The translations under genes were made by a program, and so were the position numbers. The notes under the pieces were generated by a model. That model had not been told where the DNA came from, did no database searches, and was given only the letters and a program-made list of their open reading frames with translations. Source: Thermus hydrothermalis (lineage in GTDB: Bacteria > Deinococcota > Deinococci > Deinococcales > Thermaceae). Taken from it: a DNA stretch of 64,000 nt. Within the stretch, counting starts at the first letter, position 1. The number at the start of each line of letters is the position of its first letter. The DNA lies in contig NZ_JAKTNT010000008.1 in the NCBI RefSeq assembly GCF_022760925.1, positions 1 through 64,000 on the forward strand, written 5' to 3'. Below, piece by piece: positions 1 to 64,000 of the stretch.

Positions 1-218
1 TCGGCGAGGGGGGGGATGGGCGGGGCCTCGAGGGTTTTGGGAGCTTCCTCAACGGGGGCTTGGGGCGTTTCCGCCGCCAGGGGCGCCTGGGCGGGCAGGT
101 AGAAGCCCACGTACCACAAACTGATGGCCGTCACCAGGAGCAAACCTGCCAGGAGGAGCTTGGTGGACTGGGGCAGGTTTTGCCAGGCCTGGGCGAGGCG
201 CGCGAGGGTTTCCTTCAC
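1..218 (-). CDS. pilW: PilW-like type IV pilus biogenesis protein (5' part only)
   Basis: Partial gene that runs off the left edge; the first 72 codons are visible. It starts with GTG at 218, and GTG overlaps the pilO stop as GTGA. The N-terminus is a short basic/polar segment, one transmembrane helix (about residues 20-37, LLLAGLLLVTAISLWYVG), then a Pro/Ala-rich periplasmic stretch. In Thermus the slot after pilO in the pilM-N-O operon is pilW, whose product supports PilQ secretin function and natural transformation. A PilP-like lipoprotein would occupy this slot in other bacteria, but no lipobox is visible. The identification rests mainly on position and topology. Confidence 0.7.
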   Translation of the reverse strand, partial: MKETLARLAQAWQNLPQSTKLLLAGLLLVTAISLWYVGFYLPAQAPLAAETPQAPVEEAPKTLEAPPIPPLA

Positions 219-823
219 CGCTCACCTCCTTGGCCTCCCTGGCCGGAAGGCGTACCCGTTTCCAGGTCCTTGGCCAACATGTACAGGGTCAGGGTCAAGC
301 TCGTGCTCAGGGTGGGGTTTGGGTCCTGGCCCTGGACGCTCAGGTTGATCCCGGAAAGGGAGCTAAAGCGGGAAAGGCCCTCTAGGCGCTTTAGGTAAGC
401 GTAGGTTTCGGGAAAGGGTGCCTCCAGGGATAGGGCCAGGTTCACCGCCCGCACCTCGGGTACGGGAGCCGAGGTGGGGGAGCGGGTGAAGGAGCGCACC
501 GTTACTCCGCTCCGGAGGGCTTCGCCCAGGATCTCGTTCAGCACCTGGGCGAGCCGTTCCTCCCGGGGAAGCGCCCTTAGGAAGGCCTGGCGCTCGGCCT
601 GGAGGGCGGCGATGGCCGCCCGAAGCTCGGGGAGGGCCCTTTGGGCCTGGCGGCCCCGGTCCCGCTCGGGGATGAGGGTCTGGATCTCCTGGCGCACGGT
701 TTCCGTTTCCTGCCGTAGGGGGACGATGAGGAGGAAGTACCAAAGAAGGGCCACCACCACCGTGAGGGCGATGGCGATGAGGGCCCATTCCCGTTGTCCC
801 AACCTAGCGAGCACCTTGCTCAC
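215..823 (-). CDS. pilO: PilO type IV pilus inner-membrane alignment protein
   Basis: 202 residues, a usual PilO length. One N-terminal transmembrane helix (about 12-34) is followed by a periplasmic part that begins with a charged coiled-coil (TETVRQEIQTLIPERDRGRQ region) and continues into a ferredoxin-like domain. PilO dimerises with PilN to link the cytoplasmic PilM/ATPase complex to the outer-membrane secretin, and in Thermus it is also needed for DNA uptake. The ATG at 823 overlaps pilN by 20 bases; a GTG four codons in would shorten the overlap. It is translationally coupled to pilN upstream and pilW downstream. Confidence 0.9.
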   Translation of the reverse strand: MSKVLARLGQREWALIAIALTVVVALLWYFLLIVPLRQETETVRQEIQTLIPERDRGRQAQRALPELRAAIAALQAERQAFLRALPREERLAQVLNEILGEALRSGVTVRSFTRSPTSAPVPEVRAVNLALSLEAPFPETYAYLKRLEGLSRFSSLSGINLSVQGQDPNPTLSTSLTLTLYMLAKDLETGTPSGQGGQGGER

Positions 824-1427
824 CCCCCACCACGCCTACCCGGGCGCTGAAGGTGTAGAGCCCCCGGTTCTGGTCCAAGGAGGCCCCCTGGAACTCTATG
901 CCAAAGCGGGGCGAGGCTTCAAAGGCTTGGATGAAGCGTACCAAGGCGCTTTGGTTCAGGGCTTCCCCTTGGAGGGTGAACTCCACCCGCACCTTCTTGC
1001 CGTCAAAGGCCCCGTTTTGCGCCTGCTGGGCTGCCTCTTCCTCCGTGAGGGCCCGGGTGCCCACGGAGCGGAGCGCCACGGGGAAGCGCCCCCCTTCCCG
1101 GGGGATCTGGTTGATGAAGGTGGCCAGGTACTCGGACCAGGGGACGAAGTTCTTGCGCAGGCCCTCGCGGATGGCGAGGAGGGCCTCGAGGGCCTTCCTC
1201 TCCTGTTGCAAGCGGTTTTGCTCCTGGATGAAGGGCCTTAAGGCCTCCACCTCGGCCCTGAGGGCGTCCCGCTCCTCCTTGGCCAGGGAAAGCTCGGTGT
1301 AGGCGGTGTAGTGGAGGAAGCCCAGGACCAGGAGGACCACCAGGGCGAAAAGGGCGGCCACCAGCCGCCACCAGCCGGGCTCCACCCGGCGGCGCAGGTT
1401 CTTGGGCAGGAGGTTTAGCCTAATCAA
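804..1427 (-). CDS. pilN: PilN type IV pilus inner-membrane protein
   Basis: 207 residues. The N-terminus MIRLNLLPKNLRRR is the classic PilN peptide (INLLP) that docks into PilM. A single transmembrane helix spans about residues 20-42, followed by a coiled-coil (about 45-90) and a periplasmic ferredoxin-like domain. It overlaps pilM by 8 bases and pilO by 20, so the three are coupled. Function is known for the family: part of the PilMNO alignment complex. Confidence 0.93.
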   Translation of the reverse strand: MIRLNLLPKNLRRRVEPGWWRLVAALFALVVLLVLGFLHYTAYTELSLAKEERDALRAEVEALRPFIQEQNRLQQERKALEALLAIREGLRKNFVPWSEYLATFINQIPREGGRFPVALRSVGTRALTEEEAAQQAQNGAFDGKKVRVEFTLQGEALNQSALVRFIQAFEASPRFGIEFQGASLDQNRGLYTFSARVGVVGGEQGAR

Positions 1428-2553
1428 GGGGACTCACCCCCCTCAAGGCCAGGCCCACGGGCACCATGAGCTCGGGCCCCGCCTCCCGGAGCTTCTCCAG
1501 GTCAAAGCGCTTGGGGTCCACCTGGACCCCGTTCCAGGGGTCGGGCACCAGGAAGTTGACCCCCAGGGTGTCGGTGAGCAAGGTGGCGAGCCCCCTAAGG
1601 CGGCTTCCGCCCCCGTAGAGGTAGCCCACCTCGGGCTGGATATCCCCGAGCTGTACCCGGAAGAACTCCAAACTGCGGCGGATTTCCTGGGTCAGGTCCA
1701 CCAGAACGGGCCGGATGGCATCGTAGATGCGGGCGGGGCTATACCGCTCCCTTTCCGCATCAAAGTCCAAGAGGAGCTCCTCGTCCTCGGTGGGGATGGT
1801 GGCGAGGCCATAGGTGCGCTTGACGTCCTCCGCCGTGAGGAAGTCTAGCCCGAAGCTCTTGGCGATGGCCTCGGTGAAGTCCTTGCCCGAAAGGGTGAGG
1901 AGGCGCACCGCCAAGGGGCGGTCCCCCCGGGCGAGGACGAGGCTCGTGCTTTCCGCCCCGATTTCCACCGCCACCACGGTGCGGTCGGGCTCCCGGTTCA
2001 GCTCTTCCTCCAAAGGGTAAAGCCCGGCGAAGGGTTTGACATCCAGGACCACGGGGGTGAGCCCCGCTTCCCGCAGGGCCTCTATGAGGCTGGCCACGGC
2101 TTCCTGGCGCGCCGCCGCCACCATGACCTCCATCTGTTCCCCTTCGGCCACCTCCGCCAAAGGATCTAGGGGAGCGAAGTCCAGGACGACCTCGTCAATG
2201 GGGAAGGGGATGTAGCGCTCCGCTTCCCAACGCACCGCTTCCTCCATCTCCTTGGGGGGCATCTTGGGCACCTGGAGGGTGCGCAGGATGACGGCGGGGT
2301 TGGGCACGGCGCTCACCACATACCGCTTCTTGGTCCGGGCTTCGGCGAGGAGTTCGCGGATTTCCTGGGCTAAGGCTCCAGGTTCCCGGACCACGCCGTC
2401 CACCACGGTGCCGGGAGGAATGGGGCGGGTGGCGTAGGCCCTAAGGGTTGGAGGGTGGCCGGAAAGCTCCACCAACTTGAGGCTCGAGGCCCCCACCTCG
2501 AGGCCTAAGGCTTCCACCCGAGGTTTAAATAGCTTGCTCAAACCCGAGAACAC
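1420..2553 (-). CDS. pilM: PilM actin-like type IV pilus assembly ATPase
   Basis: 377 residues, full length. Cytoplasmic actin-fold protein that binds ATP and the PilN N-terminus. Visible family features are LGLEVGASSLKLVEL near the N-terminus (phosphate-1 region), AVEIGAESTSLVL mid-protein (phosphate-2), and GYLYGGGSRLRGL near the C-terminus (adenosine motif). The GTG start at 2553 has an AAGGAGG ribosome site four bases upstream. It is the first gene of the pil operon; about 180 bases separate it from the upstream gene. Confidence 0.94.
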   Translation of the reverse strand: MFSGLSKLFKPRVEALGLEVGASSLKLVELSGHPPTLRAYATRPIPPGTVVDGVVREPGALAQEIRELLAEARTKKRYVVSAVPNPAVILRTLQVPKMPPKEMEEAVRWEAERYIPFPIDEVVLDFAPLDPLAEVAEGEQMEVMVAAARQEAVASLIEALREAGLTPVVLDVKPFAGLYPLEEELNREPDRTVVAVEIGAESTSLVLARGDRPLAVRLLTLSGKDFTEAIAKSFGLDFLTAEDVKRTYGLATIPTEDEELLLDFDAERERYSPARIYDAIRPVLVDLTQEIRRSLEFFRVQLGDIQPEVGYLYGGGSRLRGLATLLTDTLGVNFLVPDPWNGVQVDPKRFDLEKLREAGPELMVPVGLALRGVSPLD

Positions 2554-2597
2554 AGCGCCTCCTTATTAGGCTACAGGGACAACCCAAACCGGACTCA

Positions 2598-2615
2598 TAG
2601 ACGAACTTAAGTCTA
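2598..2615. repeat. Short inverted repeat upstream of pilM
   Basis: TAGAC, eight bases, GTCTA, in the non-coding region between pilM and the homoisocitrate dehydrogenase gene. It lies about 45-60 bases upstream of the pilM start, where an operator could act, but five-base arms are short and could arise by chance. I could not settle on a convincing -35/-10 pair for pilM. Confidence 0.25.
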
Positions 2616-2688
2616 TACCACTTAGGGGGGTGCGGGGAAGAGGCCCTAAGGGTACGTGGTTCCAGTTTACCTTAGCTCTGCGCAAAAA

Positions 2689-2713
2689 TACTATCCCCCC
2701 CGGTAGGCCGGGG
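2689..2713 (-). terminator. Intrinsic terminator after the homoisocitrate dehydrogenase gene
   Basis: On the minus strand CCCCGG, a four-base loop and CCGGGG (2713-2698) are followed by a short G tract and a T-rich stretch ending in TATTTTTG (to about 2683). It lies some 20 bases after the stop at 2735 and separates that gene from the pil promoter. Confidence 0.75.
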
Positions 2714-2734
2714 AGGATGTGGGGATTTAGGGGT

Positions 2735-3739
2735 TCAGAGCGTCTTCAGCGTTTCCACCACAGCTCGGGTGAAGGCCTCCGTAGTGGCATCCCCCCCTAG
2801 GTCGGGGGTGCGGGGGCCTTTTTCCAGGACCAGGTCCACCGCCCTTTCCACCTTTTTAGCCGTTTCCTTCTCCCCGAGGTAATCCAGCATCATGGCGGCG
2901 GAGAGGATGGTGGCCGTGGGGTTGGCGATGCCCTTGCCGGCGATGTCGGGGGCGGAACCGTGGACGGGCTCAAACACCGCCGTGGTGTCCCCGATGTTGG
3001 CGGAAGGTGCAAGCCCCAGGCCGCCCACAAGCCCGGCCGTGAGGTCCGAGAGGATGTCCCCCAGGAGGTTGGTGGTGACGATGACGTCAAAGCGTTCGGG
3101 GCGCATGACGAGCTGCATGGCGCAGTTGTCCACGATGATGTCCTGGACGTTGACCAAGGGGTAGTCCTTGGCCACCTCCCGCACCGTGTCCAGGAAGAGG
3201 CCCTGGGTCACGGGGAGGACGTTGGCCTTGTGGGCGATGTGGAGGGTCTTGCGGGGGCGGCTTTCCGCAAGCTTCAAGGCCACGCGCCCGATGCGCTCAC
3301 TGGCCTTTTTGGAGATCACGGCGTCGGCGATGGCCACGTCTAGGTAGCGCCGCTCCTGTTCCACGTAAAGGCCTTCCGTGTTCTCCCGCACGATGATGAG
3401 GTCCACCCCAGGGCGGCTTCCCGGGATGGGACGGCTCTTGGCGGGACGGACGTTGGCGTAAAGGTCCAGCCGCCGCCTCAGGTAGCGGATGGCCCCGAAG
3501 AAGCCCGGTACCTTGCGGGTGGGGCTGGTGGCGGCCCCGAAGAGGGTGGCGTGGCAAGAGAGGATCTTCTCTACGGTTTCCTCAGGGACGGAGGTCCCTC
3601 TTCGCTCAAAGGTTTCCCAGCCGGCTTCGGCCTCCACGAACTCCAACGGGAGCCCGGTGGCCTCTAGGACTTTCCTGGCGGCGGGCACCACCTCGTGCCC
3701 GATGCCGTCTCCTTCAATCAAGCAGATGCGGTACGCCAT
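2735..3739 (-). CDS. hicDH: Homoisocitrate dehydrogenase (lysine via alpha-aminoadipate)
   Basis: 334 residues. Decarboxylating beta-hydroxyacid dehydrogenase of the IDH/IPMDH family. In Thermus this enzyme oxidises homoisocitrate to 2-oxoadipate and can also use isocitrate. Features: GDGIGHEV at 10-17; Arg85 within FGAIR, the residue known to set substrate preference in the T. thermophilus enzyme; Arg98 in ANVRP; the metal/substrate loop VDNCAMQL; and the nucleotide loop [18 protein letters not shown]. The sequence closely matches my memory of the T. thermophilus homoisocitrate dehydrogenase, which argues against LeuB. ATG at 3739 with GGGAGG seven bases upstream. Apparently monocistronic. 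Confidence 0.93.
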
Positions 3740-3808
3740 CTTGCCTCCCGGTTAGGGGTATCCCCCCTCCATATACACTACACTGCTTTCGGCAGAGGAG
3801 GGTGGGGC

Positions 3809-4438
3809 TTAGGCCCGCAGGGCCAAGAGAAGCCAAACAAGGGCCAGATACAGGAGAACCCGCAATGCTTGCTCCCGGCGGGTGAGGCGCGGGCGGCTAG
3901 ACTTTAGGGCCCCTTCCACCACCACCCCCCCGATGCCCAACAGGATGAAGAGGTCCCCCGGGCTCACCACCTTGCGCAAAGGGGGTAGAGGAATCACGTC
4001 CCCCAGGAAGGGGAGGCGGGTGGTCTCGTCTAACAGGGCGTGCACGGCATCGCCCTTGGCCTGGACAACGGGCACGAAGTCCCCGAGGCCTACCCGTTCC
4101 AGGGCCTCGGCGCTCACGGGCATGTGCCCCCCGTTGGCGAAAATGACGGCGGTATTAAGAAGGAGCCCCACCAGGACCAGGTAAAGGCTTTTGAGATGGC
4201 GGTTTTGGTAGAGGCCGTAGCCCACCAAGAGGAGGACCACCAACTTGGCCAAAGGCCCCGCCCACTCCGGTTGGAAAAGACCCCGGTAGGTGCCGTAGGC
4301 GAGCCCTCCCTCCACCAAGGCGGCGAGGAGGAAGGCCCAAGGGGCCTTTAGGTCTATCCCTCCGAGGTCCTTGGGCCGGACTCCGAGGGCGAGGGCGAGT
4401 CCGAGGCCAAAGAGAGCTGCGGCGAGGTAGAGCGTAAT
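3809..4438 (-). CDS. DUF5317 membrane protein, probable ATT start
   Basis: About 209 residues, function unknown. Contains the DUF5317 hallmark NGGHMPVS and roughly five hydrophobic helices. Translation in this frame stays strongly hydrophobic upstream of the first TTG at 4318 (a clean helix, ITLYLAAALFGLGLALAL), so coding must begin near 4438. The codon there is ATT, with GGAGGG six bases before it. The first 85 bases overlap the 3' end of the HD-GYP gene. A single change of ATT to ATG would also turn the HD-GYP codon TTA into TGA, giving an ordinary ATGA junction, so this looks like a mutated start. If ATT is not used, the protein would start at TTG 4318 and lack helix 1. Confidence 0.8.
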   Translation of the reverse strand: MTLYLAAALFGLGLALALGVRPKDLGGIDLKAPWAFLLAALVEGGLAYGTYRGLFQPEWAGPLAKLVVLLLVGYGLYQNRHLKSLYLVLVGLLLNTAVIFANGGHMPVSAEALERVGLGDFVPVVQAKGDAVHALLDETTRLPFLGDVIPLPPLRKVVSPGDLFILLGIGGVVVEGALKSSRPRLTRREQALRVLLYLALVWLLLALRA

Positions 4439-5784
4439 AAGGATCCCTCCTTTGCTGCGAGGTAGGTTTCCCGGTCACGCCAGATGGGGTTTTGCTCCCA
4501 AAGTTGGGTGAAGAGGCGGACCAGGTCGGGGTCAAACTGGCGGCCGGAGTTCTCTTGAACCTCCTTTAGGGCTTCCTCGGGCGTGAGTGCCTTCCGGTAA
4601 GGGCGCCCGGCGGTCATGGCCTCGTAGGCGTCCGCCAGGCCCACGATGCGGGCCTCGTCTGGGATGTTGTGCCCGGCGAGGCCCTTGGGATAGCCCCGCC
4701 CATCCCAGCGCTCGTGATGGTGGAGGATAACCCGGTAGACCAGGTCGTCAAAAGCTACTTTCCGGGCTGGGGAGAGGAGTTCCACCCCCTTTTGCGGATG
4801 GCTTTGGATAAGGGCGTACTCCGCGTCCGTGAGGTTTCCGGGCTTCAAGAGCACTGCTTCCGGGATGGCGATTTTGCCAATGTCGTGAAGCCTCGCCGCC
4901 CGGTAGATGTCCTGGGCCTTGGCCTGGTCCTTGTAGAAGGCCAGGGCCAGGTCCCGGGAGATATCCGCCACGCGCTCGGAGTGGAAGCGGGTTTCCTGCT
5001 CTTTGGCCTCCAGGGCGTTCATCAGGACTTCCAGGGTGGTATCAAAGGCCTGTTCTAGCCTGACCTTCTCATCCCAGTAGAAGCGGCTGTAGTAGAGGGG
5101 GATGAGGAACATAAGGACAGTCCACCCCCCCCAGTTGCCGATAAGGGGCGTCTCGTAGGCCCGGGCCAGGAGGAGGGCGAGGGGGGAGAGGAGGATGTAG
5201 CTGAGGGCAAGCCAGTTAAAGTTTTTTCGCCAGACTTCTGTAAAAGGGGTACCACTATCTAGGTGGATTATGTACGTTACCGATCCGATATTCGCGACAA
5301 AAAAAGCCAGGGAAGCCAGAACAATGCCAAAAGCTGCGCTCAGATTCCAGCTCCCTAGCCAGAGGGGGTTTTCCTGAAAAAAGGTCCACACCAGGGCAGC
5401 GAAAGCCGTGGCAAGCCCATCTTGCGAGCGGTTGAAAAGTTCTTTGTACCAGACGCTTCCCCCCCATTGCGCCAAAAAAGCGACCAAAGGAGCCACCCAG
5501 GGTGGGGTAAGGATAAGTAGCGCGAGCGCGAAGAGAAAGAGTTGGCTCATGCCCGCACTCAGAGGTAAACGAACTTCTACCCTGACACTCCAAAAAACCA
5601 ATCCGGCCCAGAAAATTAGGTCCCAAATGTTTAACTGGAGGGGCTTGTCTTTGTATTGCCAAAAGAGGTAAGCTTCTAAGGCCGCAAAGGCTGCGAAGCA
5701 ACCGAGAACAAAGAGAAGGATGCGCAAGGGTGGTACATCTACGCCTTTGCTTTGCAATAACCTCTTTAAGCTTGGGAGTGCCAC
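4354..5784 (-). CDS. Multi-pass membrane HD-GYP phosphodiesterase
   Basis: 476 residues from the GTG at 5784; the open frame extends further upstream but through the preceding peptide gene's terminator. The N-terminal half has about seven hydrophobic helices and looks like a membrane sensor. The C-terminal half is an HD-GYP domain with HDIGKIAIPE and HHERWDGRGYP, the metal-binding and GYP signatures of cyclic-di-GMP phosphodiesterases. The sensor half is AT-rich (25 of 60 bases are G/C at 5221-5280) while the catalytic half has normal Thermus composition. The last 27 residues, Ser/Pro-rich, appear to be read-through of a lost stop into the DUF5317 gene. The ligand is unknown. Confidence 0.88.
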   Translation of the reverse strand: MALPSLKRLLQSKGVDVPPLRILLFVLGCFAAFAALEAYLFWQYKDKPLQLNIWDLIFWAGLVFWSVRVEVRLPLSAGMSQLFLFALALLILTPPWVAPLVAFLAQWGGSVWYKELFNRSQDGLATAFAALVWTFFQENPLWLGSWNLSAAFGIVLASLAFFVANIGSVTYIIHLDSGTPFTEVWRKNFNWLALSYILLSPLALLLARAYETPLIGNWGGWTVLMFLIPLYYSRFYWDEKVRLEQAFDTTLEVLMNALEAKEQETRFHSERVADISRDLALAFYKDQAKAQDIYRAARLHDIGKIAIPEAVLLKPGNLTDAEYALIQSHPQKGVELLSPARKVAFDDLVYRVILHHHERWDGRGYPKGLAGHNIPDEARIVGLADAYEAMTAGRPYRKALTPEEALKEVQENSGRQFDPDLVRLFTQLWEQNPIWRDRETYLAAKEGSLLRSTSPQLSLASDSPSPSESGPRTSEG

Positions 5785-5815
5785 GCTATGAGGATAGCAT
5801 GCTCTGAGGAAAAAG

Positions 5816-5848
5816 GAAAACTGGCCAGAAACCTGGCCAGTTCTTTTA
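5816..5848 (-). terminator. Intrinsic terminator after the small peptide gene
   Basis: On the minus strand AACTGGCCAG, a short loop and CTGGCCAGTT form a near-perfect hairpin followed by a T-rich tract (TTTTCCTTTTT). It begins right after the TAA of the 29-residue peptide gene and ends about 30 bases before the HD-GYP start, so it should give an abundant short peptide transcript with some read-through into HD-GYP. Confidence 0.85.
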
Positions 5849-5935
5849 CCTCCAGTGAGCGCTAGCCCCAGCTGCAAGCCCGAGAGCGATCAGAGAGCCG
5901 ATGAGCGTCAGAGCCTTAGCGATGAGCTTCTTCAT
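5846..5935 (-). CDS. 29-residue hydrophobic peptide, possible signal or leader peptide
   Basis: A short ORF with its own promoter, ribosome site (GGAGG seven bases before the ATG at 5935) and terminator. Residues 1-8 are basic (MKKLIAKA), 9-22 form one hydrophobic helix (LTLIGSLIALGLAA), and the end is GASAHWR. An ATG two codons upstream abuts the ribosome site and is less likely. It uses GCT and CTC/TCT codons freely, unlike neighbouring genes. I do not recognise a family. The size, basic-hydrophobic start and small tail resemble precursors of secreted signalling peptides, and it sits directly before a multi-pass HD-GYP protein. A membrane-acting small regulator or toxin-like peptide is an alternative. 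Confidence 0.65.
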   Translation of the reverse strand: MKKLIAKALTLIGSLIALGLAAGASAHWR

Positions 5936-5991
5936 CTTCATCCCTCCTTTTCCTCAGCTTCCGGGGGGTCGGCCCCGTTTGCTTGTCTTTC

Positions 5992-6021
5992 ACTTTAGGG
6001 GGGGTCTGTCAATACTGTCAA
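5992..6021 (-). promoter_or_regulatory. Sigma-A promoter of the peptide gene
   Basis: On the minus strand TTGACA (6021-6016), 18-base spacer, TAAAGT (5997-5992). A second TTGACA lies inside the spacer (6012-6007). The resulting leader would be about 50 bases, ending in the GGAGG ribosome site of the peptide. Confidence 0.7.
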
Positions 6022-6385
6022 GAGGGGAAGAATAGATATCTACACGATAAAAACTGCCATTACCGCCACATAAACTTGGAACGACGAAGATTTACACTAC
6101 CCAGCCTAGCACAAGGCCTGCCAGCTGGGTAGAGGTCCTGGTTTGGGGGGGAACCTTCCGGGTTGGGGGAATACGAGGAACAACAAAGAGGCCCGTGGGG
6201 CTAACTACCCCACGTGGCCCCAATGGCCCGCTTTAAATGCAACCCCAGAATACACCGGCAATACCCAAAAAATGCGAATCCGCCGAAAATTTACTGCCCC
6301 AAATGCACACCCGGAATTAGGGAATTTTGCCGCAGGTTCCCACCCCCTTCAGGTTTAGTTTAGCAAGAAGGGGGACCGGGGCAAG
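6022..6385. other. AT-rich gene-free stretch
   Basis: About 360 bases with no gene I can support. Base composition is visibly more AT-rich than the flanks, with adenine runs around 6040-6090 and 6240-6290. The one open frame (6143-6358, plus strand) has no plausible ribosome site, and its product is low-complexity and matches no family I know. It holds one imperfect hairpin (listed separately). Confidence 0.6.
6098..6131. repeat. Inverted repeat in the AT-rich stretch
   Basis: Arms TACCCAGC (6098-6105) and GCTGGGTA (6124-6131), perfectly complementary, with an 18-base loop that itself contains GGC/GCC. No T tract follows on either strand, so it is not an obvious terminator. Confidence 0.45.
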
Positions 6386-6388
6386 GGC

Positions 6389-6415
6389 AAAAAAGAACCG
6401 CCCCATTGGGGGCGG
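6389..6415 (-). terminator. Terminator of the tRNA-Asp/tRNA-Phe transcript
   Basis: On the minus strand CCGCCCC and GGGGCGG with a four-base loop (6415-6398), then TTCTTTTTT. It starts five bases after the tRNA-Phe 3' end. Confidence 0.85.
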
Positions 6416-6419
6416 TGGT

Positions 6420-6495
6420 TGGTGCCGAGGGGCGGAATCGAACCGCCGACACTGCGATTTTCAGTCGCATGCTCTACCAACTGAGCTACCTCGGC
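6420..6495 (-). tRNA. tRNA-Phe (anticodon GAA)
   Basis: 76 bases including an encoded 3' CCA. The acceptor GCCGAGG pairs with CCTCGGC; the D arm has AGCTCAGTTGGTAGAGC; the anticodon arm GCGAC-TGAAAAT-CGC places GAA at the anticodon; the T arm is GGCGG-TTCGATT-CCGCC. It follows tRNA-Asp by one base in the same transcript. Confidence 0.97.
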
Positions 6496-6496
6496 C

Positions 6497-6573
6497 TGGC
6501 GGCCCCGACGGGACTCGAACCCGCGATCTCCCACGTGACAGGCGGGTGTGTTAACCAACTACACCACGGGGCC
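6497..6573 (-). tRNA. tRNA-Asp (anticodon GTC)
   Basis: 77 bases with an encoded CCA and discriminator G. The acceptor GGCCCCG pairs with CGGGGCC; the anticodon arm CCCGC-CTGTCAC-GTGGG places GTC at the anticodon; the T arm is CGCGGG-TTCGAGT-CCCGTC. First of two tRNAs behind one promoter. Confidence 0.97.
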
Positions 6574-6616
6574 TAGAGGTTTTGCCGGGTCGGGGGCGTC
6601 CGACCGGGCACTTAGG

Positions 6617-6645
6617 ATGATAGCCGGGGGAAAGGGAAGTGTCAA
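6617..6645 (-). promoter_or_regulatory. Promoter of the tRNA pair
   Basis: On the minus strand TTGACA (6645-6640), 17-base spacer, TATCAT (6622-6617). A near-consensus sigma-A promoter about 45 bases before tRNA-Asp. Its -35 overlaps the GTG start of the divergent SRA-like gene. Confidence 0.85.
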
Positions 6646-7004
6646 GGTTAACCTGGACCGAGGTCTTCGCCTTTCACCGCACCCGGAGGGGGATTGGCCG
6701 GCAGAGCTTGTTGGTGGACCGGGGGGAGTCGGGGTACCGGAACGTCTTCCTTCCGGATGGCCGCATCCTCTACATGGGGGAAGGGAAACGGGGAAACCAG
6801 GAGCCCTTGGGGGGCAACTTGAGGCTTCTCCTGGCCCACCAGGAGGGGACCCCTTTTCGGGTTTTCCTCCGGGAAGGGCCCGGGGTTTGGCGGGTGCTCG
6901 GGTGCTACCGGGTGGAGGGGTGGCGCTACGCTCTTCTGGAAGAGGAGGGGCGGTACGTGTACTGGTTTACCCTTGCGCCTTGTAGATGCGAAGGAGGCCC
7001 TTGA
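6639..7004 (+). CDS. Small SRA/YDG-like protein
   Basis: 121 residues, starting with GTG at 6639. Visible motifs are ILYMGEGKRGNQEPLGGNLRLL, given here as YMGEG (about 45-49), a following GNQ and GN, then VWRVLGCYRVEGW and a C-terminal YWFTLAP. That order (Y-x-G-x-G, G-x-Q, G-N, then a Y/W-rich strand pair ending W-F-x-L) is what I know from SRA/YDG modified-base-binding domains and their relatives in restriction systems. No nuclease or HNH motif is visible and no restriction gene lies nearby. It overlaps coaX by 38 bases at the 3' end. Family assignment is tentative. Confidence 0.6.
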   Translation: MSRLTWTEVFAFHRTRRGIGRQSLLVDRGESGYRNVFLPDGRILYMGEGKRGNQEPLGGNLRLLLAHQEGTPFRVFLREGPGVWRVLGCYRVEGWRYALLEEEGRYVYWFTLAPCRCEGGP

Positions 7005-7725
7005 GGGTTAGGTCCTCGTCCACCACGTCAAAGGAGGGGCAGAGGTCCTTGAGGGTGCCGGCGAAGCCTCCGGTGGCGATGACCAAGGCCTCCCCTGCCT
7101 CCTCCTTGAAGCGGCGCACCATGCCCTCCACCAAGGCGGCGTAGCCCAGGACGAGCCCCGAGCGCAAGGCGTCCAAGGTGTTCTTGCCCACCACGCCCTT
7201 AGGGGGCACCAGGTCTATGCGGGGCAGTTTGGCGGTGCGGGCGGCGAGGGCGTCGGCGGCGGTCTGGGGGCCGATGGTGATGGCCCCGCCCAGGTAGCGG
7301 TTGGGGGCTTCTACCAAGTCAAAGGTGGTGGCGGTGCCGAAGTCCACCACGATGTAGCGGCCCGTGGGGCTTGGGTAGCCCAGGGCCCCCACGGCGTTCA
7401 CCAGGCGGTCCGCCCCCGCCTCCTTTGGGTTGTCTATGAGGACCTGAAGGCCCGTGCTTTCGGCGTCCACCACCTGGGCCCGGATGCCGAAGAGCTTTTC
7501 TATAGCCTCCTTCATCTCCCGCTCCACCGGAGGGACCACGCTGGAGAGGAGGGCCGCTTTGGGGGAAGGGAGGCCGTCCAGGGAAAAGAGGTTTTTGAGG
7601 AGGACGCGGTACTCGCTTTCCATCCGCATCCGGTCGGTGTGGATGCGGAAGTGGGCGATGAGCTCGTCCCCGGCGAAAACCCCGAGGGCGGTGGAGGTGT
7701 TGCCGATGTCCACGGCGAGGAGCAT
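6967..7725 (-). CDS. coaX: Type III pantothenate kinase
   Basis: 252 residues, first step of CoA synthesis (pantothenate + ATP to 4'-phosphopantothenate). ASKHA-fold enzyme with DIGNT at 6-10 (phosphate loop), GADRLVNAVGA (pantothenate site) and VDFGTATTFD. Full family length. The start at 7725 directly abuts the stop of the upstream OsmC gene, so the two are probably co-transcribed; its 3' end runs convergently into the SRA-like gene. Confidence 0.95.
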   Translation of the reverse strand: MLLAVDIGNTSTALGVFAGDELIAHFRIHTDRMRMESEYRVLLKNLFSLDGLPSPKAALLSSVVPPVEREMKEAIEKLFGIRAQVVDAESTGLQVLIDNPKEAGADRLVNAVGALGYPSPTGRYIVVDFGTATTFDLVEAPNRYLGGAITIGPQTAADALAARTAKLPRIDLVPPKGVVGKNTLDALRSGLVLGYAALVEGMVRRFKEEAGEALVIATGGFAGTLKDLCPSFDVVDEDLTLKGLLRIYKAQG

Positions 7726-8148
7726 TTAGCCTTCCTCTCCCTCTTCCCAGGGTTCCAGGACCACGCGGGTGGTGATCTCGGCGTTGAGGCTTGCGGAGAC
7801 GGAGCAGTACTTGGTGTGGGAGAGGTGGACCGCGCGTTCCAGGGCCTCGAGGGTCACCCCCGGCCCCGAGGCGATGTGGGTCACGGTGATGTGGGTATAG
7901 CGCCGGGGATGGGTTTCCGCCCGCACCCCCTCCACCTCCACCCGGTAGCGGGCGAGGGGTTGCTTCTTCTTGCGCATGATGTCCACCACGTCGTAGGCGG
8001 TGCAGGCCCCTAAGGCCATGAGGAGGAGTTCCATGGGGCGGGGCCCGGTGGCGGGCTGGTCCCCGTCAATCATCACCTTGTCCCCTTGCTCGTTCACCCC
8101 AAGGAACCGATGCCCCACGATGTTATGGACCACCACCTTCTTCGTCAT
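7726..8148 (-). CDS. OsmC-family protein
   Basis: 140 residues. OsmC/Ohr fold with the two redox cysteines Cys49 (ALGACTAYD) and Cys115 (TKYCSVS). Members reduce organic hydroperoxides. The pattern GPRPMELLLMALGAC fits the broad OsmC-like subgroup more than Ohr itself. Just upstream of coaX; divergent from the amidase gene with a 48-base gap. Confidence 0.88.
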   Translation of the reverse strand: MTKKVVVHNIVGHRFLGVNEQGDKVMIDGDQPATGPRPMELLLMALGACTAYDVVDIMRKKKQPLARYRVEVEGVRAETHPRRYTHITVTHIASGPGVTLEALERAVHLSHTKYCSVSASLNAEITTRVVLEPWEEGEEG

Positions 8149-8196
8149 GAGCTGGATTTTACCAAGCCCTCGGCTTTGCCGCTAGAATGGGCGTGA

Positions 8197-9291
8197 ATGC
8201 GGGTTCTCCTTCTGGTTTTCGCCCTGGTATGGAGCCTGGCCCAAGCCTTTCCCCGCATTGGGGTGCACGAGGGCTTTACCCGGCTGGTGTTTGACCTGCC
8301 GGGGAAGGAGGTGGCCTATACCCTGTCCCAGGAAGGGGGCCTTTTGGTCCTTCTCTTTAAGGGGGTGGACGCCGAGGCCAAGGACCAGGTGGTGAACTCC
8401 AAGGAGGTGGCCTCGGTGCAAACCGTCCCCGAAAAGGGGCAGGTGCGGGTCCTGGTGCGGCTGAAGGCCCCCGTGGAGGCGGCGACCCATCGCTACAGCG
8501 ACCCCGAGCGCCTGGTGGTGGACCTGAGCCTTAAATCGTCCCCTCCTCCCCCCACTAAGCCCACAGACCCGCCCACCGCCAAAGCGCCCAAGCCTCCCCG
8601 GCCCGTGGTCCTCCTGGACCCTGGCCACGGGGGGGTGGACCCGGGGATGGTGGGGTACGTGGTGGAGAAGGAGGCGGTGCTGGACGTGGCCCTCAGGCTC
8701 AAGCGCTTTTTGGAGCGGGAAGGGATAGAGGTGCGCCTTACCCGGGACCGGGACATGCACCTCTCCCCGGACAAGCGGGAGGACCTTTCCCGGCGGGCGG
8801 CCATGGCGGATAGCTCCCAGGTCAATCTCTTCATATCCATCCACGTGAACGCCACCCCTACCCGCACCGCCCAGGGGGTGGAGGTCTTCTACTTCGGCCG
8901 GGCCCAGGACCCCCGGGTCTTGAGCCAGGTGATCCGGGAAAACGGCGGGGGGGACATCGGCCAAAGGCTTACCCGGGAGGCCCAAAGCGTCGCCGAGCGG
9001 ATTCTCACGGACATCGTGGCCCAGGCTAACCAGCGCTACAGCCAGCGCTTGGCGGAAACCCTGGGGCGCAAGCTTTCCCAGGCCACGGGAAGCCCTTACC
9101 GGGGGAGTTTTCCTGGCGACCTTTTTGTCCTCCGCTACGCCAAGGTGCCGGCGGTCTTGGTGGAGATCGGTTTCGGCGACCATCCGGTGGAGGGGCGGAG
9201 GCTTGCCGACCCCGCGTACCGGGACAAGGTGGCCCAGGGGCTTTTGACAGGCATCCTCACCTTTTTGGCCAACGGGGCCTTTGCCCGCTAG
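8197..9291 (+). CDS. amiC: N-acetylmuramoyl-L-alanine amidase, AMIN plus Amidase_3
   Basis: 364 residues. Signal peptide (about 1-17, LLLVFALVWSLAQA), an AMIN domain (about 18-115) that targets septal envelope, a Pro/Lys-rich linker (about 115-137), then the zinc amidase domain starting VVLLDPGHGGVDPG. Zinc ligands are the His of PGHGG, the Glu of the following helix and the His of SIHVNA; the catalytic Glu lies in VEIGF. It cleaves the stem peptide from MurNAc during daughter-cell separation. TAGAAT lies eight bases before the ATG, so the mRNA may be leaderless. Convergent four-base overlap with the kinase gene. Confidence 0.93.
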   Translation: MRVLLLVFALVWSLAQAFPRIGVHEGFTRLVFDLPGKEVAYTLSQEGGLLVLLFKGVDAEAKDQVVNSKEVASVQTVPEKGQVRVLVRLKAPVEAATHRYSDPERLVVDLSLKSSPPPPTKPTDPPTAKAPKPPRPVVLLDPGHGGVDPGMVGYVVEKEAVLDVALRLKRFLEREGIEVRLTRDRDMHLSPDKREDLSRRAAMADSSQVNLFISIHVNATPTRTAQGVEVFYFGRAQDPRVLSQVIRENGGGDIGQRLTREAQSVAERILTDIVAQANQRYSQRLAETLGRKLSQATGSPYRGSFPGDLFVLRYAKVPAVLVEIGFGDHPVEGRRLADPAYRDKVAQGLLTGILTFLANGAFAR

Positions 9292-10052
9292 AAGGGGAAG
9301 ACCTCTAGGGCTTCTTTGGCTGTGGGGAAGCGCTTGGCGGGCTGCTTGGCCAGGAGGCGCCCTAAGAACGCCTCCTGCTCGGGTTCCAGGCCGGGGATGG
9401 GGGGGATCGCCCCCTTTAGGTGTCCCCAGAGCACCTCCTCCGGGGCCCCCACGAAGGGGTGTTCCCCGGCCAAAATCCAGTACAGGATGACCCCGGCAGC
9501 GTAGACGTCCGCCTCGGGGCCAGGGCTTTGCCCCAGGACCTGCTCGGGGGCCAGGTAGGGAAGGGTGCCCACCCGCAAGGGCTTTTTGAAGGCCTCCAGG
9601 GCGGGCCCCGAGAGGTCAAAGTCCACCAGCCTGGCCTCGTCCGTGCCCGCCACGATGATGTTTTCCGGCTTTACGTCCCGGTGGACCAGGCCTCTTTCGT
9701 GCATATGGGCGAGGGCGGAAAGGAGCTGGCGGAAGACCAAGAGGGCCCTCTTGCGTTCGGGGCGTCGGAGCATCCAGCGGCCCATTTCCTCCCCGGGGGC
9801 GTAGGCCAGGAGGAGGGCGGGGCCCTCCTCCAGGTCCAGGGCCTCGAGGACCGGGTTGATGTTGGGATGGGAAAGCCTCTGCCCCACCCATAGCTCCCGG
9901 TCCCTGCGGGCCTCTGCCCCCTTGGGAAAGACCTTGAGGGCGTAGGGGGTGCCGAAGCGGTCAAAGGCCAGGAAAACGCTTGCCAAGGCTCCCTGGCCCA
10001 GGAGCCGTATAACCCGGTACTTTTCCAGGAGCACCTTCCCGGTAAGGCTCAC
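9288..10052 (-). CDS. Small Ser/Thr protein kinase, kinase domain only
   Basis: 254 residues: a bare Hanks-type kinase with no transmembrane or sensor part. P-loop LGQGALASVF (19-27), Lys40 in YALKVF, catalytic HRDVKPENI, APEQ and the DVYAAGVILYWIL helix are all present. The metal-binding loop reads VDFDLSG, Asp-Phe-Asp in place of Asp-Phe-Gly. I prefer the GTG at 10052: TATAGT lies seven bases before it, and the upstream GTG at 10061 overlaps that -10. The target is unknown; it sits next to cell-envelope genes. Confidence 0.88.
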   Translation of the reverse strand: MSLTGKVLLEKYRVIRLLGQGALASVFLAFDRFGTPYALKVFPKGAEARRDRELWVGQRLSHPNINPVLEALDLEEGPALLLAYAPGEEMGRWMLRRPERKRALLVFRQLLSALAHMHERGLVHRDVKPENIIVAGTDEARLVDFDLSGPALEAFKKPLRVGTLPYLAPEQVLGQSPGPEADVYAAGVILYWILAGEHPFVGAPEEVLWGHLKGAIPPIPGLEPEQEAFLGRLLAKQPAKRFPTAKEALEVFPF

Positions 10053-10109
10053 CCCCCTCACTATACCTGCCCCTCACCCCTTTCACCTGGGAGCCGGTAG
10101 GATTTTCCC

Positions 10110-10865
10110 GTGCGCGGGCTTGCCCTTTCGGGCGGCGGGGCCAGGGGCCTCGCCCATATCGGGGCCTTGGAGGTCTTTTTGGAGGCGGGGCTAGACTTCC
10201 AGGTGGTGGCGGGGACCAGCATGGGGGCCATCGTGGGGGCCTTGTTCGCTGCGGGGCTTTCCCCGGGGGAGATCCTGGCCATTGCCCAAAAAACCCCTTG
10301 GCTTGGTCTCCTGGGCCTTTCCCCCAGGGAAGGGATCTTCTCCCGGAAGAAGCTCAAGGACTTCTTGGCGGAGCACCTTCCCCCCACCTTCGCCGAGCTG
10401 AAGCGCCCCTTGGCGGTGACGGCGGTGGACGTGCGCTCGGGGAGGCTTTTATTCCTCACCCAAGGGGACCTGCCGAGCGCCGTCCTGGCCTCTGCTGCCT
10501 ACCCGGGGCTTCTCGCCCCGGTGGAGCGGGAAGGGCGGCTCCTCTTTGACGGGGGAGTCTTGGACAACCTGCCCGTGGACGCCGCCCGCCTCCTGGGGGC
10601 CACGGAGGTGTACGCCGTGGACGTGACCCCGGAGCGCTCCCTAGAGGAAAGCCCCAGGGGGCTTTTGGCCCTGGCCCGGCGGGCGGTGGACCTGATGCAG
10701 CTCCACCTCACCTCCGTGCGCCTTAGCCTTTACGCCCCCGAGGTCTACGTGCGGCCCGCCCTTCCCGGGGTGGGTATAGAGGACTTCCGCCGCCTCGAGG
10801 AGATCGTAAAGGCGGGGCGCGAGGCGGCAAGGCGCGCCCTTGCGGGTAGAGTAGGAGGGGTATGA
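10110..10865 (+). CDS. Patatin-like phospholipase, RssA/YlbK type
   Basis: 251 residues. Oxyanion glycines SGGGARG (7-13), nucleophile elbow GTSMG (35-39, Ser37) and the catalytic Asp147 in DGGVLDNLPV form the complete patatin dyad. Substrates of bacterial members are mostly unknown. The GTG at 10110 follows a possible -10 (TAGGAT) by six bases, suggesting a leaderless mRNA. Its stop overlaps the lepB start as ATGA, so the two are coupled. Confidence 0.9.
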   Translation: MRGLALSGGGARGLAHIGALEVFLEAGLDFQVVAGTSMGAIVGALFAAGLSPGEILAIAQKTPWLGLLGLSPREGIFSRKKLKDFLAEHLPPTFAELKRPLAVTAVDVRSGRLLFLTQGDLPSAVLASAAYPGLLAPVEREGRLLFDGGVLDNLPVDAARLLGATEVYAVDVTPERSLEESPRGLLALARRAVDLMQLHLTSVRLSLYAPEVYVRPALPGVGIEDFRRLEEIVKAGREAARRALAGRVGGV

Positions 10866-11668
10866 AGGCCTTCTGGGAATACCTTTTCAAGGAGTGGTTC
10901 CGCCAGGTGGGGGAGGCCCTTCTGGTGGCCTTCCTGGTCACCACCTTCGTCTTCACCACCGTGGGGGTGGTGGGCCAGAGCATGTTCCCCACCTTGAAAA
11001 ACGGCGAAAGGGTCCTGGTGCCCAAGTGGGAAACCTGGCTGGTGCGCTTCGGCCTGAGGGAGTGGCGCCGGGGGGAGATCGCCATCCTCAAGCCCCCGGA
11101 GGGCACCCCCTACGCCACCGCCCGCTTCCCCGTGCTGGGCTTTTCCTTCCGGGCCTTCTTCATCAAGCGCATCGTGGCCGTGCCGGGGGACGAGGTCTAC
11201 GTGGAGCGGGGCGTGGTCTACGTGAACGGCACCCCCCTGGACGAGCGCCACATCACGGACCACCTCTCCCCCTGGCCCGACTCCTTCCCCGGGGTCTGCT
11301 ACAAGGACGGGCGCATGACCCGGATCATCACGCAGCAGGGGGACTTTTCCGTGGACCTCCTCCCCGCCTACCTGAGGCCCCTGAAGGAGATGCTCCTTCC
11401 CCCTTCCGAGGAAGTCCTGGCCCGTAGCCGCCTCGCCGAGGCCTGCGAGGTGGGCCGGATCAAGCTCAAGAAGGGGTACTACTTCGTCATGGGGGATAAC
11501 CGCACCTTAGGGGGAAGCGAGGACTCCCGCACCTTTGGCCCCGTGCCCGTGGAGGCCATCGCCGGGCGGGCGAGCTTCGTGTGGTGGCCCCTCTTCGTCC
11601 GGGACGAAGGGGGTTTACGCCTGAACCTCAGGCCCCTTTCCCCTCCGGCGGCCTACGGGCTTAGGTGA
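10862..11668 (+). CDS. lepB: Signal peptidase I
   Basis: 268 residues. One N-terminal membrane anchor (about 16-36), then catalytic Ser40 in GQSMFPTL and the general base Lys102 in FIKRIVAVPGDEVY, with the later box GDNRTLGGSEDSRTFGPV. It removes signal peptides from exported proteins at the outer face of the membrane. The segment between the two boxes (residues about 125-195) is longer than in small Gram-positive SipS enzymes. Coupled to the patatin gene. Confidence 0.95.
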   Translation: MKAFWEYLFKEWFRQVGEALLVAFLVTTFVFTTVGVVGQSMFPTLKNGERVLVPKWETWLVRFGLREWRRGEIAILKPPEGTPYATARFPVLGFSFRAFFIKRIVAVPGDEVYVERGVVYVNGTPLDERHITDHLSPWPDSFPGVCYKDGRMTRIITQQGDFSVDLLPAYLRPLKEMLLPPSEEVLARSRLAEACEVGRIKLKKGYYFVMGDNRTLGGSEDSRTFGPVPVEAIAGRASFVWWPLFVRDEGGLRLNLRPLSPPAAYGLR

Positions 11669-12224
11669 GGACGGCCACGATAAGCCTCCCGGGCCCGTGG
11701 ACCCCCTTCACCATCACCTGGCCGATGTCCGCGCTCTTGGAAGGGCCGGAGTGGAGGCCGAGGGCGATGGGGAGCTCCTTTAGGTCCTGGAAGGCCTGGA
11801 GGAGGGTGGGGTAGACCCTTTCCCTTTCCACCAGGACCAGGTGGGTGGGGGGGAGGAGCTGGGCCCGGCGCCCGTCGGCGCTGGAAAGGGCCAGGGTGCC
11901 CGTTTCCGCCACGGCGAAAAGCGCCCAGGAAACCCCCAGAGGGGCCTCCTCGGGGGGGAGGGGGTTGAGGCCTTCGCGGAAGGGGGTAGGGACCCCCTGG
12001 CCGAAGGCCACCCCGGGAAGCCCCTGGGCCAGTTCCCTCAGGAGGGCCTGGGCCCCTTCAGGGGAAAGGAGGTGGGGTTCGGCCCCGTTTTCCGCCAGGC
12101 GCGCCAGGAGGAGGGGTATGGGGTCCTCGGGGAAGGGCGGGTGGGGGTGTTCGGGAAGAAGGGCCTTGGGGCGATCCTTGAGGGCCCGCTGGATGCGGCT
12201 TAGGATGCGGCTTCTAGCGTCCAT
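11661..12224 (-). CDS. lutC: LutC, lactate utilisation LUD-domain protein
   Basis: 187 residues. LUD-domain protein with the C-terminal signature GPSKSADIGQ and VAETGTLAL. With LutA and LutB it forms the Fe-S complex that oxidises L-lactate to pyruvate. It overlaps lutB by 11 bases. Its 3' end overlaps that of lepB by eight bases, convergent. Confidence 0.93.
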   Translation of the reverse strand: MDARSRILSRIQRALKDRPKALLPEHPHPPFPEDPIPLLLARLAENGAEPHLLSPEGAQALLRELAQGLPGVAFGQGVPTPFREGLNPLPPEEAPLGVSWALFAVAETGTLALSSADGRRAQLLPPTHLVLVERERVYPTLLQAFQDLKELPIALGLHSGPSKSADIGQVMVKGVHGPGRLIVAVLT

Positions 12225-13608
12225 GGCCTTCCTCCATCTCCCGCCAGAGCTGGTGGAAGGGCTTGGGGCTGGGCTTTAGGGGGCCTCTTCCCTCCGTCCA
12301 GGCCCTGAGGAGGGGGAGGAGGTCCTGGGGGAGGGGCAGGCCCCTGAGGGCCTTGGAGAAGAGGCGGTAGAGGGCGGGGCTTTCCATGACCCTGCGGTAG
12401 GCGGCGAGCATGGCCCGTTCCCAGGCGGGGCTTAGGCCCTCTGCCACCGCCCGGTGGCGCCAGGTGAGGAGGAGCTTGGGGATGGGGATTTTCACCGGGC
12501 AGGCCTCGAGGCAGGCCCCGCAGAGGGTGGAGGCGTAGGGGAGGGGGTACGCCTCCTCCAGGGAGAGGAGCCCGGGGTCCAGGACCGCCCCGATGGGGCC
12601 GGAGTAGACGTAGCCGTAGGGGTGGCCCCCGGTTTGGCGGTAGACGGGGCAGGCGTTGAGGCAGGCCCCGCAGCGGAGGCACCTTAGGGTCTCCCAGGCC
12701 TCGGGGTCGGCGAGGAGGGCGGTGCGGCCGTGGTCCACCAGGACCACGTGCACCTCCTCGGGGCCCTCCTCCCCCTTTCGGGCGGGGCCTTGGATGAGGG
12801 AGACGAAGGTGGAAAGGCGCTGCCCCGTGGCCGCCCGGGCGGTGAGGGGGAGGAAGAGGGCCAGGTCCTGGAAGCGGGGGAGGAGCTTCTCAATCCCCAC
12901 GAAGGCCACGTGGACCTTGGGCAAGGAGGTGGAGAGGCGGATGTTCCCCTCGTTCTCCATGAGGGCCAGGGTGCCCGTTTCCGCCACCAGGAAGTTGGCC
13001 CCGCTAATCCCCAGTTCGGCGGTGAGGAAGGCCTCCCGGAGCACCTTGCGGGCCACCTGGGCCAGGGCCTCGGGGGAGGCGTCCAGGGGGGTGCCGAAGC
13101 GCTCGTGGAAAAGCGTTTGGATCTCCTTAAGGGAGAGGTGGATGGCCGGGCCCACGATGTGGCTTGGGGGTTCCCCCAGGAGCTGGATCAGGTACTCCCC
13201 CAGGTCGGTCTCGTAGACCTCCACCCCCAAGGAGGCCAGGAGGGGGTTTACCCCGAGCTCCTCCGTGAGCATGCTCTTGGCCTTCACCGCCCGCTTCACC
13301 CCGCGCCGCTCTACGATCTCCCTTAGGAGGCGGTGGGCGTCCTTCGGCTCCTCGGCGTAGTGGACCTGGACCCCGTTTTCCTTTAGCCGCTTTTCCGCCA
13401 GCTCCAGGTACTGGTCCAGGTGGCTCAGCGCGTGGTCCTTGATGGCCTTGGCCCGCTCCCGCCACTCGGCGATGGGCACCTCGGCGTAGGCCTTGAGGCG
13501 GTTCCTATCAAAGTGCAGGGTGGCCCCTGTTACCGCCTCCCGCACCCCAGGTTTTTCCCGGAGGAGCCTCGCCGCCTCCTTGGGGTAAAGCTTGGCCTTA
13601 GCCCGCAT
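12214..13608 (-). CDS. lutB: LutB, lactate utilisation iron-sulfur protein
   Basis: 464 residues. An N-terminal LUD domain (VAETGTLALMENEG) is fused to a ferredoxin-like region with CLRCGACLNACP and CGACLEACPVKIP, the ligands for two [4Fe-4S] clusters, and a C-terminal DUF3390-like tail. Central subunit of the LutABC lactate dehydrogenase. Overlaps lutA and lutC by 11 bases each, so the three are tightly coupled. Confidence 0.95.
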   Translation of the reverse strand: MRAKAKLYPKEAARLLREKPGVREAVTGATLHFDRNRLKAYAEVPIAEWRERAKAIKDHALSHLDQYLELAEKRLKENGVQVHYAEEPKDAHRLLREIVERRGVKRAVKAKSMLTEELGVNPLLASLGVEVYETDLGEYLIQLLGEPPSHIVGPAIHLSLKEIQTLFHERFGTPLDASPEALAQVARKVLREAFLTAELGISGANFLVAETGTLALMENEGNIRLSTSLPKVHVAFVGIEKLLPRFQDLALFLPLTARAATGQRLSTFVSLIQGPARKGEEGPEEVHVVLVDHGRTALLADPEAWETLRCLRCGACLNACPVYRQTGGHPYGYVYSGPIGAVLDPGLLSLEEAYPLPYASTLCGACLEACPVKIPIPKLLLTWRHRAVAEGLSPAWERAMLAAYRRVMESPALYRLFSKALRGLPLPQDLLPLLRAWTEGRGPLKPSPKPFHQLWREMEEGHGR

Positions 13609-14308
13609 ACGCCTCCCAAAGCAAGGTGGCGAGGGGCGCCACCTTTAGGCCCACCCCCTTCTTGGCCAGGCGCCCCGCCAGGTGCAGGAGGCAGCCCGCG
13701 TCCGTGGAGGTGAGGACCTCCGCCTGGGGCAAGGTGGCGACCTTGCGGTCCGCCATGGCCAAGGAGACCTCGGGGAGCTTCACCGAGAAAAGCCCCCCAA
13801 AGCCGCAGCACTCCTCCGCCGCCTCCCAGGGCACGAGCTCCGCCCCGGCTCCCTTTAGGAGAAGGAGGGGCTCCTCCCGCACCCCAAGCTCCCTCAGGGC
13901 GTGGCAGCCGTGGTGGTAGGCGATCCGCTTTCCCTTAAGCCCTTCCCCCAGCTTTTCCACCCCCAGGACCCCCACCAGGAAGGCGGAAAGCTCATAGGTC
14001 CTCTCGGCGAGGTCCAGGGCCTTTTGGCTTCCGGGAAGGAGCTCGGGGTAGTGGTTTTTCACCATGCTGGCGCAGCTTCCCGAGGGCAGGACCACGTAGT
14101 CCGCTTCCCGGAAGACCTCGAGGGTCCTTCGGGCCAAGGGCCTCGCCTCCTCCCAGTAGCCGGCGTTGAAGGCGGGCTGGCCGCAACAGGTCTGGCCCTC
14201 GGGGAAGTCCACCTCCACCCCCAAGGCCCTTAGAAGCCGTACCGCCGCCACCCCGGCCTCGGCGAAGAACTGGTCCGCCAGGCAGGTGATGAAGAGGGCT
14301 ACCCGCAT
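13598..14308 (-). CDS. lutA: LutA, lactate utilisation Fe-S oxidoreductase
   Basis: 236 residues with two Cys-rich CCG domains: one around CCGQPAFNAGY and one around CCGFGGLFSVKLPEVS, as in GlpC/HdrB-type proteins. First gene of lutABC. A TATACT box (14323-14318) ends nine bases before the ATG, so the operon mRNA probably has almost no leader. A GlcD-type FAD oxidase about 28 kb away may feed the same pathway. Confidence 0.94.
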   Translation of the reverse strand: MRVALFITCLADQFFAEAGVAAVRLLRALGVEVDFPEGQTCCGQPAFNAGYWEEARPLARRTLEVFREADYVVLPSGSCASMVKNHYPELLPGSQKALDLAERTYELSAFLVGVLGVEKLGEGLKGKRIAYHHGCHALRELGVREEPLLLLKGAGAELVPWEAAEECCGFGGLFSVKLPEVSLAMADRKVATLPQAEVLTSTDAGCLLHLAGRLAKKGVGLKVAPLATLLWEAYAG

Positions 14309-14330
14309 TTGCGCCCCAGTATACCTCCGC

Positions 14331-16772
14331 TCACGCGCCCTTCTGCCTCTGCCAAGCCGCCTTAAGAAGGGCGTCTCCCAGGGCCACCAGGGGGAAGGCT
14401 AGGACCGAGAGGCCAAGCCAAGGACCCGGGTAGGCGTGGTGGAAGGCCTGGGCCAAGGGGGAGGTGTAGGCGAGGAAGAGGAGAGCAAGGCTCGCCAAAA
14501 GGGCCCAGGCCATAAAAGGGTTGGTTTTGAGGGACAGGCGCCAAAGGGGATGAACGTCGCTCCGGCTCGCTAGGGCGTTGGCCGCTTGGCCGAAGACCAC
14601 GGCGGCGAAGGCGCTTCCCGAGGCCGCCGCCGCATGGTTCCCCAGGAAGAGGACGAGGAGGAAGGTGGCCATGGTCCAAAGGGCCTCGAGGGGGCCGAGG
14701 ACCCCCAGGGCCCTCAGGAGCACCTCCCGGGTCACTAGGCCGCTTTTGGGCGGGGGGGTTCGCATCACCGCCGCCTCGGGGGGTTCGGTGCCCAGGGCCA
14801 AGGAAGGGAGGGCGTCGGTGCCCAGGTCCAAGGCGAGGACGTGGAGCACGTTCAACGCCAAGGGGATCCGCCCCCCGGTGAAGGCCCAGGCCAAGAAGGG
14901 GAAGAGCTCGGCCACGTTGTCCGTGAGGTGGTAGGCGAGGAGGCGGCGCAGGTTGGTGTAGGTGGCCCGGCCTTGGCGGATGGCCTCGAGGATGGTGGCG
15001 AAGTGGTCGTCCAAAAGGATGATGTCCGCCGCTTCCCGGGCCACGTCCGTGCCCCTTAGACCCATGGCCACCCCCACGTGGGCCGTCCGCAGGGCGGGGG
15101 CGTCGTTCACCCCATCCCCGGTCATGGCCACCACGTGCCCCCGCGCCTGGAGCGCCTGGGTGATGCGGAGCTTGTCCTCTGGGGTGGAGCGGGCGATGAC
15201 CACCTCGTCCCGGTCCACCAGGGCCCCTAAGAGGGCAAGGTCTTGGGGAAGTTCGGAGCCCAGGAGCAGCGTGGGGTTTTCCCGAACCAGCCCCACTTTT
15301 CGGGCCACGGCCAGCGCCGTGGCCGGGTGGTCCCCGGTGACCATGAGGACCCGGATCCCCGCTTCCTGGGCCAGGCGCACCGCCTCCGCCGCTTCGGGGC
15401 GGATGGGGTCTTCCAGGGCCAAAAGGGCGAGGAAGCGAAGCTCCCTTTCCGCCTCCTCGGCGGTGGCGGGGGGCGGGCCAGAAAGCTCCCGGTAGGCCAA
15501 GGCCACCACCCGATACCCTTCCTCTGCCCAGGCCTCCGCCTGGGCCAGGAGGGTTTCCCCCTGGGGCACCAAGGGGGCGATGGCTTCGGGGGCGCCTTGG
15601 ACCACCAAAACGTTCCCGGCCACGAAGCCGGAGCGGCGCCGCCTAGGGTCAAAGGGGTAGCGGTGGACCACCGGGCCCAGGGGCTTCCCGCCCAAGGTCG
15701 CCCCCAGGCGCCTTAGGGCCTCCTCCAGGGGGTCTAACCCGGAGAGCTCCTCGGTGGCCAGGATGTCCGCCAGCACCTTGAGGTGGAAGGGGAGGGGGCC
15801 TTGGACCGCTTCGGGCCGCACCACGCCTTGGGGAGTGAGGAGGAGGCGGGCCTCGAGGCGGTTTTCGGTAAGGGTCCCCGTTTTGTCGGTGCAAATCACC
15901 GTGGTAAGCCCGAGGTTTTCCACCGCCTCCAGGCTCCGCACCAAGGCCTTCCGCGCCGCCATCCGCTGGGCGGCCACGGCCAGGGAAAGGGTGAGGGTGG
16001 GCACCAACCCCTCGGGTACCAAGGCCACCGTGACGCCAAGGGTGAAGACAAAAGCCTTGTAAAGGTCCAGCCCGGCCACCAAGAAGAGGACGAAGAAGGC
16101 CGCGCCAGCGCCCAAGGCCACCCAGGCGATGGTCTGCACCAGGCGCCGAAGCTCCTTTTCCAAAGGCGTGGCCTCCCGGGGAGGCGTCTGGCTGAGGCGG
16201 GCGATCTCCGCCAGGCGCGTGCGCCTTCCCGTTGCCACCACCTCCCCAAGTCCCTCCCCTCGGACCACCAGGGTGCCGGCCAAGACCAGGTCCCCGGGTC
16301 CAGGCGTTTCCGGCAGGCTTTCCCCGGTGAAGGCGGAGGCGTCCACCGCCAAGTCTTCGCTTTCCAAAAGGCGGATGTCCGCCGGGACGCGGTTGCCCAG
16401 GGTGAGCTTCACCACATCCCCGGGCACCAGCTCCCGGGCATCCAGGAGGCGGAAGCGCCCATCCCGCAGGACCATAACCCGCTGGGGCACGAGCTTGAGG
16501 AGCTCTTCTGCGGTGCGCTCGGCCCGGTACTCTTGCCAAAAGGAAAAAAGCCCGTTCACCCCGATGACCGCCAGGATGGCCACCGCCAGCTCGGGGGTGC
16601 CTGCCAGGTAGGCGAGCCCTGCGGCGGCCCAAAGAAGGAGGGCCAGGAGGTGGACGAACTGGCGCAGCAAAAGGACCCAGGGGCTAACTTTACGCCCCCG
16701 GGGGATCTCGTTGGGGCCGTAAACTTTTAGGCGTTCTTGGGCCGCGGCTTCGCTGAGTCCTAAAACGGCCAT
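14331..16772 (-). CDS. P2-type cation-transporting ATPase
   Basis: 813 residues. N-terminal cation ATPase domain, actuator motif FTGES, PEGL in the ion-binding helix ([19 protein letters not shown]), phosphorylation site [15 protein letters not shown], hinge [20 protein letters not shown] and about four to six C-terminal helices. PEGL together with the C-terminal helices marks the Ca2+/Na+/K+-type P2 ATPases rather than heavy-metal P1B pumps. The ion cannot be decided from sequence; Ca2+ or Na+ export are the common choices. It follows sufS by two bases, so it is probably co-transcribed. Confidence 0.88.
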
Positions 16773-16774
16773 GG

Positions 16775-17989
16775 CTAAACCCAGGCGGCCATCTCTTTGC
16801 GGATCTTGAGGAGGGCTTCCACCAGGCGGTCCACGTCCTCCTTCGTGTTGTAGAGGTAAAAGCTCGCCCGGGCGGTGGCGGGCACGCCCAGCTTGCGGTG
16901 GAGGGGTTGGGCGCAGTGGTGGCCCGCCCGCACGGCGATCCCCTCCTGGTCCAGGAAGGTGGCCAGGTCGTGGGCGTGGAGCCGGCCCAGGGTGAAGGGG
17001 ATGACCCCGCCCCGGTCCTCCCCTTTGGGGCCGTAGACCTTGAGGTCCGGCACCTCCTCCAGGCGCTCCAGGGCGTAGGCCAAAAGGGCCCGGTCGTGGG
17101 CGAAGACCTTGTCCATGCCCACCTCCATGAGGTACTGGGCGGCCTCCCCCAGGGCGACGGCCTCGGCGATGGGCGGGGTGCCCGCCTCAAAGCGCTGGGG
17201 CGGGGGGGCGTAGGTGGAGCGGTCCACGTGCACCTCGAGGATCATCTCCCCTCCTCCCAGGAAGGGCCCCATGCCTTCCAGGACCTCATACCGCCCCCAA
17301 AGCACCCCGGCCCCCGTGGGCCCCAACATCTTGTGGCCGGAAAGGGCGAAGAAGTCTGCCCCCAAGGCCTTCACGTCCACGGGCAGGTGGGGGGCGCTTT
17401 GCGCCCCATCCACCACCATCAAAGCCCCCACCTCCTTGGCCCTCCTGGCGATCTCCGCCACGGGGTTAATGGTGCCCAGGACGTTGGACATGTGCACCAC
17501 CGAGACCACCTTGACCCTCTCCGTAAGCAGGCGGTCCAGGGCGGAAAGGTCCAGCCGGCCCTCCTCGGTGAGGGGGATGGCCTTGATCCGGGCTCCCTTG
17601 AGCCCCGCCACCAGGTGCCAGGGCACAAGCCCTGCGTGGTGCTCCATTTCCGTGACCAGGATCTCGTCGCCCTCCTTAAGGTTCCTTAAGCCCCAAGCGT
17701 AGGCCACCAGGTTCAGGGCCTCGGTGGTGTTGCGCACGAAGATGATCTCCCTTTCCTCGGCGTTGAGGAAGCGGGCCATGCGGCGCCTTGCCTCCTCGTA
17801 GGCCTCGGTGGCGGCCACGGAAAGCCGGTAGGCTCCCCGGTGCACGTTGGCATTAAGCTCCTTGTAGTAGCGGTCCAGGGCCTCCAGGACCCGCTTGGGC
17901 TTCTGGCTGGTGGCGGCGGAGTCCAGGTAGACCAGATCCGGCCGCCCCGCAATCAAGGGGAAGGCTTCCCTTAGGCTGGTGAAGTCCAT
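16775..17989 (-). CDS. sufS: SufS-type cysteine desulfurase
   Basis: 404 residues. PLP enzyme that takes sulfur from cysteine for Fe-S cluster assembly. Features: MEHHAGLVPW, DGAQSAPHLPVDV, the PLP Lys in SGHKMLGPTGAGVLWG, and RAGHHCAQP with the catalytic Cys on the short loop typical of group II (SufS/CsdA) enzymes. It lies 13 kb away from sufCBD and no sufU or sufE is adjacent. TAAACT and GGAGG lie just before the ATG. Downstream is a P2-type ATPase gene. Confidence 0.93.
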   Translation of the reverse strand: MDFTSLREAFPLIAGRPDLVYLDSAATSQKPKRVLEALDRYYKELNANVHRGAYRLSVAATEAYEEARRRMARFLNAEEREIIFVRNTTEALNLVAYAWGLRNLKEGDEILVTEMEHHAGLVPWHLVAGLKGARIKAIPLTEEGRLDLSALDRLLTERVKVVSVVHMSNVLGTINPVAEIARRAKEVGALMVVDGAQSAPHLPVDVKALGADFFALSGHKMLGPTGAGVLWGRYEVLEGMGPFLGGGEMILEVHVDRSTYAPPPQRFEAGTPPIAEAVALGEAAQYLMEVGMDKVFAHDRALLAYALERLEEVPDLKVYGPKGEDRGGVIPFTLGRLHAHDLATFLDQEGIAVRAGHHCAQPLHRKLGVPATARASFYLYNTKEDVDRLVEALLKIRKEMAAWV

Positions 17990-18004
17990 GCCTCCAGTTT
18001 AGCC

Positions 18005-20029
18005 CTAGGTATCCAGGCGCGCCCGCCTTAAGAGGAGGGCGTTGAGGGCTACCACCACCGTGGAAAGGCTCATGAAGAGGGCCCCGAGGGCCGGGGGAAG
18101 CAGGAGGCCAAAGGGGTAGGCTACGCCGGCGGCCAGGGGCAGGGCCACGATGTTGTACCCCGTGGCCCAGAAGAGGTTTTGGAGCATCTTCCTCCGGGTG
18201 GCCCGGGCCAGGTGGAGGAGGCGGACCACGTCCAGGGGATCGCTCTTGACCAGCACCACATCGGCGGATTCAATGGCCACATTGGTCCCCGCTCCGATGG
18301 CCACCCCAAGATCCGCCTCCAAGAGGGCAGGGGCGTCGTTGATCCCGTCCCCTACAAAGGCGGTGGGGCCTTGGGATTTTAGTTCCCGCACGATACGGGC
18401 CTTGTCCTGGGGTAGCACCCGGGCGCGGTAGCGCTCTATCCCCAGCTCCCGGGCCACGGTTCGGGCCACGGCCTCCGCGTCCCCGGTGAGCATCACCGGG
18501 GTGATCCCCATGCGCTTCAGGGCGTCTATCGCCTGCTTGGCCGTGGGGCGGAGGCGGTCGCGGAGGGCCAGGTAGGCGAGGACCCGACTTTCGTCCATCA
18601 GGGCCACCACGCTCTCCCCCCGGGCCTCGGCCTCCTCCAGGCCCTGCCGCAGGGAAGGGGGCACTTCCAGGCCCAGCTCCCCCGCCCACTCTGGGCGGCC
18701 CACCCGGTAGAGGCGGCGTTCCACCCGGCCCTCCACCCCTTTCCCGGGGATGGCCCGGAAGTCCTGGACCGAGGGGAGGGGAAGCCCCCGCTCCTTGGCG
18801 GCCTCCAGGATGGCCTGGGCCAGGGGGTGCTCGGAGAGGGCCTCGAGGGCCGCGGCCAAGGTTAGGGCCTCCTGCTCCCCAAGGCCATCCGCATACACCG
18901 CCCGCACCTCAAACTGCCCTTCGGTGAGGGTGCCGGTCTTGTCCAGGGCCACGTACCGGAGGCCCGTGGCCCGCTCAAAGGCCTCCCGGTTTCGGATGAG
19001 GATTCCCCTTTGGGCGGCCATGGCTGTGGCGTTGACCACCACCAAGGGTATGGCCAGGCCCAGAGCGTGGGGACAGGCGATAATCACCACGGTCACCGCC
19101 CGCTCCAGGGCGAAGGACAAGGATGCGTCGGCTAGAAGCCATAGGAGGAAGGTTGCGCTTCCACCCAGCACCGCCACGTAGAAAAGCCACCCCGCGACTC
19201 GTTCACCAAGGTCCTGAAACCGGCTCCGGGAAACCTGGGCTTCCTCCACCAGGCGCATGATCTGCCCCAGGGTGGTGGAGGTTCCGGTGCGGGTTACCCG
19301 CACCACGATGGCTCCTTCCCCGTTTAACGCCCCAGCCAGCACCTCGTCCCCCACCCCTTTGGCCACGGGCCGGGACTCCCCGGTGAGGAAGGCCTCGTTC
19401 ATGCTGGTGGCTCCTTCCACCACCACGCCATCCGCGGGCACCTGCTCCCCCGGGCGGATGAGGATGAGGTCGCCTTCCTTTAGGGCCTCGGTGGGCACGT
19501 CCTCAATCCGGCCATCCCGGACCCGGTGGGCCGTCTGGGGCATCAGCTTGGCCAAGGCCCTTAGGGCCTCCCCTGCCCCCAGGATGGCCTTCATTTCCAG
19601 AAAGTGGCCCAGGAGCATCACGTCCACCAAGGTGGCCAGTTCCCACCAGAAGGGTTTCCCCTTTAGGCCCAGCTCCACAGCCAGGCTGTAGGCAAAGGCC
19701 ACGGTGATCCCCAAGGCCACCAGGGTCATCATCCCCGGCCGCCTTCCCCTTAGCTCCCGGCTGGCACCCTGGAGAAATACGCCCCCGCCATAGAAGTAGA
19801 TAATGGTTCCGAGGAGGAGGGGCATCCAAGGGACCCCGTCCCAGGGGGGTAAGCGGAGGAAACCCCTCACCTCATCAGAGGCGTAAAGGATCGGCAGGGT
19901 GAGGAGAAGTGAGACCAGGAAGCGATTCCGGAACATCTCCGGGGTATGGCCGGCATGCCGGTCCAAAGCCTTAGTAGAGGCAGTGTGGGAAGGGTGGTGA
20001 TGGTGGTGGTGATGGTGGTGGGGAGGCAT
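18005..20029 (-). CDS. copB: CopB-type copper P-type ATPase with N-terminal His tract
   Basis: 674 residues. P1B-type pump with no HMA domain; instead the N-terminus has nine consecutive histidines, as in CopB. The membrane metal site is Cys-Pro-His (IIACPHALGLAIP), the mark of the P1B-3 subgroup (Cu2+/Ag+), not CPC. Other motifs are [24 protein letters not shown] and GDGINDAPALLEADLGVAIG. It should export copper from the cytoplasm. The start shares one base with the laccase stop (TAATG), so laccase and pump form one unit behind a copper-box promoter. Confidence 0.94.
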   Translation of the reverse strand: MPPHHHHHHHHHPSHTASTKALDRHAGHTPEMFRNRFLVSLLLTLPILYASDEVRGFLRLPPWDGVPWMPLLLGTIIYFYGGGVFLQGASRELRGRRPGMMTLVALGITVAFAYSLAVELGLKGKPFWWELATLVDVMLLGHFLEMKAILGAGEALRALAKLMPQTAHRVRDGRIEDVPTEALKEGDLILIRPGEQVPADGVVVEGATSMNEAFLTGESRPVAKGVGDEVLAGALNGEGAIVVRVTRTGTSTTLGQIMRLVEEAQVSRSRFQDLGERVAGWLFYVAVLGGSATFLLWLLADASLSFALERAVTVVIIACPHALGLAIPLVVVNATAMAAQRGILIRNREAFERATGLRYVALDKTGTLTEGQFEVRAVYADGLGEQEALTLAAALEALSEHPLAQAILEAAKERGLPLPSVQDFRAIPGKGVEGRVERRLYRVGRPEWAGELGLEVPPSLRQGLEEAEARGESVVALMDESRVLAYLALRDRLRPTAKQAIDALKRMGITPVMLTGDAEAVARTVARELGIERYRARVLPQDKARIVRELKSQGPTAFVGDGINDAPALLEADLGVAIGAGTNVAIESADVVLVKSDPLDVVRLLHLARATRRKMLQNLFWATGYNIVALPLAAGVAYPFGLLLPPALGALFMSLSTVVVALNALLLRRARLDT

Positions 20030-21432
20030 TAGCTCACCTCCAGAATCCCCATCATGCCCCGGTCCTCGTGCTCCACGATGTGGCAGTGGAAGACGGTCTT
20101 CCCGGGCAGGTTCCTAAGGGGAACCAGAAGGCGCACCACCTCCTTGGCCTTTAGGTTCACCACGTCCTTAAGGGCGCGGTAAGGGAAGGCCTTGCCGTTC
20201 ACGGAGAGGACCTGGAAGGGATGGGTGTGGAGGTGGAAGGGATGGTCCATGTCCCCTTGGTTTTCCAACTCCCAGACCTCGAGGTCGCCCACCCGCCCGC
20301 GGAAGTCCACCCGACGGTGGTCAAAGGTCTTGCCGTTGATGAAGAAGCGCCCGGCCATCATGTCCTCCGTGAAGGTGATGCGCCGGGTCACCCTGGCCTG
20401 GTTGGGGCTGAGGGCGGGCAGTTTGGCCAGGGCCTTGGGCAGGGGGAGGGGTTTGGGGCGGGGCGGGGCCACCAGGGTGAGGAGGGTTTGGGGCCTTTGG
20501 CTTGTCCCCATGGACATTCCTCCGTGGCCCATGTGCTCCATCCCGCCCATCATGTGGACCCCTCGGTCGTAGGGAAGGGCGAGGAGGCGGAAAGCCCCTT
20601 CCTTCTGGAAGCGCACCAGGACCTCTGCCCGTTCCCCGGGGGCCAGGAGGAGTTCGGGGACCTCATAGGGTTCCTCCAGGAAGCCCCCGTCGCTGGCGAT
20701 GAGGTAAAGGGGATGCCCTTCCAACTGGAGCCGGTAGTAGCGGGCGTTGCTGGCGTTCAGGAGGCGGAGGCGCAAGGTGGCCTTGCCGGCCCGCAAGGTG
20801 GGGCGGGAGGCCCCGTTCACCAGGACCAGGCTGCCCTCTTTGCCGTTGATCCAGTCCATGGGGGAATGGGCGGCGGGACGGCCCGATGCGAGCTCCAGGT
20901 CCTTGAGGACCAAAAGGTGCTCCTCGGCTTCCCGGAGTTCGGGAATCCCGTCCACGGGGCTTTCCACCACAATGGCCCCCGCTAGTCCGGCGAAGAGCTG
21001 GGGGGCCACCCGCCCGTGCAGGTGGGGGTGGTACCAGAAGGTGCCCGCCAGGTCCTGGGGCACGGTGAACTCGTAGCGCCAGGTTTCCTTGGAGGGTATC
21101 TCCAGGAGGGCATCGTCCACCTTAGGGGAGATGGGAAGCCCGTGCCAGTGCAGGTTCGTGGACTCGGGAAGGAGGTTTTCCAGCTCGAGGCGCACGGTAT
21201 CCCCAGGGCGTACCCTAAGGGTGGGCCCCGGAAAGCTACCCCCATAGGTCCAAAGCCGCGCCTCCCGCCCGGCTACGGTAACGGGGGTGGGGGCGGCCTT
21301 CAGCCGCACCTCCAGGAGCCCTTCCCGGCTTTTGAGCACCGGGGGCTCGGGAAAGGAGGCCTGCCCCCTGGCCAGGGGGGAGAGGAGGAGGCCTGCGGTG
21401 AGCTTAAGAAGGGTTCGGCGGTCGGTATTCAT
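20029..21432 (-). CDS. Multicopper oxidase (laccase), Tat-exported
   Basis: 467 residues. Tat-type signal (DRRTLLKLTAGLLLSPLARGQA). All copper motifs are present: NLHWHGLP, FWYHPHLHG, HPFHLHTHPFQV and FHCHIVEHEDRGMM, with Met as type 1 axial ligand. A Met/His-rich insert (HMMGGMEHMGHGGMSMG, about residue 295) resembles the hairpin of the T. thermophilus laccase and CueO, and suggests cuprous oxidase activity. It probably detoxifies Cu(I) outside the membrane. TATCCT ends eight bases before the ATG, implying a leaderless mRNA controlled by the upstream copper box. Confidence 0.95.
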   Translation of the reverse strand: MNTDRRTLLKLTAGLLLSPLARGQASFPEPPVLKSREGLLEVRLKAAPTPVTVAGREARLWTYGGSFPGPTLRVRPGDTVRLELENLLPESTNLHWHGLPISPKVDDALLEIPSKETWRYEFTVPQDLAGTFWYHPHLHGRVAPQLFAGLAGAIVVESPVDGIPELREAEEHLLVLKDLELASGRPAAHSPMDWINGKEGSLVLVNGASRPTLRAGKATLRLRLLNASNARYYRLQLEGHPLYLIASDGGFLEEPYEVPELLLAPGERAEVLVRFQKEGAFRLLALPYDRGVHMMGGMEHMGHGGMSMGTSQRPQTLLTLVAPPRPKPLPLPKALAKLPALSPNQARVTRRITFTEDMMAGRFFINGKTFDHRRVDFRGRVGDLEVWELENQGDMDHPFHLHTHPFQVLSVNGKAFPYRALKDVVNLKAKEVVRLLVPLRNLPGKTVFHCHIVEHEDRGMMGILEVS

Positions 21433-21440
21433 ACCCTTAG

Positions 21441-21473
21441 AGGATAGGGGGGGTTTGTAAAAGAAGTATAAAG
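21441..21473 (-). promoter_or_regulatory. Proposed copper-box promoter of the laccase-copB operon
   Basis: Read on the minus strand: CTTTAT (21473-21468), four bases, CTTTTAC (21463-21457), exactly ten bases, then TATCCT (21446-21441). The ATG follows eight bases later. The same layout and spacing recur at four other promoters of the island; the box overlaps the -35 position. This is the most divergent of the five. Confidence 0.6.
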
Positions 21474-21489
21474 GTCCCTCCAGAACCCC

Positions 21490-21879
21490 CTAGAGTTTGG
21501 CCAAGGCTTTCTCCAGCCGGTTTCTCGCCTCCTCGGCTACGGGTTTGAGCGCCTCCTGGGTTTCTGTAGGAAGGACCCGGAACATCTCCCTGGGATCCTG
21601 CAAGAGGACCTCCACGCCCTCTGGCCCCTCCTTGAGCACCGCATTGCAGGGGAGGAGGAGGCCGATATCGGGCTCGGCCTCGAGGGCTTTGGCGGCCAGG
21701 TTCGGGTTGCAGGCCCCCAGGATCAAGTAGGGGGGCCTTTCCAGGCCCAGGCGGGCCTTGAGGGTGGCGGCCACGTCGATCTCCGTGAGGATGCCGAAAC
21801 CTTCTTCCCTTAGCGCGGTTTCCAACCGGGCCCGGGCCTCGGCCAGGCTGGCCCTAAGGGTCTTCCTTAATTCCGTCAT
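21490..21879 (-). CDS. DUF302 domain protein
   Basis: 129 residues, no signal peptide or membrane helix. The DUF302 core is recognisable: an N-terminal helix, REEGFGILTEIDVAATLKARLG, then YLILGACNPNLAAKALEAEPDIGLLLPCNAVLKE. The conserved GACNP and LLPCN cysteines are present. Function unknown; such genes are often near metal or redox stress genes. It has its own upstream region (about 135 bases) without the copper box found at its neighbours; TACACT is a possible -10. Confidence 0.88.
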   Translation of the reverse strand: MTELRKTLRASLAEARARLETALREEGFGILTEIDVAATLKARLGLERPPYLILGACNPNLAAKALEAEPDIGLLLPCNAVLKEGPEGVEVLLQDPREMFRVLPTETQEALKPVAEEARNRLEKALAKL

Positions 21880-21976
21880 GATACCCTCCTAACCTAAAGT
21901 GTAACGGAGCCTGAGGCAAAGGGTCTTTTGTGAAGGTTGTGTTGAGCTCCCTGGGGGTATAGGAAAACCTGGGACC

Positions 21977-22002
21977 CCGCCTGGGTCTTTGGCCCCAGGC
22001 GG
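21977..22002 (-). terminator. Terminator after the Met-rich protein gene
   Basis: Arms CCGCCTGGG (21977-21985) and CCCAGGCGG (21994-22002) followed on the minus strand by a GC-rich gap and TTTTCC at about 21962-21967. It ends the SHOCT/Met-rich transcript before the DUF302 gene. Confidence 0.6.
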
Positions 22003-22014
22003 AGCCCCTGGGAG

Positions 22015-22668
22015 TTACTTACCCAGGAAGAAGCCATGCCAGGTGTGGACCCAGACCTCCCCCGTGTAGGCGTTCACGGAAAGCATGCCCTCCACCTCCT
22101 TGCGCCCGAAGTCAAAGGTGTAGTAGCCGGGGAAGGCCCCGGCTTCCATCACCCGGGCCCCCGGGAGGTAGCCTTTTAGGAAGGTCTCGGCCAGCTTTTT
22201 GGCCTCCTCCAAGGGGAAGCGGACAGGAGTCTGCACGGGCCCGCCCATCATGCCGTAACGGGTGTTCCACATCATGTTGGGGCCAGGTTCCGGGGAAACC
22301 ACCCCGGTGTAGCGATCGGCGATGAGCTCAAAAAGCCCCTGCCCTTTCTCGTCCACCACCTGGGCGTAGTAGTTTTGGCTGAAGGCCATGAAGTCCTTAA
22401 GGCGTGCCCCCGGGTAGATGCGCTTGGCGTAGGCTTCCATCCGCGCTTTGGCTTCTGCCTGGGAAATGGGGCGGGCTTCCGGGGGGTAAACCGCCATCAT
22501 GCCCATCATCCCGTAGCCGCCCATCATGCCGTAGCCCATCATCCCCGGGCCGTACTGCGGGCCGTAGCCCATCATCCCCGGACCAAAACCCCCCATCATG
22601 CCCTGGGTGAGGGCAAGACCTAAAAGCATAAGGGCCAGAACTCCTAGAGTTAAACCGTAGCGTTTCAT
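22015..22668 (-). CDS. Secreted Met-rich PepSY-like protein
   Basis: 217 residues. Signal peptide (about 1-22), then a Met/Gly/Tyr-rich segment (about 23-55) with repeated GMMGY and GPGMMGY units, then two PepSY-like halves: one around ISQAEAKARMEAYAKRIYPGARLKDFM and one around FPLEEAKKLAETFLKGYLPGARVME, the latter ending in GMLSVNAYTGEVWVHTWHG. Thioether-rich repeats of this kind bind Cu(I). It overlaps the upstream SHOCT gene by four bases. Its position in a copper island and the copper box upstream suggest a periplasmic copper-binding role; this is inference. Confidence 0.75.
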   Translation of the reverse strand: MKRYGLTLGVLALMLLGLALTQGMMGGFGPGMMGYGPQYGPGMMGYGMMGGYGMMGMMAVYPPEARPISQAEAKARMEAYAKRIYPGARLKDFMAFSQNYYAQVVDEKGQGLFELIADRYTGVVSPEPGPNMMWNTRYGMMGGPVQTPVRFPLEEAKKLAETFLKGYLPGARVMEAGAFPGYYTFDFGRKEVEGMLSVNAYTGEVWVHTWHGFFLGK

Positions 22669-22910
22669 GCTTCACCTCCCTGTTCCAGTTCCTTCCGCAA
22701 CCTTCTGTAGGTTTCCTCGTCCAGCTCGCCCCTGGCGTACCGGAGGCGCAGGGCCTCCAGGGCCGCATCCTTTCGCGGCTCCCCGCTTCCCCGTTCCCAG
22801 GCCCGAAGGCCCAGGTACAGGAGAAGTCCCAGGAGGGCCAGCACCAGGAGCATGTTGAGAAGCCCGAAGAACCACCCGAAACCCATGCCGCCCCAACCCA
22901 TCATGCCCAC
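22665..22910 (-). CDS. SHOCT-domain membrane protein 1
   Basis: 81 residues. A Met/Gly/Trp-rich start (MGMMGWGGMGFGWFFG), one transmembrane helix (about 14-36), and a C-terminal SHOCT motif LRLRYARGELDEETYRRLRKEL. GTG at 22910 with GGAGG six bases upstream. First gene of a two-gene unit with the Met-rich secreted protein. It is a paralogue in layout of the SHOCT protein at 27.5 kb that leads the two-component operon. Possibly a small copper-responsive membrane partner. Confidence 0.8.
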   Translation of the reverse strand: MGMMGWGGMGFGWFFGLLNMLLVLALLGLLLYLGLRAWERGSGEPRKDAALEALRLRYARGELDEETYRRLRKELEQGGEA

Positions 22911-22927
22911 GATCCACCTCCATCTGT

Positions 22928-22960
22928 ACCCTAGGCCGGTATTGTTAAGCTGGCATAAAG
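22928..22960 (-). promoter_or_regulatory. Proposed copper-box promoter of SHOCT 1/Met-rich unit
   Basis: Read on the minus strand: CTTTAT (22960-22955), four bases, GCTTAAC (22950-22944), ten bases, TAGGGT (22933-22928). It lies three bases from the mirror-image box of the divergent CcdA-like gene, so one region controls both directions. Confidence 0.7.
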
Positions 22961-22963
22961 GGG

Positions 22964-22996
22964 TTTTACCGGCGCTTAACGTTTGGCCCTTAAGCT
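22964..22996 (+). promoter_or_regulatory. Proposed copper-box promoter of the CcdA-like/methyltransferase unit
   Basis: Plus strand: TTTTAC (22964-22969), four bases, GCTTAAC (22974-22980), ten bases, TAAGCT (22991-22996). The ATG of the CcdA-like gene follows after seven bases, so the mRNA would be leaderless. Confidence 0.7.
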
Positions 22997-23003
22997 GATG
23001 GAC

Positions 23004-23828
23004 ATGCGAAGAGGGCTCCTGGCGCTTGGTCTTGCTGTCCTGGGCCTGGTGGGGTTGGCCTTGGGAAGCGGGCTACTGGAGGAGGTTTCCCGAAGCCTTT
23101 ACCGAATGGCCAACACCCTGTACGCTCTCCTGGCCCCCTGGGTGGATGGCCTGAGGGGGGAAGTGGGGGTCCCTTGGCTTTCCGCTTTCCTACTCGGGGT
23201 CTTGGCGGCCTTTGCCCCCTGCCAGATCACCACTGGGGCCAGCGCCCTGGCCTATCTGGCTCCCTTCGCCCTCGAGGGAAGGGTCTGGCCCAGGTTTCTG
23301 GCCTTTCTCCTGGGGAAGGCCTTCACCTACCTGGTGCTCGCCGGGGTGGTTCTCTTCGTTTTGGGCGGGACCCTGGACAACCCCGGGGCCATCTTCCGCC
23401 CGGTGCGGCTGGCCCTTGGGCCCTTCATGATCCTGGTGGGCCTGGGCCTTTTGGGAGTGGTGCGCTGGCCCCTGGCCTGGGCGGCACCGGAGGGCTGGGT
23501 GGCCCGGGTGGGGGCGTGGGGTGGGCTTCTGGGGCCCTTGGCTTTGGGTGGGGTTTACGGCTTGGCCTTCTGCCCTACCCTCTTCTGGCTTTTCTTCGGG
23601 CTTCTACTCCCTTTGGCCCTGGCTTCTTCCTTTGGGTTTCTCTTTCCCCTTCTCTTCGCCCTGGGGACGGGCTTTCCCCTGGGTTTTCTGCTCCTCCTTT
23701 TCACCCGCATGGGCCGGGGCCAGGCCCTCAAGGGAATGCGCCTCGTGGGAAGCCATCTTCTAAGGGGTGCAGGGGCAGTCTTCGTGGCCCTGGGGATGTT
23801 GGACACGGTGCTTTACTGGAACCTCTAG
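23004..23828 (+). CDS. CcdA/DsbD-like multi-pass membrane protein
   Basis: 274 residues from the ATG at 23004, chosen because a -10 ends seven bases before it. N-terminal helix, a short extracytoplasmic segment (about 27-55), then six helices. Cysteines sit in FAPCQITTG (first core helix) and AFCPTLFW (fourth), the paired positions used by CcdA/DsbD to carry electrons across the membrane. In copper tolerance such proteins (compare ScsB, DsbD) reduce periplasmic thiols oxidised by copper; a TauE/UreH-like transporter is another reading. The downstream methyltransferase starts 16 bases after it. Confidence 0.72.
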   Translation: MRRGLLALGLAVLGLVGLALGSGLLEEVSRSLYRMANTLYALLAPWVDGLRGEVGVPWLSAFLLGVLAAFAPCQITTGASALAYLAPFALEGRVWPRFLAFLLGKAFTYLVLAGVVLFVLGGTLDNPGAIFRPVRLALGPFMILVGLGLLGVVRWPLAWAAPEGWVARVGAWGGLLGPLALGGVYGLAFCPTLFWLFFGLLLPLALASSFGFLFPLLFALGTGFPLGFLLLLFTRMGRGQALKGMRLVGSHLLRGAGAVFVALGMLDTVLYWNL

Positions 23829-23844
23829 CATGGGAGGCAAGGGG

Positions 23845-24465
23845 ATGAAGAAGGGTTTAAGGGCTCGGTTTTTCGCCACCCTCCTTCCCGTCCTTTCCCG
23901 GGGGCACGTGGGCTTGAGCGAACCCTGGCGGAAGAAACTCCTGGGAAGCCTGGCGGGGAAGGTTTTGGAGATCGGCCCGGGGACGGGGGTTAACCTGGCC
24001 TATCTGCCGGATGGCGTCCACTGGATTGGCCTCGAGCTCAATCCCTACTTCCACCCCCACCTTAAGCAGGCCCTAAGCCTGAGGGGGCTTTCCGGTGAGG
24101 TTCTTTTAGGCCAGGCGGAGGCCATCCCCCTGCCGGAGGAAAGCGTGGAGGCCGTGGTGGCCACCTTGGTCCTTTGCTCGGTGGAGGATCCCAGAGGGGC
24201 TTTGGCGGAGATCCTCAGGGTGTTGAAGCCCGGGGGGCGTTTGGTCTTTTTGGAACACGTGGCCGCTCCCCGGGGCTCCTCCCTGCGCCGATTCCAGGAC
24301 CTCCTTTGCCCCTTATGGAGTTTTTTGGGGGACGGCTGCCATCCCAACCGGGAAACCCTAGCCCTTATTCGGGAGGCGGGGTTTGCCCGGGTGGAGGCGG
24401 AGGCCTTTGAACTACCCCTCCCCCTGGTGGCCCCCCATGTGGCCGGGGTGGCCTGGAAGGGATAG
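23845..24465 (+). CDS. SAM-dependent methyltransferase, METTL7-like
   Basis: 206 residues from the ATG at 23845 (GGGAGG seven bases upstream). SAM motif I VLEIGPGTGVNLAYLP, then EAIPLPEESVEAVVATLVLCSVEDP. The C-terminal block FLEHVAAPRGSSLRRFQDLLCPLWSFLGDGC-HPNRET strongly recalls METTL7/TMT1-type enzymes (EHV, then Q..P.W, then DGC..xRET), known in animals as thiol S-methyltransferases. UbiE-like methyltransferases lack this block. It is co-transcribed with the CcdA-like gene under the copper box; a small-thiol substrate is a guess. Confidence 0.8.
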   Translation: MKKGLRARFFATLLPVLSRGHVGLSEPWRKKLLGSLAGKVLEIGPGTGVNLAYLPDGVHWIGLELNPYFHPHLKQALSLRGLSGEVLLGQAEAIPLPEESVEAVVATLVLCSVEDPRGALAEILRVLKPGGRLVFLEHVAAPRGSSLRRFQDLLCPLWSFLGDGCHPNRETLALIREAGFARVEAEAFELPLPLVAPHVAGVAWKG

Positions 24466-24468
24466 CCC

Positions 24469-25227
24469 TCAGCGCCCCTGCCAGAGGGTGCCCCTTTCGT
24501 CCACCCAGGCCAGCCAACCCTCCTCCTGGGGATGGGCGGTGAGGGCCAACACCGCTCCCTGCCAGATCCTGCGCCACCCCGCTTCCGTCCGCCGCCAGAG
24601 GCCGAGCTTTCCTCCCAGGTACAGGGTGCCCGAAGGGGAGAGGGCCAGGGGTCCCGGGGCGGGGTCAGGGGAGGGAATGGGGCGGAAGCTTTCGCCTCCA
24701 TCCTCGCTCAGGAAGAGCCCCCTTTCCATAAGGGAAGCCCAGAGGCGGCCCTTTTGGTCCACCAGGAAGAAGGCCATCCCCGCTTTGGGCAGGCCCCGGG
24801 CGGGAAGCTTTGCCCAGGTCTGCCCGCCGTCCTGGCTGCGGAAGTAGCCGTAGGTGGCCTCGAGGGTGTAGTGGACCTCAGGCTTCCTGGGATCGATGGC
24901 ATAGGCGTGGAGGTCCAGGGCGGGAAGGCCCTTGGGCCTTAGGTCGCGGAAGCGCTTGAGATCCCGGCTTTCCGCAAGGATCCAGTGCCCGGCCGCGATC
25001 AGGCGTTCGCCTCCCCAGGCCAGGTTCATGGCGTCCCAGTCCCGCCGCCGCACCAGGTCCTGGGAGGTGCTGTTGCTCCAGGCAACGATGCCGTCGTGGT
25101 GGCCCAGGAGCAGGACTCCCGAGGGGTGCCACAAAAGGGCGTGAACATCCCGCGTGGGCACCGGACCCAGGGGAGTTTGGGCCAGGGCGAGGCCGAGGAA
25201 GAGGGTAAAAAAGGTGAAAGGGCGCAT
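24469..25227 (-). CDS. Secreted beta-propeller protein (BNR/sortilin-like repeats)
   Basis: 252 residues. Signal peptide (about 1-16, ending ALAQ). Repeats of the kind FRSQDGGQTWAKLP and FLSEDGGESFRPIP are Asp-box/BNR repeats that form the blades of a six- or seven-bladed propeller; the protein is just long enough for one. No catalytic residues are evident. It begins six bases after the cueP stop and shares its copper-box promoter. Similar propellers act as substrate or partner platforms, for example near the copper chaperones of other bacteria, but I cannot say which role applies here. Confidence 0.78.
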   Translation of the reverse strand: MRPFTFFTLFLGLALAQTPLGPVPTRDVHALLWHPSGVLLLGHHDGIVAWSNSTSQDLVRRRDWDAMNLAWGGERLIAAGHWILAESRDLKRFRDLRPKGLPALDLHAYAIDPRKPEVHYTLEATYGYFRSQDGGQTWAKLPARGLPKAGMAFFLVDQKGRLWASLMERGLFLSEDGGESFRPIPSPDPAPGPLALSPSGTLYLGGKLGLWRRTEAGWRRIWQGAVLALTAHPQEEGWLAWVDERGTLWQGR

Positions 25228-25233
25228 GGCGTT

Positions 25234-25749
25234 CTACCGTGAGGCGAGGCGGAAGCCGGTAAGGCAGGTGGGGCTTTGGCTGAAGGTGGTCACGGAGCTG
25301 GTGGCTGCCAGGTTCCCCCAGCGGATCTCCAGGGTGTAGCGGCGGTTGCGGGGCAACCAGAGCTCAAAGAACCCGTCCTTCCCCGATCTGACCTGGGTCT
25401 TGAGCACCTCCTTTTCCCCCTCCAGCACCCGAACCTCAAAGACCTCCTCCTGGAGTTCCCCCGTGCAGCTGGAGAAGTAGTGGACCTGGCAGGGATGGGT
25501 ACGGCTCACGTAGGGGGCTATCGCCAGGAGGAAGCGGTCCTTGAGGGCCACCTGGGCCTTGCGGCCGTCCGGGAACTCGAAGAAGAAGGCCTCGGGGGTC
25601 ACGTAGCTCACCACCCTTTGCCCTTCCTCCCGCCACCGCTTGGCCAGAGCCAGGGCCTCTTCGGGCTTCAGGCCTTTGAGGGCCTCGGGGGAGGGAGTCT
25701 GGGCCAGGCCTAAAGCCACGCCTAGGGCAAGCGCCAGAAGCTTCTTCAT
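25234..25749 (-). CDS. cueP: CueP-family periplasmic copper-resistance protein
   Basis: 171 residues. Signal peptide (about 1-17). The CueP signature is clear: HPCQVHYFSSCTGEL, DGFFELWLPRNRRYTLEI and TTFSQSPTCLTGFRL, giving the three conserved cysteines. In Salmonella CueP binds periplasmic copper and supports copper tolerance. I use the ATG at 25749 because TAGGGT ends seven bases before it, so the mRNA is probably leaderless; three upstream codons are open but would sit inside the promoter. First gene of a pair with the propeller protein. Confidence 0.88.
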   Translation of the reverse strand: MKKLLALALGVALGLAQTPSPEALKGLKPEEALALAKRWREEGQRVVSYVTPEAFFFEFPDGRKAQVALKDRFLLAIAPYVSRTHPCQVHYFSSCTGELQEEVFEVRVLEGEKEVLKTQVRSGKDGFFELWLPRNRRYTLEIRWGNLAATSSVTTFSQSPTCLTGFRLASR

Positions 25750-25756
25750 GGCTCTC

Positions 25757-25789
25757 ACCCTAAGCCTTGCCCGTTAAGCCTGTGTAAAG
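25757..25789 (-). promoter_or_regulatory. Proposed copper-box promoter of cueP
   Basis: Read on the minus strand: CTTTAC (25789-25784), four bases, GCTTAAC (25779-25773), ten bases, TAGGGT (25762-25757), then seven bases to the ATG. The box lies within the last codons of the histidine kinase gene. Confidence 0.7.
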
Positions 25790-26881
25790 GGGCAGGGTGA
25801 AGCGGAAAACGCTTCCCCGGCCCAGCTGGCTTTCCACCCAGATCCTTCCCCCCATGGCTTCTACCAGGCTCTTGGCGATGGTGAGGCCCACTCCGGTTCC
25901 CCCATCCTGACGGCTGCGGGAGGGGTCTATGCGGTAGAAGCGCTCAAAGATGCGGGGAAGGTGTTCCTCGGGGATGCCGGGCCCTGTGTCCTCCACGCTG
26001 AAGACCACCGCCTGGCCTGTCCTTTCCGCCCCAAGCCTCACCCTTCCTCCCTCCGGGGTATGGCGGAGGGCGTTGGAAAGCAGGTTGGCGAGCACCTGGA
26101 GGGTCCGTTCCGCATCGGCCCAGACCCGGGGAAGAAAGGAGGGGGCCGCCACCTCCAGGGCCACTCCCTTGGCCTGGAAGGCGGGGCGGAAGCGTTCCGC
26201 CGCCTGTTCCAGGAGTTCTTTGGGATCCAGGGGCCCGGGGTGAAGCTCCACGGCTCCCGACTCCACCTGGGAAACCAGGGAGAGGTCCCGGACCAGCCGG
26301 CTCATGGCCCGCACTTCCTGCTGGATCCTTTCCGCTGCCTTTTCAGGCTCCATGACCCTGTCCGCCAGGGCCTCGGCGTAGGCCTGCAGGGCGGATAGGG
26401 GGGTCCTGAGCTCGTGGGCTACGGTGCCGATGAGCTCTACCCGGCTTTGTTCCACCTTTTCCAGGGCCTCGGCCAGGCGGTTGAAGTGGAGGGCCAGCTC
26501 GCCCAGCTCGTCCTGCTCCAGAAGGGGAAGGCGCACCCGGTACTCCCCTTGGGCCATGCGCCGGCTTCCCTCGGAAAGAAGCCTTGCGGTGCGGGAGAAA
26601 CGCAGGCTGGCGAAGGAGGCGGAAAGGGCAGCCCCGGCCACGGAGAGGGGAAGGGCGGCGAGGAGGGCGGTAGTGAGGGTGGAACGCAGGCCCGCCTCGA
26701 GGTCCCGCCTCAAGGCCTCGCCCATCATGAGCCCCCCCATCATGGAGAGGGCGTGGTACATGCGCTCCACGTGTCCCCGGTAGAAGGAGGGAGCCAGGGC
26801 TTCGGCCAGGAGGAAGAACAGGAAAAGGGCCAGGAGGGCCACCAGGAGATGGCTGAGGAAGAGCTTAGCGAAGAGGCGCAT
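25760..26881 (-). CDS. Sensor histidine kinase, probably copper-responsive (CopS-like)
   Basis: 373 residues from the ATG at 26881, which overlaps the regulator gene. Two transmembrane helices flank a short periplasmic loop with YRGHVERMYHALSMMGGLMM, which is rich in Met and His, as expected for a copper sensor. Then HAMP (about 95-145), dimerisation/H-box GTVAHELRTPLSAL, N-box NLLSNALRHTPEGG, and G boxes DTGPGIPEE and GGTGVGLTIA. It autophosphorylates and passes phosphate to the adjacent OmpR-type regulator. The copper assignment rests on the loop and on the neighbours. Confidence 0.9.
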   Translation of the reverse strand: MRLFAKLFLSHLLVALLALFLFFLLAEALAPSFYRGHVERMYHALSMMGGLMMGEALRRDLEAGLRSTLTTALLAALPLSVAGAALSASFASLRFSRTARLLSEGSRRMAQGEYRVRLPLLEQDELGELALHFNRLAEALEKVEQSRVELIGTVAHELRTPLSALQAYAEALADRVMEPEKAAERIQQEVRAMSRLVRDLSLVSQVESGAVELHPGPLDPKELLEQAAERFRPAFQAKGVALEVAAPSFLPRVWADAERTLQVLANLLSNALRHTPEGGRVRLGAERTGQAVVFSVEDTGPGIPEEHLPRIFERFYRIDPSRSRQDGGTGVGLTIAKSLVEAMGGRIWVESQLGRGSVFRFTLPLYTGLTGKA

Positions 26882-27542
26882 CGGTTTCCCGGAAGCGGTA
26901 TCCCACACCCCGCACCGTTTCGATGAACCGGGGGTTTTCCGGATCGTCCATGAGCTTTTTTCTCAAAGCAGCGATGTGCACGTCCACCACCCGGTCTATG
27001 CCCGGGAAATCCGGCCCCCATACCTTTTCCAAGAGCCTTTCCCGGGTGAAGACCATCCCCGGATGCTGGGCCAGGGTGAGGAGGAGGTCAAATTCCAGCT
27101 GGGAAAGGGGAAGGGGCTTGCCCTCCAGGTAGGCCTGCCGCTCCTTGGGAAGAAGGCGCAAGGGGCCATAGTTGAGCTCTTCCTTGAGGCCAGCCCGCCT
27201 GAGGAGGGCCTTGACCCGGGCCACCACCTCCTTGGGGCTGAAGGGCTTGACCACGTAGTCGTCGGCCCCGAGCTCCAGCCCCTTAACCCTTTCCTCCTCC
27301 TCTCCTCTTGCCGTCAGCATGAGGATGGGTAGCTCGGGCCTTTCCCGGCGGACCTCCGCCAGAACCCGGAAGCCATCCAGCTTGGGCAGCATGAGGTCCA
27401 GGATGATGAGATCGGCCCGGGGAAAAAGCTCCAGGGCCTTTTCCCCATCTTTTGCCTCCAGCACCTCAAACCCAGCCCCCCTCAGGTAGGCCCCCAGGAC
27501 CTCGAGGAGGGCCGGGTCGTCGTCCGCCAGGAGGACCTTCAT
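26865..27542 (-). CDS. OmpR-family response regulator (CopR-like)
   Basis: 225 residues. Receiver domain with DDD at 7-9, phospho-acceptor Asp49 in LIILDLMLP, Thr in MLTARG and Lys in VKPFSPKE, then a winged-helix DNA-binding domain ending VRGVGYRF. The start overlaps the SHOCT gene as ATGA and its end overlaps the kinase by 17 bases. It is the best candidate to bind the direct-repeat-like box (TAAG/TAAAG about ten bases apart) found at five promoters of this island, including the one in front of its own operon. Confidence 0.92.
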   Translation of the reverse strand: MKVLLADDDPALLEVLGAYLRGAGFEVLEAKDGEKALELFPRADLIILDLMLPKLDGFRVLAEVRRERPELPILMLTARGEEEERVKGLELGADDYVVKPFSPKEVVARVKALLRRAGLKEELNYGPLRLLPKERQAYLEGKPLPLSQLEFDLLLTLAQHPGMVFTRERLLEKVWGPDFPGIDRVVDVHIAALRKKLMDDPENPRFIETVRGVGYRFRETDAPLR

Positions 27543-27751
27543 GCCAGGTCCCGCTTCATCCGCTCAAAGGTTTCCTTGTCGATCTCCCCCCTGGCGTAGC
27601 GCTCCCTTAGCACCTCTAAGGCCCGGTCCCGCCGCTCAGGGGCTAAGGTCCTGACGATCCAGTAGACCAAGAGGCCTAGGAGGGCGAACCAAAGGAGGCT
27701 TAAGAGGGGCCCCCACCAGCCCAGGTACCCACCGTGGTCGCACCACCACAT
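27539..27751 (-). CDS. SHOCT-domain membrane protein 2
   Basis: 70 residues from the ATG at 27751 (AGGAGG eight bases upstream); a GTG three codons earlier is possible. A short Trp/Cys/His-bearing start (MWWCDHGG), one transmembrane helix (about 12-33), and a C-terminal SHOCT motif LEVLRERYARGEIDKETFERMKRDL. Leads the two-component operon and overlaps the regulator start. Paralogous in design to the SHOCT protein at 22.7 kb. Confidence 0.8.
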   Translation of the reverse strand: MWWCDHGGYLGWWGPLLSLLWFALLGLLVYWIVRTLAPERRDRALEVLRERYARGEIDKETFERMKRDLA

Positions 27752-27771
27752 ACCTTTCACCTCCTAGTTCC

Positions 27772-27804
27772 AGCTTAGCCTCGGCGGATTAAGCTACGGT
27801 AAAG
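27772..27804 (-). promoter_or_regulatory. Proposed copper-box promoter of the SHOCT 2/two-component operon
   Basis: Read on the minus strand: CTTTAC (27804-27799), four bases, GCTTAAT (27794-27788), ten bases, TAAGCT (27777-27772). The transcript would have a 15-base leader with a ribosome site. The box overlaps the last codons of copA, and its presence implies autoregulation. Confidence 0.68.
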
Positions 27805-30164
27805 CTCCTTGGCTGGAACCCTTTTAGCCTCAAGGAGTTGCTGAGCACGAAGAGGCTGGAGAGGGTCATGGCACCGGCCGCCAGCATGGGGTTCAGAAGA
27901 AGCCCGGTGAAGGGGTAAAGAGCCCCGGCCGCCACGGGGATGAGGAGGATGTTGTAGGCGTAGGCCCAGAAGAAGTTGAGGTAGATGGTCCGAAGGGTAC
28001 GCCGTGCCAGAAGGATGGCGTCCACCAAGCTTTCCAGGCTCGGAGAAAGCAGGATGACATCCCCTGCCTCCACGGCGATGTCCGTGCCCGTGGCCAGGGC
28101 GATGCCCGCATCGGCCTGGGCCAAGGCGGCGGCGTCGTTGATGCCGTCCCCCACAAAGATCACCTTCCGCCCCTGGGCCTGGAGGTGCCGTATGGCCTCC
28201 ACCTTACCCTCAGGGCGCACCCCGGCCAGCACCTCCTCTATGCCCAAGGCCTCGGCCACCCGCCTGGCCGGGATGGGGTGGTCCCCGGTGAGGAGGACGG
28301 GTTTGAGGCCCAGGGCCTTTAAAGCGGCCACCACCCTTCGCGCCTCGGGCTTGGGGGGGTCAAAGACCCCGAAGGCGGCCAAAAGCCTCTCCCCATCCGC
28401 CAGGTAAAGGGGAGTGTAGCCCTTTTCGGATAGCTCCCAGGCCTCCTTGGGAAGCGCCACCCCAAGCCTCTCCATCAGGGCTGGACCCCCCAGGTAAAGC
28501 TTCTTCCCCTCCACCACTCCCTCGATCCCCTCCCCGGGAAGAGCCCGCACCGCCTGGGCCTCGGGCAGGCTGAGATCCCTGGCTGCCTCCAGAACCGCCT
28601 TGGCGATGGGGTGTTCGCTTCCCCGCTCCAAGGCGGCGGCGAGGCGCAAGGCCTCCTCAGGGCTTAGGGCAAACCCCAGGCGTTCCGTGAGGGTGGGCTT
28701 CCCTTGGGTCAGGGTCCCGGTCTTGTCCAGGACCACGGTATCCGCCCGGGCGAGGCCTTCGATGGCCTGGCCCTTGCGGAAGAGGAGGCCGAGCTGGGCC
28801 GCCCGCCCCGTGGCCACAGCGATGGCCGCTGGGGTGGCGAGGCCCATGGCGCAAGGGCAGGCGATGAGGAGCACGGAAAGGAGGGCCACGAAGGCGTAGG
28901 AGAGGCCGGGGCCATAGAGAATCCAAAGGGTAAAGGTGATAAGGGCGATGATGAGCACGATGGGCACGAAGACGCTGGCGATGCGGTCCGCCACCTCCTG
29001 CACCCGGGGCTTGTAGGCCTGGGCTTCCTCCACCAGGCGGGCCATCTGGGCCAGGACCGTGGCCTCCCCCACCCGGCTTACCCGGATGAGGAGGGGACCT
29101 TCCCCGTTCACCGTACCCCCCACCACCTCATCCCCGGGCTTTTTGACCTTGGGAATGGGCTCCCCGGTGAGCATGGCCTCGTCCACGTGGCTAAAGCCCT
29201 CCACCACCACCCCATCTGCGGGGATGCGCTCCCCGGGAAGCACCCGCACCAGATCCCCGGGGATGAGGGCCTCGGCGGGGATTTCCCTTTCCTCCCCTTC
29301 CTGAACCACCCGGGCGGTCTTGGGCCTCAAGGCCAGGAGCTTGCGGATGGCCTCCGAGGCCTTCCCCTTGGCCTTTTCCTCCAGGTGCTTGCCCAAAAGG
29401 ATCAGGGCCAGGATCACCGCCCCCGCCTCGAGGTAGAGATGGCGGGCCTCCTCGGGGAAAAGGGTGGGGAAGAGGAGGACCAAAAAGGAGTAAAGGTAGG
29501 CGCTTCCCGCCCCCAGGGCCACCAGGGTGCTCATGCCCAGGGAGCGGTGCCGGATCTCCGCCAGGGCCTGGCGGAAGAAGCGCCGGCCGGCGTAGAGGAC
29601 GGGGAGGGCGGTGAGGACCTGGAAGAGAGGAGGAAGGTGGGGAAGGGGAAGAAGCATGGGCCCCATGGCTAGGAGAAGGGTGAGGAAGGCAAAGGGCAGG
29701 GCGATGAGGAGGTCCAAGGGATAAGCGGGGGCCCGTTTTTCCTCCTGGACCACCTCCAGGGGCTCGTACCCTGCATCCCGGATGGCCTGGCGCAGGCGGG
29801 GCAGGGTCACGGTGTCCGGGAGGTACTCCACGAAGGCCTTCTCCGTGGCCAGGTTCACGTGGGCGGAAAGCACCCCGGGTAGCTTCTTCAAGGCCCTTTC
29901 CACCCGGGCCACGCAGGCGGCGCAGGTCATGCCCTTTACGGGGATCTCCGCCCGGGCCACCACGGGCTCGTAGCCGGCCTCCTCCACCTGCTTCAGGACC
30001 TCCTTGAGGTCTATGCCTTCCTGGAGGCGCAAAAAGGCTTCCTCGGTGGTGAGGTTGACCCGGGCTTCCTCCACGCCCGGGGCCCTTTTCAAGGCCCTTT
30101 CCACCCGCACCACGCACGAGGCGCAGGTCATTCCCTTTACCCCTACCTTCACTTCCAATGCCAT
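27789..30164 (-). CDS. copA: CopA copper-exporting P-type ATPase
   Basis: 791 residues from the ATG at 30164 (AGGGGG about nine bases upstream). Two N-terminal HMA domains, each with a metal-binding CxxC (GMTCASC near residue 12 and GMTCAAC near residue 80). The membrane site is CPC ([14 protein letters not shown]), marking a P1B-1 Cu(I) pump. [17 protein letters not shown] and [22 protein letters not shown] complete the set. It exports cytoplasmic Cu(I). It follows csoR in the copZ-csoR-copA operon; the codons upstream of 30164 are open but overlap the csoR end. Confidence 0.95.
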
Positions 30165-30250
30165 AGCTTCATACCCCCTAGCGGAAACCCCTTTGCTTTC
30201 CCCGGGCTGGTGTGCCCTTGGGCTTCTGCCCCGCCCTGGACCGGGTGGGA

Positions 30251-30535
30251 TCAACGGTACTTGAGGGCCTCCATCAGTTCCTCCACGATTTCCTCCACGT
30301 CCCCCCGCTCGTGGGCGGTGGCCACGTGGTCCCGGAGGTGGGCCCTTAAGACCATCTCCCCCACCCGGTCCAGGGCACCCTCCACCGCCTTGAGTTGCTT
30401 CAGCACGTCCACGCAGTAGACGTGGGGATCCTCCAGCATGCGCAGGATGCCCTCGAGGTGGCCCTTGGCGGAGAGAAGGCGCCTTTTGGCCTCTTCCCGC
30501 ACCTTGGGGTCCAGGTGGAGGGGGTGGCGGGGCAC
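30251..30535 (-). CDS. csoR: CsoR copper-sensing repressor
   Basis: 94 residues, an all-helical DUF156 repressor. The ligand set is Cys41 (VYCVDVL), His66 (RAHL) and His70 (RDH), matching the C-H-H arrangement described for the T. thermophilus CsoR rather than the C-H-C of other CsoRs. It releases DNA when copper binds. GTG start at 30535. Second gene of copZ-csoR-copA, so it controls its own operon through the dyads upstream of copZ. Confidence 0.95.
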
Positions 30536-30544
30536 AGGGCCTCC

Positions 30545-30745
30545 TTAGCCCGCCAGGGCGGCCCGGTAGCCTTCCTCTTCCACGGCCCGGATCAAGGCCT
30601 CAGGGTCCGCCTTGCCCTCCACCAGGGCCTCGGCCCGTTCCAGGCTCACCTCGACCTTCTCCACCCCGGGCACCTTCATGAGGGCCTTCTTGACCGCCAT
30701 CACGCAGTGGTTGCAGGTCATGCCTTCTACCTTGAGTTTCAGCAT
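30545..30745 (-). CDS. copZ: CopZ copper chaperone
   Basis: 66 residues, a single HMA domain with GMTCNHC (Cys11 and Cys14). Carries Cu(I) in the cytoplasm to CopA and CsoR. First gene of the operon, with GGAGG shortly before its ATG and two overlapping CsoR-type dyads in its promoter. Confidence 0.95.
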
Positions 30746-30758
30746 CCCTTACCTCCCC

Positions 30759-30788
30759 CCACCCCAGGTGGGGTGGGTACTCCCACCC
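30759..30788 (-). promoter_or_regulatory. Double CsoR-type operator over the copZ promoter
   Basis: Two perfect 7-4-7 inverted repeats share sequence: CCACCCC/GGGGTGG (30759-30776) and GGGTGGG/CCCACCC (30771-30788). The C4-G4 core resembles known CsoR operators. They cover the -10 and start-site region, so occupancy would block RNA polymerase. Confidence 0.8.
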
Positions 30789-30813
30789 TAGCGCTTCTTC
30801 CGCCTGCCGTCAA
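30785..30813 (-). promoter_or_regulatory. Promoter of copZ-csoR-copA
   Basis: On the minus strand TTGACG (30813-30808), 17-base spacer, TAGGGT (30790-30785). It overlaps the CsoR-type dyads. Confidence 0.75.
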
Positions 30814-30818
30814 GGACA

Positions 30819-30845
30819 AAGGCCCCAAGTCCTCCTTGGGGCCTT
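30819..30845 (-). terminator. Hairpin ending the suf operon
   Basis: AAGGCCCCAAG and CTTGGGGCCTT, 11 base pairs with a five-base loop, about 18 bases after the Rieske stop. Only a short T run follows, so it may need help or may insulate the copZ promoter lying directly behind it. Confidence 0.7.
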
Positions 30846-30862
30846 GCGAACGGGATGGGCGT

Positions 30863-31165
30863 CTATAGGTCCAGAAGGATGGTATCCCCCTCCAGCTTGG
30901 CGGGGAATACCTTTACCGGCTTGGGGGCGGGCAGGGTCTGCCGGCCCGTCTTCAGGTCAAAGCGGGCCCCGTGCCGGGGGCAGACGATCTGGCCGTCTTC
31001 CACATCCCCCTCGTGGAGGGGGCCGCCGTCGTGGGTGCAGATGTCCTCCAGGGCGAAGACCTCCTCCCCGGTGTAGAGGAGGAGGATGGGCTTCTTGTGC
31101 TCGGGCCTTTTGACCACCAGCCTGCCGTTTTCCAGCTCGCTCAGCTTGGCCACCGGGGTCCACAT
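30863..31165 (-). CDS. Rieske [2Fe-2S] ferredoxin in the suf operon
   Basis: 100 residues, a soluble Rieske domain with CTHDGGPL (Cys43, His45) and CPRHGARFD (Cys62, His65). No membrane anchor, so it is not the bc1 Rieske protein. It starts five bases after sufD and closes the operon. Such small Rieske proteins are electron carriers; a role in supplying electrons for cluster assembly is suggested only by position. Confidence 0.88.
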   Translation of the reverse strand: MWTPVAKLSELENGRLVVKRPEHKKPILLLYTGEEVFALEDICTHDGGPLHEGDVEDGQIVCPRHGARFDLKTGRQTLPAPKPVKVFPAKLEGDTILLDL

Positions 31166-31170
31166 GGCCT

Positions 31171-32466
31171 TCAGATTCTAACCTTTTCCTCGATCACCGC
31201 CTCGAGGTGGGCCCTTAGGGCCTTTAGAGGAATGCGGTTAAGGACGTCCGCCAGGTGGGCCTTGACCAAAAGCTCCTGGGCGAGGCTACGGGACAGGCCC
31301 CGGGACTGCAGGTAGAAGAGTTGCATCTCGTCCACGGGGGCGGTGGTGCTGCCGTGGGTGCAACGCACGTCGTTGGCCCCGATCTCCAGCTGGGGGATGG
31401 AGTCCACCCGGGCGGTGGGGGAGAGGATGAGGTTGCGGTTGGCCTGGTAGGCGTCGGTCTTCTGGGCTCCCCGCTCCAGCTTGATGAGGCCGGAAAAGAC
31501 CGCCCGGGCCTCGTCCTTCACCGCTCCCTTGTAGAGGAGGTCGCTTCGGGTATGGTGCTCCACGTGGTGCTGCAGGGTGTAGTGGTCGAAGTGCTGGAGG
31601 CCGTGGCCGAAGTAAAGCCCCAGCATCTCGCTTTCCGCTCCCGGGCCCAACAGCTCCGAGGCCACCTCGCTCCGGGCGTAGCGCCCGCCCAGGTTCACCA
31701 CCAGGTCGTTTAGGGCAGCATCCCGCTCCAGCAGGGCCCGTTGGCGGTGGAAGTGCCACACCCCCTCCCCGAAGGTCTGGATGTGGGCGTGGCGGAGCCG
31801 GGCCCCAGGGCGGAGGACCATCTCCGTGGCGGAGAGGTGCAGGGTGGGGGCGAGGTCGGGGGAGAGGTACTCCTCAATGTAGGCGGCCTTGGCGTTGTCC
31901 TCGAGGACGAGGAGGCTCCGCCCAGCGGAGGCCTTGCCCCCTTCCAAGAGCACCTTGAAGACCCCTAGGGGCTTTTCCACCTCTAGCCCTGCGGGCACGT
32001 AGAGGAAGGCCCCATGGGTGAAGAAGGCGCTATTTTGGGCGGCGAACTTGTCCTCGGTGTAGACCCCCTGGAAGAGGGCGCTTTCCACCTTAGCGGGGTG
32101 GGCCTTCAGGGCCTCGGCCAAGGAGGTGAAGACGAGCCCCTGGGCCGTGAGCTCCTCGGGCACCTCGGCGTAGACGAGGTCGGGCCCCACGAAGACCAAA
32201 AAGCCGGAGACGTCCGTCTTCTCCAGGCGGCGCTTCACGGGCTCGGGAAGCGCATCCCGGGAAAGCCTTAGGCCCTTTGGGGCCTCCACCGCCTCTTCCA
32301 AGGGGGCCTCGGAAAGGTCGGTGTAGCGCCAGTTCTCGTCCTTCTTGCTGGGGTAGGGGAGGTGGGCGAAGGCCTCGAGGGCCCTAAGCCGCTTCTCCAA
32401 GAGCCAGGCGGGCTCGCCCAGCGTCTGGGAGATGGCCTCCACCTGCGTCTTGTCCAGTACCTGCAT
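31171..32466 (-). CDS. sufD: SufD Fe-S cluster assembly scaffold subunit
   Basis: 431 residues. Parallel beta-helix SufB/SufD family core (RSLLVLEDNAKAAYIEEYLS, LQHHVEHHTRSDLLYKGAVKDEARAVFSGLI, NDVRCTHGSTTAPVDEMQLFYLQSRGL). The conserved His of CTHGSTT is present. It partners SufB and SufC in the SufBCD complex. A hairpin with a T run sits between sufB and the sufD ribosome site, so sufD may be made at a lower level than sufB and sufC. Confidence 0.94.
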   Translation of the reverse strand: MQVLDKTQVEAISQTLGEPAWLLEKRLRALEAFAHLPYPSKKDENWRYTDLSEAPLEEAVEAPKGLRLSRDALPEPVKRRLEKTDVSGFLVFVGPDLVYAEVPEELTAQGLVFTSLAEALKAHPAKVESALFQGVYTEDKFAAQNSAFFTHGAFLYVPAGLEVEKPLGVFKVLLEGGKASAGRSLLVLEDNAKAAYIEEYLSPDLAPTLHLSATEMVLRPGARLRHAHIQTFGEGVWHFHRQRALLERDAALNDLVVNLGGRYARSEVASELLGPGAESEMLGLYFGHGLQHFDHYTLQHHVEHHTRSDLLYKGAVKDEARAVFSGLIKLERGAQKTDAYQANRNLILSPTARVDSIPQLEIGANDVRCTHGSTTAPVDEMQLFYLQSRGLSRSLAQELLVKAHLADVLNRIPLKALRAHLEAVIEEKVRI

Positions 32467-32477
32467 CTTGCCTCCTC

Positions 32478-32505
32478 AAAAAGGAAGAGGCCCTTGGCCC
32501 CTTCC
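32478..32505 (-). terminator. Intra-operon terminator between sufB and sufD
   Basis: Read on the minus strand: GGAAGGGGCC, AAG, GGCCTCTTCC (ten pairs, one G-U), then TTTTT, directly before the GGAGG of sufD. It looks like an intrinsic terminator that lets only part of the transcripts through. Confidence 0.75.
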
Positions 32506-32522
32506 CAAGACACGTCTGGCCT

Positions 32523-33929
32523 TTAGCCGACGGAGCCCTCCATCTCCAGCTCAATGAGCCGGTTGAGCTCCACGGCGTACTCCAAGGGAAGCTCCTTGGC
32601 GATGGGTTCAATGAAGCCGCGGACGATGAGGGCCGCCGCCTCGTCCTCCTTGAGGCCGCGGGTCTGGAGGTAGAAGATCTGCTCATCGTTGATCTTGGAC
32701 ACCGTGGCCTCGTGGCCCACGTGGGCGGAGTCCTCCTCAATCTCAATGTAGGGGTAGGTGTCCGTGCGGCTTTCCGGGTCAATGAGGAGGGCGTCGCACT
32801 CCACGTTGGCCTTGGCGTGCTTGGCCCCCTCCAGGACCTTCACCAATCCCCGGTAGCTCGCCCGGCCCTCGCCCTTGGAGATGCTCTTGGAGACGATGGT
32901 GCCCGAGGTGTGGGGGGCGCCCAGGATGATCTTGGCCCCGGTGTCCTGGTGCTGCCCCGTCTTGGCGAAGGCGATGGAGAGGATCTCCGTGCGGGCCCCC
33001 GGCTCCAGGAGGTAGCTGGAGGGGTACTTCATGGTGACCTTGGAGCCCAGGTTGCCGTCCAGCCACTCGTGGAAGGCATCCCCGTAAACCAAGGCCCGCT
33101 GGGTCACCAGGTTGTACATGTTGGTGGACCAGTTCTGGATGGTGGTGTAGCGGCTCCGCGCCCCCCGCTTCACCACGATCTCAATGACCCCGGTGTGGAG
33201 GCTTTCCGTGGAGTACATGGGGGCGGTGCAGCCCTCAATGTAGTGCACCTCCGCCCCCTCGTCCACGATGATAAGGGTGCGCTCAAACTGGCCGAACTCG
33301 GGGGTGTTCACCCGGAAGTAGGCCTGCAAGGGGAGCTCCACCTTGACCCCGGGAGGCACGTAGACGAAGGAGCCCCCGGACCAGGCGGCGGAGTTCAGGG
33401 CGGCGAACTTGTTGTCCTCCGGGGGGACCACCTTGGCGAAGTACTCCTTGAAGAGGTCCTCGTACTTCTTCATCCCCTCTTCAATGGCCACGAAGATGAC
33501 CCCCTGCCGCTCCAGTTCTTCCCGCACCCGGTGGTAGACCATCTCCGAGTCGTACTGGGCCCCCACCCCGGCCAGGACCTTGCGCTCCGCCTCGGGGATG
33601 CCCAGGCGCTCGTAGGTCTTGCGGATCTCCTCCGGGATCTCCTCCCAGCTCTTGGCGTCCCGCACCTCGGTGGGCTTCACGTAGTAGACGAGGTTGTCCA
33701 GGTCCAGGCCGGAAAGGTCCGGGCCCCAGGTGGGCATGGGCTTCTTCTGGAAAATCTCCAGAGCCCGCAGGCGGAACTTAAGCATCCACTCGGGCTCGCC
33801 CTTGTGGTAGCTGATGGCCTCAATGACCCGGCGGCTAAGCCCCCGCTCGGCCACGTAGACCGGCTTGACCTCGTCAATGAAATGGTATTTGTACTCTTCG
33901 CCCAGGGTTCTAAGGTCAACCTGGCTCAT
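32523..33929 (-). CDS. sufB: SufB Fe-S cluster assembly scaffold
   Basis: 468 residues from the ATG at 33929, which forms an ATGA overlap with sufC and has AAAGGAGGG upstream. Typical SufB sequence: [60 protein letters not shown] (with the conserved Cys used in cluster assembly) and [24 protein letters not shown]. Central scaffold of the SufBCD complex. Confidence 0.96.
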
Positions 33930-34678
33930 ACGCCCTCCTTTACCCGTTCCCGCAGCCACTCGTAGCCCTTGGCCTCCAACTCCAAGGCCAGCTCGGGGCC
34001 GCCTTCCGCCACCACCCGGCCGTCCATCATCACGTGGACCCGGTCGGGGACGATGTAGTTGAGGAGGCGCTGGTAGTGGGTGATGACCAAGGCCCCGAAG
34101 TTGGGCCCCCGCATGGCGTTCACGCCCCGGGCCACCACCTTGAGGGCGTCTATGTCCAGCCCGGAGTCCGTCTCGTCCAAGACGGCGTAGGTGGGCTCCA
34201 GGACCAATAGCTGCAGGATCTCGTTCCGCTTCTTCTCCCCGCCGGAGAAGCCCTCGTTGAGGTAGCGGGAGAGGTAGCTTTCATCCCAGTCCAGAAGCTC
34301 CAGGGCCTTCTTCACCTTGCTCCAGAACTCCGCTACCCCCACCTCCCGGCCAAGCCTGGCCTGGAGGGCGAGGCGCAGGAAGTTGGCGATGGTGACCCCG
34401 GGGACCTCCACGGGGTACTGGAAGGCCAGGAAGAGCCCCTTGCGGGCCCTTTCGTCGGGGGAAAGCTCCAGGATGCTCTCCCCGTCCAGGAGGATGTCCC
34501 CCTTTTCCACGGTGTACTCGGGGTCCCCGGCCAGGATCTTGCCCAGGGTGCTCTTGCCCGCCCCGTTGGGGCCCATGAGGGCGTGCACCTCCCCTTTGGG
34601 GACCACCAGGTTCACGCCCTTTAGGATGGTCTCGCCGTCAACGGAAGCCCAGAGGTCGCGGATTTCTAGCTGGCTCAT
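33926..34678 (-). CDS. sufC: SufC ABC-type ATPase
   Basis: 250 residues from the ATG at 34678 (GGGAGG upstream). Walker [11 protein letters not shown], signature [13 protein letters not shown], Walker [17 protein letters not shown], as in SufC. It energises the SufBCD scaffold. First gene of the operon, behind a promoter with a perfect 10-5-10 dyad. Confidence 0.96.
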
Positions 34679-34708
34679 GCTTTTGCCTCCCAAAGGCCGG
34701 GCCGCACC

Positions 34709-34739
34709 CTTACTGCGACCCGTTCGCAGTAAGAGTATA
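34709..34739 (-). promoter_or_regulatory. suf promoter -10 and operator-like dyad
   Basis: Perfect inverted repeat CTTACTGCGA (34709-34718), five bases, TCGCAGTAAG (34724-34733). On the minus strand TATACT (34739-34734) directly precedes it, so transcription would start inside the dyad. The position fits a repressor of the suf operon. I do not recognise the site as an IscR, SufR or Fur consensus. The -35 is poor. Confidence 0.75.
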
Positions 34740-34767
34740 GCCCCTTCGCCTCCAAAAGTATAGTGAT

Positions 34768-37530
34768 TTAGTCGGGATTTGCCAGGTGGAAGCCCAGGGC
34801 CTCAGGCAGGGCCAAGGGGCCTGGGGCGAGGCGGGCCTCCAACTCCGGGCAGAAGCGGCCCAGGGCGCGGCCCAGTTGGAAGCGGAAGGGCTCGGGTAGC
34901 CTCCCCTGGCGGGCCTCCTCGAGCTTCTGCCAGGCGGCCTCCTTCTCCCCCAGGCCCAGGAGGGCTAGCACCTCCACCGCCCGGGCCTGGGCCAAAAGGC
35001 CAGGATCCTCCAAGGGAGGAAGGGCCACGATCTGGGCTAGGGCCTCTCCATAGCCTCCGCCCCGGGCCAGGGCCTCGGCGTAGCCCAGGCGGGCCTGGGC
35101 GCGGAGGTAGGGGTTTTCCAGGGCCAAGAAGGGCTTGAGCATGAGGGCGCCTTCCTCGGGGGGGAGGAGGAGGGCCAGGAGGCTTGCCGTATCCAAGCGC
35201 AAGGCGGTGTAGCGGTCCGTGGCCTCTTCGGGGATTTCCCGAAGGAGGTCTTGGAGGAGGCGGAAAGCGGTGGGGGCGGATAGCCCCCCCAGGAAGGGCG
35301 CGCGGTAGGGCTGGCCTGCCTCCAGGAGGAGGTAGGCAGCTCCCAGGCGAAAAAGGGTGCGTAGGTGGCGGTAGCGCGCCTCCTTGGGCCTTTCCCGGGT
35401 GGCGCGGAAGTAGGTTTCGGCCCGCCGGAGGTAGCCCAAGGCCTCAAAGGCCCGGCCCCGGGCCGCCTCGAGGATCCCCGCCTCGCTCTCCACCCGGGCC
35501 CGGGTGAAGGGGTCCTCCGCCTCCGCCAGGGCCTTTTGGATGGCGGCCTCGGCCTCGCCGTAGCGGCCAAGGCGCCGGAGGAGGGTGGCGTACCGGGCCC
35601 GCACCCGGGCCACCTCGTCCTTGGGGGCCCCCGCTTCCTCCAGAAGCCGAAGCCCTTCCCCCATGCGCTCGTCCGCCTCCAAGCGCCCGAGGCGCATGAG
35701 GAGGTCGCCCATCTGGTAGTGGGCCCGGCCTAGGAGAAGGGGGTCGTGGCCCACCTGGCCCAAGGCGGCTAGGGCCTCCTCGTAGCGGCCCAGGTCCTTG
35801 GCCACCAGGCCCCGCCAAAGCTGCACCCGGTCCCGGAGGAAGGGGGCCACGGGCAGGGCCTCCGCCTCCTCCACCAGGCTGGCTGCCCTTTCGTAGTCCC
35901 CTTTCCAGCGCTCCACCGCTGCCATCACCAAAAGGCCCTCCGCTTGGGCGGTTTCGTCCAGGTGGAGGAGGTCCTCCTTGGGGGGGAGAAGCTCCTCCGC
36001 TTCCCGGTAGAGGGCGGCGTCCGCCTTGGCCTCCGCCCCCTTGATGCGGGCCCAGGTGCGCAAGGTGGGGTTATCCGCTTGGGAGAGCACCTTAAGGGCT
36101 TCCTCCGCCTCGGGGTGGGCGTACTGGCCCAGGACGGCCCGGTAGCGCACCACCACCGCTGCCAGGGCTTCCAGGTCCTCCTTGGGCCAGGCTTGGGCCT
36201 CCTGCCAGAGGCCTGGAAGGAGGGCGAGGCGGGCGGGATCTTCTTGAAGCAGTTCTAAAAGGATTTGGCGCTCCCCCGCCTTGTGGGCGTGGTAGAGCTT
36301 GCGGAAGAGGTTTTCCTTGGGAAAGTATTCCAGGGCCAGGCGGTGGAGCTCCTTGGGCGCCTCCTCGGGGAGGAGGGTGCGCAGGGAGGGGCGCACCAAG
36401 CCTTCCCCTACCCAGTCCAAAAGGGCCCTTTCCGCCTGGGAAAGCTTTTCCAGGGAGCGGCCCAGGGCCTTTTCCAAAAGTTCTAGGGGGAAGGCGGGGT
36501 CGGCCTCGGGGCTGAAGGCGGAGAGGGCCTGGAGGAGAGGCCTCAGGGTGGGGTCGTCCTGGAGAGGGGTTTTGGGGTCGTGCTTGGCGGCTTCCAGGAG
36601 GACGAGCCGGGAAAGCTCCCCGAAGTTGCGGCCCGCCTGGTTCACCAGGGCCTCGAGGCGCTCGGGGGGCAGGTGGGGAAGCCTCTCCCGCACGAAACGC
36701 CTGGCCTCCTCCCGGCTCGGCGGGGAAAGGGGTTGGTAGGGGAGGGTGGGGGGAGGTTCGGAAAGGGCGGCTAGGTAGGGGATCTGCAGGGCCTTTAGAA
36801 AGGGCTCAAGCCAGGCCGCCAGGCTCCGCTTGCTTCCGTCTGGGCCCCGTAAGGGGAGGCCCTCCAAGGTGCCTTCGGCCTCGGCCCGGAGGAGCAGGGG
36901 GCGGCCTTTGCCGTTCAGGGCCCGTGCCAGGAGGGTGAGGACCTCTTGGGCCAAGGCTCCTTGGAGGATGTAGGGCTGGGTGGGGGAAAGCTGGGCCAAA
37001 AGCCCCCGCACCTCCTCCCCTACCCCCAGGGTTTCCGCCAAGGGGACCAGGGCCTGGGCCAGCTCGCCCCCTAGGTTGAGGAGCATGGGTTCCTTGCCCG
37101 GCAAGGCGGAAAGGGCCCGGGCCAGGGCGGAAAGGAGCACCCCCTTGCCCGTGGCCGGGCCTCCCACCACCACCATCTGCGGCCTGCCTCCCGCCTCCAG
37201 CTCCTTGAGGAAGCGGCGGAAGATGCGCCGCTTGTCCCGGCCCAGAGCCTTGCGGGCGCTTTCCAAGAAGAGCTCCGCCGGGGGAGGTGGGGGGGTGAGG
37301 CCCGCCTCCCGGTAGAGGTCGGCGATGACCCCGTAGAGGCGCTCCTTCTCCTCAGGGCTTCCCAGGTCCTTGTAGAGGATGTTGCGCACGGTGCCGGCCC
37401 GGCCGCCCCGCTCGCTCATGAGGGCTTCCAGCCAGCGCAAGGAACCCCGCTTGCCCCGGTGGTCCCGGCCCCGGAGGTGGGGCCTTAGCTCCTCCAGGTA
37501 GCGGAGCCAGGGTGTAGGTGCCTCGGCCAT
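34768..37530 (-). CDS. Large P-loop ATPase with helical (TPR-like) repeats
   Basis: 920 residues, cytoplasmic, no signal or membrane helix. An N-terminal helical region (about 1-110) precedes a Walker A motif GGPATGKG (123-130) and a STAND/AAA-like ATPase region to about 340. The C-terminal half (about 450-900) is made of Ala/Leu/Glu-rich helix pairs such as [29 protein letters not shown] and [35 protein letters not shown], i.e. TPR-like repeats. This layout is that of STAND regulators, but there is no C-terminal DNA-binding domain that I can see. Monocistronic, between suf and aceA. Confidence 0.7.
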
Positions 37531-37572
37531 AGTATCTACACTATCTTAACTTGGTGTGTCTGTTTTTTACAA

Positions 37573-37599
37573 GCAAAAGCCGCCCCCTTGGGGGGCGGC
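37573..37599 (-). terminator. Intrinsic terminator of the isocitrate lyase gene
   Basis: GCCGCCCCC and GGGGGCGGC form a strong hairpin; on the minus strand TTTTGCTTG follows. It lies 15-40 bases after the aceA stop. Confidence 0.88.
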
Positions 37600-37614
37600 C
37601 AGGCGAGGCGTCCT

Positions 37615-38931
37615 TTAGTGAACGGGCTCGTTGAACTGGGCCTCCTCCGTGGAGCCCTTGAGGGCCAGGGTGGAGGCTTCTCCTTGGGTCAGGGCCAGGA
37701 CCACTTCGTCAAAGTAGCCAGCCCCCACCTCCCGCTGGTGCTTCACGGCGGTGAAGCCCTGGGCCTGGGCCAGGAACTCCTTCTGCTGGAGCTCCACGAA
37801 GGCGGGCATGCCCCGGGCCTTGTACCCCTTGGCCAGCTCCCAGGTGTAGTAGTTCAGGGTGTGCCAGCCGGCCAGGGTGATGAACTGGAACTTGTAGCCC
37901 ATCTCCCCCAGTTCCCGGTTGAACTTGGCGATGGTCTCGTCGTCCAGGAACTTCTTCCAGTTGAAGGAGGGAGAGAGGTTGTAGGCGAGGAGCTTATCCG
38001 GGAACTCCCGCTTCACCGCTTCGGCGAACTTGCGGGCTTCTTCCAGGTCGGGCTTGGAGGTTTCCATCCAAAGGACATCGGCGTAAGGGGCGTAGGCCAG
38101 CGCCCGGGCGATGCACGCCTCAATTCCATTCTTCACCCGGTAGAAGCCCTCGGGGGTGCGCTCGTCCTTGAGGATGAAGGGCCGGTCCCGCTCGTCAATA
38201 TCGCTGGTGATGAGGGTGGCGGCCTCGGCGTCGGTGCGGGCGATGATCACCGTGGGCACCCCCATGACGTCCGCCGCCAGGCGGGCCGCCTGCAGGGTGC
38301 GGATGTGGTGGGAGGTGGGCACCAGGACCTTGCCCCCCAGGTGGCCGCACTTCTTCTCCGAGGCCAGCTGGTCCTCGTAGTGGATGCCGGCGGCCCCCGC
38401 CTCAATCATGGCTTTGGTGAGCTCAAAGACGTTGAGGGCACCGCCAAAGCCCGCCTCGGCGTCGGCCACGATGGGCACGTACCAGTCCCGGGTCACCTTG
38501 CCCTCGGACCGCTCAATCTGGTCGGCCCGCATGAGGGCGTTGTTGATGCGCTTCACGATCTGGGGCACGGAGTTGTAGGGGTAGAGGGACTGGTCGGGGT
38601 AGGTCTGCCAGGCCAGGTTGGCGTCCGCCGCCACCTGCCAGCCGGAGAGGTAGATGGCCTCGAGGCCCGCCCGCACCATCTGCACCGCCATGGCCCCGGT
38701 GTAGGCGCCGAAGGTGTGGACGTAGGGGCGTTCGTGGAGGAGCCGCCAGAGCTTCTCCGCCCCCCGTTTGGCCAGGGTGTACTCTATGGGGATACTGGGC
38801 CTAAGGCGCACCACGTCCTCGGGCCGGTAGTCCCGCTTCACGCCCTTCCAACGGGGGTTCGTCTCCCACTCCCGCCTGAGGGCCTCCGCCTCTTCCCGCA
38901 TCTCCGGGGTCAGCATGCCGAGGGGTTCCAC
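37615..38931 (-). CDS. aceA: Isocitrate lyase
   Basis: 438 residues. Splits isocitrate into glyoxylate and succinate in the glyoxylate shunt. The active-site loop KKCGH (Cys195), [15 protein letters not shown] and YNLSPSFNW are all present. GTG at 38931 with GGAGG seven bases upstream. No malate synthase is adjacent. Between it and the upstream gene is about 100 bases with a GC-rich inverted repeat. Confidence 0.96.
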
Positions 38932-38981
38932 GCTTCCACCTCCAAGGGCCAGTCTGGAGCCTGGAGGCGTTTCGGTGTAGT

Positions 38982-39009
38982 GTGTAAGCCCCGGAGGCCC
39001 ACACGGGGC
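38982..39009 (-). repeat. GC-rich hairpin between aceA and the CoA-disulfide reductase-like gene
   Basis: AAGCCCCGG and CCGGGGCTT-like arms (AAGCCCC/GGGGCTT) around a GGCCCACA-containing loop, about 30-55 bases after the upstream gene's stop. No T run follows on the minus strand, so it is at best a weak terminator. Confidence 0.45.
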
Positions 39010-39038
39010 TTTGGTGTGAGCCGCCCTTTTCTACACCG

Positions 39039-40370
39039 CTAGCGGGCCTGTTGGGCGGCGATGAGGAGGGGGTCCCAGACGGGGCTATAGGGAGGGGCGT
39101 AGGCCAGGTCCAGGGCCAGGAGGTCCTCCAGGGTGCCCCCTCGGTGGAGGAGGGCGGCGAGGACGTCCACCCGCAGGGCCCCGTGGCCGTGGGCCACCAC
39201 CGCCCCGCCGAGGAGCCTATCGGTGCCCTCCTCGTAGACCAGTTCCACCCAAAGGGGGCCGCTTCCCGGGTAGTAGTGGGCCCCGTCCCGGCTCTGGATG
39301 AAGACCTTTTTGGCCCGGTACCCTTCCCTTAGGGCAACCTCTAAGGAAAGTCCCGTGGTGGCCACCGCCAGGCCGAAGGTCTTGAAGATGGCCGTGCCCA
39401 CCACCCCGTGGAAGCGGGCCTCCTTGCCGGCGATGACGCTTCCCGCCGTGCGGCCATGCTTGTTGGCCACGTCCCCCAAGGGGAGCCAGTAGGGGCGCTT
39501 GAGGACCTGGTGGAAGCTTTCCGCCACGTCCCCGGCGGCGAAAACCCCCTCCAGGTTGGTGCGCATCCTCTCGTCGGTGGCGATGGCCCCCGTGGGCCCG
39601 AGGGCCACCCCCATGGCCTGGGCCAGGGAGGTATTGGGCCTTACCCCCGTGGCGATGAGGACCAGGTCCGCCGGCACCACCCCTTCGGAGGTTTCCACCG
39701 CCTCCACCCGGCCCGAGCCCCTGAGGGCCAGGACCCGCACCCCGGTCCAGACCTCCACCCCGTGGCGCTCCAGCTCTCCCTTGAGGAGCGCCCCCACCTC
39801 CTCGTCCCAGTGGGGGAGGGGGCGCTCCTTGGCCTCCAGGAGGGTCACCTCGAGGCCCCGTTTGCGGAAGGCCTCCGCCACCTCCAGCCCGATGTACCCC
39901 GCCCCCAGGATGGCGGCCCGCCTTGCCCCCTCCAGGGCCCTAAGGAGCCTTTCCCCGTCCTCCAGGCTCCTTAGGGTGTAGACCCCCGCCTGTTCCGTCC
40001 CCGGGATGGGGGGGAGGGTGGGCCTCGCCCCCGTGGCCAGGACCAGGTAATCGTAGCGGTCCTGGAAGGTGCGCCCTTCCCGGTGGTCAAACACCGTGAG
40101 GACCCGCTCTTCGGGGTTTATGTCCACCACCTCGTGGTGGGTGTGGACCCAGACCCCCTGCTTGCGGAACTCCTCCGGGGTGCGGGCGATGAGCTTGGCG
40201 AGGCTAGGGATCTCCCCCGAGAGCACGTAGGGCAGGCCGCAGGCCCCGTAGGAGACGAAGCCCGATTTCTCGTAGACCACCACCTCGAGGTCCGGGTTTT
40301 CCCGCTTGGCCTTGGCGGCGGCGGAAGCACCCCCCGCCACCCCGCCCACCACCACCATGCGCTTGCCCAT
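39039..40370 (-). CDS. FAD-dependent disulfide reductase, CoA-disulfide reductase-like
   Basis: 443 residues from the ATG at 40370; the 11 codons upstream lack a ribosome site. FAD motif VVVGGVAGGASAAAKAKR (6-23), single active-site Cys44 in SYGACGLPYV as in CoA-disulfide reductase and NADH oxidase/peroxidase, NAD(P) motif AAILGAGYIGLEVAEAF, FAD site VFAAGDVAESFH, and the dimerisation domain. The lone Cys, not a CxxxxC pair, separates it from lipoamide-type reductases. Reaction likely CoA disulfide or persulfide reduction with NAD(P)H; NADH oxidase activity is also known in the family. Last gene of a long co-directional run. Confidence 0.88.
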   Translation of the reverse strand: MGKRMVVVGGVAGGASAAAKAKRENPDLEVVVYEKSGFVSYGACGLPYVLSGEIPSLAKLIARTPEEFRKQGVWVHTHHEVVDINPEERVLTVFDHREGRTFQDRYDYLVLATGARPTLPPIPGTEQAGVYTLRSLEDGERLLRALEGARRAAILGAGYIGLEVAEAFRKRGLEVTLLEAKERPLPHWDEEVGALLKGELERHGVEVWTGVRVLALRGSGRVEAVETSEGVVPADLVLIATGVRPNTSLAQAMGVALGPTGAIATDERMRTNLEGVFAAGDVAESFHQVLKRPYWLPLGDVANKHGRTAGSVIAGKEARFHGVVGTAIFKTFGLAVATTGLSLEVALREGYRAKKVFIQSRDGAHYYPGSGPLWVELVYEEGTDRLLGGAVVAHGHGALRVDVLAALLHRGGTLEDLLALDLAYAPPYSPVWDPLLIAAQQAR

Positions 40371-40413
40371 GGGGGGTATTTTGCCACAGGGGCCTTGGGC
40401 CAAGGGTCCCGGC

Positions 40414-41097
40414 CTAAGGCGCCCTCTGGGGTACCTCCTCCCGCCAAAGCCTTCCCCCCTTCAGGTGGAGGATGCGCTCCGCCCGGGCGGCGAGCTCCAG
40501 GTCGTGGGTCACCAGGATCAGGGTGCGCTCCCGGCCCGCCTGGAAGAGGAGGGCCGCCACCTCTTCCTTGGCCTCGGCGTCCAGGTTGCCCGTGGGTTCG
40601 TCGGCGAAGAGGATGGGGGGGTCCAGGGCCAGGGCCCGGGCCAGGGCCACCCGCTGTTGCTCCCCCCCGGAGAGGCGGCTTGGCAGGTGGTGGGACCGCT
40701 CCCCGAGCCCCACCTGCTCCAGAAGCTCCAGGGCCCGGGCCCGCCGCCTCGAGGGGGGCCAGCCCGCAAGGAGGAGGGGAAAGGCCACGTTCTCCCAGGC
40801 GGTGAGGGTGGGGATGAGGTTCCACTGCTGGAAGACGAAGCCCATATGCTTTAGGCGCATCCCCGCCCGCTCGTCCTCGGAAAGGCGGTGGAGGGCGGTT
40901 TCCCCCAGGTAGACCCCGCCCTCCGTGGGCAGGTCCAGCCCGGCGAGGAGGTTGAGGAGGGTGGTCTTGCCGCTCCCCGAAGGCCCCACCACCGCCGTGG
41001 CCCCTGGGGGAAAGGCGTAGGTGAAGCCCTGGAGGGCCACCACCTCCTTCTCCCCTTGCCGGTAGCGCTTGGTCAGGTTCTCGGCCCGAAGCATCAC
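40414..41097 (-). CDS. ABC exporter ATP-binding protein, LolD/MacB type
   Basis: 227 residues. Walker A GPSGSGKTT, Q loop FQQWNLIP, signature LSGGEQQRVALARAL, Walker B ILFADEPTGNLD. The phrase ADEPTGNLD is characteristic of the LolD/MacB/FtsE group. Start GTG at 41097 overlaps the permease stop as GTGA. Pairs with the FtsX-like permease upstream. Confidence 0.93.
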   Translation of the reverse strand: MMLRAENLTKRYRQGEKEVVALQGFTYAFPPGATAVVGPSGSGKTTLLNLLAGLDLPTEGGVYLGETALHRLSEDERAGMRLKHMGFVFQQWNLIPTLTAWENVAFPLLLAGWPPSRRRARALELLEQVGLGERSHHLPSRLSGGEQQRVALARALALDPPILFADEPTGNLDAEAKEEVAALLFQAGRERTLILVTHDLELAARAERILHLKGGRLWREEVPQRAP

Positions 41098-42233
41098 ACC
41101 CTCCCCAGGGCTTCCACCACGGGGATGCGGCTTGCGTGATGGGCGGGCAGGAGCCCGGCCAAGAGCCCCAGGCTCAAGGCCACCAGGAGGGCGAAAAGGG
41201 AGAGCCTGGGCGTCACGGCGGAAAGGGCTAAGCCCACCTCGCTTTGCGTGTAGAGGTTGATGGCCTGGGAAACCGCACTCCCCAGGGCGAGCCCCCCTAT
41301 TCCCCCCAGGAGGGCCAGGAGGAGGGCTTCCAGCACCACCAGGCGGAAGATGAAGCCCCTCTTAGCCCCCAGGGCCCGCATGACCCCAAACTCCCGGGTG
41401 CGCTCGTAGACGGACATCATCACCGTGTTGGCCACCAGAAGGCCGCCCACCACCAAGGCCACCAGGCTGATGCCGAAGCGCACCAGGTCGCTGATCCTGA
41501 GGGCCCGCTCGGCGAAGCGCATCACCTCCCCCGTGGTCTGGGCTTTGAGCCCAGGCACCGCCCGCTCCAAGGCCCGGGCCACTTCCTCCGCCTTCTGCCC
41601 CGGCTTGAGGGCCACGAGGAGGGCGCCCACGTTTTCCGTTCCCAAGACGGCCTGGAGGGCGGCGAGCGGGGCGAAGACCAGATTATCCGCTAGCCCCCCG
41701 CTTTCCTCCAGAATGCCCTCCACCCGCAAGGTCACCTTGGGGGAGAGGCGCAAGGGGCTTCCCAGGCCAAGCCCGGCCCGTTTCGCCAACTTGGCCCCCA
41801 CCACGGCCCCCTCGTCCGAGGGGGTGAGCCGGCCTTCTTTGGCCTTTAGCCCCGGGTATAGGCGGTCCGGGCTCACCCCTTTGGGAAGGCCTTGAAAGAA
41901 GAAGCTCGTTTGCGGGTCAAACCCCCCGCGGGCAAGGAAGAGGGTGGGCACCACCTCCGCCCCCAGGGCCTTGGCCGCCCTTTCCAAGGCCTGGGCCTGG
42001 GCGGGGGTGATTTCCGGGTAAGCGCTAAAGCCCAGGCCCTCGGCCCCTTCCGGCACCACCTGGATGGCGGGGCCTACCCGGGAAAGCTCTTGGAAAAGGG
42101 AGCGCCTCAAGCCCTCGCCAAAGGAGAGAAAGAGGACCATGCTGGCGGTGGCGATGAGGACCCCAAGCAGGGTAAGGAGGCTCCGCACGGGGCGGGAGAG
42201 GAGGTTGCGCAGGACCAGGTGAAGGACTTCCAT
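41094..42233 (-). CDS. FtsX/MacB-type ABC permease
   Basis: 379 residues, start taken at the ATG 42233. An N-terminal helix, a large extracytoplasmic domain (about 45-250, MacB periplasmic-core type), then three C-terminal helices with the FtsX core (MSVYERTREFGVMRALGAKRGFI). These are mechanotransmission transporters that export lipoproteins, peptides or antibiotics; substrate unknown. Translationally coupled to its ATPase. Confidence 0.9.
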   Translation of the reverse strand: MEVLHLVLRNLLSRPVRSLLTLLGVLIATASMVLFLSFGEGLRRSLFQELSRVGPAIQVVPEGAEGLGFSAYPEITPAQAQALERAAKALGAEVVPTLFLARGGFDPQTSFFFQGLPKGVSPDRLYPGLKAKEGRLTPSDEGAVVGAKLAKRAGLGLGSPLRLSPKVTLRVEGILEESGGLADNLVFAPLAALQAVLGTENVGALLVALKPGQKAEEVARALERAVPGLKAQTTGEVMRFAERALRISDLVRFGISLVALVVGGLLVANTVMMSVYERTREFGVMRALGAKRGFIFRLVVLEALLLALLGGIGGLALGSAVSQAINLYTQSEVGLALSAVTPRLSLFALLVALSLGLLAGLLPAHHASRIPVVEALGRV

Positions 42234-42277
42234 ACCCCTGAGCCTACCCAAAGGAGGCGGGAGGGGGGTGGCGGGGG

Positions 42278-42550
42278 CTACAGGAGGCGCTCCACGAACC
42301 GGGTGTCCACCTCCTCCAGGAAGGCCCGGGGGTTCACCTTCTGCCTCTCGGGGTGGCTATAGTAGGCCTCCTCCGCTTGGGCGAAGTCCTCGTGGGCCAC
42401 GAACCAGAGGAAGTCCCGGTCGGATAGCCAATAGGCCCCCAGGATCTCAAAGCCCAGGGCCTTCCGCAAGGGGACGATGGTTTCCAAAAAAACCTTTTGG
42501 AACGCCTCCTTGGCCCCCTCCTTCAGGCGGTAGCGGCGCATCTGGACCAT
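42278..42550 (-). CDS. NIPSNAP-like small protein
   Basis: 90 residues; ferredoxin-like alpha+beta sequence (MVQMRRYRLKEGAKEAFQK, FLWFVAHEDFAQAEEAYYSHPERQ) typical of NIPSNAP/dimeric alpha-beta barrel proteins. Function unknown. It follows the GlcD-type gene by nine bases, in the same transcription unit. Confidence 0.7.
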   Translation of the reverse strand: MVQMRRYRLKEGAKEAFQKVFLETIVPLRKALGFEILGAYWLSDRDFLWFVAHEDFAQAEEAYYSHPERQKVNPRAFLEEVDTRFVERLL

Positions 42551-42559
42551 GATTAGAGT

Positions 42560-43909
42560 CTAGACCACCTTGCCCGGGTTCAAGAGGCCCTGGGGGTCAA
42601 GGAGGGCCTTGAGCCTGCGCATCCAGTCCAGGGCGGGGCCGTGCTCTAAGGGGAGGTACTTCCGCTTCCTCAGGCCCACCCCGTGCTCGGCGGTGCAGGT
42701 GCCCCCAAGCTCCAGGGCTTTTTGCACGAGGTTTTCTGCGTAGGCCTCCGCTTTGCCGTAGTCCTCGGGGAGCACGGGGACCAGGGTGTGGAAGTTTCCG
42801 TCCCCCACGTGGCCCAGGATGTTCCCGGTGAGGCCCATCTCCCTTAGAAGCCCTTGGGCGAAGCGCACCATTGTGGGGAGGCGGGAGAGGGGGACGGCGG
42901 TGTCCGTAATCATGAAGCGGTGGCCGGGGAAAAGGTGGACCAGGGCCCAGTAGGCCTGGTGGCGGGCCTCCCACTGCCTTTTCCGTTCCTCCTCCGTCTT
43001 GGCGGCTTCCACCTCCAGGGCCCCCGCTTCCCGCATGATCTCCAGGGCCAAGGCGCTTTCCGCCTCCAGGGCCTCCTTGGTGGAGGAGTGAAACTCCACG
43101 AAAAGGGCTGGGCGCTCGGGGAAGTCCGAGCCCAGGTAGCGGTTGAGCGCCCTTAAGGCGAGCTCGTCCAAAAGCTCCAACCGGGCCACGGGGAGCCCTG
43201 CGGCCATCACCCGGTAGCTGGCCTCCACCGCCTCCTCCACCCCGGGGAAGAAGACCCTGAGGGTGTGGACGTGCTCGGGCAAAGGGTGGAGGCGCAGGGT
43301 GAGGCGGGTGATGACCCCCAAGGTGCCCTCGGAGCCGATGAAGAGGTCCTTTAGGTCGTAGCCGGCGCTCGTCTTGCGCACCCCCCGCCCGAGCTCCAGG
43401 ACCTCGCCGCTCGCCAGGACCACCTGGAGGGCCAGGACATTGGCCCGCATCCCCCCGTAGCGCACCGTGGTGGTGCCGCTGGCGTTGGTGGCCGCCATGC
43501 CCCCCAGGGTGGCGTCGGCCCCGGGGTCCACGGGGAAGAAGAGGCCCGTGCCCTTTAGGGCCTCGTTCAGGGCCTTGCGGGTGAGGCCAGGCTCCACCAC
43601 GGCGAGGAAGTCCTCGGGGCGGACCTCGAGGACCCGGTTCATCCGGGACAGGTCCAGGCTGATGGCCTCGCCCACGGGCAAAAGGGCCCCTTCCAGGCTC
43701 GTCCCCGCCCCGAAGGGGATGACGGCCACCCCCGTTTCCCGGGCCCAGGCGAGGGCCTTTTGCACGTCCCCTACCCCTTCCGGGTAGACCACGGCCAGGA
43801 CCTCCCCTTCCTCCGGGTAGCCCTCGTCCTTGCCGTGGCGCCGCCTTTCGGAAGGGGAGGTTTCCACCTTGCCGGGCAGGAGGCTTTTTAGGGCTTCCAG
43901 CTTGTCCAT
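42560..43909 (-). CDS. FAD-linked oxidase, GlcD / D-lactate dehydrogenase type
   Basis: 449 residues. FAD_binding_4 domain (VAVIPFGAGTSLEGALLP, DPGADATLGGMAATNASGTTTVRYGG) and the C-terminal FAD-oxidase domain ending HVGDGNFHTLVPV and CTAEHGVGLRKRKYL. Oxidises a 2-hydroxyacid such as glycolate or D-lactate. GlcE and GlcF partners are not adjacent, favouring a D-lactate dehydrogenase or stand-alone enzyme. With isocitrate lyase (glyoxylate) and lutABC nearby, a role in C2/C3 hydroxyacid use fits. Confidence 0.9.
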   Translation of the reverse strand: MDKLEALKSLLPGKVETSPSERRRHGKDEGYPEEGEVLAVVYPEGVGDVQKALAWARETGVAVIPFGAGTSLEGALLPVGEAISLDLSRMNRVLEVRPEDFLAVVEPGLTRKALNEALKGTGLFFPVDPGADATLGGMAATNASGTTTVRYGGMRANVLALQVVLASGEVLELGRGVRKTSAGYDLKDLFIGSEGTLGVITRLTLRLHPLPEHVHTLRVFFPGVEEAVEASYRVMAAGLPVARLELLDELALRALNRYLGSDFPERPALFVEFHSSTKEALEAESALALEIMREAGALEVEAAKTEEERKRQWEARHQAYWALVHLFPGHRFMITDTAVPLSRLPTMVRFAQGLLREMGLTGNILGHVGDGNFHTLVPVLPEDYGKAEAYAENLVQKALELGGTCTAEHGVGLRKRKYLPLEHGPALDWMRRLKALLDPQGLLNPGKVV

Positions 43910-43918
43910 GGGGAAAGT

Positions 43919-45163
43919 TTAGTCCGCCTTGGCGTCGGGGAGGAGGGTTTCCGCCTCCCGCACCCCTCGGATAAGGTAGCCCGAAAGCCCAAAGAAGACC
44001 CCCAGTCCCCCGAAGAGGAGGAGCATGAGGGCGATGCCCTCCCCCTGCCCCAAGCGGGGCCCGAAGACCCGGTCGGCCAGGGGCCCGGAAAGGACCATGG
44101 CCAAGGGGGTGGCGAACCAGGCGATCATGCGCCTGGCGGCGAAGACCTTGCCCTGGACGGCGAGGGGCACCTTGGCCTGCCAGATGGCCTGGTTGGAGCC
44201 GTTTAGGAGTGGGATAAAAAACGCCTCCAGGAAGGCCAGGGCCGCCCAGGCCCAAGGGCCCTCCACCACCCCCATGAGGGCCAAGGCCAGGCTGGAGAAG
44301 GCCATGCCCAAGAAGACCCCGTGAACGCGCCGCTTGGGACCGCCCCAAAGGGAGAGGAAAAGCCCCCCCGCCACCCCGCCCAGGCCCGAGGCGGAGCGCA
44401 CCAGGGCCAAGGCGCTTTCGGAAAGCCCCGTCTTGGCCAGGACCATGGCGGGCATCACCGTGGCCGCCAAGGTGGTGAGGAAGTTGATGCCGAAGAACAT
44501 GAGCTGGAGGCCGAGAAGGGGCGGCCTTTGCAGGATGAAGCGGAAGCCAAAAAGGGCCTCCCCCAGGAGGGAGGTCTTTTCCTGGGCCTGGGGTCTTGGG
44601 TTAGGGATGGGCACGAGGAGGAGGGTGGCCACCGCCGTGGCGGTTCCCAAAAGGTCCAAGGCGAAGATGCCCTCTAAGCCCAAGGGCTTGAGGAGGGCCG
44701 CCGCCAGGACCGGGGCCCCCACCCCGGCCAGGGACTCCGCCAGGCTCATCATGCCGCTTGCCCGGGCGTAGTCCTTCTTCTCCAACAGGGCGGAAAGGGC
44801 GGCGGAGAGGGCGGGCCAGTGCAGGCTGGAAAGCGCCCCGGTGAAGGCGGACGCCAGGTAAAGGTGCCCGACCTCGAGGCGGCCCAGAAGGGCCAGGAGA
44901 AGGAGCGTCCCCGTGGCCACCCCTCCCCCCAGGTCCGAGGCCAGCATGGCCCACTTCCGGGGATACCGGTCCACCAGGGCCCCCGCCAGGGGGGAGAGGA
45001 GGATGAGGGGCAGGAAGTGGAAGAAGCCCAAGAGGGAAAGGGTGGTGGCGAGGCCCGTCTTCTGGTAGGCGAAAAGGGTAAGGGCGAACCAGGTCATCTC
45101 CCGGCCCACCAGGGCCAAAGCCTGGCCCGCCCAGAGGAGGCGGAAGGCGGCGAAGCCCGCCAC
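43919..45163 (-). CDS. MFS transporter, MFS_3/enterobactin-exporter-like
   Basis: 414 residues with twelve hydrophobic helices. The motif GALVDRYPRKWAMLASDLG between helices 2 and 3 is the MFS signature, and the family resembles MFS_3 efflux proteins (EntS/DHA3 type). Substrate unknown. The start abuts the stop of the aldo-keto reductase gene and the end lies nine bases before the glcD-like gene. Confidence 0.88.
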   Translation of the reverse strand: MAGFAAFRLLWAGQALALVGREMTWFALTLFAYQKTGLATTLSLLGFFHFLPLILLSPLAGALVDRYPRKWAMLASDLGGGVATGTLLLLALLGRLEVGHLYLASAFTGALSSLHWPALSAALSALLEKKDYARASGMMSLAESLAGVGAPVLAAALLKPLGLEGIFALDLLGTATAVATLLLVPIPNPRPQAQEKTSLLGEALFGFRFILQRPPLLGLQLMFFGINFLTTLAATVMPAMVLAKTGLSESALALVRSASGLGGVAGGLFLSLWGGPKRRVHGVFLGMAFSSLALALMGVVEGPWAWAALAFLEAFFIPLLNGSNQAIWQAKVPLAVQGKVFAARRMIAWFATPLAMVLSGPLADRVFGPRLGQGEGIALMLLLFGGLGVFFGLSGYLIRGVREAETLLPDAKAD

Positions 45164-46123
45164 CTAGGCTTCGCCCCTTAGGATGGCCTCAATCCGCTCC
45201 AGGGCCTCTTGGGGCAGGTCCACCCCGGCCGCCCCCAGGCTTTCCTTGATCTGCTCGGGCCTTGTGGCCCCGGTGATGGCGCTGGAGATCCCGGGAAGCC
45301 GTAGCACCCAGGCCAGGGCCAGCTGGGTGCGGGTGAGGCCGAGCGCCTCCGCCACCTCTTTTAGCTTCAGCACCTTCTTGCGGTTCTCCTCCGTAAGGTA
45401 GCGTTCCCGGAACTGGTCGTAGCGGGCGAAGCGGCTATTCTCGGGGATGCCCTCGTCGTACTTCCCCGTGAGCATCCCTTGGGCCAAGGGGCTCCACACC
45501 ACCAGGCCCAGGCCGAACCGCTCGGCCTCGGGCAGGATCTCGCCCTCCACCCGTTCCCGGTAAAGCATGGAGTACTGGGGTTGCTCCACGATGGGGGGGT
45601 GGAGGCCGTTTTCCCGGGCGAAGGCCACCGCCTCGGCGATGCGGGGGGCGGGCCATTCGGAGGTGCCCCAGTAGAGGGCGTAGCCCTTTTCCACGATGGT
45701 GTGCATGGCGTAGACGATCTCCTCCATGGGCACCTCGGGGTCGTAGCGGTGGGCGAAGAAGATGTCCACGTAGTCGGTCTTTAGCCGCTTGAGGCTTTTG
45801 GTGATGCTCTCCAGGAGGTGCTTGCGGCTTAGGCCCCGGTCGTTGGGGTCCTCGGACATGGGCCAGTAGGCCTTGGTGGAGAGGACCAGGGTGTGCCGGG
45901 GGAACTCCTTAAGCACCTCCCCCATGATCTCCTCCGCCAGGCCCCGGGCGTAGACGTCGGCGTTGTCAAAGAAGTTCACGCCCCCTTCGTAGGCGATTTT
46001 CACGATTTCTCGGACCGTTTCCCTGTCCTTGACCACGTCCCCGAAGGTCACCCAGGCCCCCAGGGAGATCTCGGACACCTTCAGGCCCCACTTGCCCAGT
46101 TTCCGGTAGCGCATCTCGCCCAT
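45164..46123 (-). CDS. Aldo/keto reductase
   Basis: 319 residues. NADPH-dependent (beta/alpha)8 reductase of the YajO/Kv-beta group. Catalytic tetrad visible: Asp in FFDNADVYARG with Tyr, Lys in LVLSTKAYWP, and His in DIFFAHRYDP; C-terminal cofactor site ISSAITGATRPEQIKES. Start ATG 46123 or the ATG three codons later. Substrate unknown. First gene of the co-directional run down to 39 kb. Confidence 0.92.
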   Translation of the reverse strand: MGEMRYRKLGKWGLKVSEISLGAWVTFGDVVKDRETVREIVKIAYEGGVNFFDNADVYARGLAEEIMGEVLKEFPRHTLVLSTKAYWPMSEDPNDRGLSRKHLLESITKSLKRLKTDYVDIFFAHRYDPEVPMEEIVYAMHTIVEKGYALYWGTSEWPAPRIAEAVAFARENGLHPPIVEQPQYSMLYRERVEGEILPEAERFGLGLVVWSPLAQGMLTGKYDEGIPENSRFARYDQFRERYLTEENRKKVLKLKEVAEALGLTRTQLALAWVLRLPGISSAITGATRPEQIKESLGAAGVDLPQEALERIEAILRGEA

Positions 46124-46166
46124 GGCAAGAGGAGTTTACCCCTTGCTCCGGCTGTTGACCAGCGGG

Positions 46167-46376
46167 TCAGTCCCCCTCCACCTCCAAGACCCCGCCTTCT
46201 GCCTGGAAGCCAATGCGCTTGTGGGTGCCGTCGCAGAAGGGCTTGTTGGCCGAGCCCCCACAGCGGCAGAGGAAGACCCGGGGCTTTTCCAAGACCTCTT
46301 CCTTTTCCCCAACACGCACCCGGAAGCGGGTGCCCTCGAGGCGGATGGGCCCGTTTTCCACCAGTTCCAGACGCAT
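46167..46376 (-). CDS. CDGSH iron-sulfur domain protein
   Basis: 69 residues. CxC-x8-CxxxH ligands CRC (37, 39), Cys48 and His52 in FLCRCGGSANKPFCDGTH, the CDGSH [2Fe-2S] site seen in mitoNEET relatives. The short form with an N-terminal strand region and one CDGSH unit is common in bacteria. Function as redox or cluster-transfer protein is not settled. Divergent from the A-type Fe-S carrier gene. Confidence 0.92.
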   Translation of the reverse strand: MRLELVENGPIRLEGTRFRVRVGEKEEVLEKPRVFLCRCGGSANKPFCDGTHKRIGFQAEGGVLEVEGD

Positions 46377-46474
46377 GCTTTCATGGTACTTGAGGTCTTG
46401 GAAGGGGGGTATGGGAGCTACGGCACCTTTCTTTACCCTTGCTGTGCTAAGGTGGAGGGCAAGGAGGTTGGGGG

Positions 46475-46855
46475 ATGGTAGAAACGCAGGAGGCGGTCAT
46501 CCGGATTACCCCGCTAGCGGCGGAAAAGGCCAAGGAGATCCTGGCCCGCTACGGCAAGGAGCATGCGGCCATCCGCGTCTACATCAAGTCCGGAGGGTGC
46601 TCCGGGTTCCAGTACGGCATGGCCGTGGACGAGCGGGAGCTGGAGGGGGACACCTTCGTGGAGATGCACGGGGTGCGCCTGGTGGTGGACCCCATGTCCT
46701 TGCCCTACCTGGTGGGCTCCGAGATTGACTGGGTGGAAAGCCTCATGGGGGGCGGCTTCACCGTGAACAACCCCAACGCCGCCAGCACCTGTGGCTGCGG
46801 CCACTCCTTCCGCACCAAGGACCAGGAGGGCGAGGCCCGCACCTGCGGCCACTAA
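46475..46855 (+). CDS. A-type Fe-S cluster carrier (IscA/ErpA/HesB)
   Basis: 126 residues. Three ligand cysteines Cys42 ([10 protein letters not shown]) and Cys106/Cys108 (STCGCGHSF). Carries Fe-S clusters from the Suf scaffold to target proteins. ATG at 46475 with GGAGG upstream. A hairpin follows the gene. Complements the suf genes at 31-35 kb and the desulfurase at 17 kb. Confidence 0.93.
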
Positions 46856-46876
46856 GCCTTTCGCATCGTTATTTGG

Positions 46877-46899
46877 GGGGCCTGGTTTCAGGCCCCTTT
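46877..46899 (+). terminator. Terminator after the A-type carrier gene
   Basis: GGGGCCTG, four-base loop, CAGGCCCC, then TTTACC. It sits between the carrier gene and the promoter of the peptide importer. Confidence 0.7.
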
Positions 46900-46911
46900 A
46901 CCTTTACCCCA

Positions 46912-46939
46912 TTGACCCCCAGAATGGGCGCCGTATAAT
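46912..46939 (+). promoter_or_regulatory. Promoter of the peptide-binding protein gene
   Basis: TTGACC (46912-46917), 16-base spacer, consensus TATAAT (46934-46939). The leader is about 40 bases and ends in AAAGGAGG before the ATG at 46986, as expected for a strongly expressed binding protein. Confidence 0.85.
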
Positions 46940-46985
46940 GACCTCGGCCACTAAGGAGAGTGCCGCACACACGAAAGGAGGCAGT

Positions 46986-48866
46986 ATGAGGAAACTAGGC
47001 AAACTGGCTGTACTCGGTTTAACCGCCATGGGGCTAGCCCTGGCGGGGCCCCAGGACAACAGCTTGGTCATCGGGGCTTCCCAGGAACCCCGGGTGCTGG
47101 CGGGGGACTTCCTCTCCATCATCTCCAACCAGGCCATCAAGAGCGAGATTGAGGGCTATCTCTTCGCCCCCTTCATCGGCTTTAACGCCGACAGCCAGAA
47201 CTTCCCCGTTCTGGCCACCGAGGTGCCCACCCAGCAGAACGGGCGCTTGCGGGTGACGGACATCGGCGGGGGCAAGAAGCGGCTGGAGATGGACCTCACC
47301 ATCCGCCCAGACGCCCGCTGGTCCGACGGCAAGCCCATCACCACCGAGGACGTGCAGTTCTACTTTGAGGTGGGCAAGGCCAAGGGGATGCCCGTCCTGA
47401 ACCCCGACTACTGGGAGCGGGTAAGCCTAAAGGTAAAGGATGCCCGGAACTTCACCGTTATCTTTGAGCCCGCCTACTACTACGACACCTACGGCGGCAC
47501 CTACGGCTCCCCCATCGGCTATGCTCCCAAGCACATCATGGGCGCAGAGTGGGAGAAGGTGAAGGCGGCGGCCCGCAACCTGGACCCCGACAAGGACGCG
47601 GAGAAGCTCAACGAGCTTTACCGCAACTTCTTCCTCAAGTTCTCTACGCCCCAGGCCCTGAACCGGGGGGCCATGGTGTACTCCGGGCCCTTTAAGCTCA
47701 AGCGCTGGGTGCCGGGCAACTCCGTGGAGATGGAGCGGAACCCCAACTTCCCCATCAAGCCGGAAGGTGGGGAGAGCCGCTACGTGCAGAAGGTGGTCTA
47801 CCGCTTCATCCAGAACACCAACTCCCTTTTGGTGGCGGTGATCGGCGGGTCCATTGACGCTACCTCCAGCGTTTCCCTCACCTTTGACCAGGCCAGGAGC
47901 CGCCAGCTCACCTCCCGTGCCCCCGGCCGCTTTGACATCTGGTTCGTGCCCGGGGCCATCTGGGAGCACATTGACATCAACAAGTTTGAGAACTGCCAGA
48001 CCGTGCGCGACCTGGGCCTGAACGACAAGCGCACCCGGCAGGCCATCCTCCACGCCCTGAACCGCGAGGGGCTGGTGAAGGCCTTCTTTGACGGGCTTCA
48101 GCCCGTGGCCCACACCTGGATTGCCCCCGTCAACCCCCTCTTCAACCCCAACGTCCGGAAGTACGAGTTTGACCTGAAGAAGGCAGAGGCCCTCCTGGCT
48201 GAGATGGGCTGGCGCAAGGGCCCGGATGGCATCCTGCAGCGCACCGTGGGCGGGCGCACCGTGCGCTTTGAGATTGAGTACGTGACCACCGCCGGCAACG
48301 CCATCCGCGAGCGCACGCAGCAGTTCTTCGCCGAGGACCTGAAGAAGATCGGCATCGCCGTCAAGATCAACAACGCTCCCTCCGCCGTGGTCTTCGCCGA
48401 CGACTACACCCAGCGGGCTTCGGAGTGCAAGTGGACGGGGATGTTTGAGTTCGCCTGGGTCTCCAACCTGCAGGAGGACGGTGGCCTCTTCCAGTACAGG
48501 AACCTGAACACCGGGGCCATCATGGTGCCCACCAAGGAGAACAACTACCAGGGGCAGAACATCGGCGGCTGGCGGAACGACGAGTTTGACCGCCTCACCA
48601 GCCAGGCGGTGCTGGAGTTCGACGAGGCCAAGCGGAAGCAGCTCTTCGCCCGGGCGCAGGAGATCTGGGCCGAGGAGCTCCCCGCCCTGCCCCTCTACTT
48701 CCGCGCCAACCCCTACGTGGTGCGCCAGGGCCTCGTGAACTACGTGGCCAGCGCCTACTCCGGCGGCTACGGCTACCCCGGCTGGAACGCCTGGGAGATC
48801 GGCTGGGCCAGCCGCGGCGCCGTGAAGAAGTGGGACCAGGCGAAGTACGCGCTTTCCATCCGGTAG
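46986..48866 (+). CDS. Dipeptide/oligopeptide ABC transporter substrate-binding protein
   Basis: 626 residues from the ATG at 46986, with AAAGGAGG upstream. Signal peptide about 1-21 (LAVLGLTAMGLALAG), then an SBP family 5 fold (LTIRPDARWSDGKPITTEDVQFYFE, IDINKFENCQTVRDLGLNDKRTRQAILHALNREGL). Large for the family. Delivers peptides or other ligands to the permeases encoded next. A strong hairpin with a T run after the gene should make it the most abundant product of the operon. Confidence 0.92.
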   Translation: MRKLGKLAVLGLTAMGLALAGPQDNSLVIGASQEPRVLAGDFLSIISNQAIKSEIEGYLFAPFIGFNADSQNFPVLATEVPTQQNGRLRVTDIGGGKKRLEMDLTIRPDARWSDGKPITTEDVQFYFEVGKAKGMPVLNPDYWERVSLKVKDARNFTVIFEPAYYYDTYGGTYGSPIGYAPKHIMGAEWEKVKAAARNLDPDKDAEKLNELYRNFFLKFSTPQALNRGAMVYSGPFKLKRWVPGNSVEMERNPNFPIKPEGGESRYVQKVVYRFIQNTNSLLVAVIGGSIDATSSVSLTFDQARSRQLTSRAPGRFDIWFVPGAIWEHIDINKFENCQTVRDLGLNDKRTRQAILHALNREGLVKAFFDGLQPVAHTWIAPVNPLFNPNVRKYEFDLKKAEALLAEMGWRKGPDGILQRTVGGRTVRFEIEYVTTAGNAIRERTQQFFAEDLKKIGIAVKINNAPSAVVFADDYTQRASECKWTGMFEFAWVSNLQEDGGLFQYRNLNTGAIMVPTKENNYQGQNIGGWRNDEFDRLTSQAVLEFDEAKRKQLFARAQEIWAEELPALPLYFRANPYVVRQGLVNYVASAYSGGYGYPGWNAWEIGWASRGAVKKWDQAKYALSIR

Positions 48867-48884
48867 TCCGGGTGGTATAGTGGG

Positions 48885-48915
48885 GCCCGCTGGGGTTAAC
48901 CCCAGCGGGCTTTTT
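48885..48915 (+). terminator. Intra-operon terminator after the binding-protein gene
   Basis: GCCCGCTGGGG and CCCCAGCGGGC around TTAA, perfectly paired, then TTTTT. It separates the binding protein from the permease genes 25 bases further on. Confidence 0.92.
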
Positions 48916-48940
48916 GGTGCCATAAACGGGAGGTACAACG

Positions 48941-49951
48941 GTGTTTGCCTACACGGTGCGCAGGCTTTTGCAGATGATCCCTTTGCTCTTGGCGGCCAGC
49001 GTGGTGATTTACACCCTCTTGGCCCTACAGCCAGGGGACCCTTTGGAGGAACTTAGGCGGCAAAACCCCCGCATGACGGCGGAGCAGTTTGAGGCCCTGA
49101 AGCGGGCCTACGGCCTGGATAAGCCCCTCCATATTCGCTACTTCAAGTGGCTTTCCCGCGCCGTGCAGGGGGATTTGGGCTATAGCCGTACCTATGGGAT
49201 CCCCGCCGCCGAGTACATCTTTGTCCAGCGCTTGCCCAAAACCCTCCTCCTCTCGGGGCTGGCCCTGACCCTGGCCCTGGTGGTGGCCATTCCCGTGGGG
49301 GTCTTCTCGGCCGTGCGTCAGTATTCCTTGGCGGACTATGTCATCACCTTCCTCTCCTTTGTGGGCTTTTCCATGCCGGTCTTCTTCCTGGGTATCCTCC
49401 TTCTCTACCTCTTTGCCATCTGGCTACCTGACCATATCCCCGGCTTTCCCCGCTTCCCCACGGGGGGTGTTCCCGGGGTGCTTTGGGAGGATGTGCGTTC
49501 GGGTGCGGTGAGCCTTTGGGGGTTTCTTGGCCAGTGGGCCTGGCACCTCGTCCTCCCCGTCATCGCCCTTTCCTCCTTGCAGATGGCCGAGTGGACCCGG
49601 TTTATGCGGGCCTCTCTCCTGGAGGTCCTCTCCCAGGACTACATCCGTACCGCCCGGGCCAAGGGGCTTTCCGAGCGGGTGGTGCTCTACAAACATGCCC
49701 TGAGGAACGCCCTCATCCCCATCGTGACCCTGGTGGGCCTGGCCATCCCGGGGGTTCTGGGCGGGGCCACCATCACCGAGACCATCTTCAGCTACCCGGG
49801 TATGGGGCGGGCCATCTTTGACGCTCTGGTGGAGAAGGACTACAACGTGGCCATGGCCGCCTTGGCCTTCTTGGCCCTAATGACCGCTCTTTTTAACCTC
49901 CTGGCGGACCTGGCCTATGCGGTGGTGGACCCCCGCATCCGCTATAGCTAG
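48941..49951 (+). CDS. Peptide ABC transporter permease, DppB type
   Basis: 336 residues. Six helices. N-terminal TVRRLLQMIPLLLAASVVIYTLLALQPGDP and the EAA loop YIRTARAKGLSERVVLYKHALRNALIPIVT, typical of DppB/OppB. Pairs with the following DppC-type permease; no ATPase genes are present in this window, so these must lie elsewhere. Starts with GTG at 48941. Confidence 0.93.
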   Translation: MFAYTVRRLLQMIPLLLAASVVIYTLLALQPGDPLEELRRQNPRMTAEQFEALKRAYGLDKPLHIRYFKWLSRAVQGDLGYSRTYGIPAAEYIFVQRLPKTLLLSGLALTLALVVAIPVGVFSAVRQYSLADYVITFLSFVGFSMPVFFLGILLLYLFAIWLPDHIPGFPRFPTGGVPGVLWEDVRSGAVSLWGFLGQWAWHLVLPVIALSSLQMAEWTRFMRASLLEVLSQDYIRTARAKGLSERVVLYKHALRNALIPIVTLVGLAIPGVLGGATITETIFSYPGMGRAIFDALVEKDYNVAMAALAFLALMTALFNLLADLAYAVVDPRIRYS

Positions 49952-49960
49952 AGGTGAAAC

Positions 49961-51148
49961 ATGGCGACCGCAACCACATCCGCTAAGCCCAGGACCTTCT
50001 TTAGCCTCTTTTGGCGCCGCTTGCGGCGGCACAAGATGGCCATGGCGGGGCTGGTGGTCATCACCCTCCTCATCCTTATGGCCATTTTTGCCCCCTGGCT
50101 TGCGCCCTACGACCCCACGGCCCAGCCCACGGGGGAGGATGTGGGCCAGTACTACTTCAACCCGCCTTCCCGGGAACACCCCTTGGGCACCGATGACCTG
50201 GGGCGGGACGTCCTGTCCCGCATCATCTACGGCTCGCGCATCTCGCTCCTGGTGGGCTTTGCCGTGGCCTTCTCCAGCGTGATCCTGGGGACCATCATGG
50301 GCACGCTGGCAGGGTACTTCTCCGGGCGCCCCTTGCGGTTTTACCTAGGGCCCTTGCGCCGGGAGCGGGAGGGGTTTTATCCTTGGAGCTTCGCCCTTTG
50401 GCGGGTGGTTTCCTGGTTCCTCTACTACGGGGTGCTTTACTTGGCCCTTTCCATCGCCTGGGCCTTGGCCCAAGACGGCATCCGGGCGGGAAGCGTTGGG
50501 AGCTACCTGGGCTTTGGGCTCACCCTGGCCCTGGTGCTCTGGGCCGCCTGGTATGGGCTTAAGGGCCAGATGCGGCTGGACCTGGACGTGGCCATCAGCC
50601 GCCTCATTGACTTCATGCTCACCATCCCCACCCTGCCTTTGCTCCTGGTGCTTTCCGCCCTCCTCCGGGACCCTGGGGTCAAGGTGGGGCAGTGGGCGCA
50701 AGGGGTGTTTGGGGATGCGGCGAGCGTTTTCATCATCATCACCATCCTGGTGCTTTTCGGTTGGCTGGGCACGGCGAGGCTGGTGCGGGGGAACATCCTC
50801 TCCTTGCGGGAGCAGGACTACGCCACCGCCGCCCAGGCCCTGGGGGCCACGGACGCCCGCATCATGTTCCGCCACCTGGTGCCCAACACCTTGGCCCCCC
50901 TCATCGTCCAGGCTACCCTGCAAGTGGGTGGGGCGATCCTTACGGAGGCGGCGCTTTCCTTCCTGGGCTTTGGCATCCAGCCCCCGGTGGCCACCTGGGG
51001 CAACATGCTGACCAACGCCCAGGAGTACATCTTCACCGCCCCTTGGCTGGCCTTGCCCCCTGGCTTCATGATCTTCATCACCGTCTTGGCCTTTAACTAC
51101 CTGGGGGACGGCCTGCGGGACGCCTTGGACCCGAGGAGCCGGCTTTAG
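49961..51148 (+). CDS. Peptide ABC transporter permease, DppC type with an insertion
   Basis: 395 residues against about 300 usual. The N-terminal DppC helix and HPLGTDDLGRDVLSRIIYGSRISL are standard, as is the EAA loop YATAAQALGATDARIMFRHLVPNTLAPLIV. Between GYFSG (about 122) and DVAISRLIDFMLTIP (about 209) lie about 80 extra residues with two additional hydrophobic stretches (SFALWRVVSWFLYYGVLYLAL and LGFGLTLALVLWAAWYGL, the latter shortened here). The insertion is in frame and of normal composition, so it looks like part of the protein. Confidence 0.9.
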   Translation: MATATTSAKPRTFFSLFWRRLRRHKMAMAGLVVITLLILMAIFAPWLAPYDPTAQPTGEDVGQYYFNPPSREHPLGTDDLGRDVLSRIIYGSRISLLVGFAVAFSSVILGTIMGTLAGYFSGRPLRFYLGPLRREREGFYPWSFALWRVVSWFLYYGVLYLALSIAWALAQDGIRAGSVGSYLGFGLTLALVLWAAWYGLKGQMRLDLDVAISRLIDFMLTIPTLPLLLVLSALLRDPGVKVGQWAQGVFGDAASVFIIITILVLFGWLGTARLVRGNILSLREQDYATAAQALGATDARIMFRHLVPNTLAPLIVQATLQVGGAILTEAALSFLGFGIQPPVATWGNMLTNAQEYIFTAPWLALPPGFMIFITVLAFNYLGDGLRDALDPRSRL

Positions 51149-51163
51149 GAGCCTTAGAGCTTA

Positions 51164-51189
51164 GGGACCGGCTAAAGCCGGTCCCTTTT
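51164..51189 (+). terminator. Terminator between the permease gene and truA
   Basis: GGGACCGGC, TAAA, GCCGGTCCC, TTTT. It ends the importer operon; the hairpin also closes the convergent truA transcript. Confidence 0.88.
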
Positions 51190-51955
51190 ACCTTCTTGGC
51201 ATCAGGCGCTCTTCCGGGTAGGCCGCCTCCACGAAGTAAAGCCCTTGGGGAGGAGCCGAGGGGCCAGCGAGGCGGCGGTCTTGGGTTTCCAGGATGGCCT
51301 TTAGGCTTTCCGGGGGGCGCTTCCCCAGGCCCACCTCCAGGAGGGTGCCCACCATCCCCCGCACCTGGCCCCTGAGGAAGCTGGTGCCCCTGAAATAGAA
51401 GTGGACCTCGAGGCCCCCCTCCCCCTCCACCACAAAGACACGGGCTTCCAAGAGCTCCCTAACCCCCTCCCGCACCTCCTCCTTGGCGAAGCCCAGGAAG
51501 TTGTGCCGCCCTAGGAGGAGGGGCAGGGCTTCCTCCAGGGCCTTCAGGTCCAAGGGGCGCCGAAGCCATAGGACCCGGTGGCGCAGGAGGGGGGAGGGGT
51601 GGGGCCTTACGAGGACCCGGTAGCGGTAGGCGCGCCAAAGGGCGTCCTTGCGGGCGTGGAAGTCCTGGGCCACTTCCCTGGCGGCGAGGACCTTGAGGTC
51701 CTCCGGAAGGAGGCGGTTTAGGGCCTCGGGGACCCGTTCCACGGGGATGGAGCTGAGGAGGTCGGCGTGGAAGGGCATGGCCAAGGCGTGGACCCCAGCG
51801 TCCGTGCGGCCTGCGGCCACCGCCTTGGGAAGGGCGCCGATGGCGGCGAGGGCCTTTTCCAGCTCCCCCTGCACGGTGCGGAGGCCTTCCCTTTGCCGCT
51901 GGAGCCCGGCGAAGTGGGTTCCGTCGTACTCGGCCAGGATGAGGGTGCGGCGCAC
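51188..51955 (-). CDS. truA: tRNA pseudouridine(38-40) synthase TruA
   Basis: 255 residues. Catalytic Asp52 in [22 protein letters not shown] near the N-terminus, and [17 protein letters not shown] near the C-terminus. Modifies U38-U40 in the anticodon arm. Follows fbpC by nine bases and is probably the last gene of the fbp transcript. Confidence 0.96.
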
Positions 51956-51964
51956 GCCTTCAGC

Positions 51965-53014
51965 TTAGTCCGTGCCCACGGGGGTCTTGGGGCTTTGGCC
52001 GTCCAGGGCCACCCCTTCCCCCGCCACCTTCACCGCCACCAAGTCCCCTACCCGGAAGGGGCTTTCCGGGCCTTCCTGCACCAGGACCTCCCGCTCCGGG
52101 GCCAAAAGGCGCACCCGGTAGGTGAGGTCGTGCCCCTTGAACTCCCGGGCCACCACCTGGCCCAAGGGGCCGCCTTCCTCCGGGGGGGCGAGGCGGAGGG
52201 CCTCGGGGCGTAGGGAGAGGAGCAGGGGCCCATGGGCGGGCTCGGCCAAGGGCACGGGGCCCAGGCAGGTTTCGGCGTGACGGCCTTTTCCCTCGCCCGA
52301 TAGGAGGTTGGTGCGCCCCAGGAACTGGGCCACGAAGGGGGTCTTGGGCCGGAGGTAGACCTCCTCGGGGGTGCCCACCTGCAAGAGCTTTCCGTCCCGC
52401 ATCACCCCCAGGCGGTCGGCGAAGGAGAGGGCTTCCTCCTGGTCGTGGGTGACCAGGAGGGCGGTGGTGCCCGTCTCTTTGAGCACCTTGCGCACCTCTT
52501 CCCGGGTGGCGGCGCGGAGGCTTGCGTCCAGGCTGGAGAAGGGCTCGTCCAGGAGGACGAGCTTGGGCCCGGGGGCCAGGGCCCGGGCCAAGGCCACCCG
52601 CTGCTGTTGCCCGCCGGAAAGCTCCCCCGGCTTGCGGTGCTGGAAGAGGGTCATGCCCACCCGCTCTAAGGCCTTCTGCGCCCTTAGAAGGCGGTCTTTC
52701 CCCTTAAGCCCGAAGGCCACGTTGCCCAAGGCGGTGAGGTGGGGGAAGAGGGCGTAGTCTTGGAAGACGAAGCCGATGCCCCGCCTTTCCGGGGGGAGGG
52801 GGGTGATGTCCTGGCCTTGGAGGACGACCCTCCCCCCGTCCGGGGTTTCCAGGCCGGCGATAACCCGGAGGAGGGTGGTCTTGCCGCAGCCCGAAGGCCC
52901 GAGCAGGGCCAGGATCTCCCCGGGGTAAAGGGCGAGGTCTATCCCCTTAAGCACCTCGTGCTCCCCGAAGCGCTTGCGGATGCCCTCTAGGGTTAAAAGC
53001 GGCGCTCGCTCCAC
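51965..53014 (-). CDS. fbpC: Iron(III) ABC transporter ATP-binding protein
   Basis: 349 residues from the GTG at 53014, which overlaps the permease end by 22 bases. Walker A GPSGCGKT (39-46), signature LSGGQQQRVALARAL, Walker B LVLLDEPFSSLD, followed by a TOBE/regulatory C-terminal domain (about 240-349), as in FbpC/PotA ATPases. Completes the fbpABC importer. Base composition is normal for the window, unlike fbpA and the N-terminal half of fbpB. Confidence 0.92.
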   Translation of the reverse strand: MERAPLLTLEGIRKRFGEHEVLKGIDLALYPGEILALLGPSGCGKTTLLRVIAGLETPDGGRVVLQGQDITPLPPERRGIGFVFQDYALFPHLTALGNVAFGLKGKDRLLRAQKALERVGMTLFQHRKPGELSGGQQQRVALARALAPGPKLVLLDEPFSSLDASLRAATREEVRKVLKETGTTALLVTHDQEEALSFADRLGVMRDGKLLQVGTPEEVYLRPKTPFVAQFLGRTNLLSGEGKGRHAETCLGPVPLAEPAHGPLLLSLRPEALRLAPPEEGGPLGQVVAREFKGHDLTYRVRLLAPEREVLVQEGPESPFRVGDLVAVKVAGEGVALDGQSPKTPVGTD

Positions 53015-54543
53015 AGCAACACCCCAACAAAGGCCGCCGAGAGGAGGACGATAAGGAGGGCGAAGGGGGCGGCCTCGGCGAACATGGCTTCTTGAGTGTA
53101 GCTGAAAACCCGGGTGGCCAGGGTGGCGTAGCCCATGGGGGCGAGGAGGAGGGTGATGGGGAGTTCCTTTACCGCCCCGATGAAGGCCAAGGCCCCTCCC
53201 GCCACCGCACCCCGCCAAAGCAGGGGAAAGGTGACGCGGAAGAAGGCCCCCGTGGGGGTCTCGCCCAGGGTTCTCGCCGCCTCCTCCAGGCGCCTCGGCA
53301 CCTGGAGGAGCGCTCCCCTCACCGGGCCTAGGCTTTCCGCCAGGAAGTGGAAGGCGAGGACCAGGACCAAGAGGGGCAGGGTGCCGTAGAGGAAGGGGAG
53401 GCCTCGCAGGCTGAAGAAGATCCAGGCTAGAGCAAATGCCAGGGGCGGGATGGCGTACCCTAGGTAGGCGATGCGTTCTAACATCCGGGATAGGCCAAGG
53501 GGGTACCGCGTGGCTAGGTAAGCGATGGGCAGGGCCATGCCCACGGCCAGGAGGCTTGCGGGTAAGGCAGCAAGGGCGGAGTGGAGGAGGGCTTCGCCGA
53601 CCCCATAAAGCCTTTCCATGGGAAAACGCTGGGCCAAGTAGAAGAGCACGAAGAGGGGAAAGATCAGGCCGAAAAGAAGTGGCAGGGTTAGTACGAGATA
53701 GGCTATAGGGGCAAAGATGCCTAAGTGGACGGGCTTTGCTTTTCGGCTAGCTCCTCGTCCTGTACGCCCTATGGTGAGGCGTCGGAGGAAGAGCCCTTCT
53801 AGGGCGAGTAACCCTCCTGTGAGGAGAAGGAGCATTAGGGCTAGCCAAGCAGCGTATACCCGGTCAAAAGCGGCGTTGTATTGCAGGTAGATGGCGTAGG
53901 AGAAGGTTTCGTAGCGCAACAAGCTCACGGTACCGAAGTCCCCCAGCACGTGAAGGCCCACTACGAGGTAACCCGAAAGCAGAGCGGGCAGGAGTTGGGG
54001 AAAAGCTGCCCGGAGGAAAGCTTGCCATGGTTTGAGACCAAGTGTCCGTGCAGCTTCTTCCAGCGTGGGGTCCAAACCCAAAAAGGCGGCCCGGAGGGAA
54101 AGGAAGAGATACGGATAGGTAAATAGGGAAAGGATCAGAAGCGCTCCCCAATAGCCTTCTGGGCGTGGCAAGGGAAGGAGGCTGGACGGGCCTGTGGCTG
54201 CTAAATAGACATAGGCTCCCACGTATCCCGGAATGGCCAGGGGAAGGCTAAGGAGGGTGGTGAGGAGGCGTTTTCCTTTCAGATCTGTGCGCGTGGTGAG
54301 AAAGGCCAAAGGTAGGGCGATGAGGGTGGTGAGGGCCAGGACCCCTACGAGGAGGGCTAAGGTGTTGAGGAGGAGTTCTAGGTTTTTGGGTCGGAGGACG
54401 ATTTCCCTTAGGGTGTGAGGGTCGGCCTCGAGGGCTCTAAGGACCAGGTAGACGAGGGGCAGGGCCACCCCGCCCCCCGTGAGGAGGGCGGGGATTAGGA
54501 AGGGTAGGAGCCCCGAGCGGTGGGTTAGCGGATGAACGTTCAA
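52993..54543 (-). CDS. fbpB: Iron(III) ABC transporter permease
   Basis: 516 residues, twelve helices in two fused permease units, as in FbpB. EAA loops EEAARTLGLKPWQAFLRAAFPQLLPAL in the first half and EEAARTLGETPTGAFFRVTFPLLWRG in the second. Starts three bases after fbpA. Composition changes within the gene: 53881-53940 is 32 of 60 G/C, while 53161-53220 is 41 of 60, so the 5' part may be a recent import or recombinant. Confidence 0.92.
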   Translation of the reverse strand: MNVHPLTHRSGLLPFLIPALLTGGGVALPLVYLVLRALEADPHTLREIVLRPKNLELLLNTLALLVGVLALTTLIALPLAFLTTRTDLKGKRLLTTLLSLPLAIPGYVGAYVYLAATGPSSLLPLPRPEGYWGALLILSLFTYPYLFLSLRAAFLGLDPTLEEAARTLGLKPWQAFLRAAFPQLLPALLSGYLVVGLHVLGDFGTVSLLRYETFSYAIYLQYNAAFDRVYAAWLALMLLLLTGGLLALEGLFLRRLTIGRTGRGASRKAKPVHLGIFAPIAYLVLTLPLLFGLIFPLFVLFYLAQRFPMERLYGVGEALLHSALAALPASLLAVGMALPIAYLATRYPLGLSRMLERIAYLGYAIPPLAFALAWIFFSLRGLPFLYGTLPLLVLVLAFHFLAESLGPVRGALLQVPRRLEEAARTLGETPTGAFFRVTFPLLWRGAVAGGALAFIGAVKELPITLLLAPMGYATLATRVFSYTQEAMFAEAAPFALLIVLLSAAFVGVLLWSERRF

Positions 54544-54546
54544 GGT

Positions 54547-55548
54547 CTAGAGGATACCCAGTTCGCGCATGAGCTGCAGCGCCTGTTCCAGGGGAAGCTT
54601 CTCAAAGTCCAGGTTTGGCGTCTTCTTGAGTGCCTCTTCCAGGGGCAGGAGCCTGGGGTCAGGAACCACGTCCTGAACCACGGGGTACTCACCGATGTTG
54701 CCCACGAAGTACTGCTGTCCCTTCGGGGAGAGGAGGTAGGTGAGGAAGCGGGTGGCAGCGCTCAGGTTGCGGCTGTTGCGGTGGATGCCCGCACCCGTCA
54801 CCAGGGCGAGATTCCCTACATCTCCGTCCCGGAAAGATGCCATGCCCACCTGAAAGCCTGCCCGTTGGAAGCGTACCACGTAGTAGTGGTTGGTGGAGGC
54901 GAGGTCAATTTCTCCAGCCCGGATGGCGTCCACCATGGCTACGTTAGAGGAGCCGTAGCTTTTGGGGTTAAGGGCCTTAAAAGCGGTGAGCCATTGGCGT
55001 GCTGCCTGCTCCCCATGGAGGAGGATAATGGCAGCCACCATGTCCTGGAAGCTAGAGTAGGTGGGGGTCCAACCTATCCTCCCCTGAAGACCCTTTTCCT
55101 GGACAAAGCGGGGTAGGTCTAGAAGGCTTTGAGGCAACTCCTCAGGCTTGAACTTTTGGGGGTTATAAGCCAAGACCCGAAGGCGCACGGTTACGGGTAC
55201 CCACCGCTTGGAAGCGGGGATGAAGCCCACCGGCCGCTTGAGGAGGTTCTCGCTTAGAGGGCGGAGGAGGTTTAAGGCGGCAGCACGGCCTAAGGCGCCG
55301 GATGTGTTTAGCCAGACCACGTCTGCCGGAGACCGGCTCCCTTCCTCTTGGAGGGCCGCAAGGATTTGGGCGTCGGATCCGTAGCGAACCTGGACGCGGA
55401 TGCCGGTTTCCCGCTGGAACTGCTGCACCAGGGGACCCACTAAGCTTTCACCCCGGCCAGAGTAAATCGTAAGGGTTTGTTGCTGAGCCAAGCCTAAACC
55501 AAGGCCTGCCAAGCCAAGGAGACCTACGAGGAAACTTCTCCGCACCAT
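54547..55548 (-). CDS. fbpA: Iron(III) ABC transporter substrate-binding protein
   Basis: 333 residues from the ATG at 55548 (GGAGG five bases upstream). Signal peptide about 1-22 (FLVGLLGLAGLGLGLA). FbpA-type fold, LTIYSGRGESLVGPLVQQF, and the paired tyrosines in ASTNHYYVVRFQRAG that bind Fe3+. Composition is AT-richer than the surrounding genes. Expression is from the promoter at 55.6 kb with a palindrome in its leader. Confidence 0.93.
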   Translation of the reverse strand: MVRRSFLVGLLGLAGLGLGLAQQQTLTIYSGRGESLVGPLVQQFQRETGIRVQVRYGSDAQILAALQEEGSRSPADVVWLNTSGALGRAAALNLLRPLSENLLKRPVGFIPASKRWVPVTVRLRVLAYNPQKFKPEELPQSLLDLPRFVQEKGLQGRIGWTPTYSSFQDMVAAIILLHGEQAARQWLTAFKALNPKSYGSSNVAMVDAIRAGEIDLASTNHYYVVRFQRAGFQVGMASFRDGDVGNLALVTGAGIHRNSRNLSAATRFLTYLLSPKGQQYFVGNIGEYPVVQDVVPDPRLLPLEEALKKTPNLDFEKLPLEQALQLMRELGIL

Positions 55549-55563
55549 GGTTACCTCCAAAAG

Positions 55564-55579
55564 GAGAGGGCGCCCTCTC
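55564..55579 (-). promoter_or_regulatory. 16-base perfect palindrome in the fbpA leader
   Basis: GAGAGGGC/GCCCTCTC, about nine bases downstream of the -10 and 15 bases before the ATG; the ribosome site follows directly. It could be a repressor operator (iron control) or an RNA hairpin. Confidence 0.65.
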
Positions 55580-55587
55580 GGGGAACC

Positions 55588-55616
55588 ACTCTAAGGGGGG
55601 TGAGCTATAAAGTCAA
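55588..55616 (-). promoter_or_regulatory. Promoter of fbpABC
   Basis: On the minus strand TTGACT (55616-55611), 17-base spacer, TAGAGT (55593-55588). The -35 overlaps the stop of the upstream phosphatase-superfamily gene. Confidence 0.75.
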
Positions 55617-56389
55617 GTATTCCGGTCGGATTTTCTAAGTTTAAAAGCGATAATCACTTGCAACCAGGGAAGGACCCCCGCCAGGTCCTGCGGCCAGAAG
55701 GGGGCTTCCCCCGAGTAGACCAGGGGCACGGGGTTTCGGGTGTGCCTGGGGTGCCAGGGCTCTTCGGCGTTGCCGTGGTCCGAGGTAAGGAGAAGCTCGC
55801 CCCCTTCGGCCAGAAAGCCTTCTAGGAAGCGGGATAGCTCCCGAAAGCGCTCCCCTAACGTTTCGGGGGCGCGGTGGGCCGCCAGGTCCAAAGCCCAGTA
55901 TTCCAGGACCACGAGGTCAAAGGCCCGGGACAGGCTGGCCGCCCGCGCGCCCATGCCGTAGGGATCTGCCCAGAAGGCGGGGGGAAGGGCCAAGGGGTGG
56001 CCTAAGGGGAGGAGGGGGAGGCCCGCCAGGCTTGCCGCCTGGGCGAAGGCGGAAAGGAGAAGCCGCCTCCCTTCCGTGGCCCGCCTGAGGTATTCCGGCC
56101 GGTAGGCGTTGGCGTGGAGGACCTTTAGGCCCGCCTCTTTAGCCCAGGCGTAAAGGCTTCGCCGGAGGAGGGGTCTAAGCCTGGGGCTAGGGAAGGGCCC
56201 CTGGTGGTGGCCGAGGAGCTGGGCGGCGTTGACCCCGGTGAGGAGGGTGGTCTGCCCCGTGCCCGACTGGGGGAGGCCCTCCACCCCCAAGGTGGCGTCC
56301 AGGGGCTTAGGGGAAAGCTCCAAAAGGAGGGGGAAGAGGCCTTCTAGCGCTTCCCCGAGCCCCAGGCCGTCCACGAAGAGGAAGAGCAC
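55613..56389 (-). CDS. Metalloenzyme of the alkaline phosphatase/phosphoglycerate mutase superfamily
   Basis: 258 residues. Metal-binding motifs of the superfamily: FLFVDGLGLG at the N-terminus, SGTGQTTLLTGVNA with the nucleophile region, and LLLTSDHGNAEEPWHPRHTRNPVPLVY at the C-terminus. Cofactor-independent phosphoglycerate mutases and phosphopentomutases share this core but are about 400-500 residues; this is a short member lacking an inserted domain. Reaction unknown, likely phosphate ester hydrolysis or transfer. GTG start at 56389; monocistronic. Confidence 0.75.
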   Translation of the reverse strand: MLFLFVDGLGLGEALEGLFPLLLELSPKPLDATLGVEGLPQSGTGQTTLLTGVNAAQLLGHHQGPFPSPRLRPLLRRSLYAWAKEAGLKVLHANAYRPEYLRRATEGRRLLLSAFAQAASLAGLPLLPLGHPLALPPAFWADPYGMGARAASLSRAFDLVVLEYWALDLAAHRAPETLGERFRELSRFLEGFLAEGGELLLTSDHGNAEEPWHPRHTRNPVPLVYSGEAPFWPQDLAGVLPWLQVIIAFKLRKSDRNT

Positions 56390-56463
56390 AAGGCCAGTGT
56401 AAAGGTGCTTTGCCTTTCTATGGGCTTGGGGGATTTGGGTATTCTGGAACCGGAGGTAAAGCT

Positions 56464-56892
56464 ATGCCGGTGCGCCAAGCGAATGCGGTATGGGAAGGCG
56501 GTCTCCGTCAGGGCAAGGGTATCATGCGGCTCCAGAGCCAGGCCTTTGAGGGGCCCTATTCCTTCCCCTCGCGCTTTGAGGAGGGGGAGGGCACGAACCC
56601 GGAAGAGCTCATCGCCGCAGCCCATGCGGGTTGCTTCTCCATGGCCTTGGCCGCCAGCCTGGAGCGGGAGGGCTTCCCCCCCAAGCGGGTTTCCACCGAG
56701 GCCCGGGTGCACCTGGAGATGGTGGAAGGAAAGCCCACCCTCACCCGGATTGAGCTCTTGACCGAGGCGGAGGTGCCCGGGATTAGTCCCGAGAAGTTCC
56801 AAGAGATCGCCCAGGCGGCCAAGGAAGGCTGCCCCGTCTCCCGGGCTCTGGCGGCGGTGAAGGAGATTACCCTTCAGGCCAGGCTGGTCTAG
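56464..56892 (+). CDS. OsmC-family peroxidase
   Basis: 142 residues from the ATG at 56464 (GGAGG upstream). OsmC-type pattern: TNPEELIAAAHAGCFSMALAA with the first Cys and AAKEGCPVSRAL with the second. Known members (OsmC, YhfA-like) reduce organic hydroperoxides with dithiols. The NPEELIAAAHAGCF phrase matches true OsmC more closely than the protein at 7.7 kb. Convergent with the zinc-ribbon gene. Confidence 0.9.
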   Translation: MPVRQANAVWEGGLRQGKGIMRLQSQAFEGPYSFPSRFEEGEGTNPEELIAAAHAGCFSMALAASLEREGFPPKRVSTEARVHLEMVEGKPTLTRIELLTEAEVPGISPEKFQEIAQAAKEGCPVSRALAAVKEITLQARLV

Positions 56893-57644
56893 GCCTCCCC
56901 TTTCCAGAGGAGGCGGCCGCAGGAGGGGCAGCGGGTGAGCTGCCCCTGGATCACCTTTTGCGCCACGTGGGTGGGGAGGACCACGTTGCACCCCTCGCAG
57001 CGGAAGACCTGGCCCTGCCGGGCCATGCGCACGATCCCCATGCCCTTGCGGGCCCGGCGGATGGCCTCGTACTCCTTGAGGACGGGGGCGGGGATGCCTT
57101 GGGCCAAGGCCGCCCGTTCCTCTAGCCTGGCCTGTATTTCCGCCTTAAGGGCTTCCACCCGCACCCGATTGGCCTCCAGGAGTTCCTCCAGCCTGGGCCT
57201 AAGCTGGGCGAGCTCGGCTTCCAAGCGGGCGATCTCGGCCTCCAGGTTCTCCATGGCCTCCATGATGGGGGTGGAGAGCTCCAGGAGCTCGCGGATGCGG
57301 TCCTTGATCTGCTGGATGCGGTTCTCGTACTGGGTCTGCTCCCGGGCGCTTTGCGCTTGGCGCTGCTCGGCCTCCGCCTGCTTTTCCTTGGCGGTGAGGT
57401 CCTCTATGTCCAGGCTGTGGCGGTTGTACTCCTTCCGTAGCTCCGCCTGGCGCTCCAGCAGGTCCTCCAGTTCCCTTTCCAGGGCTTCCACCTGGGACTT
57501 TACGGAAAGCAACTCCTCGGGGAGGCTTTCCGCTTCTTGCTGGAGCCTATCTATTTCCAAATCCTTCTCTTGGAGCCCGAAGAGGGCCTTGAGCGCCTCA
57601 TGTTGTCCCCTGTGGGGAGCGTCCGGCCCGTTCACGCTTCCCAT
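56889..57644 (-). CDS. Coiled-coil protein with C4 zinc ribbon
   Basis: 251 residues. Residues about 15-175 form a long coiled-coil hairpin (ALEREL, LLERQAELRKEYNRHSLDIEDL, ENRIQQIKDRIRELLELS), followed by a C4 zinc ribbon: CEGC and CPSC in FRCEGCNVVLPTHVAQ and TRCPSCGRLLW. This matches the widespread zf-RING_7 (C4-type zinc ribbon) family. Function is unclear; some relatives act in DNA or RNA handling. The start is one of several near 57644. Convergent overlap of four bases with osmC. Confidence 0.82.
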   Translation of the reverse strand: MGSVNGPDAPHRGQHEALKALFGLQEKDLEIDRLQQEAESLPEELLSVKSQVEALERELEDLLERQAELRKEYNRHSLDIEDLTAKEKQAEAEQRQAQSAREQTQYENRIQQIKDRIRELLELSTPIMEAMENLEAEIARLEAELAQLRPRLEELLEANRVRVEALKAEIQARLEERAALAQGIPAPVLKEYEAIRRARKGMGIVRMARQGQVFRCEGCNVVLPTHVAQKVIQGQLTRCPSCGRLLWKGEA

Positions 57645-58255
57645 TCTAACCCCGTGAGGAAGGGGTTCGTGCGGGCCTCGAGGCCCAGGGTGGTGGAGGG
57701 CCCGTGCCCCGGGTGGACCTGGGTGTCCGGGGGAAGGGCGAGAAGGCGCTTTAGGGAGGCGAAGAGGGCCTGGGGGTCGGCTCCGGGAAGGTCGTAGCGG
57801 CCGATGCTTCCCCGGAAGAGGAGGTCCCCGGAAAAGACCGCTTGGCCTTTGGGGTCCAGGAAGGCCACGTGCCCAGGGCTATGCCCGGGGAGGTGGAGGA
57901 CCTGGAGGCCAAAAAGCTCCATCCCCTCCGCCAGGGGCTCCACGGGCAAGGGGGGTTTGGGGATGGCGAAGCCCCAGGCTTGCGCCGCTTCCGCCGCCCG
58001 CTCGTAAAGGGGAAGGTCCAGGGGGTGGAGGTAGACGGGTAGGCCAAAGGCGGCCACCAAGGGGGCCACGGCCCCCACGTGGTCAAAGTGGGCGTGGGTG
58101 AGGAGGATGGCCTTTGGGGCGAGGCCCGTTTGGGCGAGGAGGGCCAGGATCCTCTCGGGCTCGTCCCCCGGGTCTATGAGGACCGCCCCCTCGGGGGTTT
58201 CCACCAGGTAGGCGTTCGCCGCCAAGGGGCCTAGGACCAGGCGGTGGGCCCTCAT
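57632..58255 (-). CDS. Metallo-beta-lactamase-fold hydrolase (glyoxalase II-like)
   Basis: 207 residues from the ATG at 58255, which overlaps the rhodanese stop as ATGA. Binuclear metal site THAHFDHVGA (HxHxDH), the second His in GHSPGH, and SGDLLFRGSIGR with the bridging Asp. Glyoxalase II/persulfide dioxygenase group. The rhodanese next to it makes a persulfide dioxygenase or other sulfur role plausible, but the sequence alone does not show it. Confidence 0.88.
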   Translation of the reverse strand: MRAHRLVLGPLAANAYLVETPEGAVLIDPGDEPERILALLAQTGLAPKAILLTHAHFDHVGAVAPLVAAFGLPVYLHPLDLPLYERAAEAAQAWGFAIPKPPLPVEPLAEGMELFGLQVLHLPGHSPGHVAFLDPKGQAVFSGDLLFRGSIGRYDLPGADPQALFASLKRLLALPPDTQVHPGHGPSTTLGLEARTNPFLTGLEWEA

Positions 58256-58944
58256 GGTTCCGTGGGTAGCCCCTCCTGCAGCCACTCGTGCATGGAGCCC
58301 AGGTAGTTCTGGGCCCTTACCCCCAGGCTCCGCAGGACGAAGAAGGCCACGGCGCTCCGGGCCCCGGAGTGGCAGTAGACCCCCACCTCCTGCCCGGGCT
58401 CCAGGCCGAGCCGCTCTAGAAGGCCTTCAGGGTTGAGGAAGTGCTCTAGGGGAACGTTCCGGCTTCCGGGGATGCGCCCGCCCCGGGGGCAGCAGGGGGG
58501 GTGGACCTTCCCCTGATACTCCTCGGGGCTTCGCACGTCCAGGAGGAGGGGGTGGCGGGCGGCCTCGTCGGCGGTGAGGAGCCAGTCCCGCCTTAGGCGG
58601 GCCTCCACCTGGGTGCGCTCGGGTTTGGGTTCCTCCGTTTCCGTGGCGTAGGGCTCCCACCCCTCGGTCCAGAGCTCCACCTCGAGGCCCCCCAGGCCCA
58701 GGAAGAAGGCGGTGCGGCAAAGCCGGCTGGTGAGGCCCTCATCGTAGAGGACCACGGGGCTTTGGAGGCCGAGGCTTTGGAAAAGCTCGGTGAGGCCCGC
58801 CTCCAGCGCTTTCAGCTCCGCCTCCTCCCGCAGGCGGAGCCGGGGGGCGGAGAGGTCCAGGTGGCGGGCCCCCGGCAGGTGCCCCGCCTCGTAGGCGGCC
58901 CGGGGTCGGGTGTCCACCAAAACGGCGCCTTGGGGAAGCTTCAT
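58252..58944 (-). CDS. Sulfurtransferase with two rhodanese domains
   Basis: 230 residues. First domain degenerate (AVLVDTRPRAAYEAGHLPGARHLDL, no active Cys), second active (LLLDVRSPEEYQGK, active-site loop YCHSGARSAVA with the catalytic Cys). Thiosulfate or mercaptopyruvate sulfurtransferase family. Coupled to the MBL-fold gene. Confidence 0.92.
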   Translation of the reverse strand: MKLPQGAVLVDTRPRAAYEAGHLPGARHLDLSAPRLRLREEAELKALEAGLTELFQSLGLQSPVVLYDEGLTSRLCRTAFFLGLGGLEVELWTEGWEPYATETEEPKPERTQVEARLRRDWLLTADEAARHPLLLDVRSPEEYQGKVHPPCCPRGGRIPGSRNVPLEHFLNPEGLLERLGLEPGQEVGVYCHSGARSAVAFFVLRSLGVRAQNYLGSMHEWLQEGLPTEP

Positions 58945-58993
58945 GCCCTTGATTATAGGGGACGCAAGGGTAGGCGCTTCCGGATGAGGATAC

Positions 58994-59022
58994 TTGACAA
59001 AAGGAGGCGCAGGTGATATAAG
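58994..59022 (+). promoter_or_regulatory. Promoter of the Hsp20 gene
   Basis: TTGACA (58994-58999), 17-base spacer, TATAAG (59017-59022), followed by a short leader and GGAGG. A near-consensus sigma-A promoter; no CIRCE-type repeat is visible. Confidence 0.85.
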
Positions 59023-59042
59023 CGTAATCGGAGGTGATGCGT

Positions 59043-59507
59043 ATGGCCCTGGTGCGTAGGGACGCTCGCCCTCTGGAGATCACGCCCTTTAGGACCTGGG
59101 GCCCCTTCTCCCTCCTGGAAGAGGCCAACCGGCTCTTTGAGGAGGTCTTGGGCGACTTGGGCCGGCCCGCTGTGGCCTACGTGGCCCCCGCGGACCTCTA
59201 CGAGACGGACGAGGCCCTGGTCCTGGAGATGGCGGTGCCGGGCCTTGCCCCCGAGGACCTGGAGGTGAGCCTCGAGGGCAACAAGCTCACCGTCCGGGGC
59301 CAGGTGAAGCCGGCCCAGGACGTGGGGGTGCGCCGCTACTACCTCCAGGAGATCCCCCACGGCTCCTTCGTGCGCACCTTTACCCTGCCCGTGGAGGTCA
59401 AGGGGGACGAGGCCAAGGCGGAGTTCCGCCACGGCATCCTCCGGCTCACCCTGCCCAAGGTGGCGGAGGCCCGGGCCAAGCGGATCCCCATCCAGGTGGT
59501 CCAGTAA
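59043..59507 (+). CDS. hsp20: Small heat shock protein, Hsp20/alpha-crystallin
   Basis: 154 residues from the ATG at 59043 (GGAGG eight bases upstream); a GTG and an ATG slightly upstream are also in frame. Alpha-crystallin domain about 47-140: DLYETDEALVLEMAVPGLAPEDLEVSLEGNKLTVRG and FRHGILRLTLPK, ending IPIQVVQ, close to the IxI motif used in oligomers. Holdase chaperone for unfolding proteins. Monocistronic, with a strong promoter and a terminator. Confidence 0.94.
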   Translation: MALVRRDARPLEITPFRTWGPFSLLEEANRLFEEVLGDLGRPAVAYVAPADLYETDEALVLEMAVPGLAPEDLEVSLEGNKLTVRGQVKPAQDVGVRRYYLQEIPHGSFVRTFTLPVEVKGDEAKAEFRHGILRLTLPKVAEARAKRIPIQVVQ

Positions 59508-59523
59508 GGGCCTAAAGGGCTAA

Positions 59524-59549
59524 CCCCCAGGCTAGTCCTGGGGGTTTTT
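59524..59549 (+). terminator. Terminator of the Hsp20 gene
   Basis: CCCCCAGG, CTAGT, CCTGGGGG, TTTTT. The stop codon of the convergent aminotransferase gene lies in the hairpin loop. Confidence 0.92.
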
Positions 59550-60614
59550 AGCTTTCAAGGCCCCTTCCAGGCGCCTTAGGGCCTCTTCCAACACCTCGGG
59601 GTAGGTGGCGAAGTTGAGGCGCACGTACCGGTCGTACCCTTCCCCGAAGCTCTCCCCGGGGTTTAGCGCCACCCGGGCCTCCTGGAGGAAAAAGGCGGCG
59701 GCCTTGGGGATTTCCGTCTTTATCCAGGCCAGGTAGGTGCCCTCAGGGGGGAAGTGCCCTAGGCCCACCCGCCTGGCCCAGGCCGCCACCCGCTCCCGGT
59801 TGGCCTTAAGGCGGGCGAGGATTTCCCGGAGCCAGGGCTCCCCTTCCCGCAAGGCCGCCTTCCAGGCGGCCATGGCCAAGACGTTGGGGAAGGTATGGGG
59901 GAGGTGGCGCTTCAGGGCCTCCACCAGGGGCTTGGGCCCCACCACGGCCCCCAGGGGTAGCCCCGCCAGGTTGTAGGCCTTGCCCGGGCCCAGGAGGGTG
60001 AGGGTGCGCTCGGGGAGGAAGCGGGCCAGGGGCACGTGGGGCCTTTCGTAGGTGAGGGGGGCGTGGAGCTCGTCGGAAACCACGATGAGGTCGTGCCTGC
60101 GGGCGATGGCGGCGAGGGCGGCAAGCTCCTCCTCGGTGAAGACCCGGCCCGTGGGGTTTTGCGGGTGGCAGAAGAGGAGGAGGCGGCTGGCGAAGGCGAG
60201 GCGCTCTAGGCCGGGAAGGTCCAGGCGGTAGCCCTCCTCCGTTTCCCGCAAGGGGTTGGCGAGAAGGGTGCGCTTCTGCTCGCGGATGGCGGCGAGGAAG
60301 GGGGGGTAGATGGGAAGCTGGGTCAAGACCCCTTGGCCAGGGGCGGTGAAGGCGGCCACGGCGGCGTAAAGCCCCACCACCACCCCGGGCATGAAGGCCA
60401 CCTCCCCTTGCAGGCCCGTCTGTTCCAGGAGGAGGGCCTTGAGCTCGGGGTCCCCTTCCCGGGGCGGATAGCCCAAAAACCCCTCCGCCCGCTCCTTCAG
60501 GGCCCGCACGATGGGCTCGGCCACGGGGAAGTCCATGTCCGCAACCCACAGGGGCAACACGTCCTCGGGGTAGGCGCTCCACTTCAGGGAGTCCTTGCGG
60601 GGCGGTAGCGTCAT
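59532..60614 (-). CDS. PLP-dependent aminotransferase, MalY/PatB type
   Basis: 360 residues, fold type [26 protein letters not shown] at the N-terminus is the MalY/PatB signature; [11 protein letters not shown] and [13 protein letters not shown] bind PLP, and the Schiff-base Lys lies in [14 protein letters not shown]. These enzymes cleave C-S bonds (cystathionine beta-lyase) or act as transaminases. Length is slightly short of the usual 380-390. Monocistronic. Confidence 0.9.
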
Positions 60615-60634
60615 GGGTTTATCTTACCCGGGGC

Positions 60635-61570
60635 CTAGGTGTGGTCCTGGACCACCTTGAGCCCCAGGGCCTTTAGCCTTTCCACCAGGGCCCGCACCGC
60701 CCCTTTCACCCCCTCGGTGATGAGGGGGCTTCCAAAGCGGCTCACCCCGGCGTAGACGCCGTGGGCGCTTGGCCGCACCTCCAGGAGGAGGTCTTGGGTG
60801 AGGTCCTCCTCCTCGAGGTGGGTGAGGACATAAAACCCCTTTTCTCCCTTTGCGGTTTCCAAAAACACCGCCACCCCGCCCGGCACCGGCACGGGGGTTT
60901 TCCCTAGCTCCAGGGCCTCGGGCAGGCTTCCTTCCAAGAGGGCGTGGGCCACAGCGTACCTCCTTATGGGGGGCCAAGGGGTGGGGTCCTCCCCCACCTT
61001 GGTGAAGACGGCGTGGAAGAAGGGGCGCCCCGCTTCCCGCCACTTGAGGGCGTACTTGGTCCTCAGGTGGGCCTCGGGGGGCGGCTTCACCTCCACCCGG
61101 TAAAGCCCCGTCTTGGCCGCCTCCTCGAGGGCGAAGCGGAAGTACGCCTCGTGGTCCGTGGTGAGGAGGAGGCTTCCCCCTTCCCGAAGCCGGGTGGAAA
61201 GCCTGCGGAAAAAGCCTTCCTGGAGAAGGCGCCTTTCCTGGTGCCGCTTCTTGGGCCAGGGGTCGGGGAAGTTCACGATGACTTCCTGCAGGCTTCCCGG
61301 GGGCACCAGGTTCCTTAGGGCGAAGGGGCCTTCCCCGTGATAAAGGCGCACGTTTTCCACACCAAAGCGGCGCATCCTCCTGTAGGCCCTGAGGACGCTC
61401 GCCGCCGAAACCTCGGCCCCCAGGACGAGCCAACCCGGACGGGCCAGGGCGTACTCCAGGGTGAAGCGCCCATCCCCAAAGCCGATCTCCAAGGCCAAGG
61501 GGCCTTCCCGCCCGAAGAGGTCCCGGGGAGCGGGCGGCCAGGTGGGGAGGAGGGCGGGGCGCACCAGCAC
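60635..61570 (-). CDS. trmB: tRNA (guanine-N7-)-methyltransferase with C-terminal extension
   Basis: 311 residues. SAM motif [16 protein letters not shown], then [15 protein letters not shown], and the tRNA site [19 protein letters not shown]; makes m7G46 in tRNA. The C-terminal third (about 210-311) is an added domain absent from E. coli TrmB and known from Thermus and Aquifex enzymes. GTG at 61570; TATAAT ends eight bases upstream, so the mRNA is probably leaderless. Confidence 0.93.
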
Positions 61571-61578
61571 GAGGGGGC

Positions 61579-61584
61579 ATTATA
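61579..61584 (-). promoter_or_regulatory. -10 element of trmB
   Basis: Consensus TATAAT (61584-61579), eight bases before the GTG at 61570, so transcription would begin at or next to the start codon. The -35 is weak. Confidence 0.65.
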
Positions 61585-61642
61585 CAGGGCTTTCAAACCC
61601 CTTTCACAGGCCGGGCCTAGGGTGAGGCTAGAGGAGGTGCCC

Positions 61643-62260
61643 ATGGCCCTATTTGGAAGCCTCAATTCCCTGCCCCTGGAGGAAATTTTGCAGATGCTTT
61701 CCCACAAGGAGGGGGCCTTGGAGATTTGGAACCTCAAGGGGATGCCCGCCACCACCCTGTACCTCAAGCCGGGCTTTATCCGCTCCGTGGACCAAAACGG
61801 CAAGCCCCTGGATCCCGTGGCGGCCAAGGCAACCCTTCAAGCCCTGCTTTCCGCCCGGGAGGGGAGCTTTGAGTTCCTGCCGGGGGCAAGGCCTTCCCAC
61901 AAGGTGCGCTTAAATCTGCCCGTGGAGAAGGTGCTCTTGGGCTTTATCACCCTCCAAGACGAGCTAGAGCGGTACCGGCCATTCCTGCCCCACCCCGAGG
62001 CCCTTTTCCAGGCGGCGGGAAACTTTCCCAAGGACCCCCGTTTTAAGGAGTTCTTCTGTCAAGCCCTTCCCCACCTGGAGCGAGGCGCCTCGGCGCAGGA
62101 GCTCGCGCAAAAGCTCCAGCTACCCCTGGACCACGTGCGCCTCTACCTATATCGGCTTCAGCTTTTGGGGATGGTGGAGCGCCTTGAGGGCCAGGAAAGG
62201 GGTCAACTTGCTCGGGGCTTGATGGCCCAGCTTAGAGGCCTGTGGAACCGAAAGGGGTAG
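61643..62260 (+). CDS. DUF4388 (PATAN-like) protein
   Basis: 205 residues from the ATG at 61643 with GAGGAGG upstream. The first 100 residues match DUF4388: MALFGSLNSLPLEEILQMLS and GALEIWNLKG-type core, known from signalling proteins of Thermus and deltaproteobacteria. The C-terminal part looks like a winged-helix (AQELAQKLQLPLDHVRLYLYRLQLLGMVERLEG). Precedes an HD-GYP response regulator by two bases, and is probably its signalling partner. Confidence 0.85.
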   Translation: MALFGSLNSLPLEEILQMLSHKEGALEIWNLKGMPATTLYLKPGFIRSVDQNGKPLDPVAAKATLQALLSAREGSFEFLPGARPSHKVRLNLPVEKVLLGFITLQDELERYRPFLPHPEALFQAAGNFPKDPRFKEFFCQALPHLERGASAQELAQKLQLPLDHVRLYLYRLQLLGMVERLEGQERGQLARGLMAQLRGLWNRKG

Positions 62261-62262
62261 CT

Positions 62263-63204
62263 ATGCGCCTCTTGGTGGTGGACGATGACCCGGTGCAGCG
62301 CCGCCTCCTCATGCGGGCCCTAGCCCCCTTGGAGGTGGAGGTGGTGGAGGCCAGGAATGGCCAGGAGGCCCTGGACCTTTTCAGGGATGGCTTGCCCCAC
62401 GTGGTCCTCACCGACCTCCATATGCCCGTGATGGACGGGCTGGAGCTCACGCGGCGGGTCAAGTCCCAAGACCCGCTCCTTCCCGTCATCCTCCTCACCG
62501 CCGACGGCGAGCGGGAGATGCGGCTAAAGGGGATTGAGGCGGGGGCGGACGATCTCCTAAACCGGCCCGTGGACCTGGCGGAACTCCGCCTTAGGGTCAA
62601 GGGGCACCTGGAAAGACGGCGCCTCCAGGAACGCCTGGAGGACCTGGAGCGCACCCTGCTCGCCCTCATGCGGGCGGTGGAGATGAAGGACGCCTACACC
62701 GCCGGCCACAGGGAAAGGGTGGCCCGCTACGCCCTTTGGACGGCGGAGGAGCTGGGTGCCCGGGAGGAGGAGCGTAGGGACCTCTACCTGGGGGCTTTGC
62801 TGCACGATGTGGGGAAGATCGCCATTCCCGACCACATCCTGCGGGGCGGCTACACCCTCACGGAGGCGGAGTGGCGCCTTATCCGGGAGCACCCGGTGAA
62901 GGGGGACGAGATCCTGAAGCCCCTCAGGGCCTACCCCCGCCTCCGCCCCTACGTGCGCTGGCACCACGAGAAGCTGGACGGCTCCGGCTACCCGGACGGG
63001 ATCACCGAGGTGCCCCCTTTGGTCCAAGCGGTGGCCGTCGCCGACATCTACGATGCCCTTACCAGCGTGCGCACCTACCGCCACCCGGCAAGGCCAGAGG
63101 AGGCCCTGGAAGCCCTGAGGAAGGAAGCGGACCAGGGCCGGCTTTCCCAGGAAGTGGTGCGGGCTTTTAGGAGCGCCCTTTTGCGAAACCGCGCCCTGCG
63201 TTAA
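62263..63204 (+). CDS. Response regulator with HD-GYP output (RpfG-like)
   Basis: 313 residues from the ATG at 62263. Receiver domain with VDDDP (6-10), phospho-acceptor Asp51 in VVLTDLHMP, then an HD-GYP domain with GALLHDVGKIAIPD and WHHEKLDGSGYPDG. Probably degrades cyclic-di-GMP when phosphorylated. It follows the DUF4388 gene by two bases, so the two form an operon. Overlaps the convergent UbiD-family gene by four bases. Confidence 0.93.
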   Translation: MRLLVVDDDPVQRRLLMRALAPLEVEVVEARNGQEALDLFRDGLPHVVLTDLHMPVMDGLELTRRVKSQDPLLPVILLTADGEREMRLKGIEAGADDLLNRPVDLAELRLRVKGHLERRRLQERLEDLERTLLALMRAVEMKDAYTAGHRERVARYALWTAEELGAREEERRDLYLGALLHDVGKIAIPDHILRGGYTLTEAEWRLIREHPVKGDEILKPLRAYPRLRPYVRWHHEKLDGSGYPDGITEVPPLVQAVAVADIYDALTSVRTYRHPARPEEALEALRKEADQGRLSQEVVRAFRSALLRNRALR

Positions 63205-64000
63205 AGCCCGTACTCCTCCCAGCGGGCCTCCACCAGGGCCTGCACCTTGGGGTCCATGCGGATCCGCTCGGGCCAGACCCGCTGGAAGCCCTCCTCGGGG
63301 AGCTTCCGGGTGCCGTCCAGGACCAGCACGGGGCCTTCCACCCCGGGCATCACCCGGGCGTCCCGCTCGGGGTCAATGTTGTTGAGCACGGCCCAAAGGA
63401 GCTCTTCCGGGGTCAGGGCGGTGTCGGCGTCTGCGAGGAGGAGGAGGCGGATGCCGGCGCTTTGGGGTGCCTTTAGGAGCCTTTCCGCCACCTCCCAGGC
63501 CTGGTGGGGCCGCCTCTTCTCCAAGGCCACCCCCCAAAGCCCCGGCCACTGCCGTTGGGCGAGGGCCTCCGGGTCCTCCGGGAGGGCGGCGTGGGCCTTG
63601 GGGGTGAAGGGCACCTCTCCTCCTTCTTCGGGGAGCTTGCGCGTGCCGTCTAGGAAGAGCTTCCCCCCGAAGGCGAAGGCGCGGGCACTATGGTCCAGGA
63701 CGTCCACGGGGCCCCGGAGGAGGAGGGTGTCGCGGCCGGGGAGGGCGTGCTTTAGGGCTTCCAGGAGGGCGGCGAAGCCGGGTTTCACGGGCACCTCCCC
63801 GTCCACCGCCACAATGACCTTGGCAAACATCATCTGTCCGAGGCCCAGCATCCCGTAGGCCACCTTGTAGGCCTGGCCCGGGTACGCCTTCCTTAGGCTC
63901 ACGTTCACCCAGTTGTGGGCCACTCCCTCGGGGGGCATGTGGTAGTCCACCACCTCGGGCAACACGAGGCGCAGGGCGGGGAGGAAGAGCCTTTCCGTGG
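63201..64000 (-). CDS. UbiD-family decarboxylase (3' part)
   Basis: Open to the right edge, at least 266 codons visible. C-terminal region of UbiD: VAHNWVNVSLRKAYPGQAYKVAYGMLGLGQMMFAKVIVAVD and the duplicated LDGTRKLPEEG (in FLDGTRKLPEEGGEVPF and VLDGTRKLPEEGFQRV). UbiD enzymes use prenylated FMN to decarboxylate aromatic or unsaturated acids, for example in menaquinone or ubiquinone synthesis. The metal- and flavin-binding N-terminal part lies outside the window, so the substrate cannot be judged. Confidence 0.85.
   Translation of the reverse strand, partial: TERLFLPALRLVLPEVVDYHMPPEGVAHNWVNVSLRKAYPGQAYKVAYGMLGLGQMMFAKVIVAVDGEVPVKPGFAALLEALKHALPGRDTLLLRGPVDVLDHSARAFAFGGKLFLDGTRKLPEEGGEVPFTPKAHAALPEDPEALAQRQWPGLWGVALEKRRPHQAWEVAERLLKAPQSAGIRLLLLADADTALTPEELLWAVLNNIDPERDARVMPGVEGPVLVLDGTRKLPEEGFQRVWPERIRMDPKVQALVEARWEEYGL

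Follow-up and report, generated by a model that had tools for sequence, protein, structure and literature searches.

In Thermus hydrothermalis, a gene for a predicted METTL7/TMT1-type methyltransferase directly follows a gene for a CcdA-like membrane protein inside an island of copper-defence genes that is conserved in Thermus. The pair was analyzed in a window of 64,000 nucleotides, to which all coordinates refer unless a locus is named. What we rate as new here is that a methyltransferase of the TMT1/Mdd type occurs among genes of copper defence and thiol redox. Our preferred reading, which we hold to have about an even chance of being right, is that a cytosolic S-methyltransferase for small thiols (TMT1/METTL7–Mdd type) works beside a CcdA-type carrier in copper defence.

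The ccdA-like gene (22998–23828, plus strand; alternative ATG at 23004) encodes a membrane protein of 276 residues of the DsbD_2 family, and the class I methyltransferase gene (23845–24465, plus strand) could also start at the ATG at 23830. With the ATG at 23845, which is preceded (by reading) by GGAGG at 23833–23837, the genes are separated by 16 bases (23829–23844), as the sequence-only reading had noted; with the ATG at 23830 the gap is 1 base. The methyltransferase is 100% identical to one encoded on a Thermus brockianus contig. Upstream, a divergent intergenic region (22911–22997) separates ccdA from SHOCT1, a small SHOCT-like membrane protein (22665–22910; Pfam SHOCT 24.3 bits, under the cut-off of 27). 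SHOCT1 shares the minus strand with a Met-rich periplasmic-type protein (22015–22668; an open reading frame that matches no Pfam or NCBIfam family), a DUF302 protein (21490–21879; Pfam), a CueO-like multicopper oxidase (20029–21432; NCBIfam PRK10965 266 bits, under the cut-off of 525) and copB, a conserved neighbor named by reading as a CopB-like copper-type P-ATPase with a His-rich N-terminus (18005–20029). A terminator-like stem (21971–22008, minus strand; 15 pairs, 12 of them G–C) lies between the genes for the Met-rich and DUF302 proteins. Past the pair, also on the minus strand, come a BNR protein related to the F510_1955 family (24469–25227; NCBIfam NF045728 68 bits, under the cut-off of 175), a copper protein of the CueP family (25234–25758; CueP_fam 130.6 bits, over the cut-off of 60), a histidine kinase (25760–26908) and response regulator (26865–27542) named by reading, a copA-type P-ATPase with two metal-binding domains (27789–30254; named by reading, true start probably near 30164) and csoR (30260–30496; PF02583 78.6 bits, over cut-off). 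A SHOCT protein is encoded between the regulator and copA, and copZ was also named by reading. The island is flanked by genes named by reading: a sufS-like cysteine desulfurase gene (16775–17989) on one side, and sufD, sufB and sufC (31171–34693) on the other.

The sequence-only reading placed both genes behind one copper box and under copper control. The published site of CsoR from T. thermophilus (TtCsoR), CCCCACCCCACCTGGGGTGGGG (PMC10318464), matches the genome once, at 30757–30778 on the minus strand with 1 mismatch, and precedes copZ–csoR–copA and the genes toward cueP and the BNR protein. This sole operator is 7.8 kb from the ccdA operon, and a scan of the window and genome with the TtCsoR site found none before ccdA, which counts against our preferred reading. 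The ccdA–SHOCT1 intergenic region does contain a block (22927–22949) that is conserved in the alignment of the 13 Thermus genomes with ccdA and is recognizable in four of the five that carry the methyltransferase without a full ccdA, and could thus act on SHOCT1, on the ccdA operon or on both. It could be tied to no copper regulator, and with no CsoR operator at the operon the claim of copper control was not borne out. A motif of the CsoR-family protein TTHA1953 fits before ccdA at 22927 (2 mismatches), yet its 2 matches within a limit of 3 mismatches do not exceed the 2.6 expected. Generic TACCC-N7-GGTA and ATACCCTNNG motifs match at chance level. A sigma-70-type scan of 20000–31200 gave one site (21878–21905, minus strand) against 0.7 expected.

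Pfam assigns general methyltransferase domains to the window METHYLTRANSFERASE, including Ubie_methyltran at 33.8 bits (cut-off 20.1) over 54 residues only. The protein has the marks of a class I SAM fold: GPGTG at residues 49–53, with G49, G51 and G53 invariant in 24 sequences, and an acidic SAM anchor, E69, in an L-[DE]-x-N-P setting and likewise invariant in 24 sequences (D98 in METTL7A/B). The EHV...Q...P.W...DGC..RET block on which the METTL7 assignment had first been based is present at residues 142–176 (numbered from the ATG at 23830), and its conservation far beyond Thermus excludes chance. Human METTL7A/B entered the BLAST, motif comparison and tree as provisional sequences, and this counts against the preferred reading. 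At G78/G80/G82, D98 and four lysines, these sequences match what is reported for the human proteins (PMC10705543). The peptide CLDPNPHFEKFL, which covers the D98 region of METTL7B and comes from a mutagenesis primer given in PMC7921093, aligns with GLELNPYFHPHL of the window protein; other Thermus have ALEPNPFFHP there.

Against these provisional METTL7 sequences, BLAST gives 36.5% identity over 219 positions and 116 bits, versus 58.5 bits for MenG; PmtA-like sequences from the same taxonomic order reach 85–101 bits with the window protein, close to METTL7A (provisional sequence) at 104. LCSV, EHV and G-x-C-x3-R blocks are common to the Thermus protein and the provisional METTL7 sequences and are absent from MenG. 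In a tree of 55 rows, with long outgroup branches, an unsure root and provisional human rows, METTL7A/B and Thermus form a clade of 31 rows (support 97/81) that also takes in cyanobacterial, Chloroflexota, Acidobacteriota, Planctomycetota and a few other sequences; the window protein is placed with METTL7, not with MenG or the PmtA-like rows. The UbiE/COQ5 (MenG) models of NCBIfam score far under their cut-offs (TIGR01934 33.4 vs. 158.35; PRK00216 models 23.8–39.7 vs. 216–378), and the genome carries a separate MenG-like gene elsewhere (named by reading). A BioC model also falls far under its cut-off. Tree, shared motif and low UbiE scores thus support the earlier assignment of the protein as a predicted METTL7-type enzyme. 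Its likeness to TMT1A/TMT1B (METTL7A/B; provisional sequences) covers GxGxG, the acid ending strand 2 and the LCSV, EHV and DGC...RE blocks; it differs in having Glu69 for Asp98, in being encoded in a bacterial operon and in lacking the N-terminal anchor of the provisional human sequences. Because no hydrophobic membrane anchor was found in its N-terminus (by reading), it is not filed as METTL7 proper. MddM1, described below, is likewise truncated at the N-terminus relative to the METTL7 anchor (PMC12904073).

The structure prediction proposed by the sequence-only reading gave an AlphaFold2 model (pLDDT 91.6), and the nearest solved fold turned out to be PmtA. This brings in the main rival explanation, that the methyltransferase modifies a membrane lipid as a PmtA-like N-methyltransferase, for envelope repair under copper stress, and that ccdA acts independently; we consider it quite unlikely. 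The phosphatidylethanolamine N-methyltransferase PmtA (8ys9) is the best solved relative by sequence (E 3.9e-11) and clearly the nearest fold (Z 23.8, rmsd 2.4, 196 aligned, 21% identity; next Z 19.4), which counts against the preferred reading, and helix 10–29 at the N-terminus of the model looks amphipathic (by reading), as the lipid explanation would have it. No METTL7 or Mdd structure is among the PDB sequence matches or the 50 fold matches listed, so the fold ranking cannot decide between METTL7 and PmtA. Three points speak against a lipid substrate: the NCBIfam PmtA model NF045882 scores 29.6 bits against a cut-off of 390, the LCSV and EHV blocks are missing from PmtA in the printed alignment, and the tree sets METTL7 nearer than the PmtA-like rows.

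The CcdA-like call for the membrane protein is upheld by Pfam DsbD_2, at 43.4 bits over a cut-off of 24.9. All 14 sequences compared keep two cysteines in the membrane, Cys75 (APCQ) and Cys192 (AFCPT), as expected for a CcdA-type carrier. A relative in a genome of the Meiothermus family has a DUF3105 gene on one side and, on the other, a DsbE/ResA-like gene and then PCuAC; together with the family match and the cysteines, this favors a carrier. Two further relatives in the order (L158, L165) adjoin ResA/DsbE-like genes. The structure model (pLDDT 63.5) is too poor for a fold search. No thioredoxin-like gene was recognized next to ccdA or elsewhere in the Thermus island, and this counts against the preferred reading. 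The thiol-reducing membrane partner of the sequence-only reading stands at family level only, as a probable CcdA-type carrier.

In NCBIfam, the membrane protein matches only the ArsG permease (NF040495, 113.5 bits, under the cut-off of 200), and ArsM is among the weak matches of the methyltransferase. Both would suit a metalloid defense in which an ArsG-like permease and an ArsM-like methyltransferase export or methylate arsenicals or similar compounds. Such a role appears very improbable: the ArsM models reach 20.7–46.1 bits against cut-offs of 240–575, the ArsG match also misses its threshold, the neighbors are copper genes, and METTL7B is reported to be inactive on substrates of arsenic methyltransferase (PMC7921093).

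In our sample of 26 Thermus genomes (G000–G025), the methyltransferase is found in 18 and ccdA over most of its length in 13, with a fragment in a fourteenth (G004). All 13 genomes with ccdA also have the methyltransferase, and in 11 of them the ccdA stop is followed by the first methyltransferase ATG after 1 nt. In the two others the genes are 1751 nt apart (G009) or at the ends of two contigs (G010). Some copies look broken, possibly through sequencing error: G009 has a TGA within ccdA and the methyltransferase in two frames, G006 has ccdA in two frames and G021 the methyltransferase in two frames. Co-presence has a Fisher-test value of 0.0016, which overstates the association as the genomes are related. 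Five genomes keep the methyltransferase in the island slot without a full ccdA (none in G002, G003, G012 and G014; the fragment in G004), so the pairing that had been proposed holds in Thermus, not as an obligatory one, and these genomes count against the preferred reading. One genome (G023) has a second methyltransferase copy (L149, contig C56; 73% identity), which is separated from the first by about 7 kb.

The five genomes also suit a rather doubtful explanation, in which two independent stress genes share a promoter for historical reasons. The methyltransferase would then deal with sulfide in general in the hot-spring habitat, ccdA would serve copper or cytochrome thiols, and the two would have neither a joint function nor copper control. 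The missing CsoR operator fits this as well, whereas the 1-nt spacing kept in 11 genomes speaks against it. Evidence from outside Thermus bears on both sides.

Among 22 hand-picked plasmid regions, CcdA is present in 6 and was not found in 16 (one of them unannotated). Plasmids of Sulfitobacter, Salipiger and Marinovum share one kind of cluster, with CcdA 4–6 nt before the methyltransferase and with DsbE and TlpA; that of Salipiger additionally has PCuAC, SCO and DsbA. On a Burkholderia contaminans plasmid, CcdA is about 3 kb from the methyltransferase, with TlpA and SCO. In Streptomyces sp. NBC_00637, TlpA adjoins the methyltransferase, accompanied by two CcdA, a peroxiredoxin and a glutaredoxin; in Streptomyces liliifuscus, a copper cluster has CcdA divergent at 117 nt, with a P-type ATPase, a CopY-type regulator and CopC.

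A less biased count covered 80 regions at methyltransferase matches from searches of proteobacterial (398), cyanobacterial (242) and actinobacterial (296) genomes; this count and the neighbor surveys of Thermus and of the closer clade used stop-to-stop BLAST or tblastn. CcdA was detected by BLAST in 4 of the 80 (L270, L282, L331, L333). Counted by genome, 3 of the 59 proteobacterial and actinobacterial genomes (G788, G269, G242) have it close to a related methyltransferase, against an expectation of 0.107 (P about 0.0002; doubling the expectation raises P to 0.0014). This figure rests on one CcdA query with 55 matches in the 59 genomes and assumes an even spread along genomes; the query missed the L282 match. 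Locus L270 also has TlpA and DUF411, L331 has TlpA and DUF302, and L333 has copA, a peroxiredoxin, a glutaredoxin and TlpA, with a stop in its ccdA match. The association above chance extends the proposed pairing beyond Thermus and, like the plasmid clusters with CcdA, argues against two independent genes. The proteins involved are more distant relatives: the CcdA-linked methyltransferases of Sulfitobacter, Salipiger, Burkholderia, Streptomyces NBC_00637, L270, L331 and L333 carry the same motif and fall outside the METTL7–Thermus clade, and the CcdA near methyltransferases elsewhere best match DsbD_TM (PF02683), another subfamily than that of Thermus (4 of 4 tested). Both points count against the preferred reading.

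The closer clade was surveyed at 80 of 94 confirmed loci. Matches to CcdA or other thiol-redox reference sequences were found at 0 of its 71 non-Thermus loci, which favors independent genes and counts against the preferred reading. Copper or heavy-metal genes lie near the methyltransferase at 11 of 18 cyanobacterial loci (two or more such genes at 8), an argument against independent genes, and at 9 of the 53 other non-Thermus loci, mostly as weak matches. On cyanobacterial plasmids, the metal-gene neighborhood agrees in 2 of 5 inspected.

Other neighbors recur as well. A BNR protein like F510_1955 is found beside the methyltransferase or CcdA in Thermus and in the Meiothermus-family genome (G038; L163 1500–2243), in 7 of the 71 non-Thermus loci (all cyanobacterial; for example, L091 4652–5689) and in the proteobacterium G788 (L270 7315–7789). 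DUF302 recurs near these methyltransferases in Thermus, in the actinobacterium G269 (L331 6616–6994) and on a Haloarcula plasmid (L175 6177–6617). In cyanobacterial metal clusters, a membrane-like protein of about 160 residues with FLWEMQQMPFF adjoins the methyltransferase (L091 6572–7066, L129 3383–3862); a Pfam search of the L091 copy gave no match.

The most likely substrate of the methyltransferase, by analogy, would be H2S, methanethiol or another small thiol. MddM1 and MddM2 are bacterial S-methyltransferases for H2S and methanethiol (MeSH), of 210 and 204 residues, which show extended similarity to TMT1A/B and MddH (PMC12904073, December 2025). As reported there, active Mdd homologues occur in Acidobacteriota, Deltaproteobacteria, Dictyobacter and actinobacteria; mdd genes are induced by Met, MeSH, H2S and H2O2; E. 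coli carrying mdd genes grows better under H2S, MeSH and H2O2; and glutathione, cysteine and CoA are not substrates (PMC12904073). MddM1 proteins were called against MddM1 of M. poriferae (PP661493) at identity of at least 40%, E of at most 1e-30 and coverage of at least 70%; a liverwort relative that is 41% identical to one MddM1 showed no activity (PMC12904073), which counts against the preferred reading. By published description, the Thermus protein resembles MddM1, MddM2 and MddH in size, in similarity to TMT1A/B and in occurrence of its relatives in Chloroflexota, Acidobacteriota and Proteobacteria; it differs in setting, as the words copper, Thermus and Deinococc occur 0 times in the main text of PMC12904073. 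Our literature search by titles and abstract openings found no METTL7/Mdd-type methyltransferase described in a copper cluster. The sequence-only reading had called this way of managing thiols unusual; that holds for the copper context, and the enzyme kind itself is already published. Grouping with METTL7A/B, the shared blocks and the activity of the Mdd enzymes on H2S and MeSH together favor a small-thiol substrate.

Under the preferred reading, the SAM-dependent methyltransferase would turn H2S, methanethiol or related small alkyl thiols into capped methyl sulfides when copper upsets the handling of sulfur. The CcdA-type partner, with its two cysteines, would pass cytosolic electrons across the membrane and keep periplasmic copper-handling proteins reduced, most plausibly CueP in the Thermus island. 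CueP is a plausible client as ScsB keeps ScsC reduced and ScsC of Salmonella interacts with CueP, as reported in PMC8900818. The ScsB–ScsC–CueP system of Salmonella also combines a membrane thiol-reducing carrier with CueP in one copper system. The Thermus carrier differs in being a short member of the DsbD_2 family that lacks periplasmic domains, and a ScsC-like gene was not seen in its island. The shared operon leads us to infer a shared function for the two genes, possibly with induction by copper. Favoring the pair are its co-presence in all 13 Thermus genomes with ccdA, the kept spacing, the three proteobacterial and actinobacterial genomes and the Streptomyces copper cluster.

A broader proposal, speculative and on the doubtful side, is that copper-defence clusters of several phyla each took up related thiol S-methyltransferases on their own, along with thiol reduction of the CcdA/TlpA type. 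The reductive branch would keep copper-handling thiols reduced, and the methylating branch would remove sulfide or small thiols that copper releases when it attacks Fe–S clusters and thiol pools. The position of the Thermus island between genes read as suf Fe–S assembly genes touches on this proposal. If it is true, volatile methyl sulfides would be a product of copper stress. TMT1/Mdd-type thiol methyltransferases have so far been tied to the handling of sulfide, drugs and oxidative stress; if they prove recurrent beside CcdA-type carriers in metal-resistance clusters, thiol methyltransferases would be linked to copper defense.
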